From Marivita sp. GX14005 (GTDB taxonomy: Bacteria; Pseudomonadota; Alphaproteobacteria; Rhodobacterales; Rhodobacteraceae), in NCBI RefSeq assembly GCF_023370775.1, contig NZ_JAMCCQ010000003.1, positions 1 to 64,000 of the forward strand: a DNA stretch of 64,000 bases. The letters run 5' to 3'. The notes beneath the pieces are model-generated. The model was not told the origin of the DNA and made no database searches. It saw nothing but the letters and a program-made list of their open reading frames with translations. Of the stretch, positions 1 through 64,000 are shown one piece after another. The position numbers and the translations under genes were made by a program. Position 1 is the first letter of the stretch; each line of letters begins with the position of its first letter.

Positions 1-53
1 ACCAGAGTCTTATAATCAGTATTATGTAATTATAAGTGACGGACCACGTCGCA

Positions 54-1085
54 TCACACCTTTCCGCTCGCCGATAGTAGAACCGCGATCGGCCGTGTCG
101 TCTTGATTTCCGCCAGCACCAGCACGAGGCTTGCCGTCAGCGGAACCGCCAGAAGCGCCCCCGGCAGACCCCAGAGCGCGCTCCAGACCGCCAGCGCAAG
201 AAGCACGACGAACGGGCTGAGGTTGAAGGCCCGGCCCATCATGCGCGGCTCCAGATAGGCGCCGACGAAGACCTGCGCGGAGGTCAGTGAGATCAGCACG
301 ATGCCGACCATCGACAAGGTGCCGAATTGCGCGATGCTCAGAAGCACCGGGAAGATCACGCCGATCAGCGATCCGATATACGGGATATAATTCAGGAACG
401 CGATGAGCACGGCCCAGAACAGCGCGAACTCGATCCCGAGCAGCAGCATGATCGCGAAAGAAATCGCGCCGAGGATCACGTTCAGCACGGTCTTGACGAA
501 AAGATACTGCCCGATGCGTTCGTTGATGCGCGAGAGCAGCGAAATCGCGCGGCTGCCGGCTTCTTCTCCGCCCATCGCGATCATCACCTTGCGCGCCATG
601 ACACCGCGCTCCGCGATGAAGAAGCTTGAATAGAGCACGACGAGAAACAGCATCACGCCGAAGCCGCGCAGCGACAGAAGCGCCGGCGCGACCCAAGACC
701 GGAAATCGACCCGGTCGAGCGTCGCGCCGCGCAGGTTCTCCCAGGTCGGTTCGTCCTCGATCCCCAGAAGGCTCGCCGCGCGTGTGACCAGCATCTCGAT
801 GTTGGATTCATATCTTGGAAGCGCCAGAGCCACTTGCGCGAGGTTGTTGATGACGAGGATAAAGAACAGAACCACGACGACGGTGAAGACGATGAGGATC
901 ACCGCGCGCCGCGCCCAGTCGGGCAATCGCCCGACGATGGGGAGTTTCTTCATGCTCGCCGCCGCGGTCAGCAGGACATAGACCGAGATCGCGGCCGCCA
1001 GGACCGGCAGCAGCACGGGCTTGCCGATCCACAAGAGCCATCCCAGCATCAGGGTGAGGGCCACACCATAGGTCACGTTTCTCAT
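54..1085 (-). CDS. AI-2E family transporter (PerM-like permease)
   Basis: Polytopic inner-membrane protein of about 343 residues. Several hydrophobic segments are visible, and the GxxxxFxxxLIAFLNYIPYIG-type region near the C-terminal half is typical of the AI-2E exporter/PerM family, whose substrates are mostly unknown. The start at 1085 (MRNVTYG) is chosen because an upstream Met at 1385 would run back into tsf and add about 100 residues of shadow-like, non-hydrophobic sequence. It lies downstream of rpsB-tsf on the same strand but behind a strong terminator, so it probably has its own promoter in the 1086-1220 gap. Family assignment is firm; the substrate is not known. Confidence 0.85.
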   Translation of the reverse strand: MRNVTYGVALTLMLGWLLWIGKPVLLPVLAAAISVYVLLTAAASMKKLPIVGRLPDWARRAVILIVFTVVVVLFFILVINNLAQVALALPRYESNIEMLVTRAASLLGIEDEPTWENLRGATLDRVDFRSWVAPALLSLRGFGVMLFLVVLYSSFFIAERGVMARKVMIAMGGEEAGSRAISLLSRINERIGQYLFVKTVLNVILGAISFAIMLLLGIEFALFWAVLIAFLNYIPYIGSLIGVIFPVLLSIAQFGTLSMVGIVLISLTSAQVFVGAYLEPRMMGRAFNLSPFVVLLALAVWSALWGLPGALLAVPLTASLVLVLAEIKTTRPIAVLLSASGKV

Positions 1086-1220
1086 GCGTATATCCGGTCT
1101 TGTGTCCGGTTGGCCCAAGACCCGCGTGGCCTGCGCGCCCGGCTGTTCCGATCTGTGACCCCTGCCCCTCATCCGGCCCGATGATGCGCATTCACGGCGC
1201 GGCTGGCAAGGTGCCGGATA

Positions 1221-1255
1221 CGAAAAACGGCGCAGAAGTGAGCCTCTGCGCCGTT
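1221..1255 (-). terminator. Rho-independent terminator after tsf
   Basis: A perfect 11-bp inverted repeat (1226-1236 with 1245-1255) encloses an 8-nt loop. On the minus strand the stem is followed by a run of five T. It sits 30 bp beyond the tsf stop codon and should end the rpsB-tsf transcript. Confidence 0.85.
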
Positions 1256-1284
1256 GCTTGCCTGTGACGATATGAAATCGCGCG

Positions 1285-2160
1285 TCAGCCCTGAGCGGCC
1301 TTGGCCACTTCGGCGGCGAAATCCTCGGTCTTCTTCTCGATGCCTTCGCCGACCTCGAGGCGCACGAAACCGGTGATCTCGACACCCGCTTCCTTTGCCG
1401 CTTCGCCGACCGTCAGGTCGGGATTGATCACGAAGGACTGGCCCAGCAGCGTGACTTCGCTGAGGAATTTCTTCATGCGGCCTTCGATCATCTTCTCGAT
1501 GACCTGCTCGGGCTTGCCCGACTCGCGCGCGATGTCGATCTGGATCTGGCGCTCCTTTTCGACCACGGCGGGATCGAGATCGTCTTCGGACAGCGACGCC
1601 GGGTTGACGGCGGCGATATGCATCGCGACCTGCTTGCCGAAGCTCTCGTTCTCGCCGGACAGCGCGACCAGAACGCCGATCTTGCCCATGCCGTCGGCCG
1701 CGGCATTGTGCACGTAGGACACGACCTGCGTGCCTTCGAGCTTGGCCATACGGCGCAGCGACATATTCTCGCCGATGGTGGCGATCTTGTCGGTGATCGT
1801 GTCCTCGACGGTCTTGCCGCCGATATCGGCGGATTTCAGCGCCTCGACATCATCCGCGTTCAGCGCGGCGGTGGCGATGGCATCCACCATGGACTGGAAT
1901 TCCGCGTTCTTGCCGACGAAATCGGTTTCCGAGTTCACCTCGACGGCGACACCCTTGCCGCCTTCGACCTTCACGGCCACGAGGCCTTCGGCCGCTGTGC
2001 GGTCGGATTTCTTGGCCGCCTTGGCCAGACCCTTGGTGCGCAGCCAATCGACGGCGGCTTCCATGTCGCCATCGGTTTCCACCAGCGCCTTCTTGGCATC
2101 CATCATGCCGGCGCCGGTCATTTCGCGCAGTTCCTTAACCTGTGCTGCTGTGATCGCCAT
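1285..2160 (-). CDS. tsf: Elongation factor Ts
   Basis: 291-residue guanine-nucleotide exchange factor that recycles EF-Tu-GDP in the cytoplasm. It shows the N-terminal UBA-like segment ([16 protein letters not shown], about residues 11-26) and the TDFV signature (79-82) that contacts EF-Tu, followed by a full-length core. The start at 2160 (MAITAAQV) is the conserved one; an earlier Met at 2202 adds 14 residues with no family match. It follows rpsB with an 81-bp gap, the standard bacterial rpsB-tsf operon, and ends at the terminator at 1221-1255. Confidence 0.97.
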
Positions 2161-2241
2161 GTTCGGCTCTCCTTGTCTGAATATCGGGGTGCGGTGCCGC
2201 ATCCAGGCCGCCCCGCCACGCTAATGCCGAGCGATGCGCGC

Positions 2242-3081
2242 TCAGCCCTTGTTCTCGAGCTCGTAGGGCGCGTCCTTGGCCTTCACATCGTCGTGGATGG
2301 CCTCATCGGAGGGCGCAGCGGCAGGTGCCTCGGTCGTCGCGGGCTCAGCCGGTGCCTCTTCGAGCGCGCCCAGATCGACGCCGGCGGCGCCCAGTTGTGC
2401 GGTCATCCCGTCAAGCGCTGCGCGGCTGGCCAGATCGCAATAGAGCGCGATGGCGCGGGCGGCGTCGTCATTGCCCGGAATGATGTAGTCCACGCCATCG
2501 GGCGAGCAGTTGGTGTCGACCACGGCCACGACCGGGATGCCGAGCTTGTTGGCTTCGGCCACGGCAAGCGCCTCTTTCTTGACGTCGATGACGAAGAGCA
2601 GATCCGGCACACCGCCCATGTCGCGGATCCCGCCGAGCGAGGCTTGCAGCTTGGCCTGATCGCGCTCCATGCCGAGGCGCTCTTTCTTGGTGAGGCCTTC
2701 GGCGCCCTGCTCCATCTGCTCATCGATGTTCTTGAGACGCTGGATCGATTTCGACACGGTCTGCCAGTTGGTCAGCGTGCCGCCGAGCCAGCGGTGGTTC
2801 ATGTAATACTGCGCGCATTTCTCGGCCGCATCGGCAATGGGCTGCTGCGCCTGGCGCTTGGTGCCGACGAAAAGCACGCGGCCGTTCTTGGCGACGGTTT
2901 CACGGATCACGTTCAGCGCGGCGTCCAGCATCGGGACGGTTTGCGTCAGATCCATGATGTGGATGCCGTTGCGCGCGCCATAGATGAACTCGCCCATGCG
3001 GGGGTTCCAACGCTGCGTCTGGTGGCCGAAGTGAACGCCTGCTTCGAGCAGTTGGCGCATGGAAAACTCTGGAAGAGCCAT
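2242..3081 (-). CDS. rpsB: 30S ribosomal protein S2
   Basis: 279-residue small-subunit ribosomal protein. The N-terminus ([20 protein letters not shown]) and the motifs [16 protein letters not shown] and [10 protein letters not shown]-like segment are diagnostic of S2. The C-terminus carries an acidic, Ala/Pro-rich tail of about 40 residues, common in alphaproteobacterial S2. It is the first gene of the rpsB-tsf operon; its promoter should lie in 3082-3230. Confidence 0.97.
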
Positions 3082-3232
3082 GTGTCTTTATCCTTTCCGG
3101 TTTCAATCCTCGGCGGGGGTATCATCCCGAATGGGACAACCGGTGGACGAACGGGGATGTCTCCCCCGCAGGCCCGACCCCGCCTGCGGTGTCAGTGGCG
3201 CGCGTATAGCGCCGGTTATCGCGGGGCGCAAG

Positions 3233-3274
3233 CCGCGTTTTGCAAAACGCGGGCAAGCGCCTTCGAAGGCGCTT
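3233..3274. repeat. Two adjacent 20-bp perfect palindromes
   Basis: 3233-3252 (ccgcgttttgcaaaacgcgg) and 3255-3274 (aagcgccttcgaaggcgctt) are each perfect 20-bp palindromes separated by two bases. They lie just past the stop of the HupE-like gene and upstream of rpsB. They could fold as tandem hairpins in either transcript and act as a bidirectional terminator, or be a member of a dispersed intergenic repeat family. Confidence 0.7.
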
Positions 3275-3282
3275 CGCCCCTG

Positions 3283-4140
3283 TCAGAGGAAAGTGCGTTC
3301 GATGAACCACCACGCGCCGATCAGCGCGATGACTGCCGAAGCCGGGCGGGCGGTGAAGCGGCGATAGGCACCCAGCTGATCGACGAGGGTGGCCGAGATC
3401 GCGCAAAGCGCCGCAAGTCCGGCCAGCGGCCAGAAGATCATCGGCGCGGGCGCGCCCATCGCGTCGCGGAACATCGGCCCGTCCAACAGCGGCCCGAGCG
3501 CCGCAAAACCGATCACGAGCAGAACGTAAAGGAACTGCGCCTTGGTCACATCGCCCTCGCCGCGATCCACCTTGAGCGCATACCAGACCAGCCCGAACGC
3601 CAGCGCCAGCACCGCGAGCTGGCCGAATTCGACCCCGATATTGAACCCTGTGAGCGCCGCGATCTCATCGCCCGGTGGCAGGCCGATGGCCATGAGGGCA
3701 GCGGCAAGGCCGAGCCCATGCGCCAGACCGAAGCCGAAGATCATCAGCAGCCGCGGCGTGCCGAGCCCTTCCGAACGGTTTCCGGCCGAAAGGACGTTGT
3801 CGAGCCCGACATAGACGATGGAGACCGCGATCACCGGCCCCGCGATCTGCACCGGCACCGACCAGAGCCCCAGAACACTCAGCCACAACGCAAGCGAATG
3901 GGCGATCGTGAAAGCCGCGATCTGCCGGCCGAGCGGCGCAAGACGGGCGCGGAAAAAGAGAAGCCCGAGAATGAAGAGAATATGATCCAGCCCCTGCGGC
4001 AGGATGTGATCGAAGCCGAGCGGGACATAGATGTTCAACGCCTCCGTCCCGTCGCTTGCAGGTGAAGTCGCGATACCTTCTTGCGCCGCTGCGGCGGAAG
4101 CCAAGAGTATTGCGCAAACCGTCAGGAGAAGTGGTTTCAT
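3283..4140 (-). CDS. HupE/UreJ-family membrane protein
   Basis: About 285 residues with an N-terminal signal peptide (MKPLLLTVCAILLASAAAAQ) and multiple transmembrane helices. The motif around QGLDHILFILGLLFF matches the HupE/UreJ_2 family (FDHILF-type), putative nickel/cobalt permeases or accessory proteins. No hydrogenase or urease genes are nearby, so a metal substrate cannot be assigned. An in-frame GTG one codon upstream (4143) is an alternative start. The gene is separated from rpsB by the paired palindromes. Confidence 0.75.
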   Translation of the reverse strand: MKPLLLTVCAILLASAAAAQEGIATSPASDGTEALNIYVPLGFDHILPQGLDHILFILGLLFFRARLAPLGRQIAAFTIAHSLALWLSVLGLWSVPVQIAGPVIAVSIVYVGLDNVLSAGNRSEGLGTPRLLMIFGFGLAHGLGLAAALMAIGLPPGDEIAALTGFNIGVEFGQLAVLALAFGLVWYALKVDRGEGDVTKAQFLYVLLVIGFAALGPLLDGPMFRDAMGAPAPMIFWPLAGLAALCAISATLVDQLGAYRRFTARPASAVIALIGAWWFIERTFL

Positions 4141-4228
4141 CACCCTGTCCTTTGCCCTTTCGCCCTACTCTGCCGCAAGCCGGCACCGGATCAAGGGGTG
4201 TCCGCCGCCCGCCCAACGCATCGGGCGT

Positions 4229-4750
4229 TCAAAGCGGCGTCATGCCATCGCGGAAGCGGCGCATGTTGGCCTGGTAGGCCTTGGCGCTCTGGCGCAGCGC
4301 CTCGATGGCGGCCTCGTCGAGCTGTCGCACCACCTTGCCCGGCGCGCCCATGACGAGAGAGCCATCGGGGATTTCCTTGCCCTCGGTGATCAGCGCCCCT
4401 GCCCCGATAAGGCAGTTCCTGCCGATCTTCGCGCCGTTGAGCACTGTCGCGCCCATGCCGATCAGGGTGTTTTCGCCGATGGTGCAGCCATGCAGCATGA
4501 CCTTGTGCCCGATGGTGCACCCTGCTCCTATGGTCAGCGGATAGCCCATATCGGTATGAAGAACGCAGTTTTCCTGGATATTCGTCCCCTCGCCCACGGT
4601 GATCGGCTCATTGTCGCCCCGCAGCGTCGCGCCGAACCAGATCCCGACGCCCGCGTTCAGGACGATCCGACCGATCACGTTGGCATCAGGCGCGATCCAT
4701 GTATCCTCGGCCACCTGCGGGGCGGTGCCGTCAATCGTGTAGAGCGTCAT
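4229..4750 (-). CDS. Gamma carbonic anhydrase-like hexapeptide-repeat protein
   Basis: 173 residues of left-handed beta-helix repeats ([37 protein letters not shown]). The zinc-ligand pattern HTD...GHKVMLHGC is that of the YrdA/CaiE/PaaY gamma-carbonic-anhydrase family. Such proteins are cytoplasmic trimers, and many lack proven anhydrase activity. Its start overlaps the gmk stop by 4 bp (4747-4750), so it is translationally coupled to gmk. Confidence 0.85.
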
Positions 4751-5388
4751 GGCAGATCCTCGAATTCCTGTTGCAGCTTGCGCACATGTTCCACCAGATC
4801 CGGCTGCTGCAAGCGCCGGAGCCGCGTGGCGGTGACGATGGTTTTCAAATCCTCGAAGGTGCGATCCAGATCGTCATTGACCAGCACGAAATCATAGCTG
4901 CCCCAATGGCTGATCTCGTCCCAGCTTTTCAGCATCCGCTTGCCGATGGTCTCCGCGCTGTCCTGCCCGCGCGCCTCCAGACGGCGGCGCAGCTCGGCGA
5001 TGGAGGGCGGCAGGATGAAGATCGACAGCGTATGCGGGCCGAGCGAGGAGTTGACGATCTGTTGCGCGCCCTGCCAGTCGATGTCGAAGAGCACGTCGCG
5101 GCCCGCCTCGATGGCCGATTGCACCGGCTTGCGGGGCGAGCCGTAGAAATGGCCGAACACATGCGCATGTTCGAGCATGTCGCCCTCGTTCACATCGCGC
5201 TTGAAGGCGTCTTCGCTCAGGAAATGGTAGTGCTCACCGTCCACCTCTCCGGGGCGCGGCGCGCGGGTGGTGGCGGAGACCGAAAAGCGCAGGCTCTCGT
5301 CCCATTCCAGCAGCCGCCGCGACAGGGTGGACTTCCCCGCCCCCGAGGGCGAGGACAGGATGATCAGAAGGCCGCGCCGGTTTTTCAT
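4747..5388 (-). CDS. gmk: Guanylate kinase
   Basis: 213 residues, full length for the family. The P-loop SPSGAGKST lies at residues 13-21, followed by the GMP-binding region ([19 protein letters not shown]) and the [12 protein letters not shown] motif. It catalyses ATP + GMP to ADP + GDP in nucleotide metabolism. It follows the yicC-like gene by 3 bp on the same strand; yicC-gmk adjacency is widely conserved in proteobacteria. Confidence 0.96.
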
Positions 5389-5391
5389 GTC

Positions 5392-6282
5392 TCACTCCAC
5401 ATTCTGCACCTGTTCCCTCATCTGCTCGATGACCGATTTGAGATCCAGCCCCACCGCCGTGAGGTCCGACGATTGCGCCTTGGAACACAGCGTGTTGGCC
5501 TCGCGGTTGAATTCCTGCATCAGGAAATCGAGCTTGCGCCCCACCGGGCCTTCGGCGGCCAGCAGATCGCGCGCGGCAGCGATATGGGCGCGCAGGCGGT
5601 CGATTTCCTCGGTCACGTCGGCCTTGACCGCGATCAGCGCCAGTTCCTGTGCGATGCGCTGCTCGTCGATGCCGTCCTGCGTATCGGTCACCCGCGCGAG
5701 CGCGGCGCGCAGGCGGTCCTGTTGCTCCCCGCGCCTCTCCTCGGCGACGCGCGCGGCGGCGGCGGTCAGATGCTCCAACTGGTCCAGTTGATCCGACAGG
5801 ATCGTTAGCAAAGCCGCACCTTCGGCTTCGCGCGCGGCGATCAAGCTGTCCAGCACAGGGGAAACATCCTCCAGCAGCGCGGCGCGCAGCTTGTCCGGAT
5901 CGACCTGATCCTGCGGCGCGTCCATCACGCCGCGCAGCGCCAGCAAATCTGCCGCGCTGGACGCGGTCAGGGACAGCCCGCGCATCATCGCCTCCGCCTC
6001 GATACGTGACAGCGCATCGAGCACGCGCTCCATCTGCGCGGCGTTCAATTCCAGCGCCGCATCGGCCCCGGCGGACTGCACGCGCAGCGACAGCGTCACG
6101 CTGCCGCGCGCCAGGCGCTCGCCCAGCTTCTTGCGCAAGGCCGGCTCCAACCCGTCGATCCAATCCGGCACGCGGATGCGCAGATCGAGCCCGCGCGCAT
6201 TGACGCTGCGCAGATCCCAGCTCCAGCTCAGCCCCAGCCCCGCGCCCTGCCCCGAGGCGTAGCCTGTCATGGATTGCCGCAT
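5392..6282 (-). CDS. YicC/YloC family endoribonuclease-like protein
   Basis: 296 residues beginning MRQSMTGYASG, the hallmark YicC N-terminus, and ending with the conserved FLMQEFNREANTLCSKA region and C-terminal VEQMREQVQN segment. E. coli YicC acts in RNA turnover; activity here is inferred from family only. The start at 6282 is preferred over a Met 19 codons upstream, which adds Arg-rich, non-conserved sequence. It heads a tight unit with gmk and the carbonic-anhydrase-like gene. Confidence 0.93.
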   Translation of the reverse strand: MRQSMTGYASGQGAGLGLSWSWDLRSVNARGLDLRIRVPDWIDGLEPALRKKLGERLARGSVTLSLRVQSAGADAALELNAAQMERVLDALSRIEAEAMMRGLSLTASSAADLLALRGVMDAPQDQVDPDKLRAALLEDVSPVLDSLIAAREAEGAALLTILSDQLDQLEHLTAAAARVAEERRGEQQDRLRAALARVTDTQDGIDEQRIAQELALIAVKADVTEEIDRLRAHIAAARDLLAAEGPVGRKLDFLMQEFNREANTLCSKAQSSDLTAVGLDLKSVIEQMREQVQNVE

Positions 6283-6442
6283 CCCACTCTCCTTGCGCTT
6301 GCGCCTTCGTGGGTTACGCGCTGGCGCGGGGCGATGCAAGCGAGCGCGGGGCGCTCGGGATTAACCATTTGGGCGATTGGCGCGCGTAAATGCGGCGAAT
6401 TTGTGTTAATTTGATGGTGGGAAACGGTAAGGGGTGCGGATC

Positions 6443-7027
6443 ATGAGCGGATCGCTTCAGCATGAGATCATCGCCAGACATCAGACGCGGGCGGCACGGA
6501 TCGTCGAGCGCTATTGGTGCGATCTTGCGGCGCAAGGGGCCATTCCCGAACGCGCGCGGATCGATCCGGCCGAGATACAGGACGCGCTGGAATATGCCTT
6601 TATCGCCGAGCATCTCGATTGCGGTCATGCGCGGCTGCGCGTGGCGGGCGGTGCGGTGTCGGCGGTTCTGGGCATGGAAACCACCGGCATGCCGCTTTCG
6701 GTCCTGATCGCGCCTGCTGCACGCGATCGGTTCAACGGTCGGGTCGCGCGGGTGTTTCAAGGCCCGGCCCGTCTTGTCCTAAAGCTTCATGCGCATGCCC
6801 GCTATGGTCAGCCGCCGCTGGAGGCCGAAATGCGGCTCTACCCGCTCAGGGGCGTTTCAGGCCGGGTGACGCAAAGCCTTGGCACCTTCCTTTGCGGGGG
6901 CCAGATCGGCCGCGCCCCGCGCCGTTTCGATCTCGGGTCAGTGACCGAGCAGTCTGCCAGAGCCCCCGCGCCGACCTTTGCGCCGATCCGGCAACACGGC
7001 CATTTGCGGCTCGTCGTGTCGAACTGA
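6443..7027 (+). CDS. PAS domain-containing protein (DUF1457/PAS_5 type)
   Basis: About 194 residues resembling the alphaproteobacterial DUF1457 PAS proteins: a short helical N-terminus (IVERYWCDLAAQG), then a PAS-like fold with the GMETTGMPLSVL and LYPLRG...QSLGTFL segments. The ATG at 6443 is preferred over a GTG at 6434 because AAGGGG (about 6429-6434) is correctly spaced only for the ATG. No output domain is visible, so its signalling partner is unknown. It is transcribed divergently from yicC. Confidence 0.7.
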   Translation: MSGSLQHEIIARHQTRAARIVERYWCDLAAQGAIPERARIDPAEIQDALEYAFIAEHLDCGHARLRVAGGAVSAVLGMETTGMPLSVLIAPAARDRFNGRVARVFQGPARLVLKLHAHARYGQPPLEAEMRLYPLRGVSGRVTQSLGTFLCGGQIGRAPRRFDLGSVTEQSARAPAPTFAPIRQHGHLRLVVSN

Positions 7028-7111
7028 CGCAGGGGCAGGATTCTCGCACCTTGCGCGGAACGGCGGCTTGTCCTGCCGGTTACTCCAACCCAACGCAGGA
7101 AAGGAAACGAC

Positions 7112-7501
7112 ATGACACGATTGACCGCAACCGGCCTCGTCGCACTCGTCACATGTGCCAGTGCCGCTTCGGCCGAAGACATCTCGACCCATGTTCTCAA
7201 CATCGCCACCGGCGAAGGCGGCGGCGGGGTTCCGGTCGTATTGCAGATGAAGGAGGGTGACAGCTGGGCCGAAGTCGGCTCCGCCAGCACCCAGGACAAC
7301 GGCCGCGTCGAGGGCTTCGGTATCACCGCAGAGGACGCGACCTACCGGCTGGTCTTCGACATGACCGGATATGACGCGTTCGAGGGCGATCCCTTCTTTC
7401 CCGAGATCACCGTGACCTTCGACATTCAGGACACCGGACGGCATCATCACGTGCCGGTTCTCGTCAGCCCCTACGGATATTCGACTTATCTGGGCAACTG
7501 A
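7112..7501 (+). CDS. Exported hydroxyisourate hydrolase/transthyretin-like protein
   Basis: 129 residues with a signal peptide ending near ASA-E, so periplasmic. The mature part follows the 5-hydroxyisourate hydrolase fold: STHVLN at its start, DNGRVEGF containing the catalytic-type Arg, and HHHVPVLVSPYGYSTY near the end. The C-terminus reads TYLGN where catalytically active family members have YRGS, so the Arg and terminal Ser of the signature are missing. It may be a weak or altered enzyme, or a transthyretin-like binding protein. A ribosome site (AGGAAA, about 7098-7104) precedes the ATG. No other uric acid genes are near. Confidence 0.75.
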   Translation: MTRLTATGLVALVTCASAASAEDISTHVLNIATGEGGGGVPVVLQMKEGDSWAEVGSASTQDNGRVEGFGITAEDATYRLVFDMTGYDAFEGDPFFPEITVTFDIQDTGRHHHVPVLVSPYGYSTYLGN

Positions 7502-7550
7502 ACGCGCTGCAGAGCCGGCGCTGAGCGGTCATCGCTGGCCGTTTTGAAAG

Positions 7551-7619
7551 GTCATCGCCGGGCTTGACCCGGCGATCTCCGGGGCCGGGGAGTTCCTCGG
7601 GTCAAGCCCGAGGATGACG
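7551..7619. repeat. Nested palindromic intergenic repeat
   Basis: Two short palindromes, built on ccgggcttgacccgg and ctcgggtcaagcccgag, are themselves arranged as an imperfect inverted pair spanning 7551-7619. The gcttgaccc core of this type recurs between genes in many alphaproteobacteria. It lies between convergent genes, where it could act as a bidirectional terminator. Confidence 0.7.
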
Positions 7620-7632
7620 GAAAACCGCGCCC

Positions 7633-9003
7633 CTACCCCGCCTTGACTTCTCCTTGCGCCTCGCGCCGGGCGGTCAGTTCCTCGGCAACGAGGAACGCCA
7701 GTTCCAGCGATTGGGAGGCGTTGAGGCGCGGATCGCAGGCGGTGTGATAGCGCGCGCTCAGATCCTCCTCGCTGACCGCGCGAACGCCGCCGGTGCATTC
7801 GGTCACGTCCTGTCCCGTCATCTCGAAATGCACGCCACCCGGCACCGTGCCTTCGGCATTGTGGACGGCGAAGAACTCCTTGACCTCGCGCAGCACCGCG
7901 TCGAAGGGGCGGGTCTTATAGCCGGTCGAGGATTTAATCGTGTTGCCGTGCATCGGGTCGCAGACCCAGGTGACATTCGCCCCCTCCTCGGCAACTGCCT
8001 TGACCAGACGCGGCAGATGCTCGCCGACCTTGCCAGCCCCGAACCGCGCGATGAGGGTCAGCTTGCCCTCCTCATTCTCGGGATTGAGGCGCGACATCAA
8101 CACCTTGAGATCCTCGGCCGTCGTCGTCGGGCCGCATTTCAGGCCGACGGGATTGAGCACGCCGCGCGCGAATTCGACATGCGCGCCATCGGGTTGCCGC
8201 GTGCGGTCGCCGATCCAGATCATGTGGCCAGAGCCTGCCAGCCATTTGCCAGACGTCGAATCCTGCCGCGTCAGCGCCTCTTCGTATTCGAGCAGAAGCG
8301 ATTCATGGCTGGTGAAGAAATCGACCGTCTGCAATGTATGCGCGCGGTCGCTGTCGACGCCGGCGGCCTTCATGAAATCGAGCGTGTCGCTGATGCGGCC
8401 GGCCATTTCGCGGTATTTCGCGGCCTTTTCGCCCTCGGTGAAGCCGAGCGTCCATTGATGGACCTTATGCACATCCGCATAGCCGCCCGTCGAGAAGGCG
8501 CGCAGCAGGTTCAATGTCGCTGCCGCCTGTGTGTAGGCCTGCAGCATCTTGGCCGGATCGGGGATGCGGGCCTTTGCGGTGAAGGGCAATTCGTTGATGA
8601 TGTCGCCGCGGTAGCTGGGCAATTCCTGCCCGTTCACCGTTTCGGTCGGCGCAGAGCGCGGCTTGGCGAACTGGCCGGCCATGCGGCCCACCTTGACCAC
8701 CGGCACCTTGGCGCCGAAGGTCAGGACCATCGCCATTTGCAACATCACCTTGAACGTGTCGCGAATGGCGTTCGCGCTGAACTGGTCGAAGCTCTCGGCG
8801 CAATCGCCGCCCTGTAGCAGGAACGCCTCTCCGCGCCCTGCGGCGCCAAGCTCGCGTTGCAGGCGCCGCGCTTCTCCGGCGAAGACGAGCGGCGGATATT
8901 TCGCCAACTGGGCCTCGACAGCCTCCAGCCGGTCGGTATCCGTATAGTCAGGCATCTGCACCCGCGGTTTTGCGCGCCAGCCTGATTTTGTCCACTCTGT
9001 CAT
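7633..9003 (-). CDS. Class II 3-deoxy-7-phosphoheptulonate synthase (DAHP synthase)
   Basis: 456 residues, the plant-like (type II) DAHP synthase that joins phosphoenolpyruvate and erythrose-4-phosphate in the first step of the shikimate pathway. Family motifs include [46 protein letters not shown] and the C-terminal [15 protein letters not shown]. The start at 9003 ([10 protein letters not shown]) is the conserved N-terminus; the open frame upstream to 9168 is not family-like. It faces away from the GlxA regulator. Confidence 0.95.
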
Positions 9004-9185
9004 TGTCTCTACTCCGGTCGGGTCCAGTGTCTTTGGTTGCATCGGTCCGCGTGATATACCCAAAGGCGGCCGAGGTGACCAGTCTGGAAATGCCCGGCGG
9101 CGCTTGACCCGGCGCGGCAGTTCTGACCATGTGACCGCAACGCGCCGGCATGCGCGGGCAAAGGTCATGGGGAGGGTCTTGATCT

Positions 9186-10196
9186 ATGCTTCCAACACGC
9201 CAGAGAGTCGCTCTCGACGATACGCCGGACCGCCCGCGCCGGTTCGTCTTCGTGCTCCTGCCGAATTTCACCATGCTGTGCTTCTGCGCCGCGGTCGAGG
9301 CGCTGCGGATCGCCAACCGGATGGCGGAGCGGCAGCTTTACGATTGGACGATCCTCGGCGAAGGCGGCACGGAAATCGCGGCCTCGGCCGGTGTCAGCTT
9401 CCGCGTGGAGGACGATCTGATCGAGCTGGCGCGCGACGATACCGTGCTGATCTGCGGCGGGATCGACGTGCAGGCGGCGACCGGCAAGCGCCTGCTGAAC
9501 TGGATGCGCCGCGAGGCGCGGCGCGGTCTGGTGATGGGCGGGCTGTGCACGGCGGCTCATTCACTGGCGGTGGCCGGGCTGCTCGATGGCAAACGCGCGA
9601 CGATCCATTGGGAGAACCATGACGGTTTCATCGAGGATTTCCCGGATGTCGAATTGACCAAATCGATCTTCGTGATAGACGGCAACCGGATCACCACGGC
9701 GGGCGGCACGGCCTCGGTCGATCTGATGCTCAAGATCATCGCCGACGATCACGGCGAGGAACTTGCGAGCACCGTGGCCGATCAACTCATCTACAACTCG
9801 ATCCGCACCGATCAGGACACGCAGCGCCTGTCCGTGCCGACCCGCATCGGCGTGCGCCATCCCAAGCTGAGCCGGGTGATCCAAACCATGGAGCAGAATA
9901 TCGAGGAGCCGATCAGCCCGTCGATCCTCGCTCAACAGGTCGGAATGTCCACGCGGCAGCTCGAACGGCTCTTCCGGCGCTATCTCAACCGCTCGCCAAA
10001 GCGCTATTACATGGGGTTGCGCTTGCAGAAGGCGCGCAACCTGCTGATGCAGACCGATATGAGCGTGATCAACGTGGCGCTGGCCTGCGGCTTCGCCTCG
10101 CCCTCGCATTTTTCGAAATGCTACCGCGCGCATTACCGCACGACGCCTTACCGCGAACGCGGCGCGCAAGGGGCGCGGATGATGGGTCAGGCCTGA
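9186..10196 (+). CDS. GlxA family AraC-type transcriptional regulator
   Basis: 336 residues. The N-terminal two-thirds is a DJ-1/PfpI-like (class I glutamine amidotransferase) sensor fold with a GGLCTAAHSLA nucleophile-elbow-like segment. The C-terminal ~100 residues form an AraC double helix-turn-helix (ILAQQVGMSTRQLERLFRRYL ... VALACGFASPSHFSKCYR). Relatives such as GbdR/CdhR control choline, betaine or carnitine use; the ligand here is unknown. A GGGAGG ribosome site lies about 10 bases before the ATG. The convergent neighbour is the deacetylase gene. Confidence 0.88.
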   Translation: MLPTRQRVALDDTPDRPRRFVFVLLPNFTMLCFCAAVEALRIANRMAERQLYDWTILGEGGTEIAASAGVSFRVEDDLIELARDDTVLICGGIDVQAATGKRLLNWMRREARRGLVMGGLCTAAHSLAVAGLLDGKRATIHWENHDGFIEDFPDVELTKSIFVIDGNRITTAGGTASVDLMLKIIADDHGEELASTVADQLIYNSIRTDQDTQRLSVPTRIGVRHPKLSRVIQTMEQNIEEPISPSILAQQVGMSTRQLERLFRRYLNRSPKRYYMGLRLQKARNLLMQTDMSVINVALACGFASPSHFSKCYRAHYRTTPYRERGAQGARMMGQA

Positions 10197-10200
10197 GCGG

Positions 10201-11082
10201 TCAGCGATCCAGAGTTCGAAAGTGATCGCTGATCGCGCCGGGCGTCGTGAACCAGACGCGGGCATCGGCCCTGTCACGAAGCTCCTGCAGAACGCGCGCA
10301 AGATGGTCGAACCGATGCGCCTGCCCCATCAGATAGGGGTGCAGCGCGATCCCCATGACGACCGGCCGCTGCGCGGATTCGCGCAGGTGCAGCGCGAAGG
10401 CCGTGCGGATCATGTCGGCGAACGCGCTGGCCTCGCGCTGGCGGGCCATGATCTGCGGCACGTCGTTCAATTCCTGCGGATAGGGCACGGACAGGATCCG
10501 GCCGTGTTCGGTCTGCATCCAGACCGGCTGTTCGTCATGCGCCCAGTCGAGCAGATACTCATATCCCGCCTCACAGAGCAGATCGGGCGTGTCGAAGGAT
10601 TCCGAAATGAGCGGAGCAAGATAGCCCTTTGGGGTCGCTCCAAAAGCATCGGCCAGCCGCGACCGGGCGCGATGGAGCACTTTTGCCTCTTCGGCGGCGG
10701 ATAGCTGGCCGGGCGCTTGCGTATTTGCATGGCCATGCGCGACGATCTCGTCGCCGCGCGCGCGAAGGCGTTCGATGATCTGCGGGGCATGATCGGCGAC
10801 GGCGTCATTGACGAGGCCGGCAACTGGAAGGTCGAGCCGGTCGAACAGATCGAACATGCGCCAGATGCCGACGCGATTGCCGTAATCGCGCCACGCGTAA
10901 TTCATCACGTCCGGCGCCGGTTTGGGCTGCGCGAGCGCGGCACCCTCTTCCGAATCGAAGGAGAACCATTCGATATTCAGCCCGACATAGAGCGCAAGTC
11001 GCGCCCCGCCCGGCCAGTCGAAATCGGGCCGCTCGGTGATCGGGGAAAACCCGTAGCGTCCGTGATGTGCGAGATCGGTCAA
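10201..11082 (-). CDS. Polysaccharide deacetylase family protein (PuuE/allantoinase-like)
   Basis: 293 residues of a NodB-type carbohydrate esterase fold in its PuuE-like variant: an N-terminal RYGFSPITERPDFDWPGG lead, the HGHANTQ metal-binding motif, and ALHPYLMGQAHR near the C-terminus. PuuE-type members hydrolyse cyclic amides such as allantoin; others deacetylate sugars. It is transcribed divergently from the Liv-type transporter, so the transporter might import its substrate. That link is inference only. Confidence 0.8.
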   Translation of the reverse strand: MTDLAHHGRYGFSPITERPDFDWPGGARLALYVGLNIEWFSFDSEEGAALAQPKPAPDVMNYAWRDYGNRVGIWRMFDLFDRLDLPVAGLVNDAVADHAPQIIERLRARGDEIVAHGHANTQAPGQLSAAEEAKVLHRARSRLADAFGATPKGYLAPLISESFDTPDLLCEAGYEYLLDWAHDEQPVWMQTEHGRILSVPYPQELNDVPQIMARQREASAFADMIRTAFALHLRESAQRPVVMGIALHPYLMGQAHRFDHLARVLQELRDRADARVWFTTPGAISDHFRTLDR

Positions 11083-11267
11083 CGCGCGCTCCTTCTTGCG
11101 ATTTACCGTCCAATGGCGCTTGCCGCCGCATGGTTCCGAAGGCTGAGGTAGAGCTGCGCGCCCGACGCAACGGCAAGCTACCGCAGGTGCGACAGGGCTT
11201 TTCTTTTTTTTCTTGCGACTCTAACCTTCGGCTCGAACAGATTGTTGTTCCAACACGGGAGTGAGAC

Positions 11268-12461
11268 ATGAAAAAATTGCTGACGGCCACGGCGGCCGGC
11301 GCACTGATAACGGGTGCCGCCTTTGCGCAGGATGGCGGCGAGATCAAGATGGGCGTCATTCTGGGCTTTACCGGCCCGATTGAATCCCTGACCCCGGCGA
11401 TGGCGGCCGGTGCCGAGATGGCGATGCAGGAAGTCACCGAAAGCGGCAAGCTGCTGGGCGGCGCGACAGTGACCCCGGTGCGCGCGGATTCGACCTGCGT
11501 GGACAGCGCGGCGGCGACTGCGGCAGCCGAGCGCCTGATCACTTCGGACGGGGTGAAGGCGATCATGGGGGCAGATTGCTCGGGCGTGACGGGCGCGGTG
11601 TTGGCCAATGTCGCCGTGCCGAACGGCATGGTGATGATTTCCCCCGCCGCGACCTCCCCCGCCCTGTCGGAGGCCGAGGATAATGGGTTGTTCTTCCGCA
11701 CCGCACCGTCGGATGCGCGCCAGGGCGAGGTTCTGGCCAATATCCTGATGGAAAAGGGCATCGAGTCGGTCGCGGTCACCTATACGAACAACGATTACGG
11801 CAAGGGCTTCGCGGATGCGTTCCAGTCGGCCTATGAAAATGCCGGCGGCAGCGTGACGCTCAGTGCGCCGCACGAGGATGGCAAGGCCGACTATTCCGCC
11901 GAAGTGGGCGCGCTCGCATCGGCTGGCGGCGATGCGCTGGTCGTTCTGGGTTATGTCGATCAGGGTGGTGCCGGGATCATCCAGGGCGCACTGGATACCG
12001 GCGCGTTCGATCTCTTCGCCTTCGGGGACGGCATGGTCGGTGATCAGCTCACCGCCAATTTCGGCGCCGATCTGGAGGGCAGCATCGGCACCGCGCCGGG
12101 CAGCCAGAACGAAGGTGTCGATACATTCGCCGAGATGGCGCAAGGAGCCGGTATCGACGGCACCAGCGTTTATGCCGGCGAAAGCTATGACGCGGCAGCG
12201 TTGATGTTGCTGGCGATGGCCGCCGCAGGCTCGTCCGATCCGGCCGATTATGCCGGCAAGATCGAGATGGTCGCGAACGCCCCCGGGGAGCCGATCGGCC
12301 CCGGCGAGCTTGACAAGGCGCTCGAAATTCTTGCAGAGGGCGGCGACATCGATTACGGCGGCGCGACCGGCGTGGAGCTTGTCGGCCCCGGCGAGGCCGC
12401 CGGCAGCTATGCCGAATACACGATCGAGGATGGCGCCTTGAAAGTGGTCGGCTACCGCTGA
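11268..12461 (+). CDS. Branched-chain amino acid/amide-type ABC transporter, substrate-binding protein
   Basis: 397 residues with a signal peptide (MKKLLTATAAGALITGAAFAQ) for export to the periplasm. The mature protein is a Peripla_BP_6/LivJ-type binding protein (GVILGFTGPIESLTPAM, NDYGKGFADAF). It heads a five-gene transporter operon and is followed by a hairpin that could attenuate downstream transcription. A GGGAGT ribosome site precedes the ATG. The ligand could be an amino acid, amide or related compound and cannot be read from sequence. Confidence 0.92.
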   Translation: MKKLLTATAAGALITGAAFAQDGGEIKMGVILGFTGPIESLTPAMAAGAEMAMQEVTESGKLLGGATVTPVRADSTCVDSAAATAAAERLITSDGVKAIMGADCSGVTGAVLANVAVPNGMVMISPAATSPALSEAEDNGLFFRTAPSDARQGEVLANILMEKGIESVAVTYTNNDYGKGFADAFQSAYENAGGSVTLSAPHEDGKADYSAEVGALASAGGDALVVLGYVDQGGAGIIQGALDTGAFDLFAFGDGMVGDQLTANFGADLEGSIGTAPGSQNEGVDTFAEMAQGAGIDGTSVYAGESYDAAALMLLAMAAAGSSDPADYAGKIEMVANAPGEPIGPGELDKALEILAEGGDIDYGGATGVELVGPGEAAGSYAEYTIEDGALKVVGYR

Positions 12462-12487
12462 TCCAACGGCCCATTGGAGGAGATAGG

Positions 12488-12512
12488 CGGCGCAGGGTTT
12501 CCTGCGCCGTTT
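12488..12512 (+). terminator. Hairpin after the binding-protein gene (partial terminator/attenuator)
   Basis: A 9-bp perfect stem (12488-12496 with 12501-12509), 4-nt loop and TTT tail lie 27 bp after the binding-protein stop codon. This position is typical of hairpins that raise binding-protein mRNA over that of the ATPase and permease genes downstream. Confidence 0.65.
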
Positions 12513-12551
12513 CAATAGGATGAAGGGCGGAGCTCACGCTTTGAGTAAAGA

Positions 12552-13331
12552 ATGATCGAGGTCAGGAACCTCCACCGGCATTTCGGCGGGTTTCACGCCG
12601 TCGATGGCGCGACGCTCAAGATCGAGACCGGCTCGATTACCGGGTTGGTCGGGCCGAACGGGGCCGGAAAGACAACGCTTTTCAACGTGGTGGCGGGCGT
12701 TCTTCCACCGACGTCAGGGCAGGTTTTCATGGGCGGCGAGGATATCACCGGCCTGCCGCCGCATGCGCTGTTTCACAAGGGACTGCTGCGCACCTTCCAG
12801 ATCGCGCATGAATTTGCCTCCATGTCCTGCCGCGAGAACCTGATGATGGTGCCCGGCGGACAGACCGGGGAGACGCTCTGGAACACCTGGTTCGGCCGCA
12901 AGCGCATCGCGGACGAGGAACGCGCGCTTCGGGCCAAGGCCGACGAGGTGCTGGAATTTCTGACCATCGAACATCTGGCCGATCACAAGGCGGGCCAAGT
13001 CTCGGGCGGGCAGAAGAAGCTGCTGGAGCTGGGCCGCACGATGATGGTCGACGCCAAGGTGGTCTTTCTCGACGAGGTCGGCGCGGGGGTGAACCGCACC
13101 CTTCTCAACACCATCGGCGATGCCATCCTGCGGCTCAACCGCGAGCGCGGCTACACGTTCTGCATGATCGAGCATGACATGGATTTCATCGGCCGGCTTT
13201 GCGATCCGGTGATCGTCATGGCCGAGGGCAAGGTGCTGTCGAAAGGCACTATCGACGAGATCAAGGCCGATGAGCGGGTGATCGAGGCGTATCTCGGCAC
13301 CGGATTGAAGAACAAGGATACGGTGGGATGA
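12552..13331 (+). CDS. ABC transporter ATP-binding protein (LivG-type)
   Basis: 259 residues. Walker A GPNGAGKTT is at residues 34-42, then Q-loop, signature VSGGQKKLLELGR, Walker B VVFLDEVGAGV and the H-loop IEHDMDFI. The residue after the catalytic Glu is Val rather than the usual Pro of LDEPAAG. This cytoplasmic ATPase pairs with the LivF-type protein. The stop overlaps the next start by 4 bp (13328-13331). Confidence 0.93.
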   Translation: MIEVRNLHRHFGGFHAVDGATLKIETGSITGLVGPNGAGKTTLFNVVAGVLPPTSGQVFMGGEDITGLPPHALFHKGLLRTFQIAHEFASMSCRENLMMVPGGQTGETLWNTWFGRKRIADEERALRAKADEVLEFLTIEHLADHKAGQVSGGQKKLLELGRTMMVDAKVVFLDEVGAGVNRTLLNTIGDAILRLNRERGYTFCMIEHDMDFIGRLCDPVIVMAEGKVLSKGTIDEIKADERVIEAYLGTGLKNKDTVG

Positions 13332-14158
13332 GCGGCAACCCCTATCAGGACGACCGCGGCAACCGGGACCGGTCCATCACCAACCCGCACGGGCAAGGCA
13401 CACTGCGCGGAACGGGAACCAAAACGCGCGCCGTTCCGGCGGAGCCGGGCCCCTACCTGATCGGCGAGGCGATGACCGGCGGCTATGGCAAGAGCGGCCC
13501 CGATATCCTGCACGGTTGCACCATCGCGGTGGAACGCGGCGAGATCGCCGTGATCGTCGGGCCGAACGGTGCGGGCAAATCCACGGCGATGAAGGCGGTG
13601 TTCGGGATGCTCGACCTGCGCGAAGGCCGGGTGCGGCTCGACGGGCAGGATATCACCGAACTGACGCCGCAGGCGCGGGTGCGTGAGGGGATGGGCTTCG
13701 TGCCGCAGGTGTCGAATATCTTCACCTCGATGAGCGTCGAGGAAAACCTGGAAATGGGCGCGTTTATCCGCGAGGACGATTTTCGCGGCACGATGGAGCA
13801 GGTCTACGAGCTGTTCCCGATCCTGCGCGAGAAGCGACATCAGGCGGCCGGGGAACTGTCGGGCGGGCAGCGCCAACAGGTCGCTGTGGGCCGGGCCCTG
13901 ATGACACAGCCCAAGGTGCTGATGCTGGACGAGCCGACCGCGGGCGTGTCGCCCATCGTGATGGACGAGCTGTTCGACCGGATCATCGAGGTCGCCCGCA
14001 CCGGCATCTCGATCCTCATGGTGGAACAGAACGCGCGGCAGGCGCTGGAGATCGCCGACAAGGGTTATGTGCTGGTGCAAGGGCGCAACGGACATACCGG
14101 AACGGGCAAGGAACTGCTTGCCGATCCCGAGGTGCGGCGGTCGTTCCTGGGGGGATGA
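13328..14158 (+). CDS. ABC transporter ATP-binding protein (LivF-type)
   Basis: 276 residues. Walker A GPNGAGKST lies at 78-86 and is followed by LSGGQRQQVAVGRAL and Walker B VLMLDEPTAGVSP. An N-terminal extension of about 40 polar residues precedes the ATPase domain; typical LivF proteins start almost at the first beta-strand. The ATG overlaps the LivG-type stop, arguing that the extension is translated. It powers the permease pair encoded downstream. Confidence 0.92.
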   Translation: MSGNPYQDDRGNRDRSITNPHGQGTLRGTGTKTRAVPAEPGPYLIGEAMTGGYGKSGPDILHGCTIAVERGEIAVIVGPNGAGKSTAMKAVFGMLDLREGRVRLDGQDITELTPQARVREGMGFVPQVSNIFTSMSVEENLEMGAFIREDDFRGTMEQVYELFPILREKRHQAAGELSGGQRQQVAVGRALMTQPKVLMLDEPTAGVSPIVMDELFDRIIEVARTGISILMVEQNARQALEIADKGYVLVQGRNGHTGTGKELLADPEVRRSFLGG

Positions 14159-14257
14159 CTTTGCCGGACGGGTGCGCGTGAGGGAGATCGGGGATTTGAG
14201 TATTTTTGACGAGAAGAAGCAGGGGACGGCACGAATGATCCGAGGCGGGGCGGTCTG

Positions 14258-15268
14258 ATGGACCTTTTGAACGGACTGGTGGCGCTGGCCAATTTCGTGC
14301 TGATCCCGGCTATTGCCTATGGCAGCCAACTGGCGCTCGGCGCGCTGGGGGTGACGCTGATCTACGGGATATTGCGGTTTTCGAATTTCGCGCATGGCGA
14401 CACGATGGCCGTGGGCACGATGTTCGCCGTTCTCGCGACATGGGGCTTGCAAGCCATGGGCGTCGGGTTCGGCCCCCTTCCCACGGCGCTTCTTGCGATC
14501 CCATTCGGAATCCTGGGCGCGGCAGCGCTGGTTCTGCTGACGGACCGCTTCGTCTACAGGTTCTACCGCGCGCAGAAGGCCAAACCGGTGATACTGGTGA
14601 TCGTCTCCATCGGGGTGATGTTCATCTATAACGGCGTCACGCGCATCATCATCGGCCCCGAGGATCAGCGCTTCGCCGATGGCGCGCGTTTCGTGATCTC
14701 GGCGCGCGACTTCAAGGAGATGACCGGGCTCGCGGAAGGGCTGGCGCTGCGCACCAGTCAGGTTATCACGGTGATCGCGGCGGTGGCGATCGTGGCCGTG
14801 CTGTTCTGGTTTCTCAACAGGACGCGCACCGGCAAGTCGATGCGGGCCTTTTCTGACAACGAGGATCTGGCGCTCCTGTCGGGGATCAATCCCGAGCGCG
14901 TGGTGCTGGTCACCTGGCTGATCGTGGCGGCGCTGGCGACGGTGGCGGGCGTGCTGTACGGGCTGGACAAATCCTTTAAGCCGTTCACCTATTTCCAGCT
15001 TCTGCTGCCGATCTTCGCCTCCGCCATCGTCGGCGGGCTCGGCAATCCGCTGGGGGCCATTGCCGGCGGTTTCGTGATCGCGTTTTCGGAAGTCGGCATC
15101 ACCTATGCGTGGAAAAAAGTGTTGGTCTACATGATGCCGCCCGCGCTGGAGCCGGACGGGTTGATGCAGATCCTGAGCACCGAATACAAGTTCGCGGTCA
15201 GTTTCGTGATCCTGGTGATCGTGCTGCTGTTCCGGCCGACGGGTCTTTTCCGGGGGAAATCGCTATGA
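14258..15268 (+). CDS. Branched-chain amino acid-type ABC transporter permease (LivH-type)
   Basis: 336-residue integral membrane protein with about eight hydrophobic segments and LivH-type motifs (GVTLIYGILRFSNFAHGD; GLGNPLGAIAGGFVIAFSEV). A 99-bp gap separates it from the LivF-type gene, and it overlaps the LivM-type gene by 4 bp. It forms half of the membrane channel. Confidence 0.93.
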   Translation: MDLLNGLVALANFVLIPAIAYGSQLALGALGVTLIYGILRFSNFAHGDTMAVGTMFAVLATWGLQAMGVGFGPLPTALLAIPFGILGAAALVLLTDRFVYRFYRAQKAKPVILVIVSIGVMFIYNGVTRIIIGPEDQRFADGARFVISARDFKEMTGLAEGLALRTSQVITVIAAVAIVAVLFWFLNRTRTGKSMRAFSDNEDLALLSGINPERVVLVTWLIVAALATVAGVLYGLDKSFKPFTYFQLLLPIFASAIVGGLGNPLGAIAGGFVIAFSEVGITYAWKKVLVYMMPPALEPDGLMQILSTEYKFAVSFVILVIVLLFRPTGLFRGKSL

Positions 15269-16554
15269 GGGCCTTTCTGCTGTTTGCACTGGTCGCCTGC
15301 CTGATCCTCGGCACGGGTGTCCTGCAGAGCTGGAATTCGGCGCTGCTGATCCTCAACATGGGGCTGGTCAGCGCGGTGATGGCGCTGGGTGTGAACCTGC
15401 AATGGGGGCTGGCGGGGCTTTTCAATGTCGGCGTGATGGGGTTCGTTGCGCTGGGCGGGCTGGCGGTGGTTCTGGTCTCCATGCCGCCCGTGCCGGCGGC
15501 CTGGGCGGCGGGCGGTGTTCAGATCCTCACGGGGCTGGTGATCGGCGCCGCGTCGATCGTGGCTGCGGTTCTTGTCTGGTCGCGTCTGCGCGGGGCTTTG
15601 CGCGGCTGGGCGACGGCGGCGGTGTTGCTGGCGGGCATGGTGATCTACCGCATGGTTCTCGATCCGGCGGTGGATGCGGTGGAAGCCGTCGATCCGGCGC
15701 TTGCAGGCTATCTGGGCGGGCTCGGCCTTCCGGTGCTGCTGGCCTGGCCGGTAGGCGGGCTGCTGGCTGCCGGGGTGGCCTTGGTGATCGGCAAGACGGC
15801 GCTCGGGCTGCGTTCGGATTATCTGGCCATTGCCACGTTGGGCATCGCGGAGATCATCATCGCGGTGCTCAAGAACGAGGACTGGATGGCGCGCGGCGTC
15901 AAGAACGTGATCGGCCTGCCGCGCCCGGTTCCCTATGAGGTCGATCTGCAGGCCGATCCCGCCTTCGTAGAGCGCGCGGCGGGGTTCGGGCTCGATCCGA
16001 CGACGGCTTCGACGCTTTACGTCAAGCTGGAATACGGAATCCTTTTCGCCGTTGTGCTGATCGCGCTTCTGGTGCTGGCGCAGCTTGCGCTCAAGAGCCC
16101 CTGGGGGCGGATGATGCGCGCGATCCGCGACAACGAGACCGCCGCGCGCGCGATGGGCAAGGATGTGACCGCGCGGCATTTGCAGGTGTTCATTCTCGGA
16201 TCGGCCATTTGCGGGGTCGCCGGCGCGATGATGACGACGCTCGACGGACAGCTTACGCCGGGCACCTACCAGCCGCTGCGCTATACGTTCCTGATCTGGG
16301 TGATGGTGATCGTCGGCGGGTCGGGCAACAATCTCGGTGCGGTGCTCGGCGGGTTCCTGATCTGGTTCCTCTGGGTGCAGGTGGAGCCGATGGCGCAGGT
16401 GCTGATGGGTCTGGTGACGGCCGGCATGGCGGATGGCAGTTGGCTCAAAGGGCATTTGCTGGATTCCGTGCAGCATATGCGCCTGCTCACCATGGGCGTG
16501 ATCCTGCTTCTGGTGCTTCGCCTGAACCCGCGCGGGCTCCTGCCCGAACGGTGA
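15265..16554 (+). CDS. Branched-chain amino acid-type ABC transporter permease (LivM-type)
   Basis: 429 residues, polytopic, longer than a minimal LivM. LivM-type motifs are WGLAGLFNVGVMGF, LGLRSDYLAIATLGIAEII and GRMMRAIRDNETAARAMGKD. The start at 15265 (MRAFLLFAL) gives an ATGA overlap with the LivH-type stop; the open frame continues upstream but only as a shadow of LivH. The stop overlaps the GTG start of the response-regulator gene. Confidence 0.93.
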   Translation: MRAFLLFALVACLILGTGVLQSWNSALLILNMGLVSAVMALGVNLQWGLAGLFNVGVMGFVALGGLAVVLVSMPPVPAAWAAGGVQILTGLVIGAASIVAAVLVWSRLRGALRGWATAAVLLAGMVIYRMVLDPAVDAVEAVDPALAGYLGGLGLPVLLAWPVGGLLAAGVALVIGKTALGLRSDYLAIATLGIAEIIIAVLKNEDWMARGVKNVIGLPRPVPYEVDLQADPAFVERAAGFGLDPTTASTLYVKLEYGILFAVVLIALLVLAQLALKSPWGRMMRAIRDNETAARAMGKDVTARHLQVFILGSAICGVAGAMMTTLDGQLTPGTYQPLRYTFLIWVMVIVGGSGNNLGAVLGGFLIWFLWVQVEPMAQVLMGLVTAGMADGSWLKGHLLDSVQHMRLLTMGVILLLVLRLNPRGLLPER

Positions 16555-17171
16555 CGGAGACCGCGCCCGAGCCGCCGGCCGCGCTGGTGATCGACGATCA
16601 CCCGCTTTTCGCGGAGGCCATGGCGCAACTTCTGCGCGGCTTGCGGGATGGACTGCGGATCGAGATGGCAGCGGATCTGGGCAGCGCGTTGGCGCGCATT
16701 GCCGATGGGGGGCCATTCGCGCTCATCATCTGCGATCTGGGTCTGCCCGACGCGTCGGGGCCGGAGGTGGTTGCCCGGTTGCGCGCCTCGGCGCGACAGA
16801 CGCGGCTTCTGGCGGTTCTGGAGCGACCCGACTGGGTGATGGATGCCGCCGCGATGCGCGCGGGTGCCGATCTGGGCATTGCCAAGACAGCGCCCCTGGC
16901 AGCGTTCCGCATGGCGCTCGCCGGGCTGGTTCAGGCCAAGGCGGATGGCCACGCGGATCGGCTTGCGAGTTTGACGCCGCAACAGGCACGCATTCTCGCC
17001 CTGATCTGTGAAGGCAAGCTCAACAAGCAGATCGCATACGAGCTTTCGATCGCCGAGCCGACGGTGAAAACCCATGTCACGGCGATTCTGCGCAAGCTCG
17101 GTGTGCACCGGCGTACGCAGGCCGTCCTACTGGCGCAGAAGGCCGGGTTCACCTGGCCCGGCAAGGGTTAA
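16551..17171 (+). CDS. LuxR-type (NarL/FixJ family) response regulator
   Basis: 206 residues. The receiver domain has the acidic pair D15-D16, phosphoacceptor D62 in CDLGLPD, and K112. The C-terminal LuxR helix-turn-helix (about 141-195, LTPQQARILALICEGKLNKQIA ... TVKTHVTAILRKLGV) binds DNA. GTG is taken as the start because it overlaps the LivM-type stop (GTGA), the usual spacing in this operon. Coupling to the transporter suggests it reports on, or controls, uptake of the same substrate. No histidine kinase is encoded in the same operon. Confidence 0.88.
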   Translation: MTETAPEPPAALVIDDHPLFAEAMAQLLRGLRDGLRIEMAADLGSALARIADGGPFALIICDLGLPDASGPEVVARLRASARQTRLLAVLERPDWVMDAAAMRAGADLGIAKTAPLAAFRMALAGLVQAKADGHADRLASLTPQQARILALICEGKLNKQIAYELSIAEPTVKTHVTAILRKLGVHRRTQAVLLAQKAGFTWPGKG

Positions 17172-18466
17172 AGCGCGAGCACGATATCGGCGCGCAAACC
17201 GCCCAGCGTGTCGCTTTCGCCGAGCCGCAGCACACCGCCATGCATCCGCGCAATATCGGCCGCGATGGCAAGACCCAGCCCGACACCCGATCCCTTGTCC
17301 TGATTGCGCGCGGGATCGAGCCGCACGAAAGGGCGCAGCGCCATGTCGCGCTGCTCGGGCGGGATGCCCGGCCCGTCATCCTCGATGCGGATGCGCAGCG
17401 ATTTGTCCGTCAGCGCGACCGAGACGTCGCAGCGCGTGCCGTAGCGCGACGCGTTCGCAATGAGGTTCTCGATAGCCCGCCGCATCGCCGTCTGGCGCAT
17501 CATCGCCTCGCCCTGCCCGTCCGCCGCCGCAAGCGTCACGGGCAGACCGGCGCGCTGGCAATCCTCGACGATGGTCTGCACGAAATCCGGGATCGCGGTG
17601 CGTTCCGGCGCGCCGTTGCCCGCATTTCCCCGCGCGAAATCGAGAAAGGCATCGATCAGCCTTTGCATGTCGTCGATATCGCGCTCGAGCGGCACACGCT
17701 CGGCTTCCTCCAGCATCGACACACCCAGCCTGAGCCGCGTGAGCGGCGTGCGCAGATCATGGCTCACACCGGACAGCATCATCGTGCGCTGCTCGATCTG
17801 TCGTTCGATCCGGCTGCGCATCTCGAGAAACGCATGGCCCGCAGCCCGCACCTCGACCGCGCCCGAGGGGGAATAGGGCACGTGCCGGCCGCGTCCGAAA
17901 GCTTCGGCGGCTTCCGACAGCCGGGTGATCGGACGCAACTGGTTGCGCAGGTAGAGATAGGCGATGAGCGTCATCAGCGCGCCGAACACCACCATGTTCA
18001 CCAGAAGCTGGTGCGGGTTGGAGGCGGAGGCACGTTCGCGGTTGAACTCGATCTTCATCAGCGGCGCACCCTCGGGCCGGACCCAGACGAACACCGTTCG
18101 GTCATCGACGAGATGCACGCGCTGAAAGCCGGCGACGTATTCGGCCAGGGTGCGCGCCACGACGATGCCGGAAAAATCATACCAGCGCCGCAGATCGCGC
18201 GGCGGCAATTCGGCGGGCGAGGTTTCGAGGAAATCAAGCCGCAGCGCCTCGGCGAGCTCTGCGTTGCGCGGCCAGTCGAGCGCCATCACGGCGTTGATCT
18301 CGCGGGCCACCTCGCGGCTCATCTGTTCGGTCACGCCTTCGAAATGCCGCTGGATGAAGACCACGGAAACGACGAGTTGAAGCGCCACCACGGGCAGGAT
18401 GAGGATCAGCGCGGCCCGCCCATAGAGCCCGCGCGGCATGTATCGTTTGAGCCAGTCGAATGTCAT
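17168..18466 (-). CDS. EnvZ-like sensor histidine kinase
   Basis: 432 residues. TM1 (about 17-38) and TM2 (about 154-173) flank a periplasmic sensor region. A HAMP linker follows, then HisKA with phosphoacceptor H236 in SHDLRTPLTR, and a HATPase domain with NLIANASRYG, DDGPGIP and GSGVGLGLA boxes. Architecture matches OmpR-partner kinases rather than NarL-type ones. Its stop overlaps that of the convergent response-regulator gene by 3 bp. No OmpR-type regulator is in the window, so its partner is unknown. Confidence 0.9.
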   Translation of the reverse strand: MTFDWLKRYMPRGLYGRAALILILPVVALQLVVSVVFIQRHFEGVTEQMSREVAREINAVMALDWPRNAELAEALRLDFLETSPAELPPRDLRRWYDFSGIVVARTLAEYVAGFQRVHLVDDRTVFVWVRPEGAPLMKIEFNRERASASNPHQLLVNMVVFGALMTLIAYLYLRNQLRPITRLSEAAEAFGRGRHVPYSPSGAVEVRAAGHAFLEMRSRIERQIEQRTMMLSGVSHDLRTPLTRLRLGVSMLEEAERVPLERDIDDMQRLIDAFLDFARGNAGNGAPERTAIPDFVQTIVEDCQRAGLPVTLAAADGQGEAMMRQTAMRRAIENLIANASRYGTRCDVSVALTDKSLRIRIEDDGPGIPPEQRDMALRPFVRLDPARNQDKGSGVGLGLAIAADIARMHGGVLRLGESDTLGGLRADIVLAL

Positions 18467-18545
18467 TCCCCACGCTAACGCAGCGCGGCGGCAAACGGAA
18501 CGCGCCCCGTTGCAATTCGCGCGTCAAGATGCTGCTCTGACGGTC

Positions 18546-19466
18546 ATGCAGTCCGATCTCCAGCCCGATTTCGACCCCGTTCCCGGCGATGCCGAACCGC
18601 TCGCGCCCGGCGTGCGCCGCATCCTCGCGCCGAACCCCTCCCCGATGACGTTTCGCGGCACCAATACCTATCTGTTGGGCTGGCGCGAGCTCGCGGTCAT
18701 CGATCCGGGGCCGGACGATCCGGCACATCTCCGAGCGATTCTGCGCGCCGCCGAGGGTGGTCGGATCACCGCCATCCTGATCAGCCATGCCCATCTCGAT
18801 CATTCCGCGCTGGCCCGGCCCCTGGCCGAGAGGGCGGGCGCGCCGGTTTACGCCTTTTCGGATGCCTTGGGCGGGCGCAGCGCGCGGATGCAGAACCTTG
18901 CGGCATCCGGCCTTGCGCGCGGCGGCGAAGGCGTCGATCTGGCGTTCCGCCCCGATATTGCTCTGGGCGATAACGACTCCGTGACCGGCGATGGCTGGTG
19001 CCTGACCGCGCTGCACACGCCGGGCCATTTCGGCAACCATCTGTGCTTCGCATGGGGCGACACGCTTTTTTGCGGCGATCTCGTCATGGGCTGGGCAAGC
19101 TCGCTCGTCTCCCCGCCCGATGGGGATCTGACCGATTTCATGGCCTCCTGCCGCCGTCTTCGCGCCGCTCCGTGGTCCGTCTTTTATCCGGGCCACGGCG
19201 CGCCGATCGGCCGCCCCGCCGAGAGACTCGACTGGCTCATCGCACACCGCCTGTCACGCGAAGCCGCCCTGCTGGATGCGCTGTCGCAGGGCGCGGCCAC
19301 ATGCACCGAGCTCGCCGCGCGCGTCTATACCGATACGCCCCCTGCCCTGATCCATGCCGCAACACGCAACATTCTTGCCCATATGATTGATCTTCATGGA
19401 AGAAACATGGTCTCGGCAGAGCTGCCCTTATCGGCCGAAACACGCTTTCGCCTGCCCCGAAATTAA
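18546..19466 (+). CDS. MBL-fold metallo-hydrolase (LACTB2-like)
   Basis: 306 residues. The metallo-beta-lactamase motif is complete: H81-x-H83-x-D85-H86 in SHAHLDHS, then HTPGHFGNH, FCGDLVMGW and YPGHGAPI, and a C-terminal helical segment as in LACTB2/hydroxyacylglutathione-hydrolase-like enzymes. The ATG at 18546 is chosen because the open frame upstream runs into the promoter of the kinase gene. The native substrate is unknown. Confidence 0.88.
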   Translation: MQSDLQPDFDPVPGDAEPLAPGVRRILAPNPSPMTFRGTNTYLLGWRELAVIDPGPDDPAHLRAILRAAEGGRITAILISHAHLDHSALARPLAERAGAPVYAFSDALGGRSARMQNLAASGLARGGEGVDLAFRPDIALGDNDSVTGDGWCLTALHTPGHFGNHLCFAWGDTLFCGDLVMGWASSLVSPPDGDLTDFMASCRRLRAAPWSVFYPGHGAPIGRPAERLDWLIAHRLSREAALLDALSQGAATCTELAARVYTDTPPALIHAATRNILAHMIDLHGRNMVSAELPLSAETRFRLPRN

Positions 19467-19530
19467 CCCGATTTTTTTCCCGAATCCCACTGGACGCGCC
19501 CGCCCACTATTGCTAAACCCCGCCTCGTGT

Positions 19531-19605
19531 TCCGGCGTAGCTCAGCGGTAGAGCAGTTGACTGTTAATCAATTGGTCGTAGGTTCGATCCCTACCGCCGG
19601 AGCCA
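19531..19605 (+). tRNA. tRNA-Asn(GTT), insertion target of the island
   Basis: 75 nt including an encoded 3' CCA. The acceptor stem pairs tccggcg with cgccgga, the D arm reads GCTCAGCGGTAGAGC, the anticodon GTT is at 19563-19565 in loop CTGTTAA, and the T arm holds GGTTCGATCCC. The gene is complete. Its last 21 bases are repeated exactly at 38149-38169. Confidence 0.97.
19585..19605. other. attL core (tRNA-Asn 3' end)
   Basis: 21 bases from cgatccct to ggagcca, identical to 38149-38169. The match ends exactly at the tRNA CCA, typical of integration into the T-arm/acceptor region. Confidence 0.92.
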
Positions 19606-19613
19606 ATTCTACC

Positions 19614-19701
19614 GCAAAGTATTGATAATAAAAGAAAGCCTTAAACCGCTCCGGTTCAGGTTTTCTTTGTCACACAAACCGTGACACGGTTTGTCACACA
19701 A
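19614..19701. other. Left-end integrase arm-type repeats
   Basis: Two signals lie between the att core and the integrase gene. First, 19614-19630 matches 38110-38126 in inverted orientation at 15 of 17 bases, with a perfect 11-bp core tattgataata. Second, tttgtcacacaa occurs twice as a direct repeat (19666-19677 and 19690-19701), and a related gtcacacaaa lies near the right end at 38050-38059. Such repeats inside both ends are expected for arm-binding or excisionase sites. Confidence 0.6.
19631..19668 (+). terminator. Hairpin downstream of tRNA-Asn
   Basis: 19631-19640 pairs with 19659-19668 (one G-T pair) and an inner accg/cggt stem extends the hairpin; the downstream arm is T-rich. It may end the tRNA-Asn transcript, in which case the island supplies the terminator. 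Confidence 0.45.
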
Positions 19702-19754
19702 GATGCCCTTTCCTCGACCGGCTGGCTGAATGCGACCTCGAAAGGGGTCAAGTC

Positions 19755-21695
19755 ATGGAACAGGCGTCATATCTTCTAGTCCGAGGGTCAACATGGCAGT
19801 ATCGTAGAAGAGTGCCGGGTTCGTCCCGCATGATCCAGATACCGCTTGGAACATCCGACCGCGAAGTTGCGGCAAGGCTTTCCCTGCGCCTGACCGCAGA
19901 GTTCGAGATGACGCTAGACCGCCTCCTTCGTGCCGACCGCCTTATTCCCGAGGAATTGATCGCGAAATATTTTGACTTTTGTCTACGACGGATTGTGCTG
20001 GACCTGAGCACACGAAGCCGTCGAACGCGCATGTCTGGAAAAATTACGCCGGTTGATCGTCGTCATGAAGAGATCACGCGCAAGGTCGTGCGGGACATGA
20101 TCCAGGACGGACTTTCGGTTGATCTTCCGCCCCACCGGATTCCGGAATACGCCACACCGGATGACCTCGAAATCGCGATGACGGCGCAACGACAGCAGTT
20201 CGCCTTTATCTCCCGATCGGCGCGGCGTCCGCATTTCAAGGCGGCGGCGTCGATGATCGTGGGCACGTCCGAAAGAAGTTCGGATCAAGATTTGCAATTG
20301 ACCGAGGCGTTTTTGCATGCCCATGCGACTGCACTTGAAATCATTGAAAAAGAGCCGAAGGAGAAAGCAACCATCGCAGCCGCGCGATCTGCAGAAGTTT
20401 TGTCAGGACTTTATCGTTCGTCGCCTTCGTATGTTGAACCCGCGCTTTCATCTTACACATCGCCCCCAGGGAACAACCGGATACAGATAGATCCGCCGGT
20501 CTTGCTAACCGATGGCGTCTCGCTGATAAGTAACCCCCTAACGCATGCTCTCCTCGATGCCCAATTCGATGCAGCGCGGTCCTCTGACGAGCTGCTGGAT
20601 CGAAGCCCAAGAACCCAGCCTTTTGGCCATGATCTGGCGGGCGCTTGCGAGCGATCGATCAAAAGGGCACAGGCCGCAGGAAAGATGGACGACAAAACCG
20701 CAGATGGCCGCCGGATGTCCATAAAATTATTCATGTTCGTCAGTGGGTTGCAGCTAGTAACGGAAGTAGAGCAGCATCATCTCTCGATTTTCGTCAAGGC
20801 GCTGAAGGCTCTACCCAGGAACTTCAACCGATCGCTGCATGACCGGAAAAAGTCTTATTCCCAGGTTGTGGCCGAGGCCAAATCATTACCGGTCGACAAG
20901 CTTGGTCGTGATCCTGGCACAATCAATCGCCATCTAGAAACGATTGGCGCCGTCTTGAGCCACGCCCGCGTTCAAGACAAAATCGAAGTCGATCGCGACA
21001 TCGACACGGCGGCCCTCCGCGTTCCCGAAACGAAAAGGGCGAGGAACAAACGTGATGCGTTTGAGCGAACCGAAGTAATGCAACTATTTGAACACCACAT
21101 CTGGCGAGGCTGCCGCAGCAATGTCAGGCGCCACGAGGCGGGCGACGTCATTGTTAAAGACGGTCTCTATTGGGTCCCGTTGATCGTCCATTACACGGGC
21201 GCACGGCTTGAGGAAATTGCCGGTTTGCCAGTTACCGCAATCATGCCTCATGAAACTGATTGGGGCTTCGATATTAGACCGCATGAGGAGCGAAGGTTGA
21301 AAAACCTGCAGAGCGAACGGCTGCTTCCTGTTCACGAGCATCTTCTCGAGCTTGGGCTGGTCGAGCATTGGAACAGCATGATCGCTCAAAAAGATGAATT
21401 TCTTTTTCCAGAGCTGCGCCCCAAGAGCCAGAAGCTCCCGTTTCATAAGGCGATGAAATACAATTGGGACAAGGCCCGTCGCATGCAGTTAGGCAGCAAA
21501 GCCGAAGGACTGACGATGCATAGCCTCCGCCACTACGTGAATATTACCCTCAAGGACAACAAAGCTATCGAAAAATTTGTGCGCCTGGACATCCTTGGCC
21601 ACGCTGCGGTAGATCTCAACGAAGAAGTCTATACTGAAGGGTCTTCTTTCGAGCAAAAGATGAGCGCAATTAATTCGATACCACGCGCATTTTAA
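19755..21695 (+). CDS. Tyrosine recombinase (island integrase)
   Basis: 646 residues. The C-terminal catalytic domain contains R484 (TGARLEEIAG), H589-x-x-R592 (MHSLRHY), H616 (LGHAAVD) and nucleophile Y626, so all key residues are present. The long N-terminal half resembles the DUF6538-type head of large phage-like integrases (SYLLVRGSTWQYRRRVP). It lies 150 bp from the att core and reads away from the tRNA. It should catalyse site-specific insertion and excision of the island. Confidence 0.92.
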   Translation: MEQASYLLVRGSTWQYRRRVPGSSRMIQIPLGTSDREVAARLSLRLTAEFEMTLDRLLRADRLIPEELIAKYFDFCLRRIVLDLSTRSRRTRMSGKITPVDRRHEEITRKVVRDMIQDGLSVDLPPHRIPEYATPDDLEIAMTAQRQQFAFISRSARRPHFKAAASMIVGTSERSSDQDLQLTEAFLHAHATALEIIEKEPKEKATIAAARSAEVLSGLYRSSPSYVEPALSSYTSPPGNNRIQIDPPVLLTDGVSLISNPLTHALLDAQFDAARSSDELLDRSPRTQPFGHDLAGACERSIKRAQAAGKMDDKTADGRRMSIKLFMFVSGLQLVTEVEQHHLSIFVKALKALPRNFNRSLHDRKKSYSQVVAEAKSLPVDKLGRDPGTINRHLETIGAVLSHARVQDKIEVDRDIDTAALRVPETKRARNKRDAFERTEVMQLFEHHIWRGCRSNVRRHEAGDVIVKDGLYWVPLIVHYTGARLEEIAGLPVTAIMPHETDWGFDIRPHEERRLKNLQSERLLPVHEHLLELGLVEHWNSMIAQKDEFLFPELRPKSQKLPFHKAMKYNWDKARRMQLGSKAEGLTMHSLRHYVNITLKDNKAIEKFVRLDILGHAAVDLNEEVYTEGSSFEQKMSAINSIPRAF

Positions 21696-21794
21696 ATTGC
21701 TACGCGCCGTTGGATTGTTCGGGATGACCAGTTTATCTCTTTCGTAGTCGTTGAATGATGTCTCGCTTCGCAGAAGGCCATGCAAATACTGCGA

Positions 21795-23756
21795 TCAAGC
21801 CAGCATCCGATTGTAGACCGAGAACACTTTTTCTGCGCGCTCAAGGGTAGTGAGGATGGCCGCATCGTCACCTTCAAGGATGGTCGGGTTGCGGATCAAC
21901 CAATCTGCGGGCCGGAAGTGGCTGTATTCGGGTATGTCCTCTGGTAGGATGCGGAAGTAAGCTTCGGCTTGCTTAACCTGCCTCGGCGCGCCTTCGGATG
22001 CCGCGAGCTTCGCCCCCGTGATTTCATGTTCGCCGGTTAGGCCGTAGGTCGCATTGATGATCCCGCAGAACAGATCGGGGTGCATGAGGTCTTCAATATC
22101 CGCCTCGCCTTGGTCCAGCAGTTCCGCGACCGTATGCAGGCGCTCTGCCGCGAGAACTTCGCTCCTGCGGAGCCGTTCGATCTTGCTCTTGTCGCCCTGG
22201 CCTTGGTCGGACAGCACAGCTACGTTCAGATGATTGCCGTGAAACAGAGAGACGAAGGGGCGAACGTTGTCGATGCCGCCCGCAGGGCACATGGTCCACT
22301 TCGGGTTGAGGCCTGTGCGCCCGCGACGTTCGAGTTCGTTCGAGAAGGCTTGAAGATAGAGAATGTCGGACGGACCTTCGACAAGAAGGCTGTTCTCTCC
22401 GACGAATAGAGATTGCGTGACGGAATACCCAAGAGCCCCTTGCAACGGGAACAAGGTATCCTTGTCGGTGCTCATTACATCTTCCGTGATCTTGGTTCCG
22501 AGCGATTGCGGGCGTGTCGGTTCTTTTAGATCAACCACATCCTCGACGACGCGGCAGTCAGCCAAACGTTTCGGCGGCACCATGAACGGCGAGTGCGTCG
22601 AAAAGATAACTTGATGCGATGGAAGCAGCTTTTCTTCGATGTAGCGCAAGAGGTCTTCTTGTGCCTTGCCATGCAGTGTCAAACCCGGCTCGTCTAGCAG
22701 AATTATCACATTGTCCGTCTCGCGGCGCATCATCGCGAATTGGACGAGGAATGAGAAGAACCACACGAACCCCGCACTGCGCTCCGAGAAAGGCACGCTT
22801 GCTCGATGCAATTGATTATATACCCGCGCTCGCGCTACGGCGCCCGCATTGAACGGGGCGGGGTCCTGAGGACGGCCTTCGTTCAGTTCAACTTTAACCT
22901 CGAGATATTTGTTCTGCGACCAATACTGGAATATCTGATCGGTAATGTCAGCCGAAGCGGCCTCGCACTTAGCGTTCAATTCCTCATAGCGTGGAGACTG
23001 GTTCAACTCGTCAAGGTCTGTTCCGGCAAGACGAAGAAAGTTCAAGAATATTTCATCGCCCGGATCTACCTGACTATGCTGCTTGTCTTGCGCTATTTTC
23101 TGCGCCGACAATTGGCCACTCATGCGGTCGTAGTGGGAAGTGTAAAAGAACTTCGGCACGAGACCAGAAACGAGGTCAATGCCCTTGCAGATGACTGACT
23201 CCTTTCGATAGCCTGCGAACGTCTCTGAAAGCGCCGCAAGTTTTTCAGAGGGTGTTTCCTGCGCCTTCACAGCCGCAAGAAGGGCGCTGACCGTTGTTGC
23301 CTTCTCGACCACCTTCTTTTCCGCGGCGTTCAGGCGTTGCGCGGAAATTGCGTTCTCAATGGCTTTAGCCTCGTCAATGGCAAGCGTCCAACTTGTGCCA
23401 TCCTGCCGATAACGCTTGCTAATAGTGAACTCGCGCGACGTGATGGCGTCTTTACCAAACTCGTCGGAAAGTAGTTGATGAGCTTCATCTGATAGCTGCC
23501 ACCAAGTCTCGACGACGACTGCATCTTGATTTGGATGGCGCTCGTCGTATCGCGTCGCAAAACGCCGAGGATAATCCTCAGTCACGCCAAAGGTCGTCTG
23601 TGCTTTTCCGAACGGTCTAATGGATTGTAGCGCGGTAAGGGTTGCTGTCTTGCCAGCTTCATTCTTGCCGACGAGGCAGCACAACTCGCCCATGGAGATT
23701 TTTCCCGTGTCGAGAATTGACTTGAAATTTTGAACGCGAATGTGGGTAAGTTTCAT
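21795..23756 (-). CDS. OLD-like ATP-dependent nuclease (AAA ATPase + TOPRIM)
   Basis: 653 residues. The N-terminal ABC/SMC-like ATPase has Walker A GKNEAGKT (30-37) and Walker B VIILLDEPGLTLHG. A C-terminal TOPRIM-like domain has LLVEGPSDILYL (first Glu) and VLSDQGQGDK in place of the usual DxD. OLD-family nucleases often act in phage defence. It is not next to a UvrD-like helicase, so it is not a plain Gabija pair. It is co-directional with the res gene but 208 bp away, so a separate promoter is likely. GC content is lower than in the res/mod genes. Confidence 0.85.
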   Translation of the reverse strand: MKLTHIRVQNFKSILDTGKISMGELCCLVGKNEAGKTATLTALQSIRPFGKAQTTFGVTEDYPRRFATRYDERHPNQDAVVVETWWQLSDEAHQLLSDEFGKDAITSREFTISKRYRQDGTSWTLAIDEAKAIENAISAQRLNAAEKKVVEKATTVSALLAAVKAQETPSEKLAALSETFAGYRKESVICKGIDLVSGLVPKFFYTSHYDRMSGQLSAQKIAQDKQHSQVDPGDEIFLNFLRLAGTDLDELNQSPRYEELNAKCEAASADITDQIFQYWSQNKYLEVKVELNEGRPQDPAPFNAGAVARARVYNQLHRASVPFSERSAGFVWFFSFLVQFAMMRRETDNVIILLDEPGLTLHGKAQEDLLRYIEEKLLPSHQVIFSTHSPFMVPPKRLADCRVVEDVVDLKEPTRPQSLGTKITEDVMSTDKDTLFPLQGALGYSVTQSLFVGENSLLVEGPSDILYLQAFSNELERRGRTGLNPKWTMCPAGGIDNVRPFVSLFHGNHLNVAVLSDQGQGDKSKIERLRRSEVLAAERLHTVAELLDQGEADIEDLMHPDLFCGIINATYGLTGEHEITGAKLAASEGAPRQVKQAEAYFRILPEDIPEYSHFRPADWLIRNPTILEGDDAAILTTLERAEKVFSVYNRMLA

Positions 23757-23964
23757 TCCGGCCTGCCTTTGCTCGCCCTTAAGGTTCAGAAGTTTGGACT
23801 ATTTGGTGGCGCGCACAAAATATAACGGCCTTACACACGCTATTGCATACAATTACCCGAGTTTCTCCGTGCGTCAACGCGCCCTACCAGATGCATCACC
23901 GGATAACGCTCATCGACCGAGACAAGGCATCAAAACACATTCGTAGCGGCATCCGAAGCCGTAT

Positions 23965-26511
23965 TCACTGGATCAGCACCATGTCCTCGATCTCGAACGG
24001 TCCGGCGCTGAAAATTCGATTATATGGCTGGTTCCACACAGCTTTCAGGAAGACTCCTTCCGCTTCCCTGAAAGACCAGAAGACCTTCTTGTATTCGCTA
24101 TGCTCGGAGCGGATTTTGATCGCATTGCTGTCCGAATGCAGCCGCCCGGTTTCTCCGTCATCCTTGATCTCCACCAGTGCGATGCTGTCGCGGGTGCGCC
24201 GTCCGCTGACACCGACAACGAAATCGGGGAAGAACCGCTTGCCGGTCGGCAGGATCAGGCGGGTTGCCCACTTCTCGCTTTCCGGGTTCCGCAGCCACCA
24301 CTTCACCCGACCCGTGTCATCATTGTCCAGCATTTCAACAAAGGCTCGCTCGGGTCGGTTGTAACGACCGATGAAGGCCCCATAGGCCCCCTTCTTGGCC
24401 TTCGGAGCGTCCTTCGGGCCAAACTGTTCTGTCGGGATTGGCTCGTTACTCTCCAGGCGGATATGGTGGCCCTGCGCGATACGGACGGCCTCTTTCAGCG
24501 CCTGTGGTTGGCGCAGGATGGCCAAGTTGATCGTTCTGCGAATGTCGCGGCTCGTCGCGGCGATACCCTCCTTCTGGCACAGGCGGGCAAGTTCAGCCTC
24601 TACGGCTTCGCGGATGCGGCGGGGGTCGATCCCGTCATTGAACATCAGCTGCGCCTGCGCCTGTTCCGCGATCCGGGCTGCCGACATCCTGACGCTCAGG
24701 GCGCGCTGATCCGTCTGGCCTGCGTTGAACAGGTCGCGCATCGACAGTTCGGCGTTACTGTTCACCGCCAACAACATAGAGGTCATGGGCACCATGCGGC
24801 AAAACTCGCGGGCGATCTGCGGACAAAGGTCGTCTTCGATGTCGAAAAGATTTGGCAATTCCTCTCGCACAAGCGCCGTCGGAATACCCAGGTCTGTGCG
24901 CAGCAGATATTTGACCTGATGCTCTTGCGGTGCGGGCTGCGCAGGCGTGACGCGCGGTGACAGGACATCGGGCAGGTCAGGGAAAAGCGGCGGCGAGGCC
25001 GGCGCTGAAAATCCCTCGACCGCACTCAAGGCGCTTTCCTGGCGGACGGTAGAGGCGGTGGCATAGTTCGGGTTCAGCAACCCCATCGAAACCTGTCGTT
25101 CAGCCCGGTCGGCCTCGGTCTCACCCGGCACGGCCTGCACGGGCGGGGGCGGAAGGGACGTTGCGCCATAGCTTTCCGCCGCGCGCGTGTCGTTGCCCAA
25201 CACATTCACGTCGAGCGTATCGGTCAGAACCGCGATCCCCTCGCGCACCGCTTTCAGATCGGCGGCAGCTTCATCCAGCCCGACCTGCAACTCGGGGTCC
25301 GACATGAAGACATAACCCCGGTCCAGCAGCGGCTCGGTCCCATGCAATGGGCGCACCAGCGGATGCACCCGCATGATCCTGCCGACGATCTGCAAGCCGA
25401 AATCCCTGCCGCGAGACGGGCGCACGGATACCAGCGTCCACGCACGCGGCGCATCAAATCCGGTCGCCACGGCCAGCTTGAAAACCAGAACCTCGATCTC
25501 GGGGTCATAGGCGAGCGTATGGAACGCCGGGTCCGGCTCGCCCGAGGTGTGGACGGCGATCGCCTTTTCGGGCACCCCGATCTCGATCAACCGCTCCTTT
25601 ACCCGCGCAACCGGGTCTTCCTTGCCCTCTTGCTGATCCTCGACCTGCACCAGCATAAGCGGCGTCAGACTAATCCCCTTCTCGGCCAGCTTGTCCTTGA
25701 TGAACGAATGCTGCGACCAACCTGCCGTCAGGGTCGCCACTTCGGTATCAATCAGCGCCCGGTCCTCTTCCTTGAACCGCAGCACGCCGACCATCAGACC
25801 GACCTTGTTCAACCCCGCTTTCACCACCGCATCGCGCGCGAAGGTCACACGGCTGGCCACCTTCAGACCGGCATCTTTCTCGAACTTTTCGAGCTTCGCA
25901 TCGTTGGGCGTTGCTGTAGCCAAGACAGTGTAATCCGGCGACAGGACATTCAGAAAGAAATCAGCCGTGGCCTTGGCGCCCGAGCCGAAATTCAGGTGCG
26001 CCTCGTCAATGACCACGCCGATGCGGAAGCCACGCTCGCGCAGTTCGGCGATCATGCTGTCCACCGACAGCGATGCCTCCTTGTCGCTGCGGACCTTGCG
26101 GCTTTCCTTCTTGACCACCGCAACCGAGGCCCAGGTCTGCACGAAAACATCGCCATCACGGGCCGCGCTCGCCTCGCGGTCGGCATAGACATCGCGCTGG
26201 CGCAATGCGCCGCATTGGGCGGTCAGGGCGCTGCGGGTCTGCGTCACCAGCCCGGCATAGGGGGCGAACCAGAACCAGACCGTTTTGGCGGAAAGCTGCC
26301 CGCGCACAGCTTCCAACGCGCGGCCCAGCATCAGGGTCTTGCCCGATCCGGTGGGCGCTTGCAGCAGGATCACCCCCAGCTCGCGCGAGATACGTTCCCG
26401 GTGTTCCGGTTCGCGGTCATGCAAGGCTGAAACGGTGCGCAGCGTTTCGGCCATCGCATTGACGGCGTTCTGCTGATACGTCGCGAGCGACAGGCGGAAA
26501 TCGGCGTTCAT
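23965..26511 (-). CDS. Type III restriction enzyme, Res subunit
   Basis: 848 residues. Superfamily 2 helicase motifs are present: Walker A PTGSGKT (about 53-59), DEAH box in VVIDEAHLNF and VGRIMRVHP (motif VI). Near the C-terminus FPDFVVGV ... LVEIKDD matches a PD-(D/E)xK endonuclease. Res translocates along and cuts unmethylated DNA together with Mod. The start at 26511 overlaps the mod stop by 4 bp; the open frame further upstream is a shadow of mod. It is a little shorter than many Res proteins but has both domains. Confidence 0.92.
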   Translation of the reverse strand: MNADFRLSLATYQQNAVNAMAETLRTVSALHDREPEHRERISRELGVILLQAPTGSGKTLMLGRALEAVRGQLSAKTVWFWFAPYAGLVTQTRSALTAQCGALRQRDVYADREASAARDGDVFVQTWASVAVVKKESRKVRSDKEASLSVDSMIAELRERGFRIGVVIDEAHLNFGSGAKATADFFLNVLSPDYTVLATATPNDAKLEKFEKDAGLKVASRVTFARDAVVKAGLNKVGLMVGVLRFKEEDRALIDTEVATLTAGWSQHSFIKDKLAEKGISLTPLMLVQVEDQQEGKEDPVARVKERLIEIGVPEKAIAVHTSGEPDPAFHTLAYDPEIEVLVFKLAVATGFDAPRAWTLVSVRPSRGRDFGLQIVGRIMRVHPLVRPLHGTEPLLDRGYVFMSDPELQVGLDEAAADLKAVREGIAVLTDTLDVNVLGNDTRAAESYGATSLPPPPVQAVPGETEADRAERQVSMGLLNPNYATASTVRQESALSAVEGFSAPASPPLFPDLPDVLSPRVTPAQPAPQEHQVKYLLRTDLGIPTALVREELPNLFDIEDDLCPQIAREFCRMVPMTSMLLAVNSNAELSMRDLFNAGQTDQRALSVRMSAARIAEQAQAQLMFNDGIDPRRIREAVEAELARLCQKEGIAATSRDIRRTINLAILRQPQALKEAVRIAQGHHIRLESNEPIPTEQFGPKDAPKAKKGAYGAFIGRYNRPERAFVEMLDNDDTGRVKWWLRNPESEKWATRLILPTGKRFFPDFVVGVSGRRTRDSIALVEIKDDGETGRLHSDSNAIKIRSEHSEYKKVFWSFREAEGVFLKAVWNQPYNRIFSAGPFEIEDMVLIQ

Positions 26512-28271
26512 TGGCGGAACCGCCCGACAAGTTCGCTGCGCACCGATCGCACGTCCAGGCCGACGACGGCAGCGGTGATCTGGCCCGGAGCCCAGGCATA
26601 GACAAAGGCGTTCTCGCGCCGATCCACCACGCCGCGCAGGTGGTCCAGCAGGTCGGTGCCGACCCGGTCCGCGAAGATCAGGGTCTGTTCTTCCGTCTTG
26701 TGCTCCTGCCACGGTGCCTGAGTGTAGCAGGTCATGGGCAGGCGATGCAGGGTTTCCAAGGCCGCCCAAACCTCGGCGGGCGCAAGATCCTGGTCGAGAT
26801 CCTCGAATTCGATCTCGCGGCAGCGCAGATAGGCGAAACCGGCGGCGAGGTCGGCGAATTTCCTGTCGTCCGAGGCGTTCAGGCGGCGGATGCGCTCTGC
26901 CGTCACATCGCGGCAGAGGTTCTTGTCGGGGTCGTCCGCGGTCGCCTCGGTGGAGGACACCATGATGAACCGCCGATCCCCGCCATCCTCGGCGTTCAAC
27001 TCCATCACGGCCTGGGCGGTGGTCGCGGAGCCTGCGAAGAAATCGAGCACGATGTCGCCGGGCCCGGTGGACTGCCGGACGAGTTCGCGGATCAGGGACA
27101 CGGGCTTGGCGTAGTCAAATGCACGGGAACCGAAGATCGCTTGAACGGTCTTGGAACCCTCTTGGTTCATCCCAGCCGCGATCACATTGACCTCCGGGCC
27201 TATCGCCTCCGCATTTGCCCAACTGGACACAGGTTTGGTGTCTTGTTTCAAGTCTTTGAGAAACAACTTCCGGCGAACGCTACCAAGCCCAATCTTCTGT
27301 CCCACCCAGAAATCTAGATCAGGAATGTCCCGCCGCAGAAACCGATGCGCCGTTTCCTCATCAATTGCTTGGAGCAATTCAGGGAGGCTCTGAAACTCCT
27401 GAAACTCAGTCCGCTTCGTGAAGATGATTTGGCCACTTTCATATAGGTCTTCAAATGTATCCCCTCGCGCCGACTTCATCGAACGCTTCTGGAAACTCCA
27501 GACACGATTGGGGTTGCATGGATACCAAAACCCGGTCTCCGGGTCCTGAACCGGGAAATAACTGTTCGGACGCTCTTTGAAGCTGGCATTCTTCTGAAGT
27601 GTAGTGCTAGACCAAGGACCTCTTGGATCATTGTCGTCGTTTGAATACTTGCCGACATCAACCGGCGATCCGCCAAAGCGAAAGGCGGACTTTCCATAAA
27701 CCAAGACATGCTCGTGGTCTTGGCTCAGATAGGCACCTTCACCCTTTGTGCCCGGTCGAGTTTTCCAAACAAACGACCCCACCCGCATCCCCGGCATGGC
27801 CTCGTCCATCAGCAATTCCAGCTTCGCCCGCTGCTCGTCGTTGATCGACACGAGGATCACCCCATCCTCGGCCAGCAAATCCCGCGCCAGGGTCAGGCGG
27901 CGGAACAGGAATTCCAGCCAGGTCGAATGGAAATAGGCATCCTCGGGGTTGGCGTAATGGTCGTTATAGACCCAATCCTTGGCCCCGGTGTTATAGGGCG
28001 GGTCGATGTAGATGCACTTGATCTGCCCCGCCATCGTCATGCGCAGCCAACGCAGGGCGTCATAGTTGTCGCCCTCGATCACCATGTTCCGCCACGGCGC
28101 GGGCTTGTCCGACAGGTCCGGAACGACGGTCGCCGCCACAAAATTGGCGTCCACGGCGTTGTCCGCCTCGATCTCATCCCGCTCCCAGACCAGCCCAAGC
28201 TTCTTGGTGCGGTCCCGCTTTTTCAGCAGTTCGATCAAATGCTCGCGAGGAAGATCGTCGTATTTGCTCAT
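26508..28271 (-). CDS. Type III site-specific DNA (adenine-N6) methyltransferase, Mod subunit
   Basis: 587 residues. The catalytic DPPYNTG motif lies at 90-96 and the SAM-binding DFFAGSATTAQAV motif follows near residue 430, the order of beta-class N6-adenine enzymes. The region between them is the probable target-recognition part and looks intact. It methylates the recognition site and is required for Res action. No simple-sequence repeats that would suggest phase variation were seen. It is upstream of and coupled to res. Confidence 0.94.
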   Translation of the reverse strand: MSKYDDLPREHLIELLKKRDRTKKLGLVWERDEIEADNAVDANFVAATVVPDLSDKPAPWRNMVIEGDNYDALRWLRMTMAGQIKCIYIDPPYNTGAKDWVYNDHYANPEDAYFHSTWLEFLFRRLTLARDLLAEDGVILVSINDEQRAKLELLMDEAMPGMRVGSFVWKTRPGTKGEGAYLSQDHEHVLVYGKSAFRFGGSPVDVGKYSNDDNDPRGPWSSTTLQKNASFKERPNSYFPVQDPETGFWYPCNPNRVWSFQKRSMKSARGDTFEDLYESGQIIFTKRTEFQEFQSLPELLQAIDEETAHRFLRRDIPDLDFWVGQKIGLGSVRRKLFLKDLKQDTKPVSSWANAEAIGPEVNVIAAGMNQEGSKTVQAIFGSRAFDYAKPVSLIRELVRQSTGPGDIVLDFFAGSATTAQAVMELNAEDGGDRRFIMVSSTEATADDPDKNLCRDVTAERIRRLNASDDRKFADLAAGFAYLRCREIEFEDLDQDLAPAEVWAALETLHRLPMTCYTQAPWQEHKTEEQTLIFADRVGTDLLDHLRGVVDRRENAFVYAWAPGQITAAVVGLDVRSVRSELVGRFRQ

Positions 28272-28771
28272 GCGCGCGCCCCTGCCTTTTTTTCTTGGGG
28301 CACCGCCGCGCCCGGTCGATCCGCGTCAGGCAAATCTGCCCGGCGTTCTGAAAGCGATACACTACCCCCGCCCGCGTCTCAACGCCCGAGGCGTGTGTCC
28401 GGGGGCAATTTCGATGCGGATGCATTTCCCGCCTGGCCGTGACAGCGCGGGCTTCTCTCCCCGACAAAACGGGCCACCCCTCCGTGTTCGTAAAACACAT
28501 GCCATCTACCGCCCCGGGGCCGTTTGAAACGGCAGTGTCGCGATCCGTAAAACAGCGGCCCACACCCCCTCGCCTTAGGTTCTTTGCGACAACCAACCGG
28601 CCCAAGGCCAACATGGAACGTTGCAAGTCAAACCCGGCAATACGCTGCGCCTCCCACAGCCGGTTATCCACAATAAAACAACTCTCGGGATTTGCGGGAT
28701 GTCATTTGCACGGTGACAGGGCGGGCAGTCTCCTTATCTCCCCCGCATCGCAACTGGGAAAGACGCAGACC
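28272..28771. other. Non-coding 500 bp between mod and the mobilization genes; oriT candidate
   Basis: No convincing gene. It contains a perfect inverted repeat gccgttt-g-aaacggc (28519-28533) and two nearby cgtaaaaca copies (about 28490 and 28545). A region just upstream of MobC-like and relaxase genes is where oriT normally lies. The divergent promoters for mod and for the mob genes must also be here. No nick site can be assigned from sequence. Confidence 0.4.
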
Positions 28772-29092
28772 ATGCCCGCCAAACCGAAAGCCATGATGAA
28801 GACCCTGAAGATGCACGTCCCGATCGAGACGTTGCGGCGGATCGATGAAGCCCGGATCGTAGCCGGCTACACGACGAGAACGGAATATATGATCGATAGC
28901 GCACTCAGTGAAACCCCGGTCCATCTGAGAGAGATTGCGCTGCGCATCGGCCAGCTTGGACTGATCTGCAATACTATTCTGATTGGTGATGAGGAGGTCG
29001 GGACGGCAACTCTCCAGGGCGAAGATGCCCGGCGCGCTGTTCGCAAGATTATCAAGACCTGTGACGCGGTCCGGTCCGCTTTGGAGGGGTGA
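28772..29092 (+). CDS. MobC-like mobilization accessory protein
   Basis: 106 residues with a ribbon-helix-helix-like N-terminus (KMHVPIETLRRIDEARIVAGYTTR) and a C-terminal LRRIGQ-like helix (LREIALRIGQLGLICNTILI) as in relaxosome accessory proteins. The ATG at 28772 is preferred because the open frame upstream lacks family-like sequence and a GGGAAAG site lies just before it. It precedes the relaxase gene by 3 bp, supporting a joint role in oriT binding. Confidence 0.65.
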   Translation: MPAKPKAMMKTLKMHVPIETLRRIDEARIVAGYTTRTEYMIDSALSETPVHLREIALRIGQLGLICNTILIGDEEVGTATLQGEDARRAVRKIIKTCDAVRSALEG

Positions 29093-29095
29093 CGG

Positions 29096-30616
29096 ATGCG
29101 GCCCAATCTTCGGTGGCATAGCGACTTGAACGTAGTCCACGGATACGTCCTTAGGCCCGGATCGGAACCGCTGGGCGGCACGATACCGCTTCTTGGTGCG
29201 CGCGACCTGAAAAAGCGGCTCCGCGATCTGGTGTCTACCTGTACGGTCCCAGAACCTTTCATGCACTTGACCTTGTCACTTCCTGAGAGTCGTCGGGCCG
29301 CAGGAAAGGTCTGGCTGAGACTGGTCGAGACCGCGCTCCGCCTCGTTGGCTGCGAACCCGATGCAATGCCCTGGGTTGCCGCTCGGCACAAAGACAGCTC
29401 TTGCGATCACGTTCATTGCATCGTTGTGCTTCGGGAGTTCTCAGGGCGCGAGGTGGTTATTTCGGGAAATCGGGTAAAGAGCGAATCGACCCACAAAGAG
29501 CTTTGCCGAATGACTGGCTTGGTGCTGCCGAATTTCTTCATTCCCGAGTTTGGACCGCGGCTGTTGCCAATTACGCCCACACGGAATCTGAACAGCGTCC
29601 GTAAAAAGCAACTCCATTCGGATCTTGAGAAGGTGTTTCTGCTCCATCAACCCGAAAGCCTTAGGGACCTGAATCTGCATCTTTCCAAGCGTCCGGGCAG
29701 GTATCACGGGTTCCCTGAAAATACATCGACAGGGCATCCGTCCATCGTCTGGCGCAGTATGGAATATGAGTGCTTTACCGGGACACTCGGGCTTGCGTGG
29801 AAACCGCGGCTTTTGAGGAAGCGATTTGATCTGGGTAAGACGCTGCGCGCCGTCCGCAATGAAATCGAGCTCGCCAAGCTGGCGACCATCTTTGAAACCC
29901 CAACCATGGAGAAGATCTTTGCCAAAACACTCGACGTCGTCCGAACCTGTGCAGCTTCAAAACGAAGCGGCCATGATTTTGGACCAGCTTTTGCAAACAG
30001 ATCGGAACGTGACCTTTCTGCACCCTCTGATGGATTTGCTTTCCCGGCCTTCGGATCAAAAGGAAACGCTGGGCGAACGGCTGGCGGCACTGCTGGCGGA
30101 CCTGATCCAGACGCTGAGCAATTTCCAGTCGGAGCAGGCCACGCTGAGCGATGCGCAGGTGGGTCTGACAGAGGCGGTAAACAATGCGAACGAGCGATCC
30201 GAGGAGAGATTGATGCAGCTGGAAACGAAGCTGACCAAAATGATCGAAGCGGAGATCGAATCGAGCAGGGAACGTTACGATCGAATGGAGAAGAAGATCG
30301 ACCGAATGCTCACACTGCTGAGCCTGCCCCTCGACTGACCTTTGCTGCACTCCTGGCCCGCGTCTGCACCGCTGCGGCAAGCTGTGCGGCGGGCTGGCGC
30401 GTGAAACCGATGCGCGGCAACCGTGGCGTCGCAATCATTTTCGTTGACAAAAGCGCGGCGAAAGTCGGTCCTGACATAATGAGCATAGCCGCCGACGGAA
30501 AAGAAGTCAGGCGTTTCGAAGCGGCCTACCAACCCTACGTCGTGAAGCCAGTGTTAGCGGATCCAGCCGAAGGAGTGGGAAATGCTCCGGATCAGAATGA
30601 TGGGCCCGGCTTCTAA
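29096..30616 (+). CDS. Relaxase/mobilization nuclease (MobA/VirD2-like), C-terminal part doubtful
   Basis: The N-terminal ~300 residues match a mobilization relaxase: a probable nucleophile Y17 (GYVLRPG), HLTLSLPE, and the metal motif H98-K-D100 ... H105-V-H107 (CDHVHCIVV). It would nick oriT and carry the strand in transfer. After about 29,980 this frame gives low-complexity, shadow-like sequence, while another frame (to 30338) encodes a convincing coiled coil; the last ~70 residues (from about 30410) again look plausible. Either the gene is frameshifted or a second gene overlaps it. The true 3' end is therefore uncertain. Confidence 0.65.
   Translation: MRPNLRWHSDLNVVHGYVLRPGSEPLGGTIPLLGARDLKKRLRDLVSTCTVPEPFMHLTLSLPESRRAAGKVWLRLVETALRLVGCEPDAMPWVAARHKDSSCDHVHCIVVLREFSGREVVISGNRVKSESTHKELCRMTGLVLPNFFIPEFGPRLLPITPTRNLNSVRKKQLHSDLEKVFLLHQPESLRDLNLHLSKRPGRYHGFPENTSTGHPSIVWRSMEYECFTGTLGLAWKPRLLRKRFDLGKTLRAVRNEIELAKLATIFETPTMEKIFAKTLDVVRTCAASKRSGHDFGPAFANRSERDLSAPSDGFAFPAFGSKGNAGRTAGGTAGGPDPDAEQFPVGAGHAERCAGGSDRGGKQCERAIRGEIDAAGNEADQNDRSGDRIEQGTLRSNGEEDRPNAHTAEPAPRLTFAALLARVCTAAASCAAGWRVKPMRGNRGVAIIFVDKSAAKVGPDIMSIAADGKEVRRFEAAYQPYVVKPVLADPAEGVGNAPDQNDGPGF
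29973..30338 (+). CDS. Coiled-coil protein overlapping the relaxase frame
   Basis: Up to 121 residues (ATG at 29973; a GTG at 29949 is also possible) with a long predicted coiled coil rich in Glu, Leu, Lys and Arg (LMQLETKLTKMIEAEIESS...YDRMEKKIDRM). It is in a different frame from the relaxase start, and its composition is more protein-like than the relaxase frame over the same bases. It may be a separate small protein or the original C-terminus of the relaxase displaced by a frameshift. No strong ribosome site is visible. Confidence 0.5.
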   Translation: MILDQLLQTDRNVTFLHPLMDLLSRPSDQKETLGERLAALLADLIQTLSNFQSEQATLSDAQVGLTEAVNNANERSEERLMQLETKLTKMIEAEIESSRERYDRMEKKIDRMLTLLSLPLD

Positions 30617-30734
30617 CCGGGCCGCAAGAAGGGTTTTCAGGTGCCGTCAGGTATCACTTGGTCAACTCTGCGATTTCGCACGCCGAACTGAGTTGAGTCG
30701 CGCAACGCTCGCACCTCTGAAGTATTGGCGCCGG

Positions 30735-31547
30735 TCACAGGTCCAATTTCGAGGGGGCGTCATCACCCGTCCCGGTGATCGCATCAGTGATCTGTTTCGC
30801 GGCTTCGATCCTGTCCCTATCACGGAGCGCGTAATCCGTAATCGTGAACCGGATGAGTGTGTGCGTTCCCATCTGTTTGAAAGCGACCTCGTATACGACT
30901 GAACAGCCCGTCACGACGGTTTCAGGGTCTACGATTTGGAACTGAGCGGGTCCGCCGCAATTCTCCGGCATTGCAGTTGTCTCGCCCGCGGCGATCTTTT
31001 CCCCATCAACGCTGTGAATCCAGATCGCCCGGTCAAACCCCAGGTCTTTATCCATGAAGGTGGGTTCACCGAACTCTTGGATCACTTGTTTTCGCAGGGC
31101 GTCCAAGCTGGGTGCTTCGGGCAGCGGAATGCCCATGCTACGCGAGACCGATACTGCGACGTTTCCGGTCGCGTTGGTTGACAGGAATCCTTGCATGAAC
31201 TCAAATTTGGTCTCGTTTTGATACAGATAGGGGTTGTCGTAACCATGCGTCTGGTAACCATAAGTCACATTGAGCCCGATCTGGGTTCCGTTCATTGTGA
31301 CCGTCATGATGCCTTCTTGCGGATACAGAGGGATACCGCGCGCTGACGCTGCCGCCTCGAGTTCGTCGTAGCTGGCTCCCGGTGCAAGATCAAGGATACG
31401 ATACGGGTGGTCAGTGACGATATCCGCGGGATCGACTACGGGCGTCAGGTCAAACGACAAGGCAGGCGACGCGGCTAACACGGCGCAAGCCATCAGTGCA
31501 ACGCGGTAGAAGGTGGACATTGGGATAGGGGCGGATCTCCGGTTCAT
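30735..31547 (-). CDS. Exported protein of unknown function
   Basis: 270 residues with a signal peptide after a short basic lead (ALMACAVLAASPALSF). The mature part shows no recognised catalytic motif; segments such as GIMTVTMNGTQIGLNVTYGYQT suggest a beta-rich periplasmic fold. The start at 31547 is supported by AGGAA eight bases upstream; an internal Met at 31520 is an alternative. It is last in a run of four co-directional envelope genes (33059 to 30735). Function unknown. Confidence 0.6.
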   Translation of the reverse strand: MNRRSAPIPMSTFYRVALMACAVLAASPALSFDLTPVVDPADIVTDHPYRILDLAPGASYDELEAAASARGIPLYPQEGIMTVTMNGTQIGLNVTYGYQTHGYDNPYLYQNETKFEFMQGFLSTNATGNVAVSVSRSMGIPLPEAPSLDALRKQVIQEFGEPTFMDKDLGFDRAIWIHSVDGEKIAAGETTAMPENCGGPAQFQIVDPETVVTGCSVVYEVAFKQMGTHTLIRFTITDYALRDRDRIEAAKQITDAITGTGDDAPSKLDL

Positions 31548-31641
31548 GTGTCGTGTTCCTTTTTTGAACCATGTTTGAATGATGAAGCGCGGACGATCGC
31601 TGCCGCGGGAATGGTCCGCACCGATAAAAGACCGCGATCAA

Positions 31642-32226
31642 TTACGGTTGGGTCAGCAGCTGAAAGATTGCCACAGCGCGGTCGTATTTGAGATTGCGGG
31701 CGAGGGTTATCACCTTGGAGCCATACCGGATTCTGACCCGATACCTACGCTTCGCCGAAGACGACGATATCGCGGCGGACGCGCCTAGCATGGCCGAAGT
31801 AGTCGCATTCGCCAGCGTTCCCATGACCGCCATCGACGCCCCAGAAACGCCGGATCCGCCAACGATGAAGCCCGGCTGAGCCGTGTAGGAGACGTCCTTG
31901 TCCATCGGGTTGTCGATCAACACCTCCGAGACGCGCGGCAGGTCGTAGGCCGCGCCGTCCTTGATGATCGAACCCTGCGTCAACGTGAAAGTTTGGATCT
32001 GATACATTTTGTAGATGACAAACCCAATTCCGGCAAACAGGAGAATTGGAAGGAACCAGTAAGATACCGGCAGGATGGAAAGCGACACCGCTAAAATGAT
32101 CACCATCGATATCGGCAGGATGACATATGCAGACCATGGCAAGCCATCTCCTTTGAAAGAGATGTGTCGTTTGTCCCCGTCGTCGGTGATCGAGTAACCT
32201 AGATCGAAATTTGCCTGCTTTGCCAT
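31642..32226 (-). CDS. Membrane protein of unknown function
   Basis: 194 residues: an N-terminal soluble stretch, two hydrophobic helices (about 31-52 and 53-70), then a soluble C-terminus with a PH-like or DUF6232-like feel (TLTQGSIIKDGAAYDLPRVSEVLID) interrupted by a small-residue-rich segment (GVSGASMAVMGTLANATTSAMLG). It lies between exported-protein genes of the same orientation. No function can be assigned. Confidence 0.6.
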   Translation of the reverse strand: MAKQANFDLGYSITDDGDKRHISFKGDGLPWSAYVILPISMVIILAVSLSILPVSYWFLPILLFAGIGFVIYKMYQIQTFTLTQGSIIKDGAAYDLPRVSEVLIDNPMDKDVSYTAQPGFIVGGSGVSGASMAVMGTLANATTSAMLGASAAISSSSAKRRYRVRIRYGSKVITLARNLKYDRAVAIFQLLTQP

Positions 32227-32365
32227 ACGTTGATCCTGTGCAGAGTTGGTCGCCGCGCATCGGAAATGCGGGTCGTTGCACCCGTCGGGGTGCCAGTGGT
32301 GTTCGTTATGGATGGAGCGACCGGCGTGAGACGGAGGGGGTCTACACTACCTCAGCCGGTCCGCG

Positions 32366-32677
32366 TCAGCCAGGCACACGCCTGCATTCGAACGTGTCAC
32401 CGCTCGCCGGGCTATGCCACGTCAGGCTATTTTTCGTCACATCGAACATGGCGAAACGATAGCCATCCGTCATTTCGGCTCCCCAAGCATCTTCGGCGAT
32501 CTTCTCGATACTTGCGACCGCAACCTTTTTTCCACTGACGACATAGGTTGATCCATCCAGACTGAACTGCATGATCTCGCAATCCCAGTTCCCGTAAACA
32601 GGCGGGGCTGTTTCGGCATGTCCATTCGTGGGGGCGAAGAATGTCGCGGTGGCGATGACGATCAGGCTGTGTTTCAT
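32366..32677 (-). CDS. Small exported protein of unknown function
   Basis: 103 residues with a signal peptide (MKHSLIVIATATFFAPTNGHA). The mature part is short and beta-rich with two Cys (WDCEIMQ; FECRRVPG) that could form a disulfide in the periplasm. It is adjacent to another small secreted protein gene of similar plan (32718-33059). Not recognised. Confidence 0.6.
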   Translation of the reverse strand: MKHSLIVIATATFFAPTNGHAETAPPVYGNWDCEIMQFSLDGSTYVVSGKKVAVASIEKIAEDAWGAEMTDGYRFAMFDVTKNSLTWHSPASGDTFECRRVPG

Positions 32678-32717
32678 TTCTGGCGCCCTTCAAACGGAAA
32701 AGATGTCGAATATTTTT

Positions 32718-33059
32718 TTACCAAGCGCATAGCTTGGCGGTTGTATTGGACCAGCACGCACCGTCCCGGGTGAGCGTTCCGAGCGGATCATGCGCGCGGT
32801 TTTCGCCGATCTCCCCATTCCAATACGCAGATGCCTTGCCGTCGCCTTCAACGTAAAGGTAGGCAAAGTGCATTCCGTTCGCGCCGGTAATCTGAAAACT
32901 GCCGTCGTTGCTCGAAAGCGTGTGAAATTCGCAAGACCCATCTATGAAGGTTTTACCCTGAACTTCGAGCAAGCATTTGGCTGGCCGCGCTTGCGCCGTG
33001 GCCCCGATCGCGATGCTCAAGGTGGATGCGACAAAGAACAGCGACAGCCTGTTTTTCAC
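32718..33059 (-). CDS. Small exported protein of unknown function
   Basis: 113 residues with a clear signal peptide (LFFVASTLSIAIGATAQA). The mature ~90 residues contain four Cys (KCLLE, GSCEFH, GACWSN, KLCAW), consistent with two disulfides in a periplasmic or secreted protein. It would be the first gene of the four-gene envelope group. Not recognised. Confidence 0.6.
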   Translation of the reverse strand: MKNRLSLFFVASTLSIAIGATAQARPAKCLLEVQGKTFIDGSCEFHTLSSNDGSFQITGANGMHFAYLYVEGDGKASAYWNGEIGENRAHDPLGTLTRDGACWSNTTAKLCAW

Positions 33060-33372
33060 AATGAAACCCTCCGGTTAAATCAAACGACACAAGTCAGGTG
33101 TCGCACAACCCAAGCACGACGGGAATACCCGAAAAAGACGGTATCGAGCGATTGCACAAGGTTAGTCGGCGTGGCAAGTTCGGATTGCGGGTAGCATATT
33201 CTGCTCGTGGGGCGTGGAATCCCCTTGATGCGTAGCTCGGTCGACTTATCGGCCGGGTGACCATTGCGTATGTCCAAGCGAAAGCCAAAGGCAATGGTGC
33301 CTCGGGCTACGCACGAGGATTCCAACATCCGGCTTTGACCGGAGCGCCTCTTCAACCTGAGGAGTCGTGGCG
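33060..33372. other. Non-coding divergent intergenic region (313 bp)
   Basis: No credible gene on either strand. It separates the minus-strand envelope-protein group from the plus-strand LuxR-type gene and should hold both promoters. No clear -35/-10 pair or operator palindrome was identified. Confidence 0.5.
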
Positions 33373-33753
33373 ATGTTCGATAGTTTTCAAGTGCAGCTTT
33401 GTGTGACGTCCCGTGATGCTGGACCCGATGCTGACCGGACGCCCTCTTACGATAGGTCAATCGTCAGCTTCAGCACTCCTTTTAAGTCTGACGCGGCACC
33501 CGCTGTTCCGAGCCTCGGGACTACTCAGACATGCAACAACCTTGCTCCGATGGCACGGTCGCTTTCCCGACGAGAGGCCGAGGTGCTGCTCTGGGCCGCG
33601 CACGGTAAGTCGGCCTGGGAAACCGCGCAGCTTTTGGGGCTGCGCGAAGCGACGGTCAAATTCTATGTTCGAAAAGCGTGCGTGCGCCTCGGTGTGAAGA
33701 ACAAGACGCACGCTGTTGCCATCGCGCTAACGCACAATCTCATCGAGATGTGA
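33373..33753 (+). CDS. Small LuxR-type helix-turn-helix protein
   Basis: About 126 residues. The C-terminal ~65 residues form a LuxR/FixJ helix-turn-helix (LSRREAEVLLWAAHGKSAWETAQLLGL ... TVKFYVRKACVRLGVKNKTHAV). The N-terminal ~60 residues are neither a receiver nor an autoinducer-binding domain. GAGGAG just upstream fits ATG 33373 better than GTG 33367. It resembles the short orphan LuxR regulators of mobile elements and may control the divergent envelope genes or transfer functions. Confidence 0.75.
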   Translation: MFDSFQVQLCVTSRDAGPDADRTPSYDRSIVSFSTPFKSDAAPAVPSLGTTQTCNNLAPMARSLSRREAEVLLWAAHGKSAWETAQLLGLREATVKFYVRKACVRLGVKNKTHAVAIALTHNLIEM

Positions 33754-33784
33754 CCTCGATCAGCAGGAGCGTTGTGGCCCAAGA

Positions 33785-33976
33785 TCAAGGTTCATAGGAG
33801 GTCTCCCGCTTGAGAAACTCGGCCAGAATGCGCCGAATAACCTCTGGACGGGTTGGTAGATCTTCCAGCGTGCGACGATACTCATCGACGGCCGCGATCA
33901 TCGCTGGCTGCATGCGGATCATGACCGGTTCTGTGTCCGTCGGCGGACGGCCCATCTTCTTCTTTTCTGCAGGCAT
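33785..33976 (-). CDS. Small ribbon-helix-helix-like protein
   Basis: 63 residues, basic N-terminus (MPAEKKKMGRPPTD), then PVMIRMQPAMIAAVDEYRRTLEDLPTRPEVIRRILAEFL, which fits a ribbon-helix-helix DNA-binding fold (MetJ/Arc class). It may be a transcriptional repressor or an antitoxin; no toxin partner is recognised in the adjacent frames. It is divergent from the 34099 gene. Confidence 0.65.
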   Translation of the reverse strand: MPAEKKKMGRPPTDTEPVMIRMQPAMIAAVDEYRRTLEDLPTRPEVIRRILAEFLKRETSYEP

Positions 33977-34098
33977 ACGATTTTCTCCGAAAGCTGCTTG
34001 ACTATCGGATTACATAGTTACATGATACGCAGACCAAGGCAAGAGCAGCAACTCTCGCCTTGGTCCTGACCAAGGCCAATCTTTCACGGAGATCAACA

Positions 34099-34635
34099 AT
34101 GGCTGTTTTGATGCCTATCATGCCGCCCGCGGCATTTGAAGTGACTCGCACGTCCGAATTCGGCTGGCACTTTTGTAGCCACCTGATGCCCGCCCTTGCG
34201 GCCTACATCGTCGCGGAGCGGGATCTGGATGACGTTGCTGGCGCATATGACCCGGCGTATCTGCAGTATGAGCAGGAGGCAGATAACGCCCGCGCAACAC
34301 TCACAGACGCGATTGTCGAAAATCTTTTGGTGCCGATCGCGGTCCCGACTGATCGTCCCATGCGCCGTATGGTGATGCTGATCGATGCACTTGTCCGCGC
34401 GGAAGACGTCGGCACGTTTAAGGGCTTGCATCGCAGGATGCACTTTTCTTTTTCTGAGTTGTTCCAATCACACGCGGCAGGTCCTTCCGCTCAAGCGGTA
34501 AATTCTGTCTTGGAAGATGCTCGCCGCATGGTCGACGCACTGGTTGCCCTGCCGATTTTCGAACGATGGTTGGATGAGGAACTGAGCATCTACCACGCGT
34601 CCACTTTCAATTTGCTTGGCACGGAAAGCGTCTAA
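34099..34635 (+). CDS. Hypothetical protein
   Basis: 178 residues, mostly helical by appearance, no signal peptide or membrane segment. GGAGAT about 8 bases before ATG 34099 supports this start over the Met at 34060. Segments (MLIDALVRAEDVGTFKGLHRRMHFSF) do not match a family I can name. It is the first plus-strand gene after the ribbon-helix-helix gene and may be co-transcribed with the GIY-YIG-type gene 133 bp downstream. Confidence 0.5.
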   Translation: MAVLMPIMPPAAFEVTRTSEFGWHFCSHLMPALAAYIVAERDLDDVAGAYDPAYLQYEQEADNARATLTDAIVENLLVPIAVPTDRPMRRMVMLIDALVRAEDVGTFKGLHRRMHFSFSELFQSHAAGPSAQAVNSVLEDARRMVDALVALPIFERWLDEELSIYHASTFNLLGTESV

Positions 34636-34768
34636 GCGCCGCTTCCGATCTTCTTCCGCAGCCCGCCGGCCTGTGCCGTCAGCGCGCCGCACGTCCTGCC
34701 CCTGCAGCCGGCCACGCGCCGGATGCCACATTCGCATATTCTTTTTCCTACCCAACGGAGGCCAGCCC

Positions 34769-35713
34769 ATGACCGCGTCCAACACAAACACCATGACCAT
34801 CAACGGAATTTCCTTTCCGATCCATACCGGCACGATCAAACCGGACTGGATCGCGGAGGCTGCCGGGAAAGGGTTTGATATCGTCACCCGCGTTGCCGAT
34901 CGCTTCCACCTGGCCTTGCGGTGCCGTGTGTGCGGCGGCATGAGCAAGGTCAAGCTCTTCACACTTCGGACGGCGGCGCGACCGCTGTGCTCTCATTGTC
35001 TGACGAAAGAATGGGTTGCCGACGCACAGGCGGCGGGGCTTGAGTTCCTGCGGCGCGACCCCGCGAACCGCCACTACGGAATCTATCTGGCCGAATGCGG
35101 GCACGAATTGTCGCGCCAGTTTGCCCTTGTGAAGCAAGCGGCCGAGGGGTCGAAGAGAATCCGATGCGGCACGTGCCAGTCCGCGATCGAACATGCCGAG
35201 GCGTGCGCCAGGGGGTGGACGCTCGTTGGCCCCGACCCGGCCGGAAACCCCAACTATAGGGCTTACCGCCATGAAGCATGCGGCCATGTGCAGCGGATGG
35301 CGCGGGTAAATTTACAATCCGGGCGGCACTCATGCGGAGGATGCGGCGTGGATTGGCCCGCGGCGCCGAGCCACCTCTATGCCATGATGTTCACTGTCGC
35401 GAATGGCCGCGAGCTGGTAAAAATTGGCTACTCGAACGACCCTGAAAAACGCCTGCGTTACCATCTCCAGCGCGACCGCGAGATGCCGTGCGAGATCCTG
35501 CGCACCGTCGCTGTGCCCACTGGGCAGGAGGCGATCCGCATCGAAAAGGGCCTGCACGCAAAGCTGCGGCGTGAGCACTCGGAATGCGTCGTCGCCCCGG
35601 AAGCGTATCGGGGACAGATCCGTGTTCAGTCCGAGATCTATGATGGCAGCCTCACCAACATCATCCTCGCTGAACTCGCCCAGATCGAAGCGCAGCTTTC
35701 TGAAGCCGCCTGA
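34769..35713 (+). CDS. Zn-ribbon protein with GIY-YIG-type (T5orf172/Mug113-like) domain
   Basis: 314 residues. The N-terminal half has several CxxC pairs (CRVC, CSHC, CGTC, CGGC) consistent with zinc-binding ribbons. The C-terminal ~100 residues (HLYAMMFTVANGRELVKIGYSNDPEKRLRYHL) match the T5orf172/Mug113 branch of the GIY-YIG nuclease superfamily. It could bind and nick DNA. ATG 34769 is preceded by GGAGG; the open frame upstream is not protein-like. It precedes the FtsH-like gene by 78 bp. Confidence 0.75.
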   Translation: MTASNTNTMTINGISFPIHTGTIKPDWIAEAAGKGFDIVTRVADRFHLALRCRVCGGMSKVKLFTLRTAARPLCSHCLTKEWVADAQAAGLEFLRRDPANRHYGIYLAECGHELSRQFALVKQAAEGSKRIRCGTCQSAIEHAEACARGWTLVGPDPAGNPNYRAYRHEACGHVQRMARVNLQSGRHSCGGCGVDWPAAPSHLYAMMFTVANGRELVKIGYSNDPEKRLRYHLQRDREMPCEILRTVAVPTGQEAIRIEKGLHAKLRREHSECVVAPEAYRGQIRVQSEIYDGSLTNIILAELAQIEAQLSEAA

Positions 35714-35791
35714 TTTTCCAGCGTAGCCATTCTTCTGCCCCCGCCCAGTTAGGTGAGGGCCACCGATCCCGTTTCTTAGGAGTGCCCGATC

Positions 35792-37920
35792 ATGGTCAAA
35801 ACGAAACACATCAACACCGCGTGGCAGGCATACGCATATAGCTTGATCGCGCGCCTGCGGCAGCAACATGGCGTCCTTCCTGCCGGAGGGCATGAGGAAT
35901 CGGAACTCGACCACCTCTTCAAAAGGTTCCATACGTCGGACGAGACGGCAGACGACGGACCCCTTGTCCCGTCGCGCTACGTTCCGGCACGCGAGCTCCT
36001 GATGGTCATCCGCTTCGCGGCGACCATCGGCTCGATCGGTGCGGGACGCGTTATGCGCCAATGCGGCGCGCTGACCGTGATCAACGATGTTCCGCGCGAC
36101 GAAATCGTTCTGCTCAAGGATGTGCTCAAGATCTGCTTCCCTCGCGATCAACTGGTGCTGGTTGCACCTGAGATTTCCGAGGGCGCCGTCTCGAAACATG
36201 CGCATGACCGCTTCGTTCGGCTTATCGCCGAAAGCCTTGACAGGATCGAACCCGTTTTGATCCTCCAGCCTGAAGGGTTGAGCCTACCGAGGCATCTGAA
36301 GGTGACCGCCGTGACGACCTTTCCGATGGCACGTATCACGCAAGATGTCGTCTTGACCTATCTTTGCTCAGGTCATCTGGCGGACGAGATGGCAAGCCAA
36401 CGCGACCCCAAGACGCTGCTGCCCGAGGATCCGGCACTCCGACGCTTGAGCGCTATAGAACTCTGCGTTGCGCTGCGCGCCCCTGATCTGGCGACAGCCC
36501 TGCAGCAGCTAGGTGAACTGGCTCAGCCCGACCCATACACGCTAGGACCGAGACTGGAGGACATGGAGGGCGACAGTCCTGCTTTGGCTGCCGCCCGTCG
36601 ACTGGTGGCTGACCTCCAACTCTGGCGCGCGGGCACAGCTGGATGGCATGAACTCAGCCGCTCGGTATTGCTGTATGGCCCGCCGGGGACAGGAAAGACA
36701 CATCTGGCGCGCGCGATGGGAAACAGTGCCGGACTCTCGGTGGTCACTGCCAGCTTTGGTGAGTGGCAAGCCTGTGGCCATCTCGGGGACATGCTGCGGG
36801 CGATGCGGACCAGCTTTTCCCAAGCGCGCGCGCAAGCGCCTTGTCTCCTCGTCATCGATGAGATTGACGCGGTCGGATCGCGGTCGGACGATGATCGGCA
36901 CGCGTCGAATTACCGGATCCAGGTCATCAACTGTTTCTTGGCCGAGATGGATTCGATCGCTCGGCAGGAGGGCGTGATCGTGGTCGGCACGGCCAACCAC
37001 ATCGAACGAATGGATCCTGCCGTTGTTTCTTGGCCGAGATGGATTCGATCGCTCGGCAGGAGGGCGTGATCGTGGTCGGCACGGCCAACCACATCGAACG
37101 AATGGATCCTGCCGTCTTGCGCGCCGGGCGGATGGATTTGAAGGTGCAGATGCCGATGCCGGATGCGGAGTCTCTTCTGTTTATCCTGCGCGCGCATTTG
37201 CGAGATGACATCGCAGACCCTGACTTGCGCGACCTGTCGCACCTCGCTGTCGGCAACAGCGCTGCAGATATCGATGCGGCGATCCGAGCGGCTCGGTCCG
37301 ACGCGCGCCATTCGCGCAAACTTCTGAGCATTCCTCTGCTGCAAAAGCATCTAGGGATCTCGACGGCATCTGCCGACGAAAGCGTTATCTATCGGGTGGC
37401 GGTCCATGAAGCGGGCCACGCCGTCGCTGCGGCTGCTCTGAGTCTCGGCGTAATCACGAGCATGCAGGTCACTGCTGGCGGGGGCATGATCGCTCGGCAA
37501 CCAGCGCCGCATCATTGCTTGATCGGCGATGTCGACGCCGAAATCGCCTATTCTCTCGCCGGCCGCGCGGCCGAACGCCTTGTCTTCGGCGAGGTATCTG
37601 CCGGGGCGGGAGGGCATAAAGATTCTGATCTCGCGAAAGCGACAAGAGCCGCCCTCGAGATCGAGGCTACCTATGGCCTGGGTTTGCTGGGTCCCGTCTG
37701 GCACTCCGATCCGCATCAGATGTATCTGGCAACGCCATCTCTTCGAGATCGTGTGCGACAGCGCATCGAGCGCGCGGAAAAACGTGCTGCCGGTGTCCTC
37801 TCAGGTCACAGGCAGGCCCTTGAACGACTTGCAAATGAATTGGCCGCAAGACGGTCATTGCGCACCGCCGATATCCGTCGATTTTTGGAAGGCGCGAGTC
37901 CCGATCGACAGCACAACTGA
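35792..37920 (+). pseudogene. FtsH-like AAA+ ATPase/M41 protease, frameshifted by a 92-bp tandem duplication
   Basis: Removing one copy of the 92-bp repeat at 36932-37115 restores a single 678-residue frame. The restored protein has an N-terminal ~260-residue domain without membrane helices, an AAA+ domain (Walker A GPPGTGKTH, Walker B LLVIDEIDAVG) and an M41-like metalloprotease domain (HEAGHAV and a downstream Asp in KDSDLAKAT). Unlike FtsH it lacks the N-terminal membrane anchor. As it stands, the first part stops at 37069 after the Walker B region; a second open frame from a TTG at 37030 to 37920 carries the sensor and protease parts. The loss could be reversible by recombination between the copies. 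Confidence 0.85.
36932..37115. repeat. Exact 2 x 92-bp tandem duplication
   Basis: 36932-37023 and 37024-37115 are identical over 92 bp; the bases flanking the unit differ. Because 92 is not a multiple of 3 it shifts the reading frame of the FtsH-like gene. The unit encodes the stretch after Walker B (CFLAEMDSIARQEG ... ERMDPAV). Confidence 0.97.
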
Positions 37921-38568
37921 AGCAACGCTCCCATCCGATGGACCCGAGTCCGTCTGACAGCGAACAACCTCCATTCAGGAGACTTGCAGTTCCGGCACGG
38001 GAGGTTCAACAATCATGCGACGTTCGGGGGCGTCTCTCTCACCCAGAACGTCACACAAAACGTAACACAATCGGTCGCTCCAGCATCACCCAACGACGAA
38101 AAGTGCATATATTATCAATAGCTTGCATAAACGCAGGCAATTTTGCTCCGATCCCTACCGCCGGAGCCAGAAATTCCTAGCATTTCAGCTGGGTTGACGA
38201 CCTCGGGGGGCTTTTCGGGGTCTCTGGTGTCCGATGAGGGCTCGGGTCCTGTCTCGTATTCGGATGAAGGGCGCCCACCTTTGCGTTGTAGGTGATCTAT
38301 GTCCTTCAGCGATGCCCGCCTGGCGTCGCGTTTCGGCGGAAACAGGCCGGTTTGACCGCGTTCGGTGCGCGGGCGCACGCAGGGCGTGCGAATCGTGGTA
38401 TAGTAAGGTTCTGTTATTTTGCAGATTTACCAGTACCTCCTTGTTTTCAAATTATTTCAAATCTGGAAGTCATCTGGATCCTGTTAACCTTTCGAGTCAC
38501 TTTTCGACTCCTGACGACCCGACATCGCGATCCGTGGTGACTTCGATTCAATTCGAAGGATTGTCATC
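37921..38568. other. Non-coding region across the right island end and upstream of the peroxidase operon
   Basis: No credible gene in 648 bp. It holds the right arm-type repeats (38050-38059, 38110-38126), the attR core (38149-38169) and, beyond the island, an AT-rich stretch with a direct repeat tttcaaat at 38445-38452 and 38455-38462, spaced one helical turn. That repeat may be an operator or UP-like element for the peroxidase operon. GAAGGA at 38555-38560 is the ribosome site for the 38569 gene. Confidence 0.55.
38149..38169. other. attR core
   Basis: Exact 21-bp copy of the tRNA-Asn 3' end (19585-19605), with no other tRNA sequence around it. It marks the right boundary of the island. 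Confidence 0.92.
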
Positions 38569-40386
38569 ATGCTTTTTACCCTGGGACACGGACAAAAAAT
38601 CATACTGTCGAACGATGCGGCGCCCGGTGGGGGGCTTGGCGGGCTTGCGCCTGCGGTCGAGGCCGATGCGGTGTCTTATGCGCAGGCCACCGGCGCTGCG
38701 CCTTCGTCAGCGCCTTCCGGCGCGGCGGCGATGCCGCAGGCAGGCGGGATGCCGGGCGGACCGTTCGGCTACTTCTTTCCCGATGCGGATGCGGCCCCGA
38801 GCGATGCCGATATGGTCGCCCGGCTCGATGCGCTCGCCGATGCGATGGTCGAGGCGCCGAATGATCCGGTCGATGCCGATAGCGCGATTGCGCCGGTCTT
38901 TACCTATCTGGGGCAGTTCATCGATCATGACATCACCGCCAATACCGATCGCAAGGCGGATCAGTCGGTCATCGTGCCGCCCGATGGCGACACGCTCGAC
39001 CCGCTGCCGCGCGATCATGTCACCTCGGCGCTGGTCAATCTGCGCAAAGGCTCGCTCGGGCTGGATAGCCTTTATGGTGACGGGCCGGATGACGGGCCGG
39101 CGGCGACCAAGCTGAAGAACGCCCTCCGCTCGCCGGGGTTCGAGGGGATGATGCGGCTCGGTGAGCCGTCGGATGTACCGCCCGAGGTCGGCGTGCGCCC
39201 CGATCTTCCGGCCGACGATGCCTGCGACCTGCTGCGGATCGGCACGCTTCTGGACGAAGGCAGCCTGCAGGAAAGCGACATTCTCGGCACGCCGCTGGAG
39301 CCCGCGTTTGCAACGAATGGCGCGATCAATCCGGCCGCTGCCGTCATCGGCGATGCGCGCAACGACGAGAACCTGCTGGTCGCGCAGCTTCACGCGGCCT
39401 TCCTGCGCTTTCACAACCGAATTGTCGTCTGGCTGCAGGGCCAGGACGATGCGCCGACGGGCGATGCACTTTTCGAAAAGGCCCGCGAATTGACGCGCTG
39501 GCATTATCAATGGCTGGTGCTGAACGTTTTTCTACACAAGATCTGCGATGCGTCCGTTGTCTCTGAGGTCAAGGCGAACGAGGCCAAGGCTTACAAGGCG
39601 TTCCGCGACCGGGTGATGAAAGGCGCGGGCGGCTATGCGAAGGAGGATCACCTGCCGCTGCCGCTCGAATTTTCGGTGGCGGCGTTCCGTTTCGGCCACT
39701 CGATGGTGCGCGGGGCCTATGATCACAACCGCAATTTCGGGCGCGGCGACAACCCGATCACCGAGCGCGCGTCCTTCGACGATCTCTTCCGCTTCACGGG
39801 CGGCGGCGGGATGCGCGGATTGCCGACGCTTCCGATCAACTGGATCATCGAATGGGACCGTTTCGTGCATGACCAGCCGAAGGAGGCCGATCACGTCGCG
39901 CGCAAGATCGACACCCAACTCGCGCCGCCGCTGGGCAACATGCTCAAGCAAGCCGACGGCGTGTTCAAACATCTGGCCAAGCGTAACCTGCGGCGCGGGC
40001 ATCGGCTCAACATCCCGTCTGCGCAGGCCTGCATCGAAGGCTTCAACGGCGCGGGCTATGGCAAGATCACGCCGCTCAGCAAGGAAGAGCTGACCTCCGG
40101 CCATACCGGGCAGGCCGTTGCGGATGGGAACTTTGCCTATGCGACACCGCTGTGGTTCTACATCCTGCGCGAGGCCGAGGTTCAGACGGGCGGCGCGCAT
40201 CTGGGCCAGCTGGGCAGCCGCATCGTCGCGGAAACACTGGTCGGCCTGGCGGTCTGCGATCCGTCCTCCTGCTGGCACCAGTCCGGCTCGGATGACGGGC
40301 GCTGGCATCCGCAGGACGGCGCGCAGCCCGAAGGTGAGGTCGTGGACGACATGCCGGCGCTGATGCGCGCGGTTCTGTGGCTCTGA
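38569..40386 (+). CDS. Animal-type haem peroxidase (cyclooxygenase/peroxidasin superfamily)
   Basis: 605 residues. Key positions of the superfamily are visible: Q116 and distal H120 in GQFIDHDIT, catalytic-type R264 and E267 in GDARNDENLL, FLRFHNRI, and proximal H377 in AAFRFGHSM. By family it oxidises small substrates or halides with peroxide using haem. No signal peptide or RTX/secretion repeats are seen, so it is probably cytosolic, unlike many peroxidases of this family. A Gly/Ala-rich linker (about 20-65) precedes the core. GAAGGA (38555-38560) supports the start. It is first in a four-gene operon with 8-15 bp gaps. Confidence 0.9.
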   Translation: MLFTLGHGQKIILSNDAAPGGGLGGLAPAVEADAVSYAQATGAAPSSAPSGAAAMPQAGGMPGGPFGYFFPDADAAPSDADMVARLDALADAMVEAPNDPVDADSAIAPVFTYLGQFIDHDITANTDRKADQSVIVPPDGDTLDPLPRDHVTSALVNLRKGSLGLDSLYGDGPDDGPAATKLKNALRSPGFEGMMRLGEPSDVPPEVGVRPDLPADDACDLLRIGTLLDEGSLQESDILGTPLEPAFATNGAINPAAAVIGDARNDENLLVAQLHAAFLRFHNRIVVWLQGQDDAPTGDALFEKARELTRWHYQWLVLNVFLHKICDASVVSEVKANEAKAYKAFRDRVMKGAGGYAKEDHLPLPLEFSVAAFRFGHSMVRGAYDHNRNFGRGDNPITERASFDDLFRFTGGGGMRGLPTLPINWIIEWDRFVHDQPKEADHVARKIDTQLAPPLGNMLKQADGVFKHLAKRNLRRGHRLNIPSAQACIEGFNGAGYGKITPLSKEELTSGHTGQAVADGNFAYATPLWFYILREAEVQTGGAHLGQLGSRIVAETLVGLAVCDPSSCWHQSGSDDGRWHPQDGAQPEGEVVDDMPALMRAVLWL

Positions 40387-40401
40387 GCGGGCGCGCGCGT
40401 G

Positions 40402-42645
40402 ATGGCAGACGAACGTCCCCGCCCCGCCCCGATTCCGGTGGACGAATTGCGCCGGATGCTTTTCGACATCGATGTGCCCGAGGAAGACTGCGCCGCCTAT
40501 ATGCTGGTCGATCCGGCCCATAGCCGCGCCTTCGATCCGGCGGTGCGGGTCAACCCGGCGCTTTTGCAACCGCCCGCGGTGGGCAGTGGGCTCGATACCG
40601 CGCTGCAGGGCGCCATTGCGCTGGGCGGGCTGAACGGGATCTCCCGGTGGCGGCGCAACCGCCGCTACCGGTCGCGCATTGCCGGCGGCTGGAACGGACT
40701 GAAGCTGGTCTCGGAGGGCGATAGCTGGTTTCAGTTCCCTTTCCTGCTGACGGATGTGATCGACCATCTGTCCGAAGAGCACGCGATCCTCAGCCTCGGC
40801 GCGGCGGGCGACACGCTGGACGATCTCATCGCGCAGGACGAGGTGGTGGCCGCTGTCATGGCCGAAGCCCCAGACGCGGTGCTCTTGAGCGGCGGCGGCA
40901 ACGATCTGGTCGGCGGCGGCAATCTCGCCGCCATCGTCCGGCCCTTCGATCCCGCGCTGGATGCGGCGGGTCATATCACTCCTGCGCTGACGGCCGTGCT
41001 GTCGGCGGTGATCGGCCATGTGCGCTCCATTGCGACGGCGGTTTCGGCGGCAGCACCGACCACGCCGGTCCTGATCCATACCTATGACCATGCGATCCCC
41101 GACAACGGCAAATGGCTGGGTCGGCCCTTGGCGTCGCAGGGTATCGTCGATCGCGGCTTGCAGCGCGAGATCGTGCGCATCCTCATCGACCGTTGGGCAG
41201 AGGCGCTCGCGGCGCTGGCCCGCGAGCCGGGGCTTGCGGGAACGCTGCATGTCGTCGATTGTCGCGGCACCGTGCCGGAGGGTGGCTGGCATGACGAATT
41301 GCACCCTGAAAGCGGCCCCTATGGGACTGTCGCGGCAAAATTCCAGAGCGTGATCCAGGCTGTGACAGCCCCGCAGCCGGTGGCGGCGCTCGGCGCGCTT
41401 GGCACAGGCCGTGCCGTATCCCGGCGCGATCCCTTGCCTGCCACGATCCAGGATCTTGCAGACCGCTTCGACGACAGCGTTCTTCTGTCCGAGATCGGCA
41501 GGCGCGCATCGCTCGAACGCATCCAGCCGGCAGGCGTGATGATGGCGCCGCGGGATCCGGGCGGTGTGCCGTCCTCCAGTCTCGAAGGCGGCTATCCGGC
41601 GCTGTCGCAGCTCGGACAGCGCATCCTTGCGCGGGCGCACAGGGAGCTGCACAGGCTGCTTTGCGGCGATGACGAGGCCGACAAGGCCGACCGCCAGAGC
41701 CTGCGCGACGCCTTCAACATCGGCCAAGGCGCGACTGCGGCGGCGCTTGCGGGGCTTCTGGCGGGCGGCCCGCTTGGCCTGTCGGCCTTCGTTGCCGCGC
41801 CCGTGGCCGCACTCATCCTGCGCCGCTTCCTCGCGCCGAGCTGGGAGGAAACCTGCAAGGCCTGGGGCGACATGCTGGACACGGGCGGCTCCGTTCAGGC
41901 CAGCCTCGACACCGCGCAACGCGGGCTCGCGGCGGCGCGCCGGAACCCCGACAGGTTCTGCATTGCCTTCAAGAAAGCGCCCTCTGCCGCCGATGCCGAA
42001 GCGATGGCGAATTCCAAGGCGGCGGTTCTGGAAAGCGCGAAATGGCCGTTCAATTCGGTCATCCGCATCCGCTTTCTCGAAGGGTCGGACCATCTGAAGG
42101 AGCGCGTGCAGCATCACGCGCGCGCATGGATCGCCGAGGATATGGCCGCGCTCACCTTCGAGTTCATCGACAGCGGCGATGCCGATATCCGCATCGCCTT
42201 CATACCGGGTGCGGGATCGTGGTCTCTGCTTGGCACAGATTGCAGGAATGAAACCGATCAGAGCAAGCCGACAATGAATTTCGGCTGGCTCGACGACAGT
42301 TCTTCCGAAGAGGAGATCCGCGAGGTCGTGCTGCATGAATTCGGCCATGCGCTGGGGCTCATCCATGAACATCAGAACCCCGATGGCGGCATCGAATGGG
42401 ACGAAGCGGCGGTCGCGGCCGATCTGACCGGCCCGCCCAACTTCTGGGACAAGGACACGATCCGCCGCAACGTGCTCGACCATTACGATCCCGGCAAGCT
42501 GATCGCCACGCAGATCGACCCGCTGTCGATCATGATGTATCCGATCCCGGACAAATGGACGAAGGGCGATTTCCAGACCAGCCTGAACAGCCAGTTGAGC
42601 CCGACCGACCGTGCCCTGATCCGGCAGGTCTATCCCTCGATCTGA
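40402..42645 (+). CDS. SGNH hydrolase-metzincin protease fusion
   Basis: 747 residues with two enzyme domains. SGNH/GDSL-like hydrolase (about 100-320): S108 in GDSW, N167 in GGGND, and D298/H301 in HDELHP. A central helical region contains a hydrophobic stretch (about 440-478) that could insert in a membrane. The C-terminal metzincin (about 545-747) has H645-E646-x-x-H649-x-x-G652-x-x-H655 and a Met-turn SIMMYP, closest in feel to astacin/matrixin-like zinc proteases. No signal peptide. A GTG one codon upstream (40399) is an alternative start. Known family chemistry: ester hydrolysis plus zinc proteolysis; the role of the fusion is unknown. Confidence 0.82.
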   Translation: MADERPRPAPIPVDELRRMLFDIDVPEEDCAAYMLVDPAHSRAFDPAVRVNPALLQPPAVGSGLDTALQGAIALGGLNGISRWRRNRRYRSRIAGGWNGLKLVSEGDSWFQFPFLLTDVIDHLSEEHAILSLGAAGDTLDDLIAQDEVVAAVMAEAPDAVLLSGGGNDLVGGGNLAAIVRPFDPALDAAGHITPALTAVLSAVIGHVRSIATAVSAAAPTTPVLIHTYDHAIPDNGKWLGRPLASQGIVDRGLQREIVRILIDRWAEALAALAREPGLAGTLHVVDCRGTVPEGGWHDELHPESGPYGTVAAKFQSVIQAVTAPQPVAALGALGTGRAVSRRDPLPATIQDLADRFDDSVLLSEIGRRASLERIQPAGVMMAPRDPGGVPSSSLEGGYPALSQLGQRILARAHRELHRLLCGDDEADKADRQSLRDAFNIGQGATAAALAGLLAGGPLGLSAFVAAPVAALILRRFLAPSWEETCKAWGDMLDTGGSVQASLDTAQRGLAAARRNPDRFCIAFKKAPSAADAEAMANSKAAVLESAKWPFNSVIRIRFLEGSDHLKERVQHHARAWIAEDMAALTFEFIDSGDADIRIAFIPGAGSWSLLGTDCRNETDQSKPTMNFGWLDDSSSEEEIREVVLHEFGHALGLIHEHQNPDGGIEWDEAAVAADLTGPPNFWDKDTIRRNVLDHYDPGKLIATQIDPLSIMMYPIPDKWTKGDFQTSLNSQLSPTDRALIRQVYPSI

Positions 42646-42654
42646 GGCGGCGAA

Positions 42655-43695
42655 ATGGCGCGAAACGACATGGCCTTCGTGATCGGGATCGCCCGATACC
42701 CGACATTCGGCGGCAACGCCTCGGACGCCGCGCGCGATCTACAAGGCCCGGTGAACGATGCCGACGCCTTCGTCGATTGGCTCAAGGCGCCCGATGGCGG
42801 CGATGTGCCGGAGGCGCATATCTTTGCCGTCACCTCCGATCATTTCCCAGCGGGCGCGCCCGTCGGTCCGGTGGTCCGCGACGTGACGGACAAGCTCGAC
42901 GCGCTCAGAACGGCGGCGAAGGCGCCGCCCCGCAAGCGGCGTCTTTATATCTATACCAGCGGCCACGGCTTCGGGCGGCGGCGGCTCGAAGGCGGGCTAT
43001 ACCTCGCCGATGCAGCTCCGGCGAACCTGTCGAATTTCTTTGTGTCCGACTATTTCAACTGGTTTCTCGATGCCGCGTATTTCGACGAATGTATCCTGTT
43101 CAGCGATGCCTGCATGGATCAGGGCCGTCTTGCCGCGCCCGCCCAGCCGCATTGGCGGCGCGAGATCGCTCCCGGTCGCGGCACGAGCGCGATGGGTGCC
43201 TATGCCGCGCGCTTCGCGGGCCGCGCCGTCGAAGGCAGGATGGCCAACGGGCTGTTCCACGGCGCCTTCTCCTATGCGCTGCGAATGGGCCTGCTCGGCG
43301 CGGCGGCGGTTGTCGATCCGCAGGGCAAGCGCAAAGTGACCGGCGACAGCCTGCGCGACTACCTCATCGCCACGATGCAGAAATTGATGACCGAGGCCGA
43401 ACGGCAGGATCCGCGCATCTCGACCGATCCCGATTTCGGCCCGTTCGATCCGGTCACGCTGGTTGAGGACCCGCCGCCATTCGAGCGCCCGGTGACCGTT
43501 CTTTTGCCCGGCGCCGTCGCGGATGCGACGCTCAATCTGGAAAACGCGGCGTTCGACAATCTCGGTCCGGTCACGGCAGCGAATGGCTCGCTCGCGCTGT
43601 CCCTCCGCCCTGGCCTTTACGCTCTGACAAGCTCCGGCGGCTGGGAAGGTGCGTTCGAATTTACAGGTGTCGAGCAGGAGATCAGTCTCAGATGA
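42655..43695 (+). CDS. Caspase-like (peptidase C14) protein
   Basis: 346 residues. The p20-like fold begins at once (DMAFVIGIARYP), with the catalytic dyad H104 (YTSGHGFG) and C153 (LFSDACMD), matching bacterial metacaspase/orthocaspase-like proteases that cut after basic or acidic residues. The C-terminal ~80 residues (265-346) form a beta-rich domain ending RPGLYALTSSGGWEGAFEF, similar in plan to segments of the next protein. It is probably cytosolic. It follows the fusion gene by 9 bp. Bacterial caspases are known as regulated death or defence effectors; that role here is inferred. Confidence 0.85.
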   Translation: MARNDMAFVIGIARYPTFGGNASDAARDLQGPVNDADAFVDWLKAPDGGDVPEAHIFAVTSDHFPAGAPVGPVVRDVTDKLDALRTAAKAPPRKRRLYIYTSGHGFGRRRLEGGLYLADAAPANLSNFFVSDYFNWFLDAAYFDECILFSDACMDQGRLAAPAQPHWRREIAPGRGTSAMGAYAARFAGRAVEGRMANGLFHGAFSYALRMGLLGAAAVVDPQGKRKVTGDSLRDYLIATMQKLMTEAERQDPRISTDPDFGPFDPVTLVEDPPPFERPVTVLLPGAVADATLNLENAAFDNLGPVTAANGSLALSLRPGLYALTSSGGWEGAFEFTGVEQEISLR

Positions 43696-43708
43696 AGGAG
43701 GTCGCGCC

Positions 43709-45163
43709 ATGCCGAGGTTGACCGTCGAGGCGGCAGACGAAACCGCCGAGATCTTCGTCGTTGCATCGCATTTCGCGCTGGCCGAACGTGGGGTTCGGCG
43801 GCTCGAACGGGAGTTGCCTGCCGGGATCTACAAGGTCCGCGCGGTGTCGGCGCGCAGCGAATGGCAGAAAGTCATCGCCCTGCGCGGCGATACCGATATC
43901 TCGATACCGCCCATCGAATTCGGTTCTGCCGCGCCGCTTGCACTGACCAACCGGACCCATGAGACGCATATGGCCGCCGCCGAAGACGCGGCGCCTCCCC
44001 CGCCCCCCGCGCCGGAAATCGCCGAAGCGGCCCTGCGCCGGCCCGGCGCGCGCCCGGCCGCCGAACACACCGCGTCGTTCAACTTCATGGCCCGCTGGTG
44101 GACCCCCTATTATGACGTCGATCCCAAGGGGTTCGCCGATCCGTCCATCGGAGCCAGCCTTCGAAGCGGTGGAGGACGGCGGCTGTTGAACCTCTGGCGA
44201 CAGGACGAGGCGCAAGGCACGGCCACCAATGCCGGCCCGCGTATATCGGGCGAAGCGTCGTGGTTCGCGGGCGATCTGGACGAGGATCGTTTTTCCGGCG
44301 TGTCGTTCAACGCCGCCGCGGGGCTGTATACGCTGAGCCTGTCCGATGGCGACGGCACGATCGAGCAGACCGTGACCCTGCTTCCGGGATGGCGCACGCA
44401 TGTCTTCGCGCTCTACGAGCCGGATACCGACGCGTTCGGCCACCCGCGCGAGGATGGCGGCAAGCGGCTGGTCGATCTGTCCATCCATATCGCGCGCGGC
44501 AAGCTCGAGATGGGCAGCGAGGTCGCGCGGATCACCGATGCCGCGCGGTTCGCGCTGGCCGATGAGCGCTCCACCGCCACGCAGGAGCTTTTGGGTATCG
44601 TGCGCGGGAAGTCGGATGCGCCGATGCTCGGGCTCTACGGGGCACATCTGATGCAGCTTCTGAAAGACAAGACGTCAACGGCAAGCGTCGCGCGCTCTGT
44701 CGACTACGATCCGGGGCTTTTCGAAGAGGTCGCGCAGAACACCGCCGATTTGTTCGGCCGGAACCATCCCGATATCGTCGCGCTGCTCGGGCCGGAGCCC
44801 GGGGCGAAGGCGCAGGTGGTGCCGCCGATGCTCTGGCGGGGCTGGACCGCGCTTCTGGAGCGGTCGCTGGACGCGCCGGCGCTCGTGTCACCGCCGATGT
44901 GGCGGCGCACCGCGCTGCGCTCGCACAGCCGGCCGTTCTTTGCCTGGCGCACGCCGCAATATGCCGGAACCGCGACGATGATGCGCGATATCGAACTGAC
45001 CCGTTCGGTGTTGCAATTTGCAGGCGAGACAGCGGCACTGGAGCCCGATTTCGCCGGGCTGCTCGACGGCACCGTGCCGGATACCCGCCGCCGAGAATTT
45101 ACCCGGCGTTGCATCACCCGGTTCGAGGCGCCGCGCTCCGTCATCGACATGGTTCTGGGCTAA
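43709..45163 (+). CDS. Unrecognised protein with repeated beta-sandwich-like segments, partner of the caspase operon
   Basis: 484 residues. An N-terminal beta-rich domain (1-80, LPAGIYKVRAV) resembles the caspase C-terminal domain; a Pro-rich linker (PPPPPAP, about 98) follows; a second beta-rich segment contains AAGLYTLSLSDGDG. The C-terminal ~200 residues are mainly helical (LGLYGAHLMQLL, FEEVAQNTADLFGRNHPDIVALLG). No catalytic motif is seen. AAGGAG before ATG 43709 supports the start. It ends the operon, overlapping the convergent otsA by 4 bp. A regulator, inhibitor or scaffold for the caspase is possible. Confidence 0.6.
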   Translation: MPRLTVEAADETAEIFVVASHFALAERGVRRLERELPAGIYKVRAVSARSEWQKVIALRGDTDISIPPIEFGSAAPLALTNRTHETHMAAAEDAAPPPPPAPEIAEAALRRPGARPAAEHTASFNFMARWWTPYYDVDPKGFADPSIGASLRSGGGRRLLNLWRQDEAQGTATNAGPRISGEASWFAGDLDEDRFSGVSFNAAAGLYTLSLSDGDGTIEQTVTLLPGWRTHVFALYEPDTDAFGHPREDGGKRLVDLSIHIARGKLEMGSEVARITDAARFALADERSTATQELLGIVRGKSDAPMLGLYGAHLMQLLKDKTSTASVARSVDYDPGLFEEVAQNTADLFGRNHPDIVALLGPEPGAKAQVVPPMLWRGWTALLERSLDAPALVSPPMWRRTALRSHSRPFFAWRTPQYAGTATMMRDIELTRSVLQFAGETAALEPDFAGLLDGTVPDTRRREFTRRCITRFEAPRSVIDMVLG

Positions 45164-46557
45164 CCGGCCGATTTCATGCCCGCATCGCCCGGTTCGGGCG
45201 CAAAGAGCGTTGGCGGGCATTTGCGCAGCCTCGACAGGAAAGCGTCGGCCCATTGCGCGACGTCCGTGCGCTCTACCACCTCCATCAAGGCGGCGTTGCG
45301 CTCCTGCCGTTCGGCAAGCGGCATTTCGAAGGCGCGGCCGATGGCGCGGGCCATGTCCTCGATATCGTGCGGGTTGACCAGCAGCGCCGCGCTCATGTCC
45401 TCCGCCGCGCCGGCAAAGCGCGACAGGATCAGAACGCCGGGATCATCCGCATCCTGCGCGGCGACGAATTCCTTGGCCACAAGGTTCATGCCATCCGCCA
45501 ATGACGTGACCGCGCAGGCTTCGGCCATGCGGTAAAGCCGCGCCAATTTCGCGCGCTCCACCTTGCGGTGGATATAGCGGAAAGGTGTCCAATCAAGCTC
45601 CGCGAAAGCCCCGTTGAGATGCCCCGCGATGCTTTCCAGCTCGTTCGTGATGTCCTGATAGGCTTTCACCGTGTCACGCGTCGGCGGCGCGATCTGCACA
45701 AGGCAGGGGCGCGTGCCTTCGGGCCGGGTTTCAAGATAGCGTCCGAACGCGCGGAAGCGGCCGGGGATGCCCTTGGAGTAATCCAACCGGTCCACCCCGA
45801 TGATGAACCACTCCGGCGCTTCGCGGCCAAAGGGGTTCGGACCGCCCTCCTGTGCCTGCGCGCGGAAATCCTCGGTCTCGATGCCGATGGGAAAGGCCGC
45901 GACCGATGTGATCCGGCTGCCCATCTTGACGGTGCCGTCCATCATGAACTCGGCGCGCGGATCGGCGCGATACATCTCCAGACACCGTGCGACATCGCCC
46001 TGCGTCTGAAACCCCAGCAGATCGAAATCGGCCAGCCAATCGGCGAAATCGTCCGGCTTCGGCAGCACCGACAGATCCCCAAGCGAAGGGAACGGGACAT
46101 GCAGGAAAAACCCGATACGGTTGGTCAGCCCAAGTGCGCGCAATTCCTGCGCAAGAGGGAAGAAATGGTAATCATGCACCCAGATCACGTCATCCGGCCT
46201 GGCCATTTGTGCCACGAGCCGCGCCACCCGCGCATTGACCGCGCGATAGCTGCGCTCATAGGCGGCCTGCATGTCCACCAGATCGACCCGGCGATGGCAA
46301 AGCGGCCAAAGAACGGAGTTGGCAAAGCCAAGGTAATAGTCGGACATTTCCTCTTCGGTCAGCCGGAAGGCCATCCGCGTCTCCGCCCCGCCCTCCACCG
46401 GTTCGAGCCTCTCCTCTCCCGCGCCGGGGTCCGGATGCGCGCCGATCCAGATGCCTTTCGATTGCGCCAGCGCCTCGCGCAGCGCGACGACGAGCCCGCC
46501 GGATGCATTTGCGCCGATGGGAATACGGTTGGAAATGGCGATCAGTCTTGATGACAT
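45160..46557 (-). CDS. otsA: Alpha,alpha-trehalose-phosphate synthase (UDP-forming)
   Basis: 465 residues of the GT20 family. Motifs include NRIP at the N-terminus, WVHDYHFFPLAQELR, FLHVPFPS, and the sugar-nucleotide region GVDRLDYSKGIPGRF with SLADGMNLVAKEF. It makes trehalose-6-phosphate from UDP-glucose and glucose-6-phosphate for osmoprotection. It follows otsB by 39 bp. Confidence 0.95.
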   Translation of the reverse strand: MSSRLIAISNRIPIGANASGGLVVALREALAQSKGIWIGAHPDPGAGEERLEPVEGGAETRMAFRLTEEEMSDYYLGFANSVLWPLCHRRVDLVDMQAAYERSYRAVNARVARLVAQMARPDDVIWVHDYHFFPLAQELRALGLTNRIGFFLHVPFPSLGDLSVLPKPDDFADWLADFDLLGFQTQGDVARCLEMYRADPRAEFMMDGTVKMGSRITSVAAFPIGIETEDFRAQAQEGGPNPFGREAPEWFIIGVDRLDYSKGIPGRFRAFGRYLETRPEGTRPCLVQIAPPTRDTVKAYQDITNELESIAGHLNGAFAELDWTPFRYIHRKVERAKLARLYRMAEACAVTSLADGMNLVAKEFVAAQDADDPGVLILSRFAGAAEDMSAALLVNPHDIEDMARAIGRAFEMPLAERQERNAALMEVVERTDVAQWADAFLSRLRKCPPTLFAPEPGDAGMKSAG

Positions 46558-46596
46558 GAATGGTCCTGCGGGCGGGGGTCTGAACGTCTCGGGGCA

Positions 46597-47376
46597 TCAA
46601 CAATCGCCATCCGCGCTTGTTCCCGCACGCAACGACGCAGAGAGCCAGCCAAGCGCGTCCTGCATGGTGTCCACGCGGTAGCAGGCGCAGGTTTCGCTGC
46701 CACCGATGCGCAGCCCGAACCCGCCAAGCGCCTGCGCGGCGGCGATGGCGTCCTCGTCGGTCGTGTCGTCGCCGATCATCACCGGGATACGGCCCTTGAA
46801 CGGGGAACGGTCCATAAACCCCCGCAGCGCCCGCCCCTTGTCGATCATCGGTAGCGTCGCCTCGCTCACCATATTGCCATGCAGCGCCCGCAGCCCCGTG
46901 CCACCGGCGATACGCTCGACAATGGCGCGGCAGTCGGTTTCCATAGATGGCCGCGCCCGATAATGCAGCGCCAACGCGCCCGGCTTGCGTTCGAGCAACA
47001 GAGCGTGTTCGGCCGCGAAGGGCCGGAGCGTTTCCCATGCGCGGTCGAGCGCCTCTGTGGACGCCCCTTCGCCTCCCAAAGTCGATCCGTCCGCAGCGCG
47101 GCACTCCAGCCCGTGCGAGCCGGAGAGCGCGACGGGAACGCCGCTCAGATGCTGTTCCAGATCCGCCAGCGCGCGCCCGGACAGGATCGCGACCGCGCCG
47201 CCGGCGTGTTCGAACAAGGAGAGCAGCAGCGCACGCACCTCGCCGCTCAGGCGGACGTCCTCGGGCTGCGTCACGATGGGGGTCAGCGTTCCGTCGAAAT
47301 CGAGAAAGAGCGCATGGCGCGACCAGTCGGGGCGCGGCAGCGGTTCCGCCATCTCGTTGATTGTCTCGCCGGACAT
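46597..47376 (-). CDS. otsB: Trehalose-6-phosphate phosphatase
   Basis: 259 residues of the HAD superfamily. The nucleophile motif FLDFDGTLTPI lies near residues 18-28, with LSGRALADLE, an SGSHGLE segment and the C-terminal MIGDDTTDEDA. It dephosphorylates trehalose-6-phosphate to trehalose. It is first in the otsBA pair and divergent from the nucleotidyltransferase gene. Confidence 0.95.
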   Translation of the reverse strand: MSGETINEMAEPLPRPDWSRHALFLDFDGTLTPIVTQPEDVRLSGEVRALLLSLFEHAGGAVAILSGRALADLEQHLSGVPVALSGSHGLECRAADGSTLGGEGASTEALDRAWETLRPFAAEHALLLERKPGALALHYRARPSMETDCRAIVERIAGGTGLRALHGNMVSEATLPMIDKGRALRGFMDRSPFKGRIPVMIGDDTTDEDAIAAAQALGGFGLRIGGSETCACYRVDTMQDALGWLSASLRAGTSADGDC

Positions 47377-47542
47377 GGCCGCCCCCCTCTATCACGCCTT
47401 TTTGGATGGAGCGGAAACGGGCGGTCGGCGGAATTGTTCCGAACGCGCCGATACGCCCTGCGCCATTCGCTTTATGCGGGAACAATCCCCCCGCGCCCCT
47501 GTTCTGTATTCCGACTGACAGCCTGAACGAGGGGAAACCACA

Positions 47543-48340
47543 ATGACACAGCTCGACACGGTGATCCTGCCGATCGCGGGCAACGGCTCGCGGATGCGCC
47601 CTGCGACCGATGCGATCGCCAAGGAATTGCTGCCGATCTACGACACGCCGCTCCTGCAATTCGCGCTCGAAGAGGCGGTGGATGCAGGCGCGCGGCGCAT
47701 CGTTCTCGTCACGCGGGACGACAAGCCGGGGATCCCGGAGTATATCGACAAGCTGCGTGCAAGGCCGGGCGGCCTGCTGGACGGTGTCGAGGTGGTTTTT
47801 GCCGATCAGCCCGAACCGCTCGGTCTCGGTCATGCTGTGCTTTGTGCGCGGGGTGATGCCCTGCCCGGCGCCGTGGGTGTCATCCTGCCGGACGATCTGA
47901 TCCTGGGTGCGCCCGCGCTGGCCGAGATGTGCGGCGTGTATGATCCTGCCTCAATGTCTTGCCTGATCGCGGCGCAGAAGGTGGACCCCGCCGAAGTCGG
48001 CAGCTACGGGATTTTCGATCCCGAGGGGGCCGAAAGCCTGTCCGGCCTGCTTCCGGCGCGCGGGCTGATCGAAAAGCCCGCGCCGGAGGACGCCCCGTCG
48101 CATTATGCCGCTGTCGGACGTTACATCCTGTCCGATGCGATCTGGGACGTTCTTGAGCAAACGCGCCCAGGCGCTGGCGACGAGATTCAGCTGACCGATG
48201 CCATCGCCGCGCTTGGCGGGATCAGCGGGTTCCGCTTCTCGGGATGCCGCTTCGATTGCGGCAACAAGGAAGGCTGGTTCGCGGCGACGGAACGGTTCCG
48301 CCGAACCAAGTTCGAGGCCGAAGCAATGGCCGCGGAATAG
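47543..48340 (+). CDS. UTP-glucose-1-phosphate uridylyltransferase-like nucleotidyltransferase
   Basis: 265 residues. The N-terminal VILPIAGNGSRMRPATDAIAKELLPI motif matches GalU-type enzymes with G-N-G-S-R where G-x-G-T-R is usual, followed by EYIDKL-like and EKP motifs and a C-terminal FDCGNKEGWFAA. It is shorter than typical GalU (~295). It would make UDP-glucose, the donor for OtsA and possibly for the downstream GT4. The ATG has a GAGGGGAAA site upstream. Confidence 0.85.
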   Translation: MTQLDTVILPIAGNGSRMRPATDAIAKELLPIYDTPLLQFALEEAVDAGARRIVLVTRDDKPGIPEYIDKLRARPGGLLDGVEVVFADQPEPLGLGHAVLCARGDALPGAVGVILPDDLILGAPALAEMCGVYDPASMSCLIAAQKVDPAEVGSYGIFDPEGAESLSGLLPARGLIEKPAPEDAPSHYAAVGRYILSDAIWDVLEQTRPGAGDEIQLTDAIAALGGISGFRFSGCRFDCGNKEGWFAATERFRRTKFEAEAMAAE

Positions 48341-48379
48341 CCCCGGCGGAGCTGGAGGTGCTTGTAGGGGGAGAATAAG

Positions 48380-49528
48380 ATGAGGATCGCGCAAGTCGCG
48401 CCGCTGTTCGAAAGCGTGCCGCCCAGGAAATACGGCGGCACGGAGCGGGTAATTTCAGTTCTGACCCAAGAGCTTAGCTATCTTGGACATGAGGTCACGG
48501 TCTTTGCCACCGCCGATAGCGTCGTTCACGGCGAATTGGTGCCTTGTCGCCAGACGCCGCTGGTCGCCGGCGCAGGTGACAGCAGCGAAGCGGCCGATCA
48601 CATTCTGGAATTCGACCGCGTCCGCAGACGGTTGGACGATTTCGACGTCATCCACTTCCACACCCGGTTTTCGCATTTTCCGATGTTTGAGGATATCGCC
48701 CAGCGCACGGTAACCACCTGTCACAACCGTGTCGATTTTCCCGAACTGACGCGGTTTTACACGCGGTTTCGCCATTTCCCGCTGATCGCCCTGTCGCGGG
48801 CGCAGCGCAATTCGCGCCCCCATGCCAACTGGGCGGACGTGATCCATCACGGCTACCCGCTCGATTACCTGCCGGCCTATGACCGCCCCAATGCTCGGGA
48901 CGGGTATCTGGCCTTTCTGGGCCGCATCTGCGCGGAAAAAGGCGTGCTGGATGCGATCCGCATCGCGCGAATGACCGGCAAGCAACTCAAGATCGCGGCG
49001 CGGATCAACAATCTCGATCGCGAATTCTGGGATCGCCATGTGCGCAAGCTGGTGGATGGCGAGCAGATCCAGTTCGTGGGCGAGATCTCGGATGCCGAAA
49101 AGCCCGAATTCCTCAACTGCGCGTCGGCCCTGCTCTTTCCGATTCAATGGCCCGAACCGTTCGGGCTGGTGATGATCGAGGCCATGGCCTGCGGCACGCC
49201 CGTCATCGGCTACGCCACCGGCTCGGTGCCGGAGGTGATCGACAACGGGCAAAGCGGCTTTGTCGTTGCGGATGTCGACAGCGCAGCGGAGGCGGTGCGC
49301 CGGCTCGGCGAGATCGACCGCGCCACGGTCCGCGCCTGTTTCGAGGCGCGATTCTCGTCCCGGCGGATGGCCGAACGTCATGTTGCGCTGTATGAAAAGC
49401 TCGGTGCGGCAGGCACGAAAAGGAGCGCGAGGGCCATGGTTCAACATCGCGGCGCATTGGATGCCATCACGAACAGTCAAAGCCGCCTACCCGCGCGCGA
49501 CGAACGACCGCTCGCGAAACCGATCTGA
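48380..49528 (+). CDS. Family 4 glycosyltransferase
   Basis: 382 residues of the GT-B fold. The N-terminus has PRKYGGTERVISVLTQEL; the C-terminal domain has FLGRICAEKGVLDAIRIA and the E-x7-E region PEPFGLVMIEAMACGTPVIGY. The acceptor is unknown. Its stop overlaps the start of the glucosidase gene (TGATG), so the two are translationally coupled. Confidence 0.88.
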   Translation: MRIAQVAPLFESVPPRKYGGTERVISVLTQELSYLGHEVTVFATADSVVHGELVPCRQTPLVAGAGDSSEAADHILEFDRVRRRLDDFDVIHFHTRFSHFPMFEDIAQRTVTTCHNRVDFPELTRFYTRFRHFPLIALSRAQRNSRPHANWADVIHHGYPLDYLPAYDRPNARDGYLAFLGRICAEKGVLDAIRIARMTGKQLKIAARINNLDREFWDRHVRKLVDGEQIQFVGEISDAEKPEFLNCASALLFPIQWPEPFGLVMIEAMACGTPVIGYATGSVPEVIDNGQSGFVVADVDSAAEAVRRLGEIDRATVRACFEARFSSRRMAERHVALYEKLGAAGTKRSARAMVQHRGALDAITNSQSRLPARDERPLAKPI

Positions 49529-51774
49529 TGGCGCATGCAAACAGCACAGAGGCGGTGCCGAACGATTTCGGCCCCGACACGCGCGAGGATTTTCACGTCC
49601 TGAAATACCAAAGCGCCTTCGCGGTCTTCACCGGCACCGGCTGCATGAACGGGCCGGAAACCGAATTGCCCGAGATCAACTGCAAGGACGGTCTTTTCGT
49701 CGGCGATACGCGGGTTCTGTCGCGGCTGATCCTGCGGCTCAACCGAACGCCCGTGACCACGATGGGCGCGGTCGTCGGGGAAGAAGAAGCGGTGTTTCGC
49801 GCCAGCATGGCGAACCGTCAATTTCACGACACGCGCGGACGTCTGGTTGCGCCCTATTCGATCCATCTCGACCGCGAGCGGTTCCTGCGCAACTCGCTGC
49901 ATGACCGCATGAGCATCACCAATTACAGCGGCGACGAGGTCGAACTGGATCTTTCGCTCGATTGCTGGGCCGATTTTCGCGACATCTTTGAAGTGCGCGG
50001 CGTGGAACGCGAGCGGCGGGGCACGCTGCATGCACCGCAAATCGACGACACGCGGCTGATCTTCGGCTATCGCACGCTGGACGATATCGAGATCCGCACG
50101 ACGCTGGAATTCGACCGTGCGTTCGAGACGCAGGGCGGAAAGGTGCATTTCCGTCTGAAGCTCGCGCCGGGCGCATCGCAGCGCATCGGTGCGGCTGTGC
50201 ATGTCGAGATGCAACGCGGCGACGCGGTCGTGACCCCGCCGAGCGACGCCTTGGGCGATTTCGAGCGCTGCAAGCGCCACACGGTCGAGGAGTATCGCAA
50301 CCGCCGCAACCGGCTCAACCTGGTGCGCACAAATCGCCCGGCCTATGATGCATGGCTTGCCAATTCGGCTTCGAACCTCGCATTGCTCGTCACCGAGTTG
50401 GATACCGGCCCCTACCCGTTCGCGGGTCTGCCGTGGTTCGCCGCCCCGTTCGGGCGCGATGCGATCATTACCGCGATGCAGGTCTGCTGGCTCTATCCCG
50501 AACTGGCGCGCGGCGTGCTCGATTATCTTGCCGCAACGCAGGCAGGCAGCGTCGATCCGCCGAACGAAAGCGCGCCGGGGAAGATTCTGCACGAGGCGCG
50601 CGACGGCGAAATGGCCCGCTTGGGCGAAGTGCCGTATCACCGCTATTACGGAGGCATCGACCAGACGCTGCTGTTCGTCATGCTGGCGGAGGAATATTAT
50701 CGCCGCACCGGCGATCTGGACTGGCTCAGTGGCTTTCGCCCGGCCATCGACAAGGCGCTGGCATGGGCGGCGGAATATGGCGATACCGATGGCGACGGGC
50801 TGATCGAGTATCTGCGCAGCACGGATCGCGGGTTGCGCAACCAAGGCTGGAAGGACAGCGGCAACGCGATGTTCCATGCCGATGGCGAGATGGCCTCCGG
50901 CCCCATCGCGCTTGTCGAGGTGCAGGCCTATCACCACGCCGCGCAGCGCGCCGCCGGGGCGCTTTATCGGGCGCTGGGCGATGAGGAAGCGGCGCGGCGC
51001 TGCGAAGACGACGCGGCGGCGATTGCCGGCAGGCTCGACGCGCTGTTCTGGGATGCCGATCTTGGCGCCTGGGCGATGGGACTGGACGGCGAGAAGCGCC
51101 CGATGCGCGTGCTCAGCTCCAATGCCGGGCATGTGCTCTTCGCCGGCGCAACGGATAAGGACCGCGCGGCGCGGTTCGCCGCGGCGTTCGACAGCGCAGA
51201 CTTCGTCGTCAGGTGGGGCATGCGGACGATCGCCGAAGGCGCGGTGCAGTTCAACCCGATGGGCTATCACAATGGCAGCGTTTGGCCGCATGACAATAGC
51301 CTGGTCTGCGCCGGGCTTTGCCGCTACGGCGAAAAGCGCCGCGCCGCGCGGCTGGCAGAGGGGCTCTTCGCCGCCGCGCAGGACTTGTTCGAGCGCGGAT
51401 TGCCCGAGCTCTATTGCGGCTTCGATGCAAAGGTGATGCCGCATCTTGTGTCCTATCCATCGGCCTGCTCTCCGCAATCCTGGGCCGCCGGCAGCCCGTT
51501 CCTGTGCCTCAAATCGCTGATCGGCCTCCAGATCGACGCGACGCGTTTCGAGGGCCGGATCACCCTCTCCGATCCCTGGCTTCCGGCCGATCTCGAACGG
51601 CTGGTGGTCCGCGATCTGCGCATTGGGGATGACGCGGCGTCGGTCACGGTGGAGCGTCTTGGACCCGAACGGTTCGAGGCGCGGATCGACTGGGCCTCAG
51701 GTGACGGGCACATCGCAGGCCCCGTGCAAAAGCTTGACAGCGCCGGGACTTATGCCGAGCATGCACGCGAGTGA
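49528..51774 (+). CDS. Amylo-alpha-1,6-glucosidase (glycogen-debranching-like)
   Basis: 748 residues. The N-terminal beta domain (FHVLKYQSAFAVFTGTGCMN...DTRVLSRLIL) matches the N-terminal domain of bacterial debranching-type proteins, followed by an (alpha/alpha)6 barrel with WFAAPFGRDAIIT, QGWKDSGNAMFHADG and NPMGYHNGSVWPHDN. In family terms it hydrolyses alpha-1,6-branched or related glucans. No glgA/B/C genes are in the window, so it may act with the GT4 on another alpha-glucan or compatible solute. Possible function only. Confidence 0.85.
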   Translation: MAHANSTEAVPNDFGPDTREDFHVLKYQSAFAVFTGTGCMNGPETELPEINCKDGLFVGDTRVLSRLILRLNRTPVTTMGAVVGEEEAVFRASMANRQFHDTRGRLVAPYSIHLDRERFLRNSLHDRMSITNYSGDEVELDLSLDCWADFRDIFEVRGVERERRGTLHAPQIDDTRLIFGYRTLDDIEIRTTLEFDRAFETQGGKVHFRLKLAPGASQRIGAAVHVEMQRGDAVVTPPSDALGDFERCKRHTVEEYRNRRNRLNLVRTNRPAYDAWLANSASNLALLVTELDTGPYPFAGLPWFAAPFGRDAIITAMQVCWLYPELARGVLDYLAATQAGSVDPPNESAPGKILHEARDGEMARLGEVPYHRYYGGIDQTLLFVMLAEEYYRRTGDLDWLSGFRPAIDKALAWAAEYGDTDGDGLIEYLRSTDRGLRNQGWKDSGNAMFHADGEMASGPIALVEVQAYHHAAQRAAGALYRALGDEEAARRCEDDAAAIAGRLDALFWDADLGAWAMGLDGEKRPMRVLSSNAGHVLFAGATDKDRAARFAAAFDSADFVVRWGMRTIAEGAVQFNPMGYHNGSVWPHDNSLVCAGLCRYGEKRRAARLAEGLFAAAQDLFERGLPELYCGFDAKVMPHLVSYPSACSPQSWAAGSPFLCLKSLIGLQIDATRFEGRITLSDPWLPADLERLVVRDLRIGDDAASVTVERLGPERFEARIDWASGDGHIAGPVQKLDSAGTYAEHARE

Positions 51775-51817
51775 CCAGCCGCTGTAAAAGCGGGGGGAAC
51801 CAATAGGGAGAACCACA

Positions 51818-52777
51818 ATGAGACCATTGAAATACGCGCTGGCCGCGCTGGCGACCGTTGCGAGTGCCGCGTCGGCTCAGGATCTGTCAATCGCCACAGG
51901 TGGCACCGGAGGGACATATTACCCATATGGCGGCGGGCTTGCCGAACTGATCGGGCGGCATGTCGAAGGTGCCTCAGCCACAGCGGAGGTGACGGGCGCG
52001 TCGGTCGAGAACATGGCCCTGATCGCGCGGCAGGAAAGCGATCTGGCCATCGCGCTCGCCGATACGGTTTACGCCGCCTATAACGGCACCATCGATCCCT
52101 TCACCGGCCGCGCGGTCGAAGACGCCCGCGCGCTGGCGTCGATCTATCCCAACGCCGTGCAGATCGTCACGCTTGCCGATAGCGGCATCGAAAGCCTGTC
52201 CGATCTTGCGGGCAAGCGGGTGTCGGTCGGTGCGCCCGGATCGGGCACCGAGGTGAATGCGCAGGCGCTTCTCGAGGCGAACGGTATCACCTATGACGAT
52301 ATCGAGGAGCAGCGGCTCAACTTCAACGAAACCGCCGATGCGCTGCGCGACGGCGATATCGACGCGGGCTTCTGGAGCGTCGGGCCGCCCACCTCCTCGA
52401 TCATGAACCTTGCGGCGACCCGAGATATCCGCCTCATCCCGCTCGCCGAGGCCGAGATCACCAAGGCGGTCGAGATGCAGCCGGTCTTCGCGCCCTACAC
52501 GCTGCGCGAGGGTATCTATGACGGCGTGGGCGAGCCGGTGCCGACGATCTCGATCCCGAACGTTCTGGTCGTCAATGCCGCGATGGACGAGGAACTGGCC
52601 TACCAGATCACCAAGAACATGTTCGAACATGTCGACGAGTTGATCGCCGTGCATCCGGCCGCCAACGATACAACGCCCGATTTCGCGCTCTCCTCCACGC
52701 CGATCCCGCTTCATCCCGGCGCGCTGCGCTATTACGAGGAAGCGGGCCATACCGTGCCGGACAAGCTCAAGCCTTGA
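51818..52777 (+). CDS. TAXI-family TRAP transporter substrate-binding protein
   Basis: 319 residues with a signal peptide (YALAALATVASAASAQ). The mature start DLSIATGGTGGTYYPYGGGLAELIG is the TAXI signature. It delivers a carboxylate-type ligand to the fused permease encoded downstream. The stop overlaps the next gene by 4 bp if that begins at TTG 52774. The ligand is unknown; TAXI proteins often bind glutamate or other dicarboxylates. Confidence 0.93.
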   Translation: MRPLKYALAALATVASAASAQDLSIATGGTGGTYYPYGGGLAELIGRHVEGASATAEVTGASVENMALIARQESDLAIALADTVYAAYNGTIDPFTGRAVEDARALASIYPNAVQIVTLADSGIESLSDLAGKRVSVGAPGSGTEVNAQALLEANGITYDDIEEQRLNFNETADALRDGDIDAGFWSVGPPTSSIMNLAATRDIRLIPLAEAEITKAVEMQPVFAPYTLREGIYDGVGEPVPTISIPNVLVVNAAMDEELAYQITKNMFEHVDELIAVHPAANDTTPDFALSSTPIPLHPGALRYYEEAGHTVPDKLKP

Positions 52778-53241
52778 GCCCGGCGCATTGGGGGCGGCCC
52801 TTTATGGCCGCCCTTTTCGTTCTGGCCGGTCCGGCCGCCCCGGACATATTGCGCGTGACCGGCCCGGACGGCACGGCGCTGTTTACCCATCCGGCCCCCG
52901 AACGCACGCAGTGGTGCCTGACATGGAACCATTCCGTCACCGGCGGGCCGGTGGCCGATTGCTTTGCCAATCGCGGTGGGCGGATGATCCTGACGCGCAG
53001 CTACCTGCATGATTTCGCCGCCGGTCTGGGCGAGGTCGAGGGTCGCGGCCGCTTGCGCAGCGCGGCGGAGGGCGGCTATTGGATCGAAAGCATCGATGAG
53101 CCGATAAAGGGCAATACACTGCCCTTGCGCGTTGGCAGCGCGTCGACGGATCATCGGCTGCGCATCGGCGGCACGCAATATGTCTTGTCGCAGATGGCCG
53201 CCGGCGCGCGCGTGGCGATCCACCTGACTGACGAGGACTGA
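52774..53241 (+). CDS. DUF1850 domain-containing protein
   Basis: 155 residues if started at TTG 52774 (TTGA overlap with the binding-protein stop), 145 if at ATG 52804. It contains the DUF1850 core (WNHSVTGGPVADCFANRGGRMILTRSYLHDFAAGLG). DUF1850 genes typically sit between TAXI binding-protein and fused TRAP permease genes, as here. The N-terminal hydrophobic stretch (ALFVLAGPAAPDIL) could be a signal or anchor. Role in the transporter is unknown. Confidence 0.85.
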   Translation: MSPAHWGRPFMAALFVLAGPAAPDILRVTGPDGTALFTHPAPERTQWCLTWNHSVTGGPVADCFANRGGRMILTRSYLHDFAAGLGEVEGRGRLRSAAEGGYWIESIDEPIKGNTLPLRVGSASTDHRLRIGGTQYVLSQMAAGARVAIHLTDED

Positions 53242-53247
53242 GACCTG

Positions 53248-55293
53248 ATGAGCCTGCCCCCTTCCTCCGGCCCCGACACGCCCATCACGGAGCGCGAACA
53301 GCCGCGCAGCTTCGGCACCGGGCCAGTGGCGATAACGGTCATGGTGATCGGCGTCGCGCTGTCGCTCTTTCAGCTCTACAGCGCCGGGATCGAGCCACTG
53401 GGCCTTTTCTACCAGCGCTCCATCCACCTTGCCTTCATCATGGTTCTGGCGTTCCTGATCTTCCCGGTCTTCGGCCAGCGCCGAAAGCGCGGGGTCATCG
53501 GCTGGGCGGTCGATCTGGCGTTCCTCGCCGCCTCGATCGCAAGCGGCGGCTATATCGTCTGGAACCTCGACGCGATCTTCGCCCGCGCGGGGTTCTGGAG
53601 CGAGATGGATATCTGGATGGGCATCCTCACCACCGTCACCGTGCTCGAGGCCAGCCGCCGCGCCATCGGGCTCGGGATGACGCTGATCGGCGTGGCCGCC
53701 ATCCTCTATGCGCTCGCCGGGCCGCGCGGTGCCCTGCCCTGGCTGGGCGAGTGGCTGCCGGGGATCCTGTCGCACCGGGGCAACAGCCTCGACCGGCTGG
53801 TGGGGCAGCTTTACCTCGGGCAGGAAGGAATTTTCGGCCTGCCGCTGGGTGTGGCGGCGACCTATATCTTCGTTTTCGTGCTGTTCGGCGCGTTTCTCGA
53901 AGTCACCGGTGCGGGCAAGTTCTTCATCGATCTGGCCTATGCCGCGACGGGCCGCAAGCCGGGCGGGCCGGCCAAGGCGGCGGTGCTGGCCTCCGCCGGG
54001 ATGGGCTCGATCTCCGGCTCGGCGCTGGCCAATGTGGTGACGACGGGCGCCTTCACCATCCCGCTGATGAAAAAGCTGGGCTACCGCCCCGCGCAGGCCG
54101 GCGGGATCGAGGCTGCGGCCTCAACCGGGGGGCAGATCACGCCGCCCCTGATGGGCGCGGGCGCGTTCCTGATCTCGGAATACACGCGGATCCCCTATAT
54201 CGACATCGTGCTTATCTCGATCTTTCCGGCGGTGCTCTACCTCGGGACGGTCTATCTGTTCGTGCATATCGTCGCGATGAAGGCCGGCATGAAAGGCATG
54301 CCGCAGGCCGAGCTACCCAATGTCCGGGATGTGCTGGCGGCGGGATGGCAATTCATACTGCCGCTTTTCCTGCTGATCTGGCTGCTGGCCAACAATCTCT
54401 CACCAATGCGTGTAGGGTTCTGGGCCATTGTATCGGTCGTCGTCGTCGCGGGGCTGCGCGCCGGGGTCGAGATGATCTGGCTTGATCCGAAACGCGGCAA
54501 ACCCCTCACGGCGGAGCGTCTGGCGACGGCCGGGCGGCGCGGCGCGGCGCTGCTGATCGAGGCATTGTCGCTCGGCGCGCGCAATGCCGTCGCGGTCTCG
54601 ATGGCATGCGCGGTGGCGGGGATCATCGTCGGCGTTGTCGGTTTGACGGGACTGGGGCTCAAGTTCTCGTCGATGATGGTGGCGTTCTCGGGCGGCAACC
54701 TGGTGCTCGCGCTCATTCTTGTGCTGATCGCCAGCCTGATCCTCGGCATGGGCCTGCCCGTGACGGCCTCCTATATCGTTCTCATCGTATTGGTCGGCCC
54801 CGCGCTGTCGCAGGAGTTCGGCATTCCGCTGCTGATCGCGCATCTGGTCGTGTTCTGGTATTCGCAGGACAGCAATGTCACGCCGCCCGTTGCGCTTGCG
54901 GGATTCGCCGGGGCGGCCATCGCGAATGCAAAACCGATGGAGACGAGCGTTCAGGCGTGGAAATTCGCCAAGGGTCTCTACCTCATCCCGCTTTTCATGG
55001 TTTACAATCCAGAGATGATCCTCGGCGGGCCAATCCTGCTTGTGTTGTGGACGGGGTTCATCGCCATTCTGGCGCTCGCCGCCTTCGCCGCCGCCATCGA
55101 AGGCTGGCTGTTCGCACCGATGGATTGGCTCTCCCGTGCTTTGATCGTGCCGGCAACGATTGCGGTATTCCACCCCGATCACGTGATCGAGGCAGCCGGT
55201 GCTGCGCTACTCCTCGCGATCCTGGCGGTCAACTGGTGGCGCGGACGCGCGGGCGGCACGCCGCAGGTCGCGCCACGCCGGGCGGAAGGCTAA
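53248..55293 (+). CDS. TRAP transporter fused permease (DctQM-type, 4TM/12TM fusion)
   Basis: 681 residues with many hydrophobic helices: an N-terminal small-subunit (Q) part and a C-terminal large-subunit (M) part with GSISGSALANVVTTGAFTIPLMKK and EAAASTGGQITPPLMGAGAFLI. It imports the TAXI ligand using a sodium or proton gradient. It is last in the three-gene TRAP operon; its stop overlaps the convergent PfkB gene by 4 bp. Confidence 0.94.
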   Translation: MSLPPSSGPDTPITEREQPRSFGTGPVAITVMVIGVALSLFQLYSAGIEPLGLFYQRSIHLAFIMVLAFLIFPVFGQRRKRGVIGWAVDLAFLAASIASGGYIVWNLDAIFARAGFWSEMDIWMGILTTVTVLEASRRAIGLGMTLIGVAAILYALAGPRGALPWLGEWLPGILSHRGNSLDRLVGQLYLGQEGIFGLPLGVAATYIFVFVLFGAFLEVTGAGKFFIDLAYAATGRKPGGPAKAAVLASAGMGSISGSALANVVTTGAFTIPLMKKLGYRPAQAGGIEAAASTGGQITPPLMGAGAFLISEYTRIPYIDIVLISIFPAVLYLGTVYLFVHIVAMKAGMKGMPQAELPNVRDVLAAGWQFILPLFLLIWLLANNLSPMRVGFWAIVSVVVVAGLRAGVEMIWLDPKRGKPLTAERLATAGRRGAALLIEALSLGARNAVAVSMACAVAGIIVGVVGLTGLGLKFSSMMVAFSGGNLVLALILVLIASLILGMGLPVTASYIVLIVLVGPALSQEFGIPLLIAHLVVFWYSQDSNVTPPVALAGFAGAAIANAKPMETSVQAWKFAKGLYLIPLFMVYNPEMILGGPILLVLWTGFIAILALAAFAAAIEGWLFAPMDWLSRALIVPATIAVFHPDHVIEAAGAALLLAILAVNWWRGRAGGTPQVAPRRAEG

Positions 55294-56216
55294 AGCTCAT
55301 CCGCCCAGGGCGGGTTCGCCCCGGCGCGGGACACGGTCACCGCCGCCACACGCGCCCCGAAGGCCAGCGCCGCGCGGCCGGCATCGGGCGGCAGGTCGCG
55401 CAGCGCCGATTTCGTGAGGAGACCTCGCCCGGCCAGATGCGCCAGAACACCGGCATTGAAGGTATCGCCAGCGCCGATCGTATCGACCACGCGCGCCCGC
55501 TCTGCCGGAACATTGAGCCTCGCGCCGCCGCGCAGATAGAGCCGCGCCCCGGCGCTGCCGCGCGTGACGATGAGGAGCGACGGTCCGCGTTCCAGCAGGG
55601 TTTCGGCCTGTGCGTCGAGACTGGTGCCGTTGGCCATGATCCACGCCAGATCCTCATCGGACACCTTCACGATATCGGCGAGCGCGATCATTGCCTCCAG
55701 CCGGTCGCGATAGCGGGCCTCATCGGCGATGAAACCGGGGCGGATATTCGGATCGAGCATCACGGCCCGCCCCTCCGCGCCCCGTTCGGCCAGTGCGCGA
55801 TAGGCCTCCGCGCCCGGCTCGCAGGCAAGGCTGATGCCGCCGAAGAACAGCGCCGTCACATCCTTCGGCAGCCTCGGCATGTCGCCGGCGGAGAGCATCC
55901 GCCCGGCCGAATTCTCGTCGTAGAACGTGTAGCTGGCTTGACCGTCATCCAGTGCGACGAAGGCCAGCGTCGTCGGCCGGTCGGTCCTGAGGATGAAGCG
56001 GCGGTCGACATTGCTGCCTGCCAGCGCTTCATCAAGCTGTTGCCCGAAAAGATCGCGGGACAGTCCGGTGAGCATTCCGGCCGCGGCGCCCAGACGCCCA
56101 AGCGCGATGGCGGTGTTGAACACCGCGCCGCCGGGCCGCGGCACATAGCCGAACGCGCCCGATGCGATCCGCTCCGGGACCATGTCGATCAACGCCTCGC
56201 CGCAGCACAGGATCAT
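55290..56216 (-). CDS. PfkB-family carbohydrate kinase (fructokinase-like)
   Basis: 308 residues. The start has GEALIDMVPE, then RPGGAVFNTAIALGRLG, and the catalytic segment DTIGAGDTFNAGVLAHLAG with the general base Asp. It phosphorylates a sugar such as fructose or a related hexose or nucleoside; motif detail favours fructokinase-like members. Convergent with the TRAP permease gene. A tRNA gene lies 150 bp upstream on the other strand. Confidence 0.9.
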   Translation of the reverse strand: MILCCGEALIDMVPERIASGAFGYVPRPGGAVFNTAIALGRLGAAAGMLTGLSRDLFGQQLDEALAGSNVDRRFILRTDRPTTLAFVALDDGQASYTFYDENSAGRMLSAGDMPRLPKDVTALFFGGISLACEPGAEAYRALAERGAEGRAVMLDPNIRPGFIADEARYRDRLEAMIALADIVKVSDEDLAWIMANGTSLDAQAETLLERGPSLLIVTRGSAGARLYLRGGARLNVPAERARVVDTIGAGDTFNAGVLAHLAGRGLLTKSALRDLPPDAGRAALAFGARVAAVTVSRAGANPPWADEL

Positions 56217-56366
56217 GAAAAGCTCCCTTGTCGCCTCGCGTCGCGCCCCGAGCGGCCGCGAGAGGCAGATCGCACGCGAAAGCCACCGAGTTCAAGCCGG
56301 ACCGCCCCCATGCCCATCGATTCCGCTTGAAGAGCCCGGCGCCCGAATGATACCACTCCCCTCGCG

Positions 56367-56440
56367 GCGGGTATGGTGAAAAGGTATCACGCGAGCTTCC
56401 CAAGCTTAAGTTACGGGTTCGATTCCCGTTACCCGCTCCA
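56367..56440 (+). tRNA. tRNA-Gly(CCC)
   Basis: 74 nt with encoded CCA. The acceptor stem pairs gcgggta with tacccgc, the anticodon CCC is at 56399-56401 within ttcccaa, and the T loop is GGTTCGATTCC. It is intact; no duplicated 3' end was seen nearby. Confidence 0.95.
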
Positions 56441-56456
56441 ATCTTTCGATCAAGGC

Positions 56457-56481
56457 AAAAAAACCGCGCCCGAAGGCGCGG
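56457..56481 (-). terminator. Rho-independent terminator of the second TRAP operon
   Basis: A 7-bp GC stem (56464-56470 with 56475-56481), cgaa loop and, on the minus strand, a run of seven T. It is 75 bp after the DctM-type stop. Confidence 0.8.
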
Positions 56482-56555
56482 CCAGCCAGGGAGGTATCGA
56501 AGCTGCGATCCACGATCCTCGCGGTCGATCCCGTTGCCCTGCGCTTCGGTTTCGG

Positions 56556-57839
56556 TCAGCCGAACAAGTTGGGCAGCCAAAGCGCGATATTCGTGTAAAG
56601 CAGCAGCAGGGCGATCATTGTCACGAGTGCCAACAGGAAGGGCAGCGAGCCGATGATCACATCGTTGATCGACCCGCGCGCCCGCACGCCCTGAATGACG
56701 TAGAGATTGACCCCGATGGGCGGTGTGATCAGCGCGGTTTCCAGCATCAGCATCATCAGTATACCGAACCAGATCAGATCGAATCCCAGATCAGCCACGA
56801 TGGGCGCGAGAAGCGGCGTCGCGATCAAGAGGAGGGAAAACGCCTCCATGAAGCAGCCCAGGATCATGAAGGCGATGACGATCACGATCATCGTCTGCAT
56901 CGGGCTGAGACCCAGACCGTTGATGAAGGCGCTCAGCAGATCGGTCAGCCCGACGACTGCCAGCACGAAATTCAAAAAGATCGCGGCGAAGACGATCAGC
57001 ATCACCATCGCCGTGGTGCGCATCGTGCTTTCCAGCGCGAGGCGCAGCATCTCGATCTTGAGCGTTCCGGTCCAGGCCGCGAGGCCGAGCGACGCGACGA
57101 CGCCCAGCGAGGCCGCCTCCGTGGGCGTGGCGATGCCCGCGTAGATCGAACCGACGACAACGAGAAAGATGCCGAGCGGCGGCAAGAGGTCCGGCAGACA
57201 GGCCAGACGGGCGCGCCATGTCGTCTTGTCCCGCCGTCCTCCCCAGGCGGGCCTGATCAGACAGGCGACAAGGACCGTCAGCATGAAAAGGAGCGCCAGC
57301 ATCAGCCCGGGAACGAAGCCCGCGAGGTAAAGCTTGGGCACCGACGTGTCGGTCAGGAGAGCATAAACGATCATGTTGATCGATGGCGGAATGAGGATGC
57401 CCAGCGTGCCGCCCGCCGCCAGCGTGCCCATGAAGAGCCGCGGGTTGTATCCGTTCTTCTCGATCTCCGGCATGGCGACGGTGCCGACCGTCGCGGCGGT
57501 CGCGATGGACGAGCCGGAGGTGGCGGCAAAGAGCGTGCTTGCGCCGATGTTGGAGTGCATAAGGCCGCCCGGCAGCCACGAGATCCAATGCGTCAGCGCG
57601 TTATACATTCGCTCTGCGATCCCCGCGCGGAGCAGGATTTCTCCCATCAGAATGAAAAGCGGCACCGCGATCAGGATAAAATCGATGCTGTTGGTCCAGA
57701 AGATATCCCCGGCGGCCAGGTGCAGCGGCATGGGCGAATAGAGATAGGCCAGCACGAAGGCGAGGATGCCGACGACAGCGGCAATCGGAACGCTGAGCGC
57801 GATCAATCCGAAAAGAATCCCGGTGGCCGATCCGAGCAT
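56556..57839 (-). CDS. TRAP transporter large permease (DctM-type)
   Basis: 427 residues, about 12 transmembrane helices, with family motifs SGSSIATAATVGTVAMPEIEKNGYN and GTLGILIPPSINMIVYALLT. It would translocate the ligand with the DctQ-type subunit. It is the last gene of an operon whose binding-protein gene is truncated, so the transporter is probably non-functional now. The gene itself looks intact. Confidence 0.93.
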   Translation of the reverse strand: MLGSATGILFGLIALSVPIAAVVGILAFVLAYLYSPMPLHLAAGDIFWTNSIDFILIAVPLFILMGEILLRAGIAERMYNALTHWISWLPGGLMHSNIGASTLFAATSGSSIATAATVGTVAMPEIEKNGYNPRLFMGTLAAGGTLGILIPPSINMIVYALLTDTSVPKLYLAGFVPGLMLALLFMLTVLVACLIRPAWGGRRDKTTWRARLACLPDLLPPLGIFLVVVGSIYAGIATPTEAASLGVVASLGLAAWTGTLKIEMLRLALESTMRTTAMVMLIVFAAIFLNFVLAVVGLTDLLSAFINGLGLSPMQTMIVIVIAFMILGCFMEAFSLLLIATPLLAPIVADLGFDLIWFGILMMLMLETALITPPIGVNLYVIQGVRARGSINDVIIGSLPFLLALVTMIALLLLYTNIALWLPNLFG

Positions 57840-57842
57840 GAT

Positions 57843-58454
57843 CTATTCTCCTGCCGATAAGGATGCCGCGCGCGGCGCGGGAGGTGTTACGCCCTTTGTC
57901 TCGCCCTCGATCTCTTCCTCCATCGACATTGCGCCGCCCAGTTTCTGAACCTGCCGCGCATCGCCGCGCAGATAGGCGGAGATCAGGCTGACAAGGATGA
58001 AGAGAAGCGTCAGGCTGAAAAGGCACCAACCCAGAACCCAGATGCCCTGTGGAATGATGAGCGGTGTTTGCAACGGTGTGATGGAGTGCGATCCGTTTTC
58101 CCAAGTGACGCTGACGGTCGCCAGCGCGCGCCAGGTGACGATGACCGCGAAACCGGCGAGCAGCGTGAGCCCAAGAATATCGAGAAGCCCGCGCAGGCGG
58201 CGGGGAAAGCGCATGTAAAGCACGTCGATCCGAACATTCGCGCGGTGCAGTGCGGCGTAAGGAAAGGCAAAGGCGGTCGCGATGGCGAACAGATAACCCG
58301 AAATCTCGTCCGATCCGCCGAGCGTGACCCCCAGAACCTTTCGGGCGATCACGTCCGCCGACACCATGATCGCCGATAACAGCATCATCGATCCACCGAT
58401 CCAGACGGCGAATTGCGAGAGGCGGAAGATATAGGCGAAAAGGGTCTGATACAT
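57843..58454 (-). CDS. TRAP transporter small permease (DctQ-type)
   Basis: 203 residues with four hydrophobic helices and the DctQ-type segment VLGVTLGGSDEISGYLFAIATAFAFPYAALHRANVRIDVLY. It lies 3 bp upstream of the DctM-type gene and 69 bp downstream of the truncated binding-protein gene. Intact. Confidence 0.9.
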   Translation of the reverse strand: MYQTLFAYIFRLSQFAVWIGGSMMLLSAIMVSADVIARKVLGVTLGGSDEISGYLFAIATAFAFPYAALHRANVRIDVLYMRFPRRLRGLLDILGLTLLAGFAVIVTWRALATVSVTWENGSHSITPLQTPLIIPQGIWVLGWCLFSLTLLFILVSLISAYLRGDARQVQKLGGAMSMEEEIEGETKGVTPPAPRAASLSAGE

Positions 58455-58523
58455 GGACGATCCTTGTCAGGAGGACGCGGGTGGCAGCGCTCCGGTCATC
58501 GCCGGAACGCCGCGCGCTTCGGT

Positions 58524-59151
58524 TCAGCTTTCGGGCGACGGCGCGGTAAAGCCCGCAGCATCCCCGGCGCTTGCGTTCCATGTCTCGACACAATCGGCGC
58601 CGCAGCGCGCAGCCCAGCGTTTCAGGACGAAGTTATCGAGGATGGCCTGCCGCGCAGCGGTGTCGCTCTCGCGCGGCTGGTGAAGTTCCGCATCGCCCAC
58701 GGTGCCCATCGTGCACTCATCCACCGTTCCGGTGAGACAACCGACACCCATCGCCTGTTCGCTCTCGGCGATCTTCCAGCCGCTTGCTTCCATTTCGTCG
58801 AAGGCGGTCTGCATGGCGTTGCGCGTGGCCTCATCGAGCCCGTCCCAGAGCTTGGCATTCACGGCAGTGAAGGTGATCGAATAGCCAACCGGCAGCGCGA
58901 AGACATGGTTGATAACCTCGTGCCAGCTGGCCTTGAAAGCCGAAACCGGATCGGTGATGGCGCAATCGGCAACGCCTTTTTCGAGCGCCGGAACGACCTC
59001 GGCAAAGGGCAATGTAACGGTCACGCCCCCTGCCCCTTCGACAAAATCGCCGAGTGTGGCGGAATGCACGCGCACCTTGCGGCCATCGAGATCGGAAATG
59101 CTCTCGATTTTGTCCCGGCAGTAGATCATCGATGCCGGCCAGGGATGGAGC
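58524..59151 (-). pseudogene. TRAP binding-protein gene (DctP-type), 5' half deleted
   Basis: Family-like sequence begins abruptly near 59,150 (SLHPWPASMIYCRDKIES) and continues through DLDGRKVRVHSATLGDFVEG to the C-terminus. The signal peptide and about the first 150 residues of a normal DctP-type protein are absent. Sequence further 5' reads as the opposite-strand LysR remnant. Without a start and export signal it cannot supply ligand to the DctQM-type genes downstream. Confidence 0.85.
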
Positions 59152-59811
59152 GATTCCGCGCGAGAGGCGCGCAATGTCGCGGAAGGGCGCACGGGGCGTG
59201 TCACTGTCGGCTACATGGCCTTCGCGGCCACCGAACTGATGCTGCAAGCGGTCGCTCTATTCGAGCGGCGTCACCCCGAAATCGCGTTGGAGCTTCACTA
59301 TATTCGCACGCAGGGCCAGAAAATCGCGCTTGCCAATGACGAGATCGATGTCGGCTACTTGATCGGCCCGTATGACAGCAGCGAATGTCACAGCGTCCTG
59401 CTCGCTTCAGAGCCGCTTTATGCGGTCACGCCCAAAGGTCACCCGTTGTTGCGCAAGGCGCAGGTCACGCTGGCCGATATCGGCGCGGCGGAGTTGATCC
59501 TCGGCGATATGTCGGAATGGGGAGAATTCCGCTACCGGCTGAACGATCTTTTCAACAAGGCCGGTATCGCGCTTGCTCCGAAGCTGGAGGCGTCGAACAC
59601 GCTGGCGCTGATCGGTCTGGTGACGGCGGGGCTCGGCATCACCGTCTATCCCGAAAGCCTGATCAAGTTTCTGGGCCGCGGGGTCGAAACGCGGCCCATC
59701 GCGCAGGCCGGGTATCGCAGCGAGACCGTTCTGGCGTGGAAGCGCAACAACCGCTCCCGCGCTGTGTTGAATTTCATCGAGATCGCAAAGCGGGGTGCCG
59801 TCGCGCGCTGA
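59152..59811 (+). pseudogene. LysR-type regulator gene, N-terminal helix-turn-helix deleted
   Basis: The frame encodes the complete LysR effector-binding domain (AREARNVAEGRTGRVTVGYMAF ... ITVYPESLIKFLGRGVETRPIA). The DNA-binding ~90 residues that should precede it are missing; the homology starts at the same point where the divergent DctP-type gene begins. An ATG at 59215 could allow a ~198-residue product but without DNA-binding ability. It probably once controlled the TRAP operon. Confidence 0.85.
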
Positions 59812-59917
59812 GGCCCGGCCAGATCCGCACAGGGCGGATCATTGGCCTTTTCTTCCGAAAACAGGCATGATTTGAAACGCTCCAATTCGACCAACTTCGT
59901 CACAGGACGTCTTAGCC

Positions 59918-60625
59918 ATGGTTCAAAGCCAAGATCGCCGCATCGCCGAAGAGTCCATCCTGATGCGCAACCTGCCCGAAGATGTCAGGGCCGCGCTATT
60001 GAAAGAAGCCGTCACGCTCGAATACGGGCGCGGGGAGACGGTGTTCCTTCAGGGCGAACGAGCCGAGGTCATTCACATCGTGCTGGATGGCTGGGTAAAA
60101 CTTTATCGCATCGCGCCCAACGGCAATGAGGCGGTCGTCAATGTCTTCACACGCAGCGCCAGTTTCGGCGAGGCGGTCGCCTTCAAGCACGAGGATTACC
60201 CTGTCTCTGCCGAAGCGGTGACGGAGTGCAAGCTGATGCTCATTCCCGCGCGGATGCTCGTTGCGCTGATGAGAAAGGAGCCGGAGCTTTGCATCGCGGT
60301 TCTCGGCTCGACTTTCCAGCACCTGCACGAGATGGTCTCGCAACTCGAACAGATCAAGGCGCAGACCGGGGCGCAGCGGGTGGCCGATTTCCTGGCCGAG
60401 CTGAGCACCTGCGACAGCGGCAGCTGCATCGTGACCCTGCCCTATGACAAGGTGCTGATCGCCGGGCGGCTGGGCATGAAGCCCGAAAGCCTGTCGCGCG
60501 CCTTTTCGCGGCTGCGCGAGGTGGGTGTGAAAGTAGCGCGCAACCACGCCTCGATCAGCGATATCGACGCGTTGCGCGACTATGCGAATATCGATCCGGC
60601 AACAGCTTGGAACAAGGCGCTATGA
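59918..60625 (+). CDS. Crp/Fnr-family regulator (Nnr/Dnr-type)
   Basis: 235 residues. An N-terminal cyclic-nucleotide-binding-like beta-barrel (GETVFLQGERAEVIHIVLDGWVKLY ... FGEAVAF) is followed by a dimer helix and a Crp-type helix-turn-helix (LIAGRLGMKPESLSRAFSRLREVGV). It lacks the N-terminal Cys cluster of Fnr. Position beside DUF4202, norEF and a NosR/NirI gene fits the NO-responsive Nnr/Dnr regulators of denitrification. It overlaps the DUF4202 gene by 4 bp. Confidence 0.88.
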   Translation: MVQSQDRRIAEESILMRNLPEDVRAALLKEAVTLEYGRGETVFLQGERAEVIHIVLDGWVKLYRIAPNGNEAVVNVFTRSASFGEAVAFKHEDYPVSAEAVTECKLMLIPARMLVALMRKEPELCIAVLGSTFQHLHEMVSQLEQIKAQTGAQRVADFLAELSTCDSGSCIVTLPYDKVLIAGRLGMKPESLSRAFSRLREVGVKVARNHASISDIDALRDYANIDPATAWNKAL

Positions 60626-61191
60626 GCAAGAGAGACACGGCGTTCGACGCCATCGACACCGCCAATGCCCGCGATCCCGATCTCGAGGACGGCCAGCCCG
60701 CGAGTTTGCTTTACGGCCAGCGCATGACCGAGGAGCAGCGGCGGCTGTTCCCGGATGCCAGCGAGGCGTTGCAAATCGCGGCGCGCGGGCAGCATATCGA
60801 ACGCTGGGTGTTGCGCCGCGCCGAATATCCCGAGGGCCGCGAGGGCTATCTGACATGGCGGCGCGATCTGGCGAAGCACCACGCCGAGCGCGTTGCGGCG
60901 ATCATGGCGGATGCCGGTTACCCGGAGGCGGACAGGGATGCAGCGCGGCGGATGCTGCTCAAGCAGGGGATCAAGCGCGATGCCGAGGTTCAGGCGCTGG
61001 AGGACGTGATCTGTTTCGTGTTCCTCAAATGGTATTTCGCGCCCTTCTCGACGACGCAGGATCCCGACAAGCTGTTGCGCATCGTGCAGAAGACCGCGCG
61101 GAAGATGTCGCCCGAGGCGCGGGCGCGCGTGCTGCGCGAGTTCGATCTGCCGGACGCGCTTGCGGACTGTTTCAAAGAACCTGCGGCATGA
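60622..61191 (+). CDS. DUF4202 domain-containing protein
   Basis: 189 residues, helical and soluble, with LYGQRMTEEQRRLFPDAS, AARGQHIERWVLRRAEYPEGREGYLTWRRDLAKHHA and CFVFLKWYFAPF, all typical of DUF4202. ATG at 60622 overlaps the regulator stop (ATGA). DUF4202 genes often accompany denitrification regulators; molecular role unknown. Its 3' end overlaps the convergent norF-like gene by 20 bp. Confidence 0.85.
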   Translation: MSKRDTAFDAIDTANARDPDLEDGQPASLLYGQRMTEEQRRLFPDASEALQIAARGQHIERWVLRRAEYPEGREGYLTWRRDLAKHHAERVAAIMADAGYPEADRDAARRMLLKQGIKRDAEVQALEDVICFVFLKWYFAPFSTTQDPDKLLRIVQKTARKMSPEARARVLREFDLPDALADCFKEPAA

Positions 61192-61441
61192 GGTAGAGCC
61201 CCAGCAACAGCAGGCACAGCGCGGCGAGTGCGACGTCGAAGCCGCGCTGCCACTCCGGCGCGGTGGCGAGTTCGAGATATTGCGACAGGATGATCCGCGC
61301 TTTCCACCAGGCGAGCAGCAGGACCGCAACCCCGGCAACGATCGGCCCCACGGCCCAGACCGCCGAAAGCGACAGCGCGGTCGAGCCGAGGCTGAGCGCG
61401 ATCAGCGCGGCCCATGCGGTATAGAGCGCGCGCCGGGTCAT
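61172..61441 (-). CDS. norF: NorF-like small membrane protein (cytochrome oxidase subunit IV family)
   Basis: 89 residues with three hydrophobic helices. The context directly after norE-like gene (4-bp overlap at 61438-61441) and the size match NorF, which assists nitric-oxide reductase. The start at 61441 (MTRRALY) is chosen; the longer open frame upstream is a shadow of norE. Confidence 0.75.
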   Translation of the reverse strand: MTRRALYTAWAALIALSLGSTALSLSAVWAVGPIVAGVAVLLLAWWKARIILSQYLELATAPEWQRGFDVALAALCLLLLGLYLMPQVL

Positions 61442-61986
61442 TGCAGCAGATAGATCACTGGGAAGAGCAGCACCCAGACCAGATCGACCATGTGCCAGAA
61501 CATCGTTGCATCCTCTATATTGCTGGGGCTGTCGCGCCAGGACACCAGCAGGAGCAGCACTACTCCGGCGGCGACATGCGCGGCGTGAAAGCCGGTGAGC
61601 ATGTAGTAGAAGTTGAAAAAGGCGTGTGTGTCCCAGACGATGCCCAGGGCGGCCTTGTCGGCATATTCGGCGATCTTGATCCACAGGAACGCCACCCCGA
61701 GGCCGGACGCGCCGAACAGCGCCATGCGCGCCTTGCCGCGCTGACCGGCCTTGCGCAGCTGCATCGCCAGCGCGGCAAGAAATCCGCTGGTGATGAGGAT
61801 GACCGTGTTGATCCCCGCTGCGGTGCGGTTCAGCATGTCCTGCGCCTCGGCAAAGCCGGCCACATCGATGGCCCGCACGGCAAGGAACACGAGCAACCCC
61901 GCCCCGAACACCGCGACTTCGCTGATGATGAGGATCCACATCAGCAATTCGCCGGGCAGATCCTCGAACGCGCTTTTTTCGCTCAC
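61438..61986 (-). CDS. norE: NorE-like cytochrome c oxidase subunit III family protein
   Basis: 182 residues with about five membrane helices and the subunit III-type motifs (LMWILIISEVAVFGAGLLVFL; YYMLTGFHAAHVAAG; FWHMVDLVWVLLFPVIYL). In denitrifiers this size class is NorE, an accessory of nitric-oxide reductase (norCB are not in the window). It sits 10 bp after the NosR/NirI gene. Confidence 0.82.
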   Translation of the reverse strand: MSEKSAFEDLPGELLMWILIISEVAVFGAGLLVFLAVRAIDVAGFAEAQDMLNRTAAGINTVILITSGFLAALAMQLRKAGQRGKARMALFGASGLGVAFLWIKIAEYADKAALGIVWDTHAFFNFYYMLTGFHAAHVAAGVVLLLLVSWRDSPSNIEDATMFWHMVDLVWVLLFPVIYLLQ

Positions 61987-61996
61987 GCCACTCTCC

Positions 61997-64000
61997 TCAC
62001 GCCGCCGTCTTGCGCGCCCTGCGCTTGAGCACCGGGCAGGTTTCCGGATCGTTCAGGATCACCTGGCAGCGCATGCAGAGCACACATTCATTCGGGTTGA
62101 TCCGCCCCAGCGGGTCGATTGCGCCGACTGTGCATTTGGTCTCGCACAGCCTGCACTCCCGACCACATTGCGGCCGCCGGCGCAACCAGTCGAAGATCTT
62201 GAGCTTCGAGGGAATCGCGAGCGCCGCCCCGAGCGGGCAGAGATAGCGGCAATAGAAGCGCTCGATAAAGAGCCCGGCAAGAAGCAGCACAAGTACGAAG
62301 GCGACGAACGGCCAGGCCCGCATCATCCGCATGGAGATCGCCGTCTTGAACGGCTCCACTTCAGCGAGGATGAGCGCATCGGTCATCGAATAGAAAGAGA
62401 CCGCGAGAATTGCCATGAAGAGCGTGTATTTGATGATCCAGAGCCGTTCATGCAGCGCATGCGGCACCGCGATCTGCGGCACGCCGAAGCGCTTCGCGAT
62501 CATGTTGGTCAGTTCCTGGAGCGCTCCGAACGGGCAGAGCCAGCCGCAAAAGACACCCCTGCCCCAGAAAAGCAGCCCCAGCGCCACGCCCGCCCAGAGG
62601 ATGAAGATCACCGGCTCGATCAGGAAGGTTTCCCAGCGGAATCCCGTCAGCAGCGATTGCACGAAGGCGATCACCTGAACGACCGAAAGCTGCCCGCCAA
62701 GGATCCAGCCCAGATAGACAAGCGTGAGCGTCAAGAAACCGATCCGCAGATACATCCATTGCCGCTTGCGCCGCACCAGCGGTTCCTGAAAGAGCAGGAT
62801 CAGTGTGAGCGCGATCTGCATGGCCGCGACGGACGCGATGGCGAAGGTGCTGTCCTGCCATGTCTGATGCCAGAGCGGCGCGGCCTCGGGCGGCGGTTTG
62901 CGCACGAATTGCGCGGGCAACTGGTAGTCGAGCACCGTGTCGAAGGACACCTCCTCGCCGCTCCCGCCCGCGCGGCTCGCCGTCAGGGTCAACTCGAAGG
63001 GTTGCGCGGGGTCGAACCCCTCGCCGCCGATCTGAAACAGACTGCGTTCGCGCAAGGGCGGAGCATCCTCCGGCGCGACCTCGTCGATGCGGGTATAGCC
63101 CGCGTCGGTCAGCGGAAAGACAAGGCCGTTCTGACTCAGTTGCAGGCGGTCGAACACGCCGCTGCGCCGCCAGTCGATACCGCGATGCGAATAGACGCCT
63201 TGCGATCCGACGAACAGCAGATGCCGGCCCGCGCCCAGTTCGGCGATGGCCTTGTTATAGGCATACTCCCCCAGGATGTTCCGCCCGATGGTCGGCGGGT
63301 CCATCAGCCCGGCCCAGAGCGTGATGAAAGGCGCGTCGCCTTCGGGAATCGGCGGGTCGGCCTCGGTCAGCGCGGCGCGCGCCTCGCTCAGGCTCACGCT
63401 GCGTTCCTGCACCGCTCCGATGGCGGCCAGTTCCGCCCAGCTTTGCGGCTCGAAACTCAGCTGGTCGATCCCGCCGCCGCCCACCAGACCGCGCCCGATG
63501 GCCAGAAGCCGCGCCGTGCGCAGGATCGAATCGCGGATCACGCCTGTCGTGACGGTGGCACGGGAGATGATTTCCGGCATCTCCGGCCCTGCGCCGCGCC
63601 CTTCGGGATCGGCCAGATCGATACCCGCGAACCCTCCGACGAAGCGCGAGATGTCCTGGTCCGACAGTCCCAGCGTCAGGATCGGCTCGCTGTGGCGCAC
63701 CAGTTCCGCGCCTGCGATCCGGCCGTCCATCGAGAGGGCAACCAAAATGTCGATGGGCCGCCCGGAATAGCCGACCGAGCGGATCACCTCCCAGGTGGAG
63801 GCGATATGTCCGACTGTCTCCCCGCCCTGCGATATGGCCCAGCCGGGCACCGGCGCGTCGGTGCGCACCACTCCGGGCAGAGTGTCCAGATCGAAGAGGG
63901 CCGCCGCGAGAGGCCGCGTGGGCGCAAGCACCGCTGCCTCGTCGCGGGTGGTCGAGGTCGCATCCTGCGCGGGCGCGCCGCCGGGCAAGATGCCGGCGCC
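61997..64000 (-). CDS. NosR/NirI-family protein, 5' end beyond the window
   Basis: At least 663 residues. An N-terminal FMN-binding-like periplasmic region is followed by transmembrane helices carrying CGWLCPFGALQE and CRYLCPLGAAL, and a C-terminal [4Fe-4S] ferredoxin pair (CRLCETKC ... CVLCMRCQ). Upstream of the TTG at 63988 the frame stays open, and APAQDA looks like the end of a signal peptide, so the gene starts beyond 64000. Family members support nitrous-oxide (NosR) or nitrite (NirI) reductase; which one is not decided here. Confidence 0.9.
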   Translation of the reverse strand, partial: GAGILPGGAPAQDATSTTRDEAAVLAPTRPLAAALFDLDTLPGVVRTDAPVPGWAISQGGETVGHIASTWEVIRSVGYSGRPIDILVALSMDGRIAGAELVRHSEPILTLGLSDQDISRFVGGFAGIDLADPEGRGAGPEMPEIISRATVTTGVIRDSILRTARLLAIGRGLVGGGGIDQLSFEPQSWAELAAIGAVQERSVSLSEARAALTEADPPIPEGDAPFITLWAGLMDPPTIGRNILGEYAYNKAIAELGAGRHLLFVGSQGVYSHRGIDWRRSGVFDRLQLSQNGLVFPLTDAGYTRIDEVAPEDAPPLRERSLFQIGGEGFDPAQPFELTLTASRAGGSGEEVSFDTVLDYQLPAQFVRKPPPEAAPLWHQTWQDSTFAIASVAAMQIALTLILLFQEPLVRRKRQWMYLRIGFLTLTLVYLGWILGGQLSVVQVIAFVQSLLTGFRWETFLIEPVIFILWAGVALGLLFWGRGVFCGWLCPFGALQELTNMIAKRFGVPQIAVPHALHERLWIIKYTLFMAILAVSFYSMTDALILAEVEPFKTAISMRMMRAWPFVAFVLVLLLAGLFIERFYCRYLCPLGAALAIPSKLKIFDWLRRRPQCGRECRLCETKCTVGAIDPLGRINPNECVLCMRCQVILNDPETCPVLKRRARKTAA

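Follow-up and report, generated by a model that had tools for sequence, protein, structure and literature searches.

The window analysed here, a 64,000-nucleotide stretch of the Marivita sp. GX14005 genome taken at its full length, harbours four open reading frames that all lie on the forward strand, separated in gene order by gaps of 12, 9 and 13 bp, in agreement with the four-gene operon of the original prediction. These genes and the boundary of the neighbouring island are:

38149..38169, forward strand: 21-bp repeat of the 3′ end of tRNA-Asn, marking where the neighbouring island ends on the right, outside the operon
38569..40386, forward strand: gene 1, animal-type (MPO-like) haem peroxidase, 605 aa (PF03098 at 1e-18, myeloperoxidase alignment, motifs); apparently an accessory member
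40399..42645, forward strand: gene 2, protein 2, SGNH-metzincin fusion, 748 aa, GTG start (Pfam, phmmer, alignments, motifs)
42655..43695, forward strand: gene 3, caspase-like protease of metacaspase/paracaspase type, 346 aa, carrying a probable beta domain at its C-terminus (Pfam, PADLOC, alignments)
43709..45163, forward strand: gene 4, partner protein D, 484 aa (profile work; found with the caspase in 78/80 loci)

The tRNA-Asn island is genuine: the final 21 bp of the tRNA are repeated at 38149–38169. The operon had been predicted to sit beside such an island and does so; its acquisition together with the island is not supported, because it starts 400 bp beyond the right repeat and thus lies outside it. 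GC content across 39 to 45 kb is 0.63–0.69, which is host-like. The gene right of the operon, used as a synteny marker, has matches in 10/17 same-genus genomes (own genome included), only one other matching closely, and says nothing on acquisition. Among the genes of the island, and in favour of the defence reading given below, are a ResIII helicase, an N6/N4 DNA methylase and an OLD-type ATPase, and the AAA ORFs among the three ORFs scanned left of the operon have an FtsH-like look. Pfam and NCBIfam returned no MoxR, vWA, VMAP or beta-lactamase-fold (MBL) match in any of the four operon proteins.

Family assignments originally given to the first three proteins are confirmed by Pfam, phmmer and PADLOC matches together with motifs. 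The peroxidase carries GQFIDHD at 115, RNDE at 264 and FRFGHS at 373, and the PF03098 residue set is present in it: the distal His, the Arg, the ester-forming Asp and Glu and the proximal His. It aligns with myeloperoxidase over two stretches, one of 18.3 bits and a weak distal one of 4.1 bits.

Protein 2 joins an SGNH hydrolase head (residues about 10–345) to a myroilysin-like metzincin (about 516–747) through a linker (about 346–515) that contains a hydrophobic stretch. The head matches GDSL/SGNH in Pfam (9.9e-09) and shows the motifs GDSW at 107, GGGND at 165 and DELHP at 299. The metzincin part matches Matrixin exactly at the cut-off (24 bits, Pfam) and myroilysin, an extracellular enzyme, at 9e-48 (phmmer); it presents the HExxHxxGxxHE zinc motif as HEFGHALGLIHEH at 646 and the Met-turn SIMMYP, and its zinc-binding core is invariant across 24 aligned rows. 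In those rows the candidate switch cysteine, C521, is also invariant (24/24), and position 540 is always basic (K in 16, R in 8). Among the myroilysin chains of the PDB the shortest, 5zjk, taken as the mature enzyme, aligns by its residue 2 with residue 542 of protein 2, while the longer chains 5gwd and 5czw have an Arg aligned with K540, and K540–A541 is the predicted activation bond. Myroilysin is kept latent by a cysteine switch (PMC9848320, in the part consulted); C521 does not fall column-for-column on the myroilysin cysteine in the phmmer alignment, and its switch role is a predicted one. Control metzincins (L181–L187), around which neither a caspase nor D was matched within about 1.5 kb, share a basic residue close to this position, therefore K540 is read only as the activation bond and was rejected as proof of caspase cleavage; the cysteine occurs in 5/7 of these control genomes, L185 and L186 being without it.

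The lack of signal peptides originally claimed holds as far as hydropathy goes, which gives no N-terminal hydrophobic segment in the operon proteins and no clear one in the 24 metzincin rows (at most 0.99 over 14 residues, with start codons chosen by script). SGNH-headed relatives include other protease-effector fusions (trypsin-nuclease in L178, caspase-M15 in L170). In relatives from rhizobial plasmids and from Rhodobacterales, SGNH heads or the genes next to them are joined with amidase, chitosanase, L,D-transpeptidase, M15, S8, C1, PLD and nucleases.

The caspase scores slightly below the Pfam cut-off for Peptidase_C14 (20.7 against 21.4 bits), has only a generic 'caspase' match in PADLOC (1.1e-07) and stays below the cut-off of the EACC1-associated caspase model NF047832 (17.2 bits vs 140). 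It carries SGHG at 102 and DAC at 151; the dyad H104/C153 is invariant in 23/23 aligned caspases, and SGHG with DxC is kept in 81/81 caspases of an 80-locus set. The caspase profile matches metacaspase-4 and MALT1. Three acidic residues, D35, D151 and E193, likewise invariant in 23/23, align with residues 41, 138 and 176 of MALT1 chain 3v4o, the alignment over the D35 stretch reaching just 3.4 bits. Counted from the alignment, these lie a constant 324 below Asp365, Asp462 and Glu500, which are held responsible for P1 specificity, i.e. arginine, in the consulted part of PMC4357240. A specificity of Arg/Lys type is thus predicted for the operon caspase. When viral contigs were scanned once with the caspase alignment, 12 pattern matches came back, none of them a relative, and viral carriage of the caspase was set aside.

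Protein D, originally described as a protein of unknown fold, has no Pfam or NCBIfam match. The 24 relatives put to both collections matched no full-length model in either, and their scattered weak HTH and sorting-domain matches do not place D in a known family. Profile work resolves two repeats akin to the caspase C-terminal domain and a helical region, and the caspase C-terminal domain matches the N-terminal domain of D (hhalign 96%, 4.6e-9); some D relatives also have an HTH-like segment. The best, weak PDB match of the D profile is gingipain (E 0.0037). Counting its own genome each time, D occurs in 1/101 near relatives, 2/390 genomes of the order and 1/385 of the class, and the search of 16 other genomes of the genus did not find it.

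Eighty genome loci were collected via the caspase, and in 78 of them D is next to or fused with it; of the remaining two, one holds a caspase-D fusion missed by the rule and the other is ended by a contig edge. Immediately upstream, 27 loci have a metzincin gene, 34 have one of alpha/beta-hydrolase type and 19 have neither. On a quick caspase tree, 29/30 metzincin-linked rows fall in one starred clade (SH-aLRT 97) that spans Pseudomonadota, Actinomycetota and Acidobacteriota, and metzincin linkage takes 2 changes vs 24.9 in shuffles; the core of caspase and D is seen in many phyla. The metzincin-caspase-D adjacency is more than chance. Rare adjacency in homologous clusters would have spoken against the original prediction, and for genes 2–4 the survey found the opposite, consistent with a functional unit. 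As judged from these sequences, caspase type and effector type are shown to be inherited together, and the conserved core is a myroilysin-type metzincin zymogen, a caspase and D.

Five of the upstream hydrolase-type proteins were put to Pfam: those of L039 and L057 match DUF900 alpha/beta hydrolase, that of L046 matches Abhydrolase_6 below cut-off, and those of L075 and L093 had no match. With the L039 protein alone as a second probe, 37 ORFs matched, and 26 of them contain a loose GHSxG-type motif. The hydrolase-type HMM also picked up proteins of L136–L139, which were left out of the count because Pfam calls two of them Peptidase_C1. A crude MBL motif scan of the 80 loci gave 13 ORFs, among which nine SAHWDH ORFs have an M28 peptidase look (one scanned, L067) and that of L040 is M28 as well. 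True MBL-fold genes are found in L046 and L057, where they immediately precede the hydrolase gene on the same strand, and in L084 on the opposite strand; this is a possible link to Canu.

The original statement that the operon matches no known system proved too strong. Canu (CanABC) follows the same scheme: as described in PMC12799240, it defends against phage by having a caspase and its partner switch on a pro-nuclease. Both operons combine a partner and a latent effector with a His-Cys dyad caspase whose C-terminus bears a beta domain (probable here, Ig-like in CanA), and CanA is compared in that paper to MALT1, with which our caspase aligns. Here the effector combines a metzincin zymogen with an SGNH enzyme in one fusion, whereas that of Canu is an MBL-fold pro-nuclease, and the predicted Canu cut sites have conserved glycines. 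By its partner role D may be the counterpart of CanB, and a defence function of our operon is a prediction. Kaur et al. 2020 noted caspase-alpha/beta-hydrolase pairs in VMAP ternary and GAP1-N1 conflict systems (PMC7159879), the same kind of pairing as in 34/80 sister loci; MoxR, vWA and VMAP are what our operon lacks in comparison, and the metzincin version with D was not found in the consulted part of that paper. Myroilysin (M12A, PDB 5gwd/5czw/5zjk) shares with protein 2 the metzincin sequence, a cysteine-bearing pro-segment and the basic residue at the same bond, but protein 2 is without a signal peptide by hydropathy, is fused to an SGNH head and is encoded beside a caspase. A metzincin-caspase-D system was not found described in the literature searched, mostly freely accessible papers.

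The theme originally proposed, a regulated death of the cell or a conflict response that works through proteolytic activation, is kept as the likeliest, genes 2–4 occurring together in the survey. We lean, somewhat beyond an even chance, towards genes 2–4 being a proteolytic self-destruct or defence module in which a triggered caspase with D frees a cytosolic metzincin. D, with its repeats resembling the caspase C-terminal domain, would hold the caspase and sense or relay the trigger, its role as sensor being a guess. Once triggered, the caspase would cleave after K540, a site that follows the switch cysteine and precedes the catalytic domain. Such a cut would remove the cysteine-switch segment, leaving the metzincin active in the cytosol, and would also part it from the SGNH-linker half, which may attack lipids or other esters at the membrane. 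Proteome damage would then lead to cell death or arrest, most plausibly as a barrier to phage or some other invader. What the caspase activates in sister loci would be an alpha/beta hydrolase, and the peroxidase may be an extra effector or amplifier drawn from an enzyme pool shared around SGNH-headed proteins. Several points weigh against this reading: the basic residue kept by metzincins without a caspase neighbour marks an activation site and not necessarily a caspase site; the Canu cut sites come with no stated basic P1 in the consulted part of PMC12799240; the MALT1 alignment at D35 scores low, the D-gingipain match is weak and the PADLOC match generic; the one scan of viral contigs gave no relative of the caspase; and the operon lies outside the island repeat.

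The place of the peroxidase is where the alternatives diverge most. It had been proposed as an integral partner of the proteases, and it is apparently not core, because no relative of it matched in the 80 caspase loci, the 27 with an upstream metzincin included. That it is a chance bystander upstream of a system made of genes 2–4 only has an appreciable, though less than even, chance. The nearest two systems (L015 and L016) have no peroxidase alongside and show an upstream protein, membrane-spanning by eye, instead, and the top-scoring peroxidase relative (G372, 54%) comes from a genome without an SGNH match. Against a bystander, an SGNH gene lies within 2.5 kb in 7/17 genomes with a strong peroxidase relative, and at 10 kb in one more, vs an SGNH match anywhere in 24/292 genomes, the seven representing only three layouts; peroxidase-SGNH adjacency is more than chance, less strongly so than that of metzincin, caspase and D. 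Rather unlikely, in our estimate, is an oxidant-gated switch, in which a putative peroxidase product (hypohalous acid or other, from peroxide) oxidises C521 and opens the metzincin, the caspase being a second route or downstream step. The invariant cysteine, the retained MPO-type motifs and the 12 bp between the two genes fit it, as does the activation of proMMP9 by MPO/H2O2/Cl-, opened by switch-cysteine oxidation (PMC9405048, in the part consulted). This neutrophil axis shares with the operon an MPO-type peroxidase and a cysteine-switch metalloprotease; here, however, the genes are neighbours in one bacterium, their products are presumed cytosolic and activation by an oxidant is conjectural. 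The peroxidase is missing from the caspase loci, and elsewhere its relatives accompany SGNH-trypsin, SGNH-caspase or C1-type proteins. Caspase cleavage and oxidant gating merge in a distinctly improbable two-key death switch, whose Arg/Lys caspase with D would cut the pro-segment while the MPO-like peroxidase oxidises the switch cysteine, proteolysis and an oxidative burst jointly releasing the metzincin and a membrane-directed SGNH lipase within the cell. If true, it would be a bacterial counterpart of apoptosis-type caspase activation and of the neutrophil MPO-MMP axis, with parts drawn from a combinatorial zymogen pool common to Rhodobacterales and rhizobia.

A digestive or predatory set, with enzymes stored without signal peptides and acting outside on prey, hosts or neighbours after lysis or dedicated secretion, seems unlikely: the SGNH pairings with hydrolytic enzymes in relatives and the extracellular nature of myroilysin would suit it, but hydropathy gives no signal peptide, no secretion genes were noticed in the part of the neighbourhood scanned, and the caspase-D core is found in many phyla. 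Least of all do we expect regulated proteolysis of an ordinary kind, serving stress responses or quality control and not killing the cell. Housekeeping roles are known for some metacaspases, and the operon GC is host-like; the patchy occurrence of D argues against it, as does the cost for housekeeping of a latent protease with further hydrolases.

Animal caspases act largely by cutting other proteins, zymogens included, and to our knowledge few bacterial caspases have a defined zymogen partner (Canu, 2025). For this locus one can name a caspase and its probable substrate together with the bond and the residues expected to set specificity, in a caspase-metzincin pair inherited together across three phyla, and the locus brings with it D, a widespread family without a full-length Pfam or NCBIfam match in 24 members. 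The operon would thus encode a caspase that probably switches on a dormant protease in the cell, most likely for cell suicide or virus defence, with an oxidant-making enzyme added. Judging from sequence, the pairing of a caspase with a latent protease recurs in distant bacteria, and it would add to the bacterial caspase repertoire an executioner that is a protease instead of a nuclease.

The four genes form a compact operon whose start lies 400 bp past the right repeat of a tRNA-Asn island:

38569-45163, plus strand: operon of four ORFs, separated by gaps of 12, 9 and 13 bp
19531-38169: tRNA-Asn island, with a 21-bp direct repeat at its bounds
19531-19605: tRNA-Asn, its last 21 bp repeated at 38149-38169
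35792-37069: ORF with an AAA domain, overlapping the next ORF in a different frame
37030-37920: ORF with AAA and M41 domains (FtsH-like), overlapping the AAA ORF in a different frame

Searches of the operon against Pfam, NCBIfam, PADLOC and PDB identify protein 1 as an animal haem peroxidase, protein 2 as a fusion of an SGNH hydrolase with a metzincin nearest to myroilysin (9e-48) and protein 3 as a caspase-like protease, each with its active-site motifs; the fourth protein, D, returned zero matches in the same searches. The original prediction of a four-gene operon with short gaps and these enzyme types is borne out by ORFs, gaps, family matches and motifs alike. The hydrophobic-stretch linker of protein 2 (40399-42645, residues 411-487) weakly matches the PADLOC candidate PDC-M35B (3.3e-05), as does the equivalent region in L168.

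The island encodes a ResIII helicase together with an N6/N4 DNA methylase, which probably pair as a type III restriction-modification system, as well as a relaxase and an OLD-type ATPase that includes TOPRIM; in content it resembles a mobilisable defence island. A DUF6538 protein (below the Pfam cut-off) adjoins its tRNA, and the two overlapping ORFs at its end appear to be an FtsH-like gene that is split or shifted.

To collect related loci, species genomes were scanned with alignment A2 (the window caspase plus four plasmid and one genome relatives). A single search pattern matched 155 stretches, of which 114 encode a relative, and since only the best 80 of these were retained the set tilts towards the window's caspase subfamily; 20 of the retained loci span less than 20 kb. 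Profiles seeded with the window and the first relatives, then iterated, place D next to the caspase or fused with it in 78 of these best 80 of 114 loci; as for the remaining pair, L054 encodes a caspase-D fusion missed by the distance rule and L077 is truncated at a contig end. Directly upstream, the same best 80 of 114 present a metzincin (27), an alpha/beta-hydrolase-type gene (34) or neither (19). Five hydrolase-type proteins run on Pfam gave DUF900 in two, Abhydrolase_6 below cut-off in one and no match in the remaining two. A second caspase or a caspase-subtilase follows D in L064 and L074, both among the 19 loci with neither gene, and in L047. D itself can include enzymes: a trypsin and a nuclease both in Azospirillum (L050, Pfam) and in L011 of Rhizobium gallicum, and a trypsin with a phospholipase D in L010 of Mesorhizobium, the last two loci read by eye and from record annotation.

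Profile comparison relates the N-terminal domain of D both to the caspase C-terminal domain (96%, 4.6e-9) and to a second repeat within D (94%, 1.8e-7). The D profile also weakly matches gingipain chains (0.0037); we interpret the matched region as their Ig-like C-terminal domain. HTH domains are matched by some D relatives (best Pfam E 1.5e-4) and were also read by eye towards the C-terminal end of their alignment, A6. D was found in one of the 101 nearest genomes, the window's own, in none of 16 other genomes of the genus, in two of 390 of the order and in one of 385 of the class, which indicates a patchy system. D is best seen as a putative regulatory or sensing partner, comparable to the possible role of CanB for the caspase CanA in the caspase-nuclease defence system Canu (PMC12799240).

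In a caspase tree of 85 sequences (quick method, no bootstrap, long branches flagged by the program), 29 of the 30 metzincin-linked caspases fall in a single clade (SH-aLRT 97) covering Pseudomonadota, Actinomycetota and Acidobacteriota; the thirtieth, L061, is placed elsewhere. Metzincin linkage requires two changes on the tree versus 24.9 in shuffles. Caspase and zymogen have therefore mostly been inherited together, as a protease-substrate pair should be.

All 24 aligned metzincins (the window and 23 loci) have Cys at position 521; at position 540 there are 16 K and 8 R, and at position 541 there are 19 A, 3 G, one I and one M. Myroilysin itself is kept latent by a cysteine switch (PMC9848320). 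The shorter proteins, with script-picked starts, begin a few to ~25 residues ahead of the cysteine. Among myroilysin PDB chains, 5gwd and 5czw have Arg opposite K540, and in the shortest, 5zjk, residue 2 aligns with 542, hence the first residue lies opposite 541; we read 5zjk as mature myroilysin from its chain length and a reference title. Seven control metzincins (L181-L187), from genome matches with no caspase or D match within ~1.5 kb, have a basic residue near position 540 wherever readable, and a cysteine in five. The bond after position 540 is therefore an activation site in the wider family, and we infer that the caspase cuts it in protein 2.

The caspase profile matches plant metacaspases and MALT1. 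All 23 aligned caspases keep D35, D151 and E193, which align with residues 41, 138 and 176 of MALT1 chain 3v4o, a constant 324 below Asp365, Asp462 and Glu500, to which PMC4357240 ascribes the P1 specificity of MALT1; the stretch containing D35 scores 3.4 bits only. From this match a basic P1 is predicted, in keeping with K540.

The SGNH head is modular: its fusion partners in genomes of Rhodobacterales and on rhizobial plasmids are caspase, trypsin, trypsin-EEP, trypsin-nuclease, subtilase, amidase and caspase-M15 (assigned partly from record annotation, partly by Pfam, partly by our own seed profiles). Among the loci examined, a metzincin is the partner in the window, in L015, in L016, whose contig equals that of L008 in length, and in L017. 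The peroxidase profile found no match across the 80 caspase loci (best 80 of 114). Among 292 genomes, assuming that both counts come from one draw, 74 have any peroxidase match, 17 a strong relative (E up to 5.9e-81) and 24 an SGNH match; in the 17, an SGNH gene lies within 2.5 kb in seven and at 10 kb in one, and nine have no SGNH match. Those seven show three layouts: the window's; peroxidase, C1-like protein, SGNH (G190 and G294); and SGNH-trypsin, peroxidase, C1-type protein (four genomes). Missing from the 80 loci yet near SGNH elsewhere, the peroxidase thus comes from a partner pool outside the caspase core. It may be an added effector, an oxidant key for the metzincin cysteine switch, for which myeloperoxidase acting on proMMP9 is a precedent (PMC9405048), or a bystander.

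Other SGNH neighbourhoods were also observed. In seven Rhodobacterales genomes (L170-L173, L175-L177), an SGNH-headed protein of ~1135-1165 aa, SGNH-caspase-M15 by Pfam in L170, adjoins a 725-808 aa protein with no Pfam match in L170; this second family also adjoins the peroxidase in L133 and on a Palleronia plasmid, whose record annotates it as C1 family peptidase. On rhizobial plasmids (L003, L004, L005, L098, L100, L204), SGNH-headed proteins are surrounded by clustered hydrolases, annotated in the records as trypsin, C1, chitosanase, L,D-transpeptidase, amidase, subtilase, PLD, EEP and nuclease; these clusters resemble a family of enzyme arsenals. A ~340-aa protein, membrane-spanning by eye and with no Pfam match in L015, occurs in L015 (6223-7281), L016 (6254-7312), L176 (3711-4856) and L177 (4218-5351); in L015 and L016, the systems nearest to the window's, it is encoded upstream of the SGNH-metzincin gene, and it is absent from the window.

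The window system would operate like Canu, but it is not a member, because the pro-nuclease is absent, whereas two sister loci do have an MBL-fold gene nearby. These genes, in Hahella (L046, 7129-8187) and Pseudomonas mandelii (L057, 7323-8285), lie just upstream of the hydrolase-caspase-D genes and are a possible bridge to Canu-type pro-nucleases. The authors of PMC12799240 single out conserved glycines in the Canu cut loops, in contrast to the basic P1 predicted here. For the window system, the sequences show the gene set with its conservation and co-inheritance, and the conserved residues; cleavage, cytosolic activity, trigger and outcome are predicted. The glycine sites of Canu and the weak D35 alignment slightly lower our confidence in the caspase-metzincin reading, towards which we still lean modestly: D would hold or steer the caspase, which on a trigger would cleave after K540, and the metzincin, freed from its cysteine switch in the cytosol, would bring about cell death or arrest.
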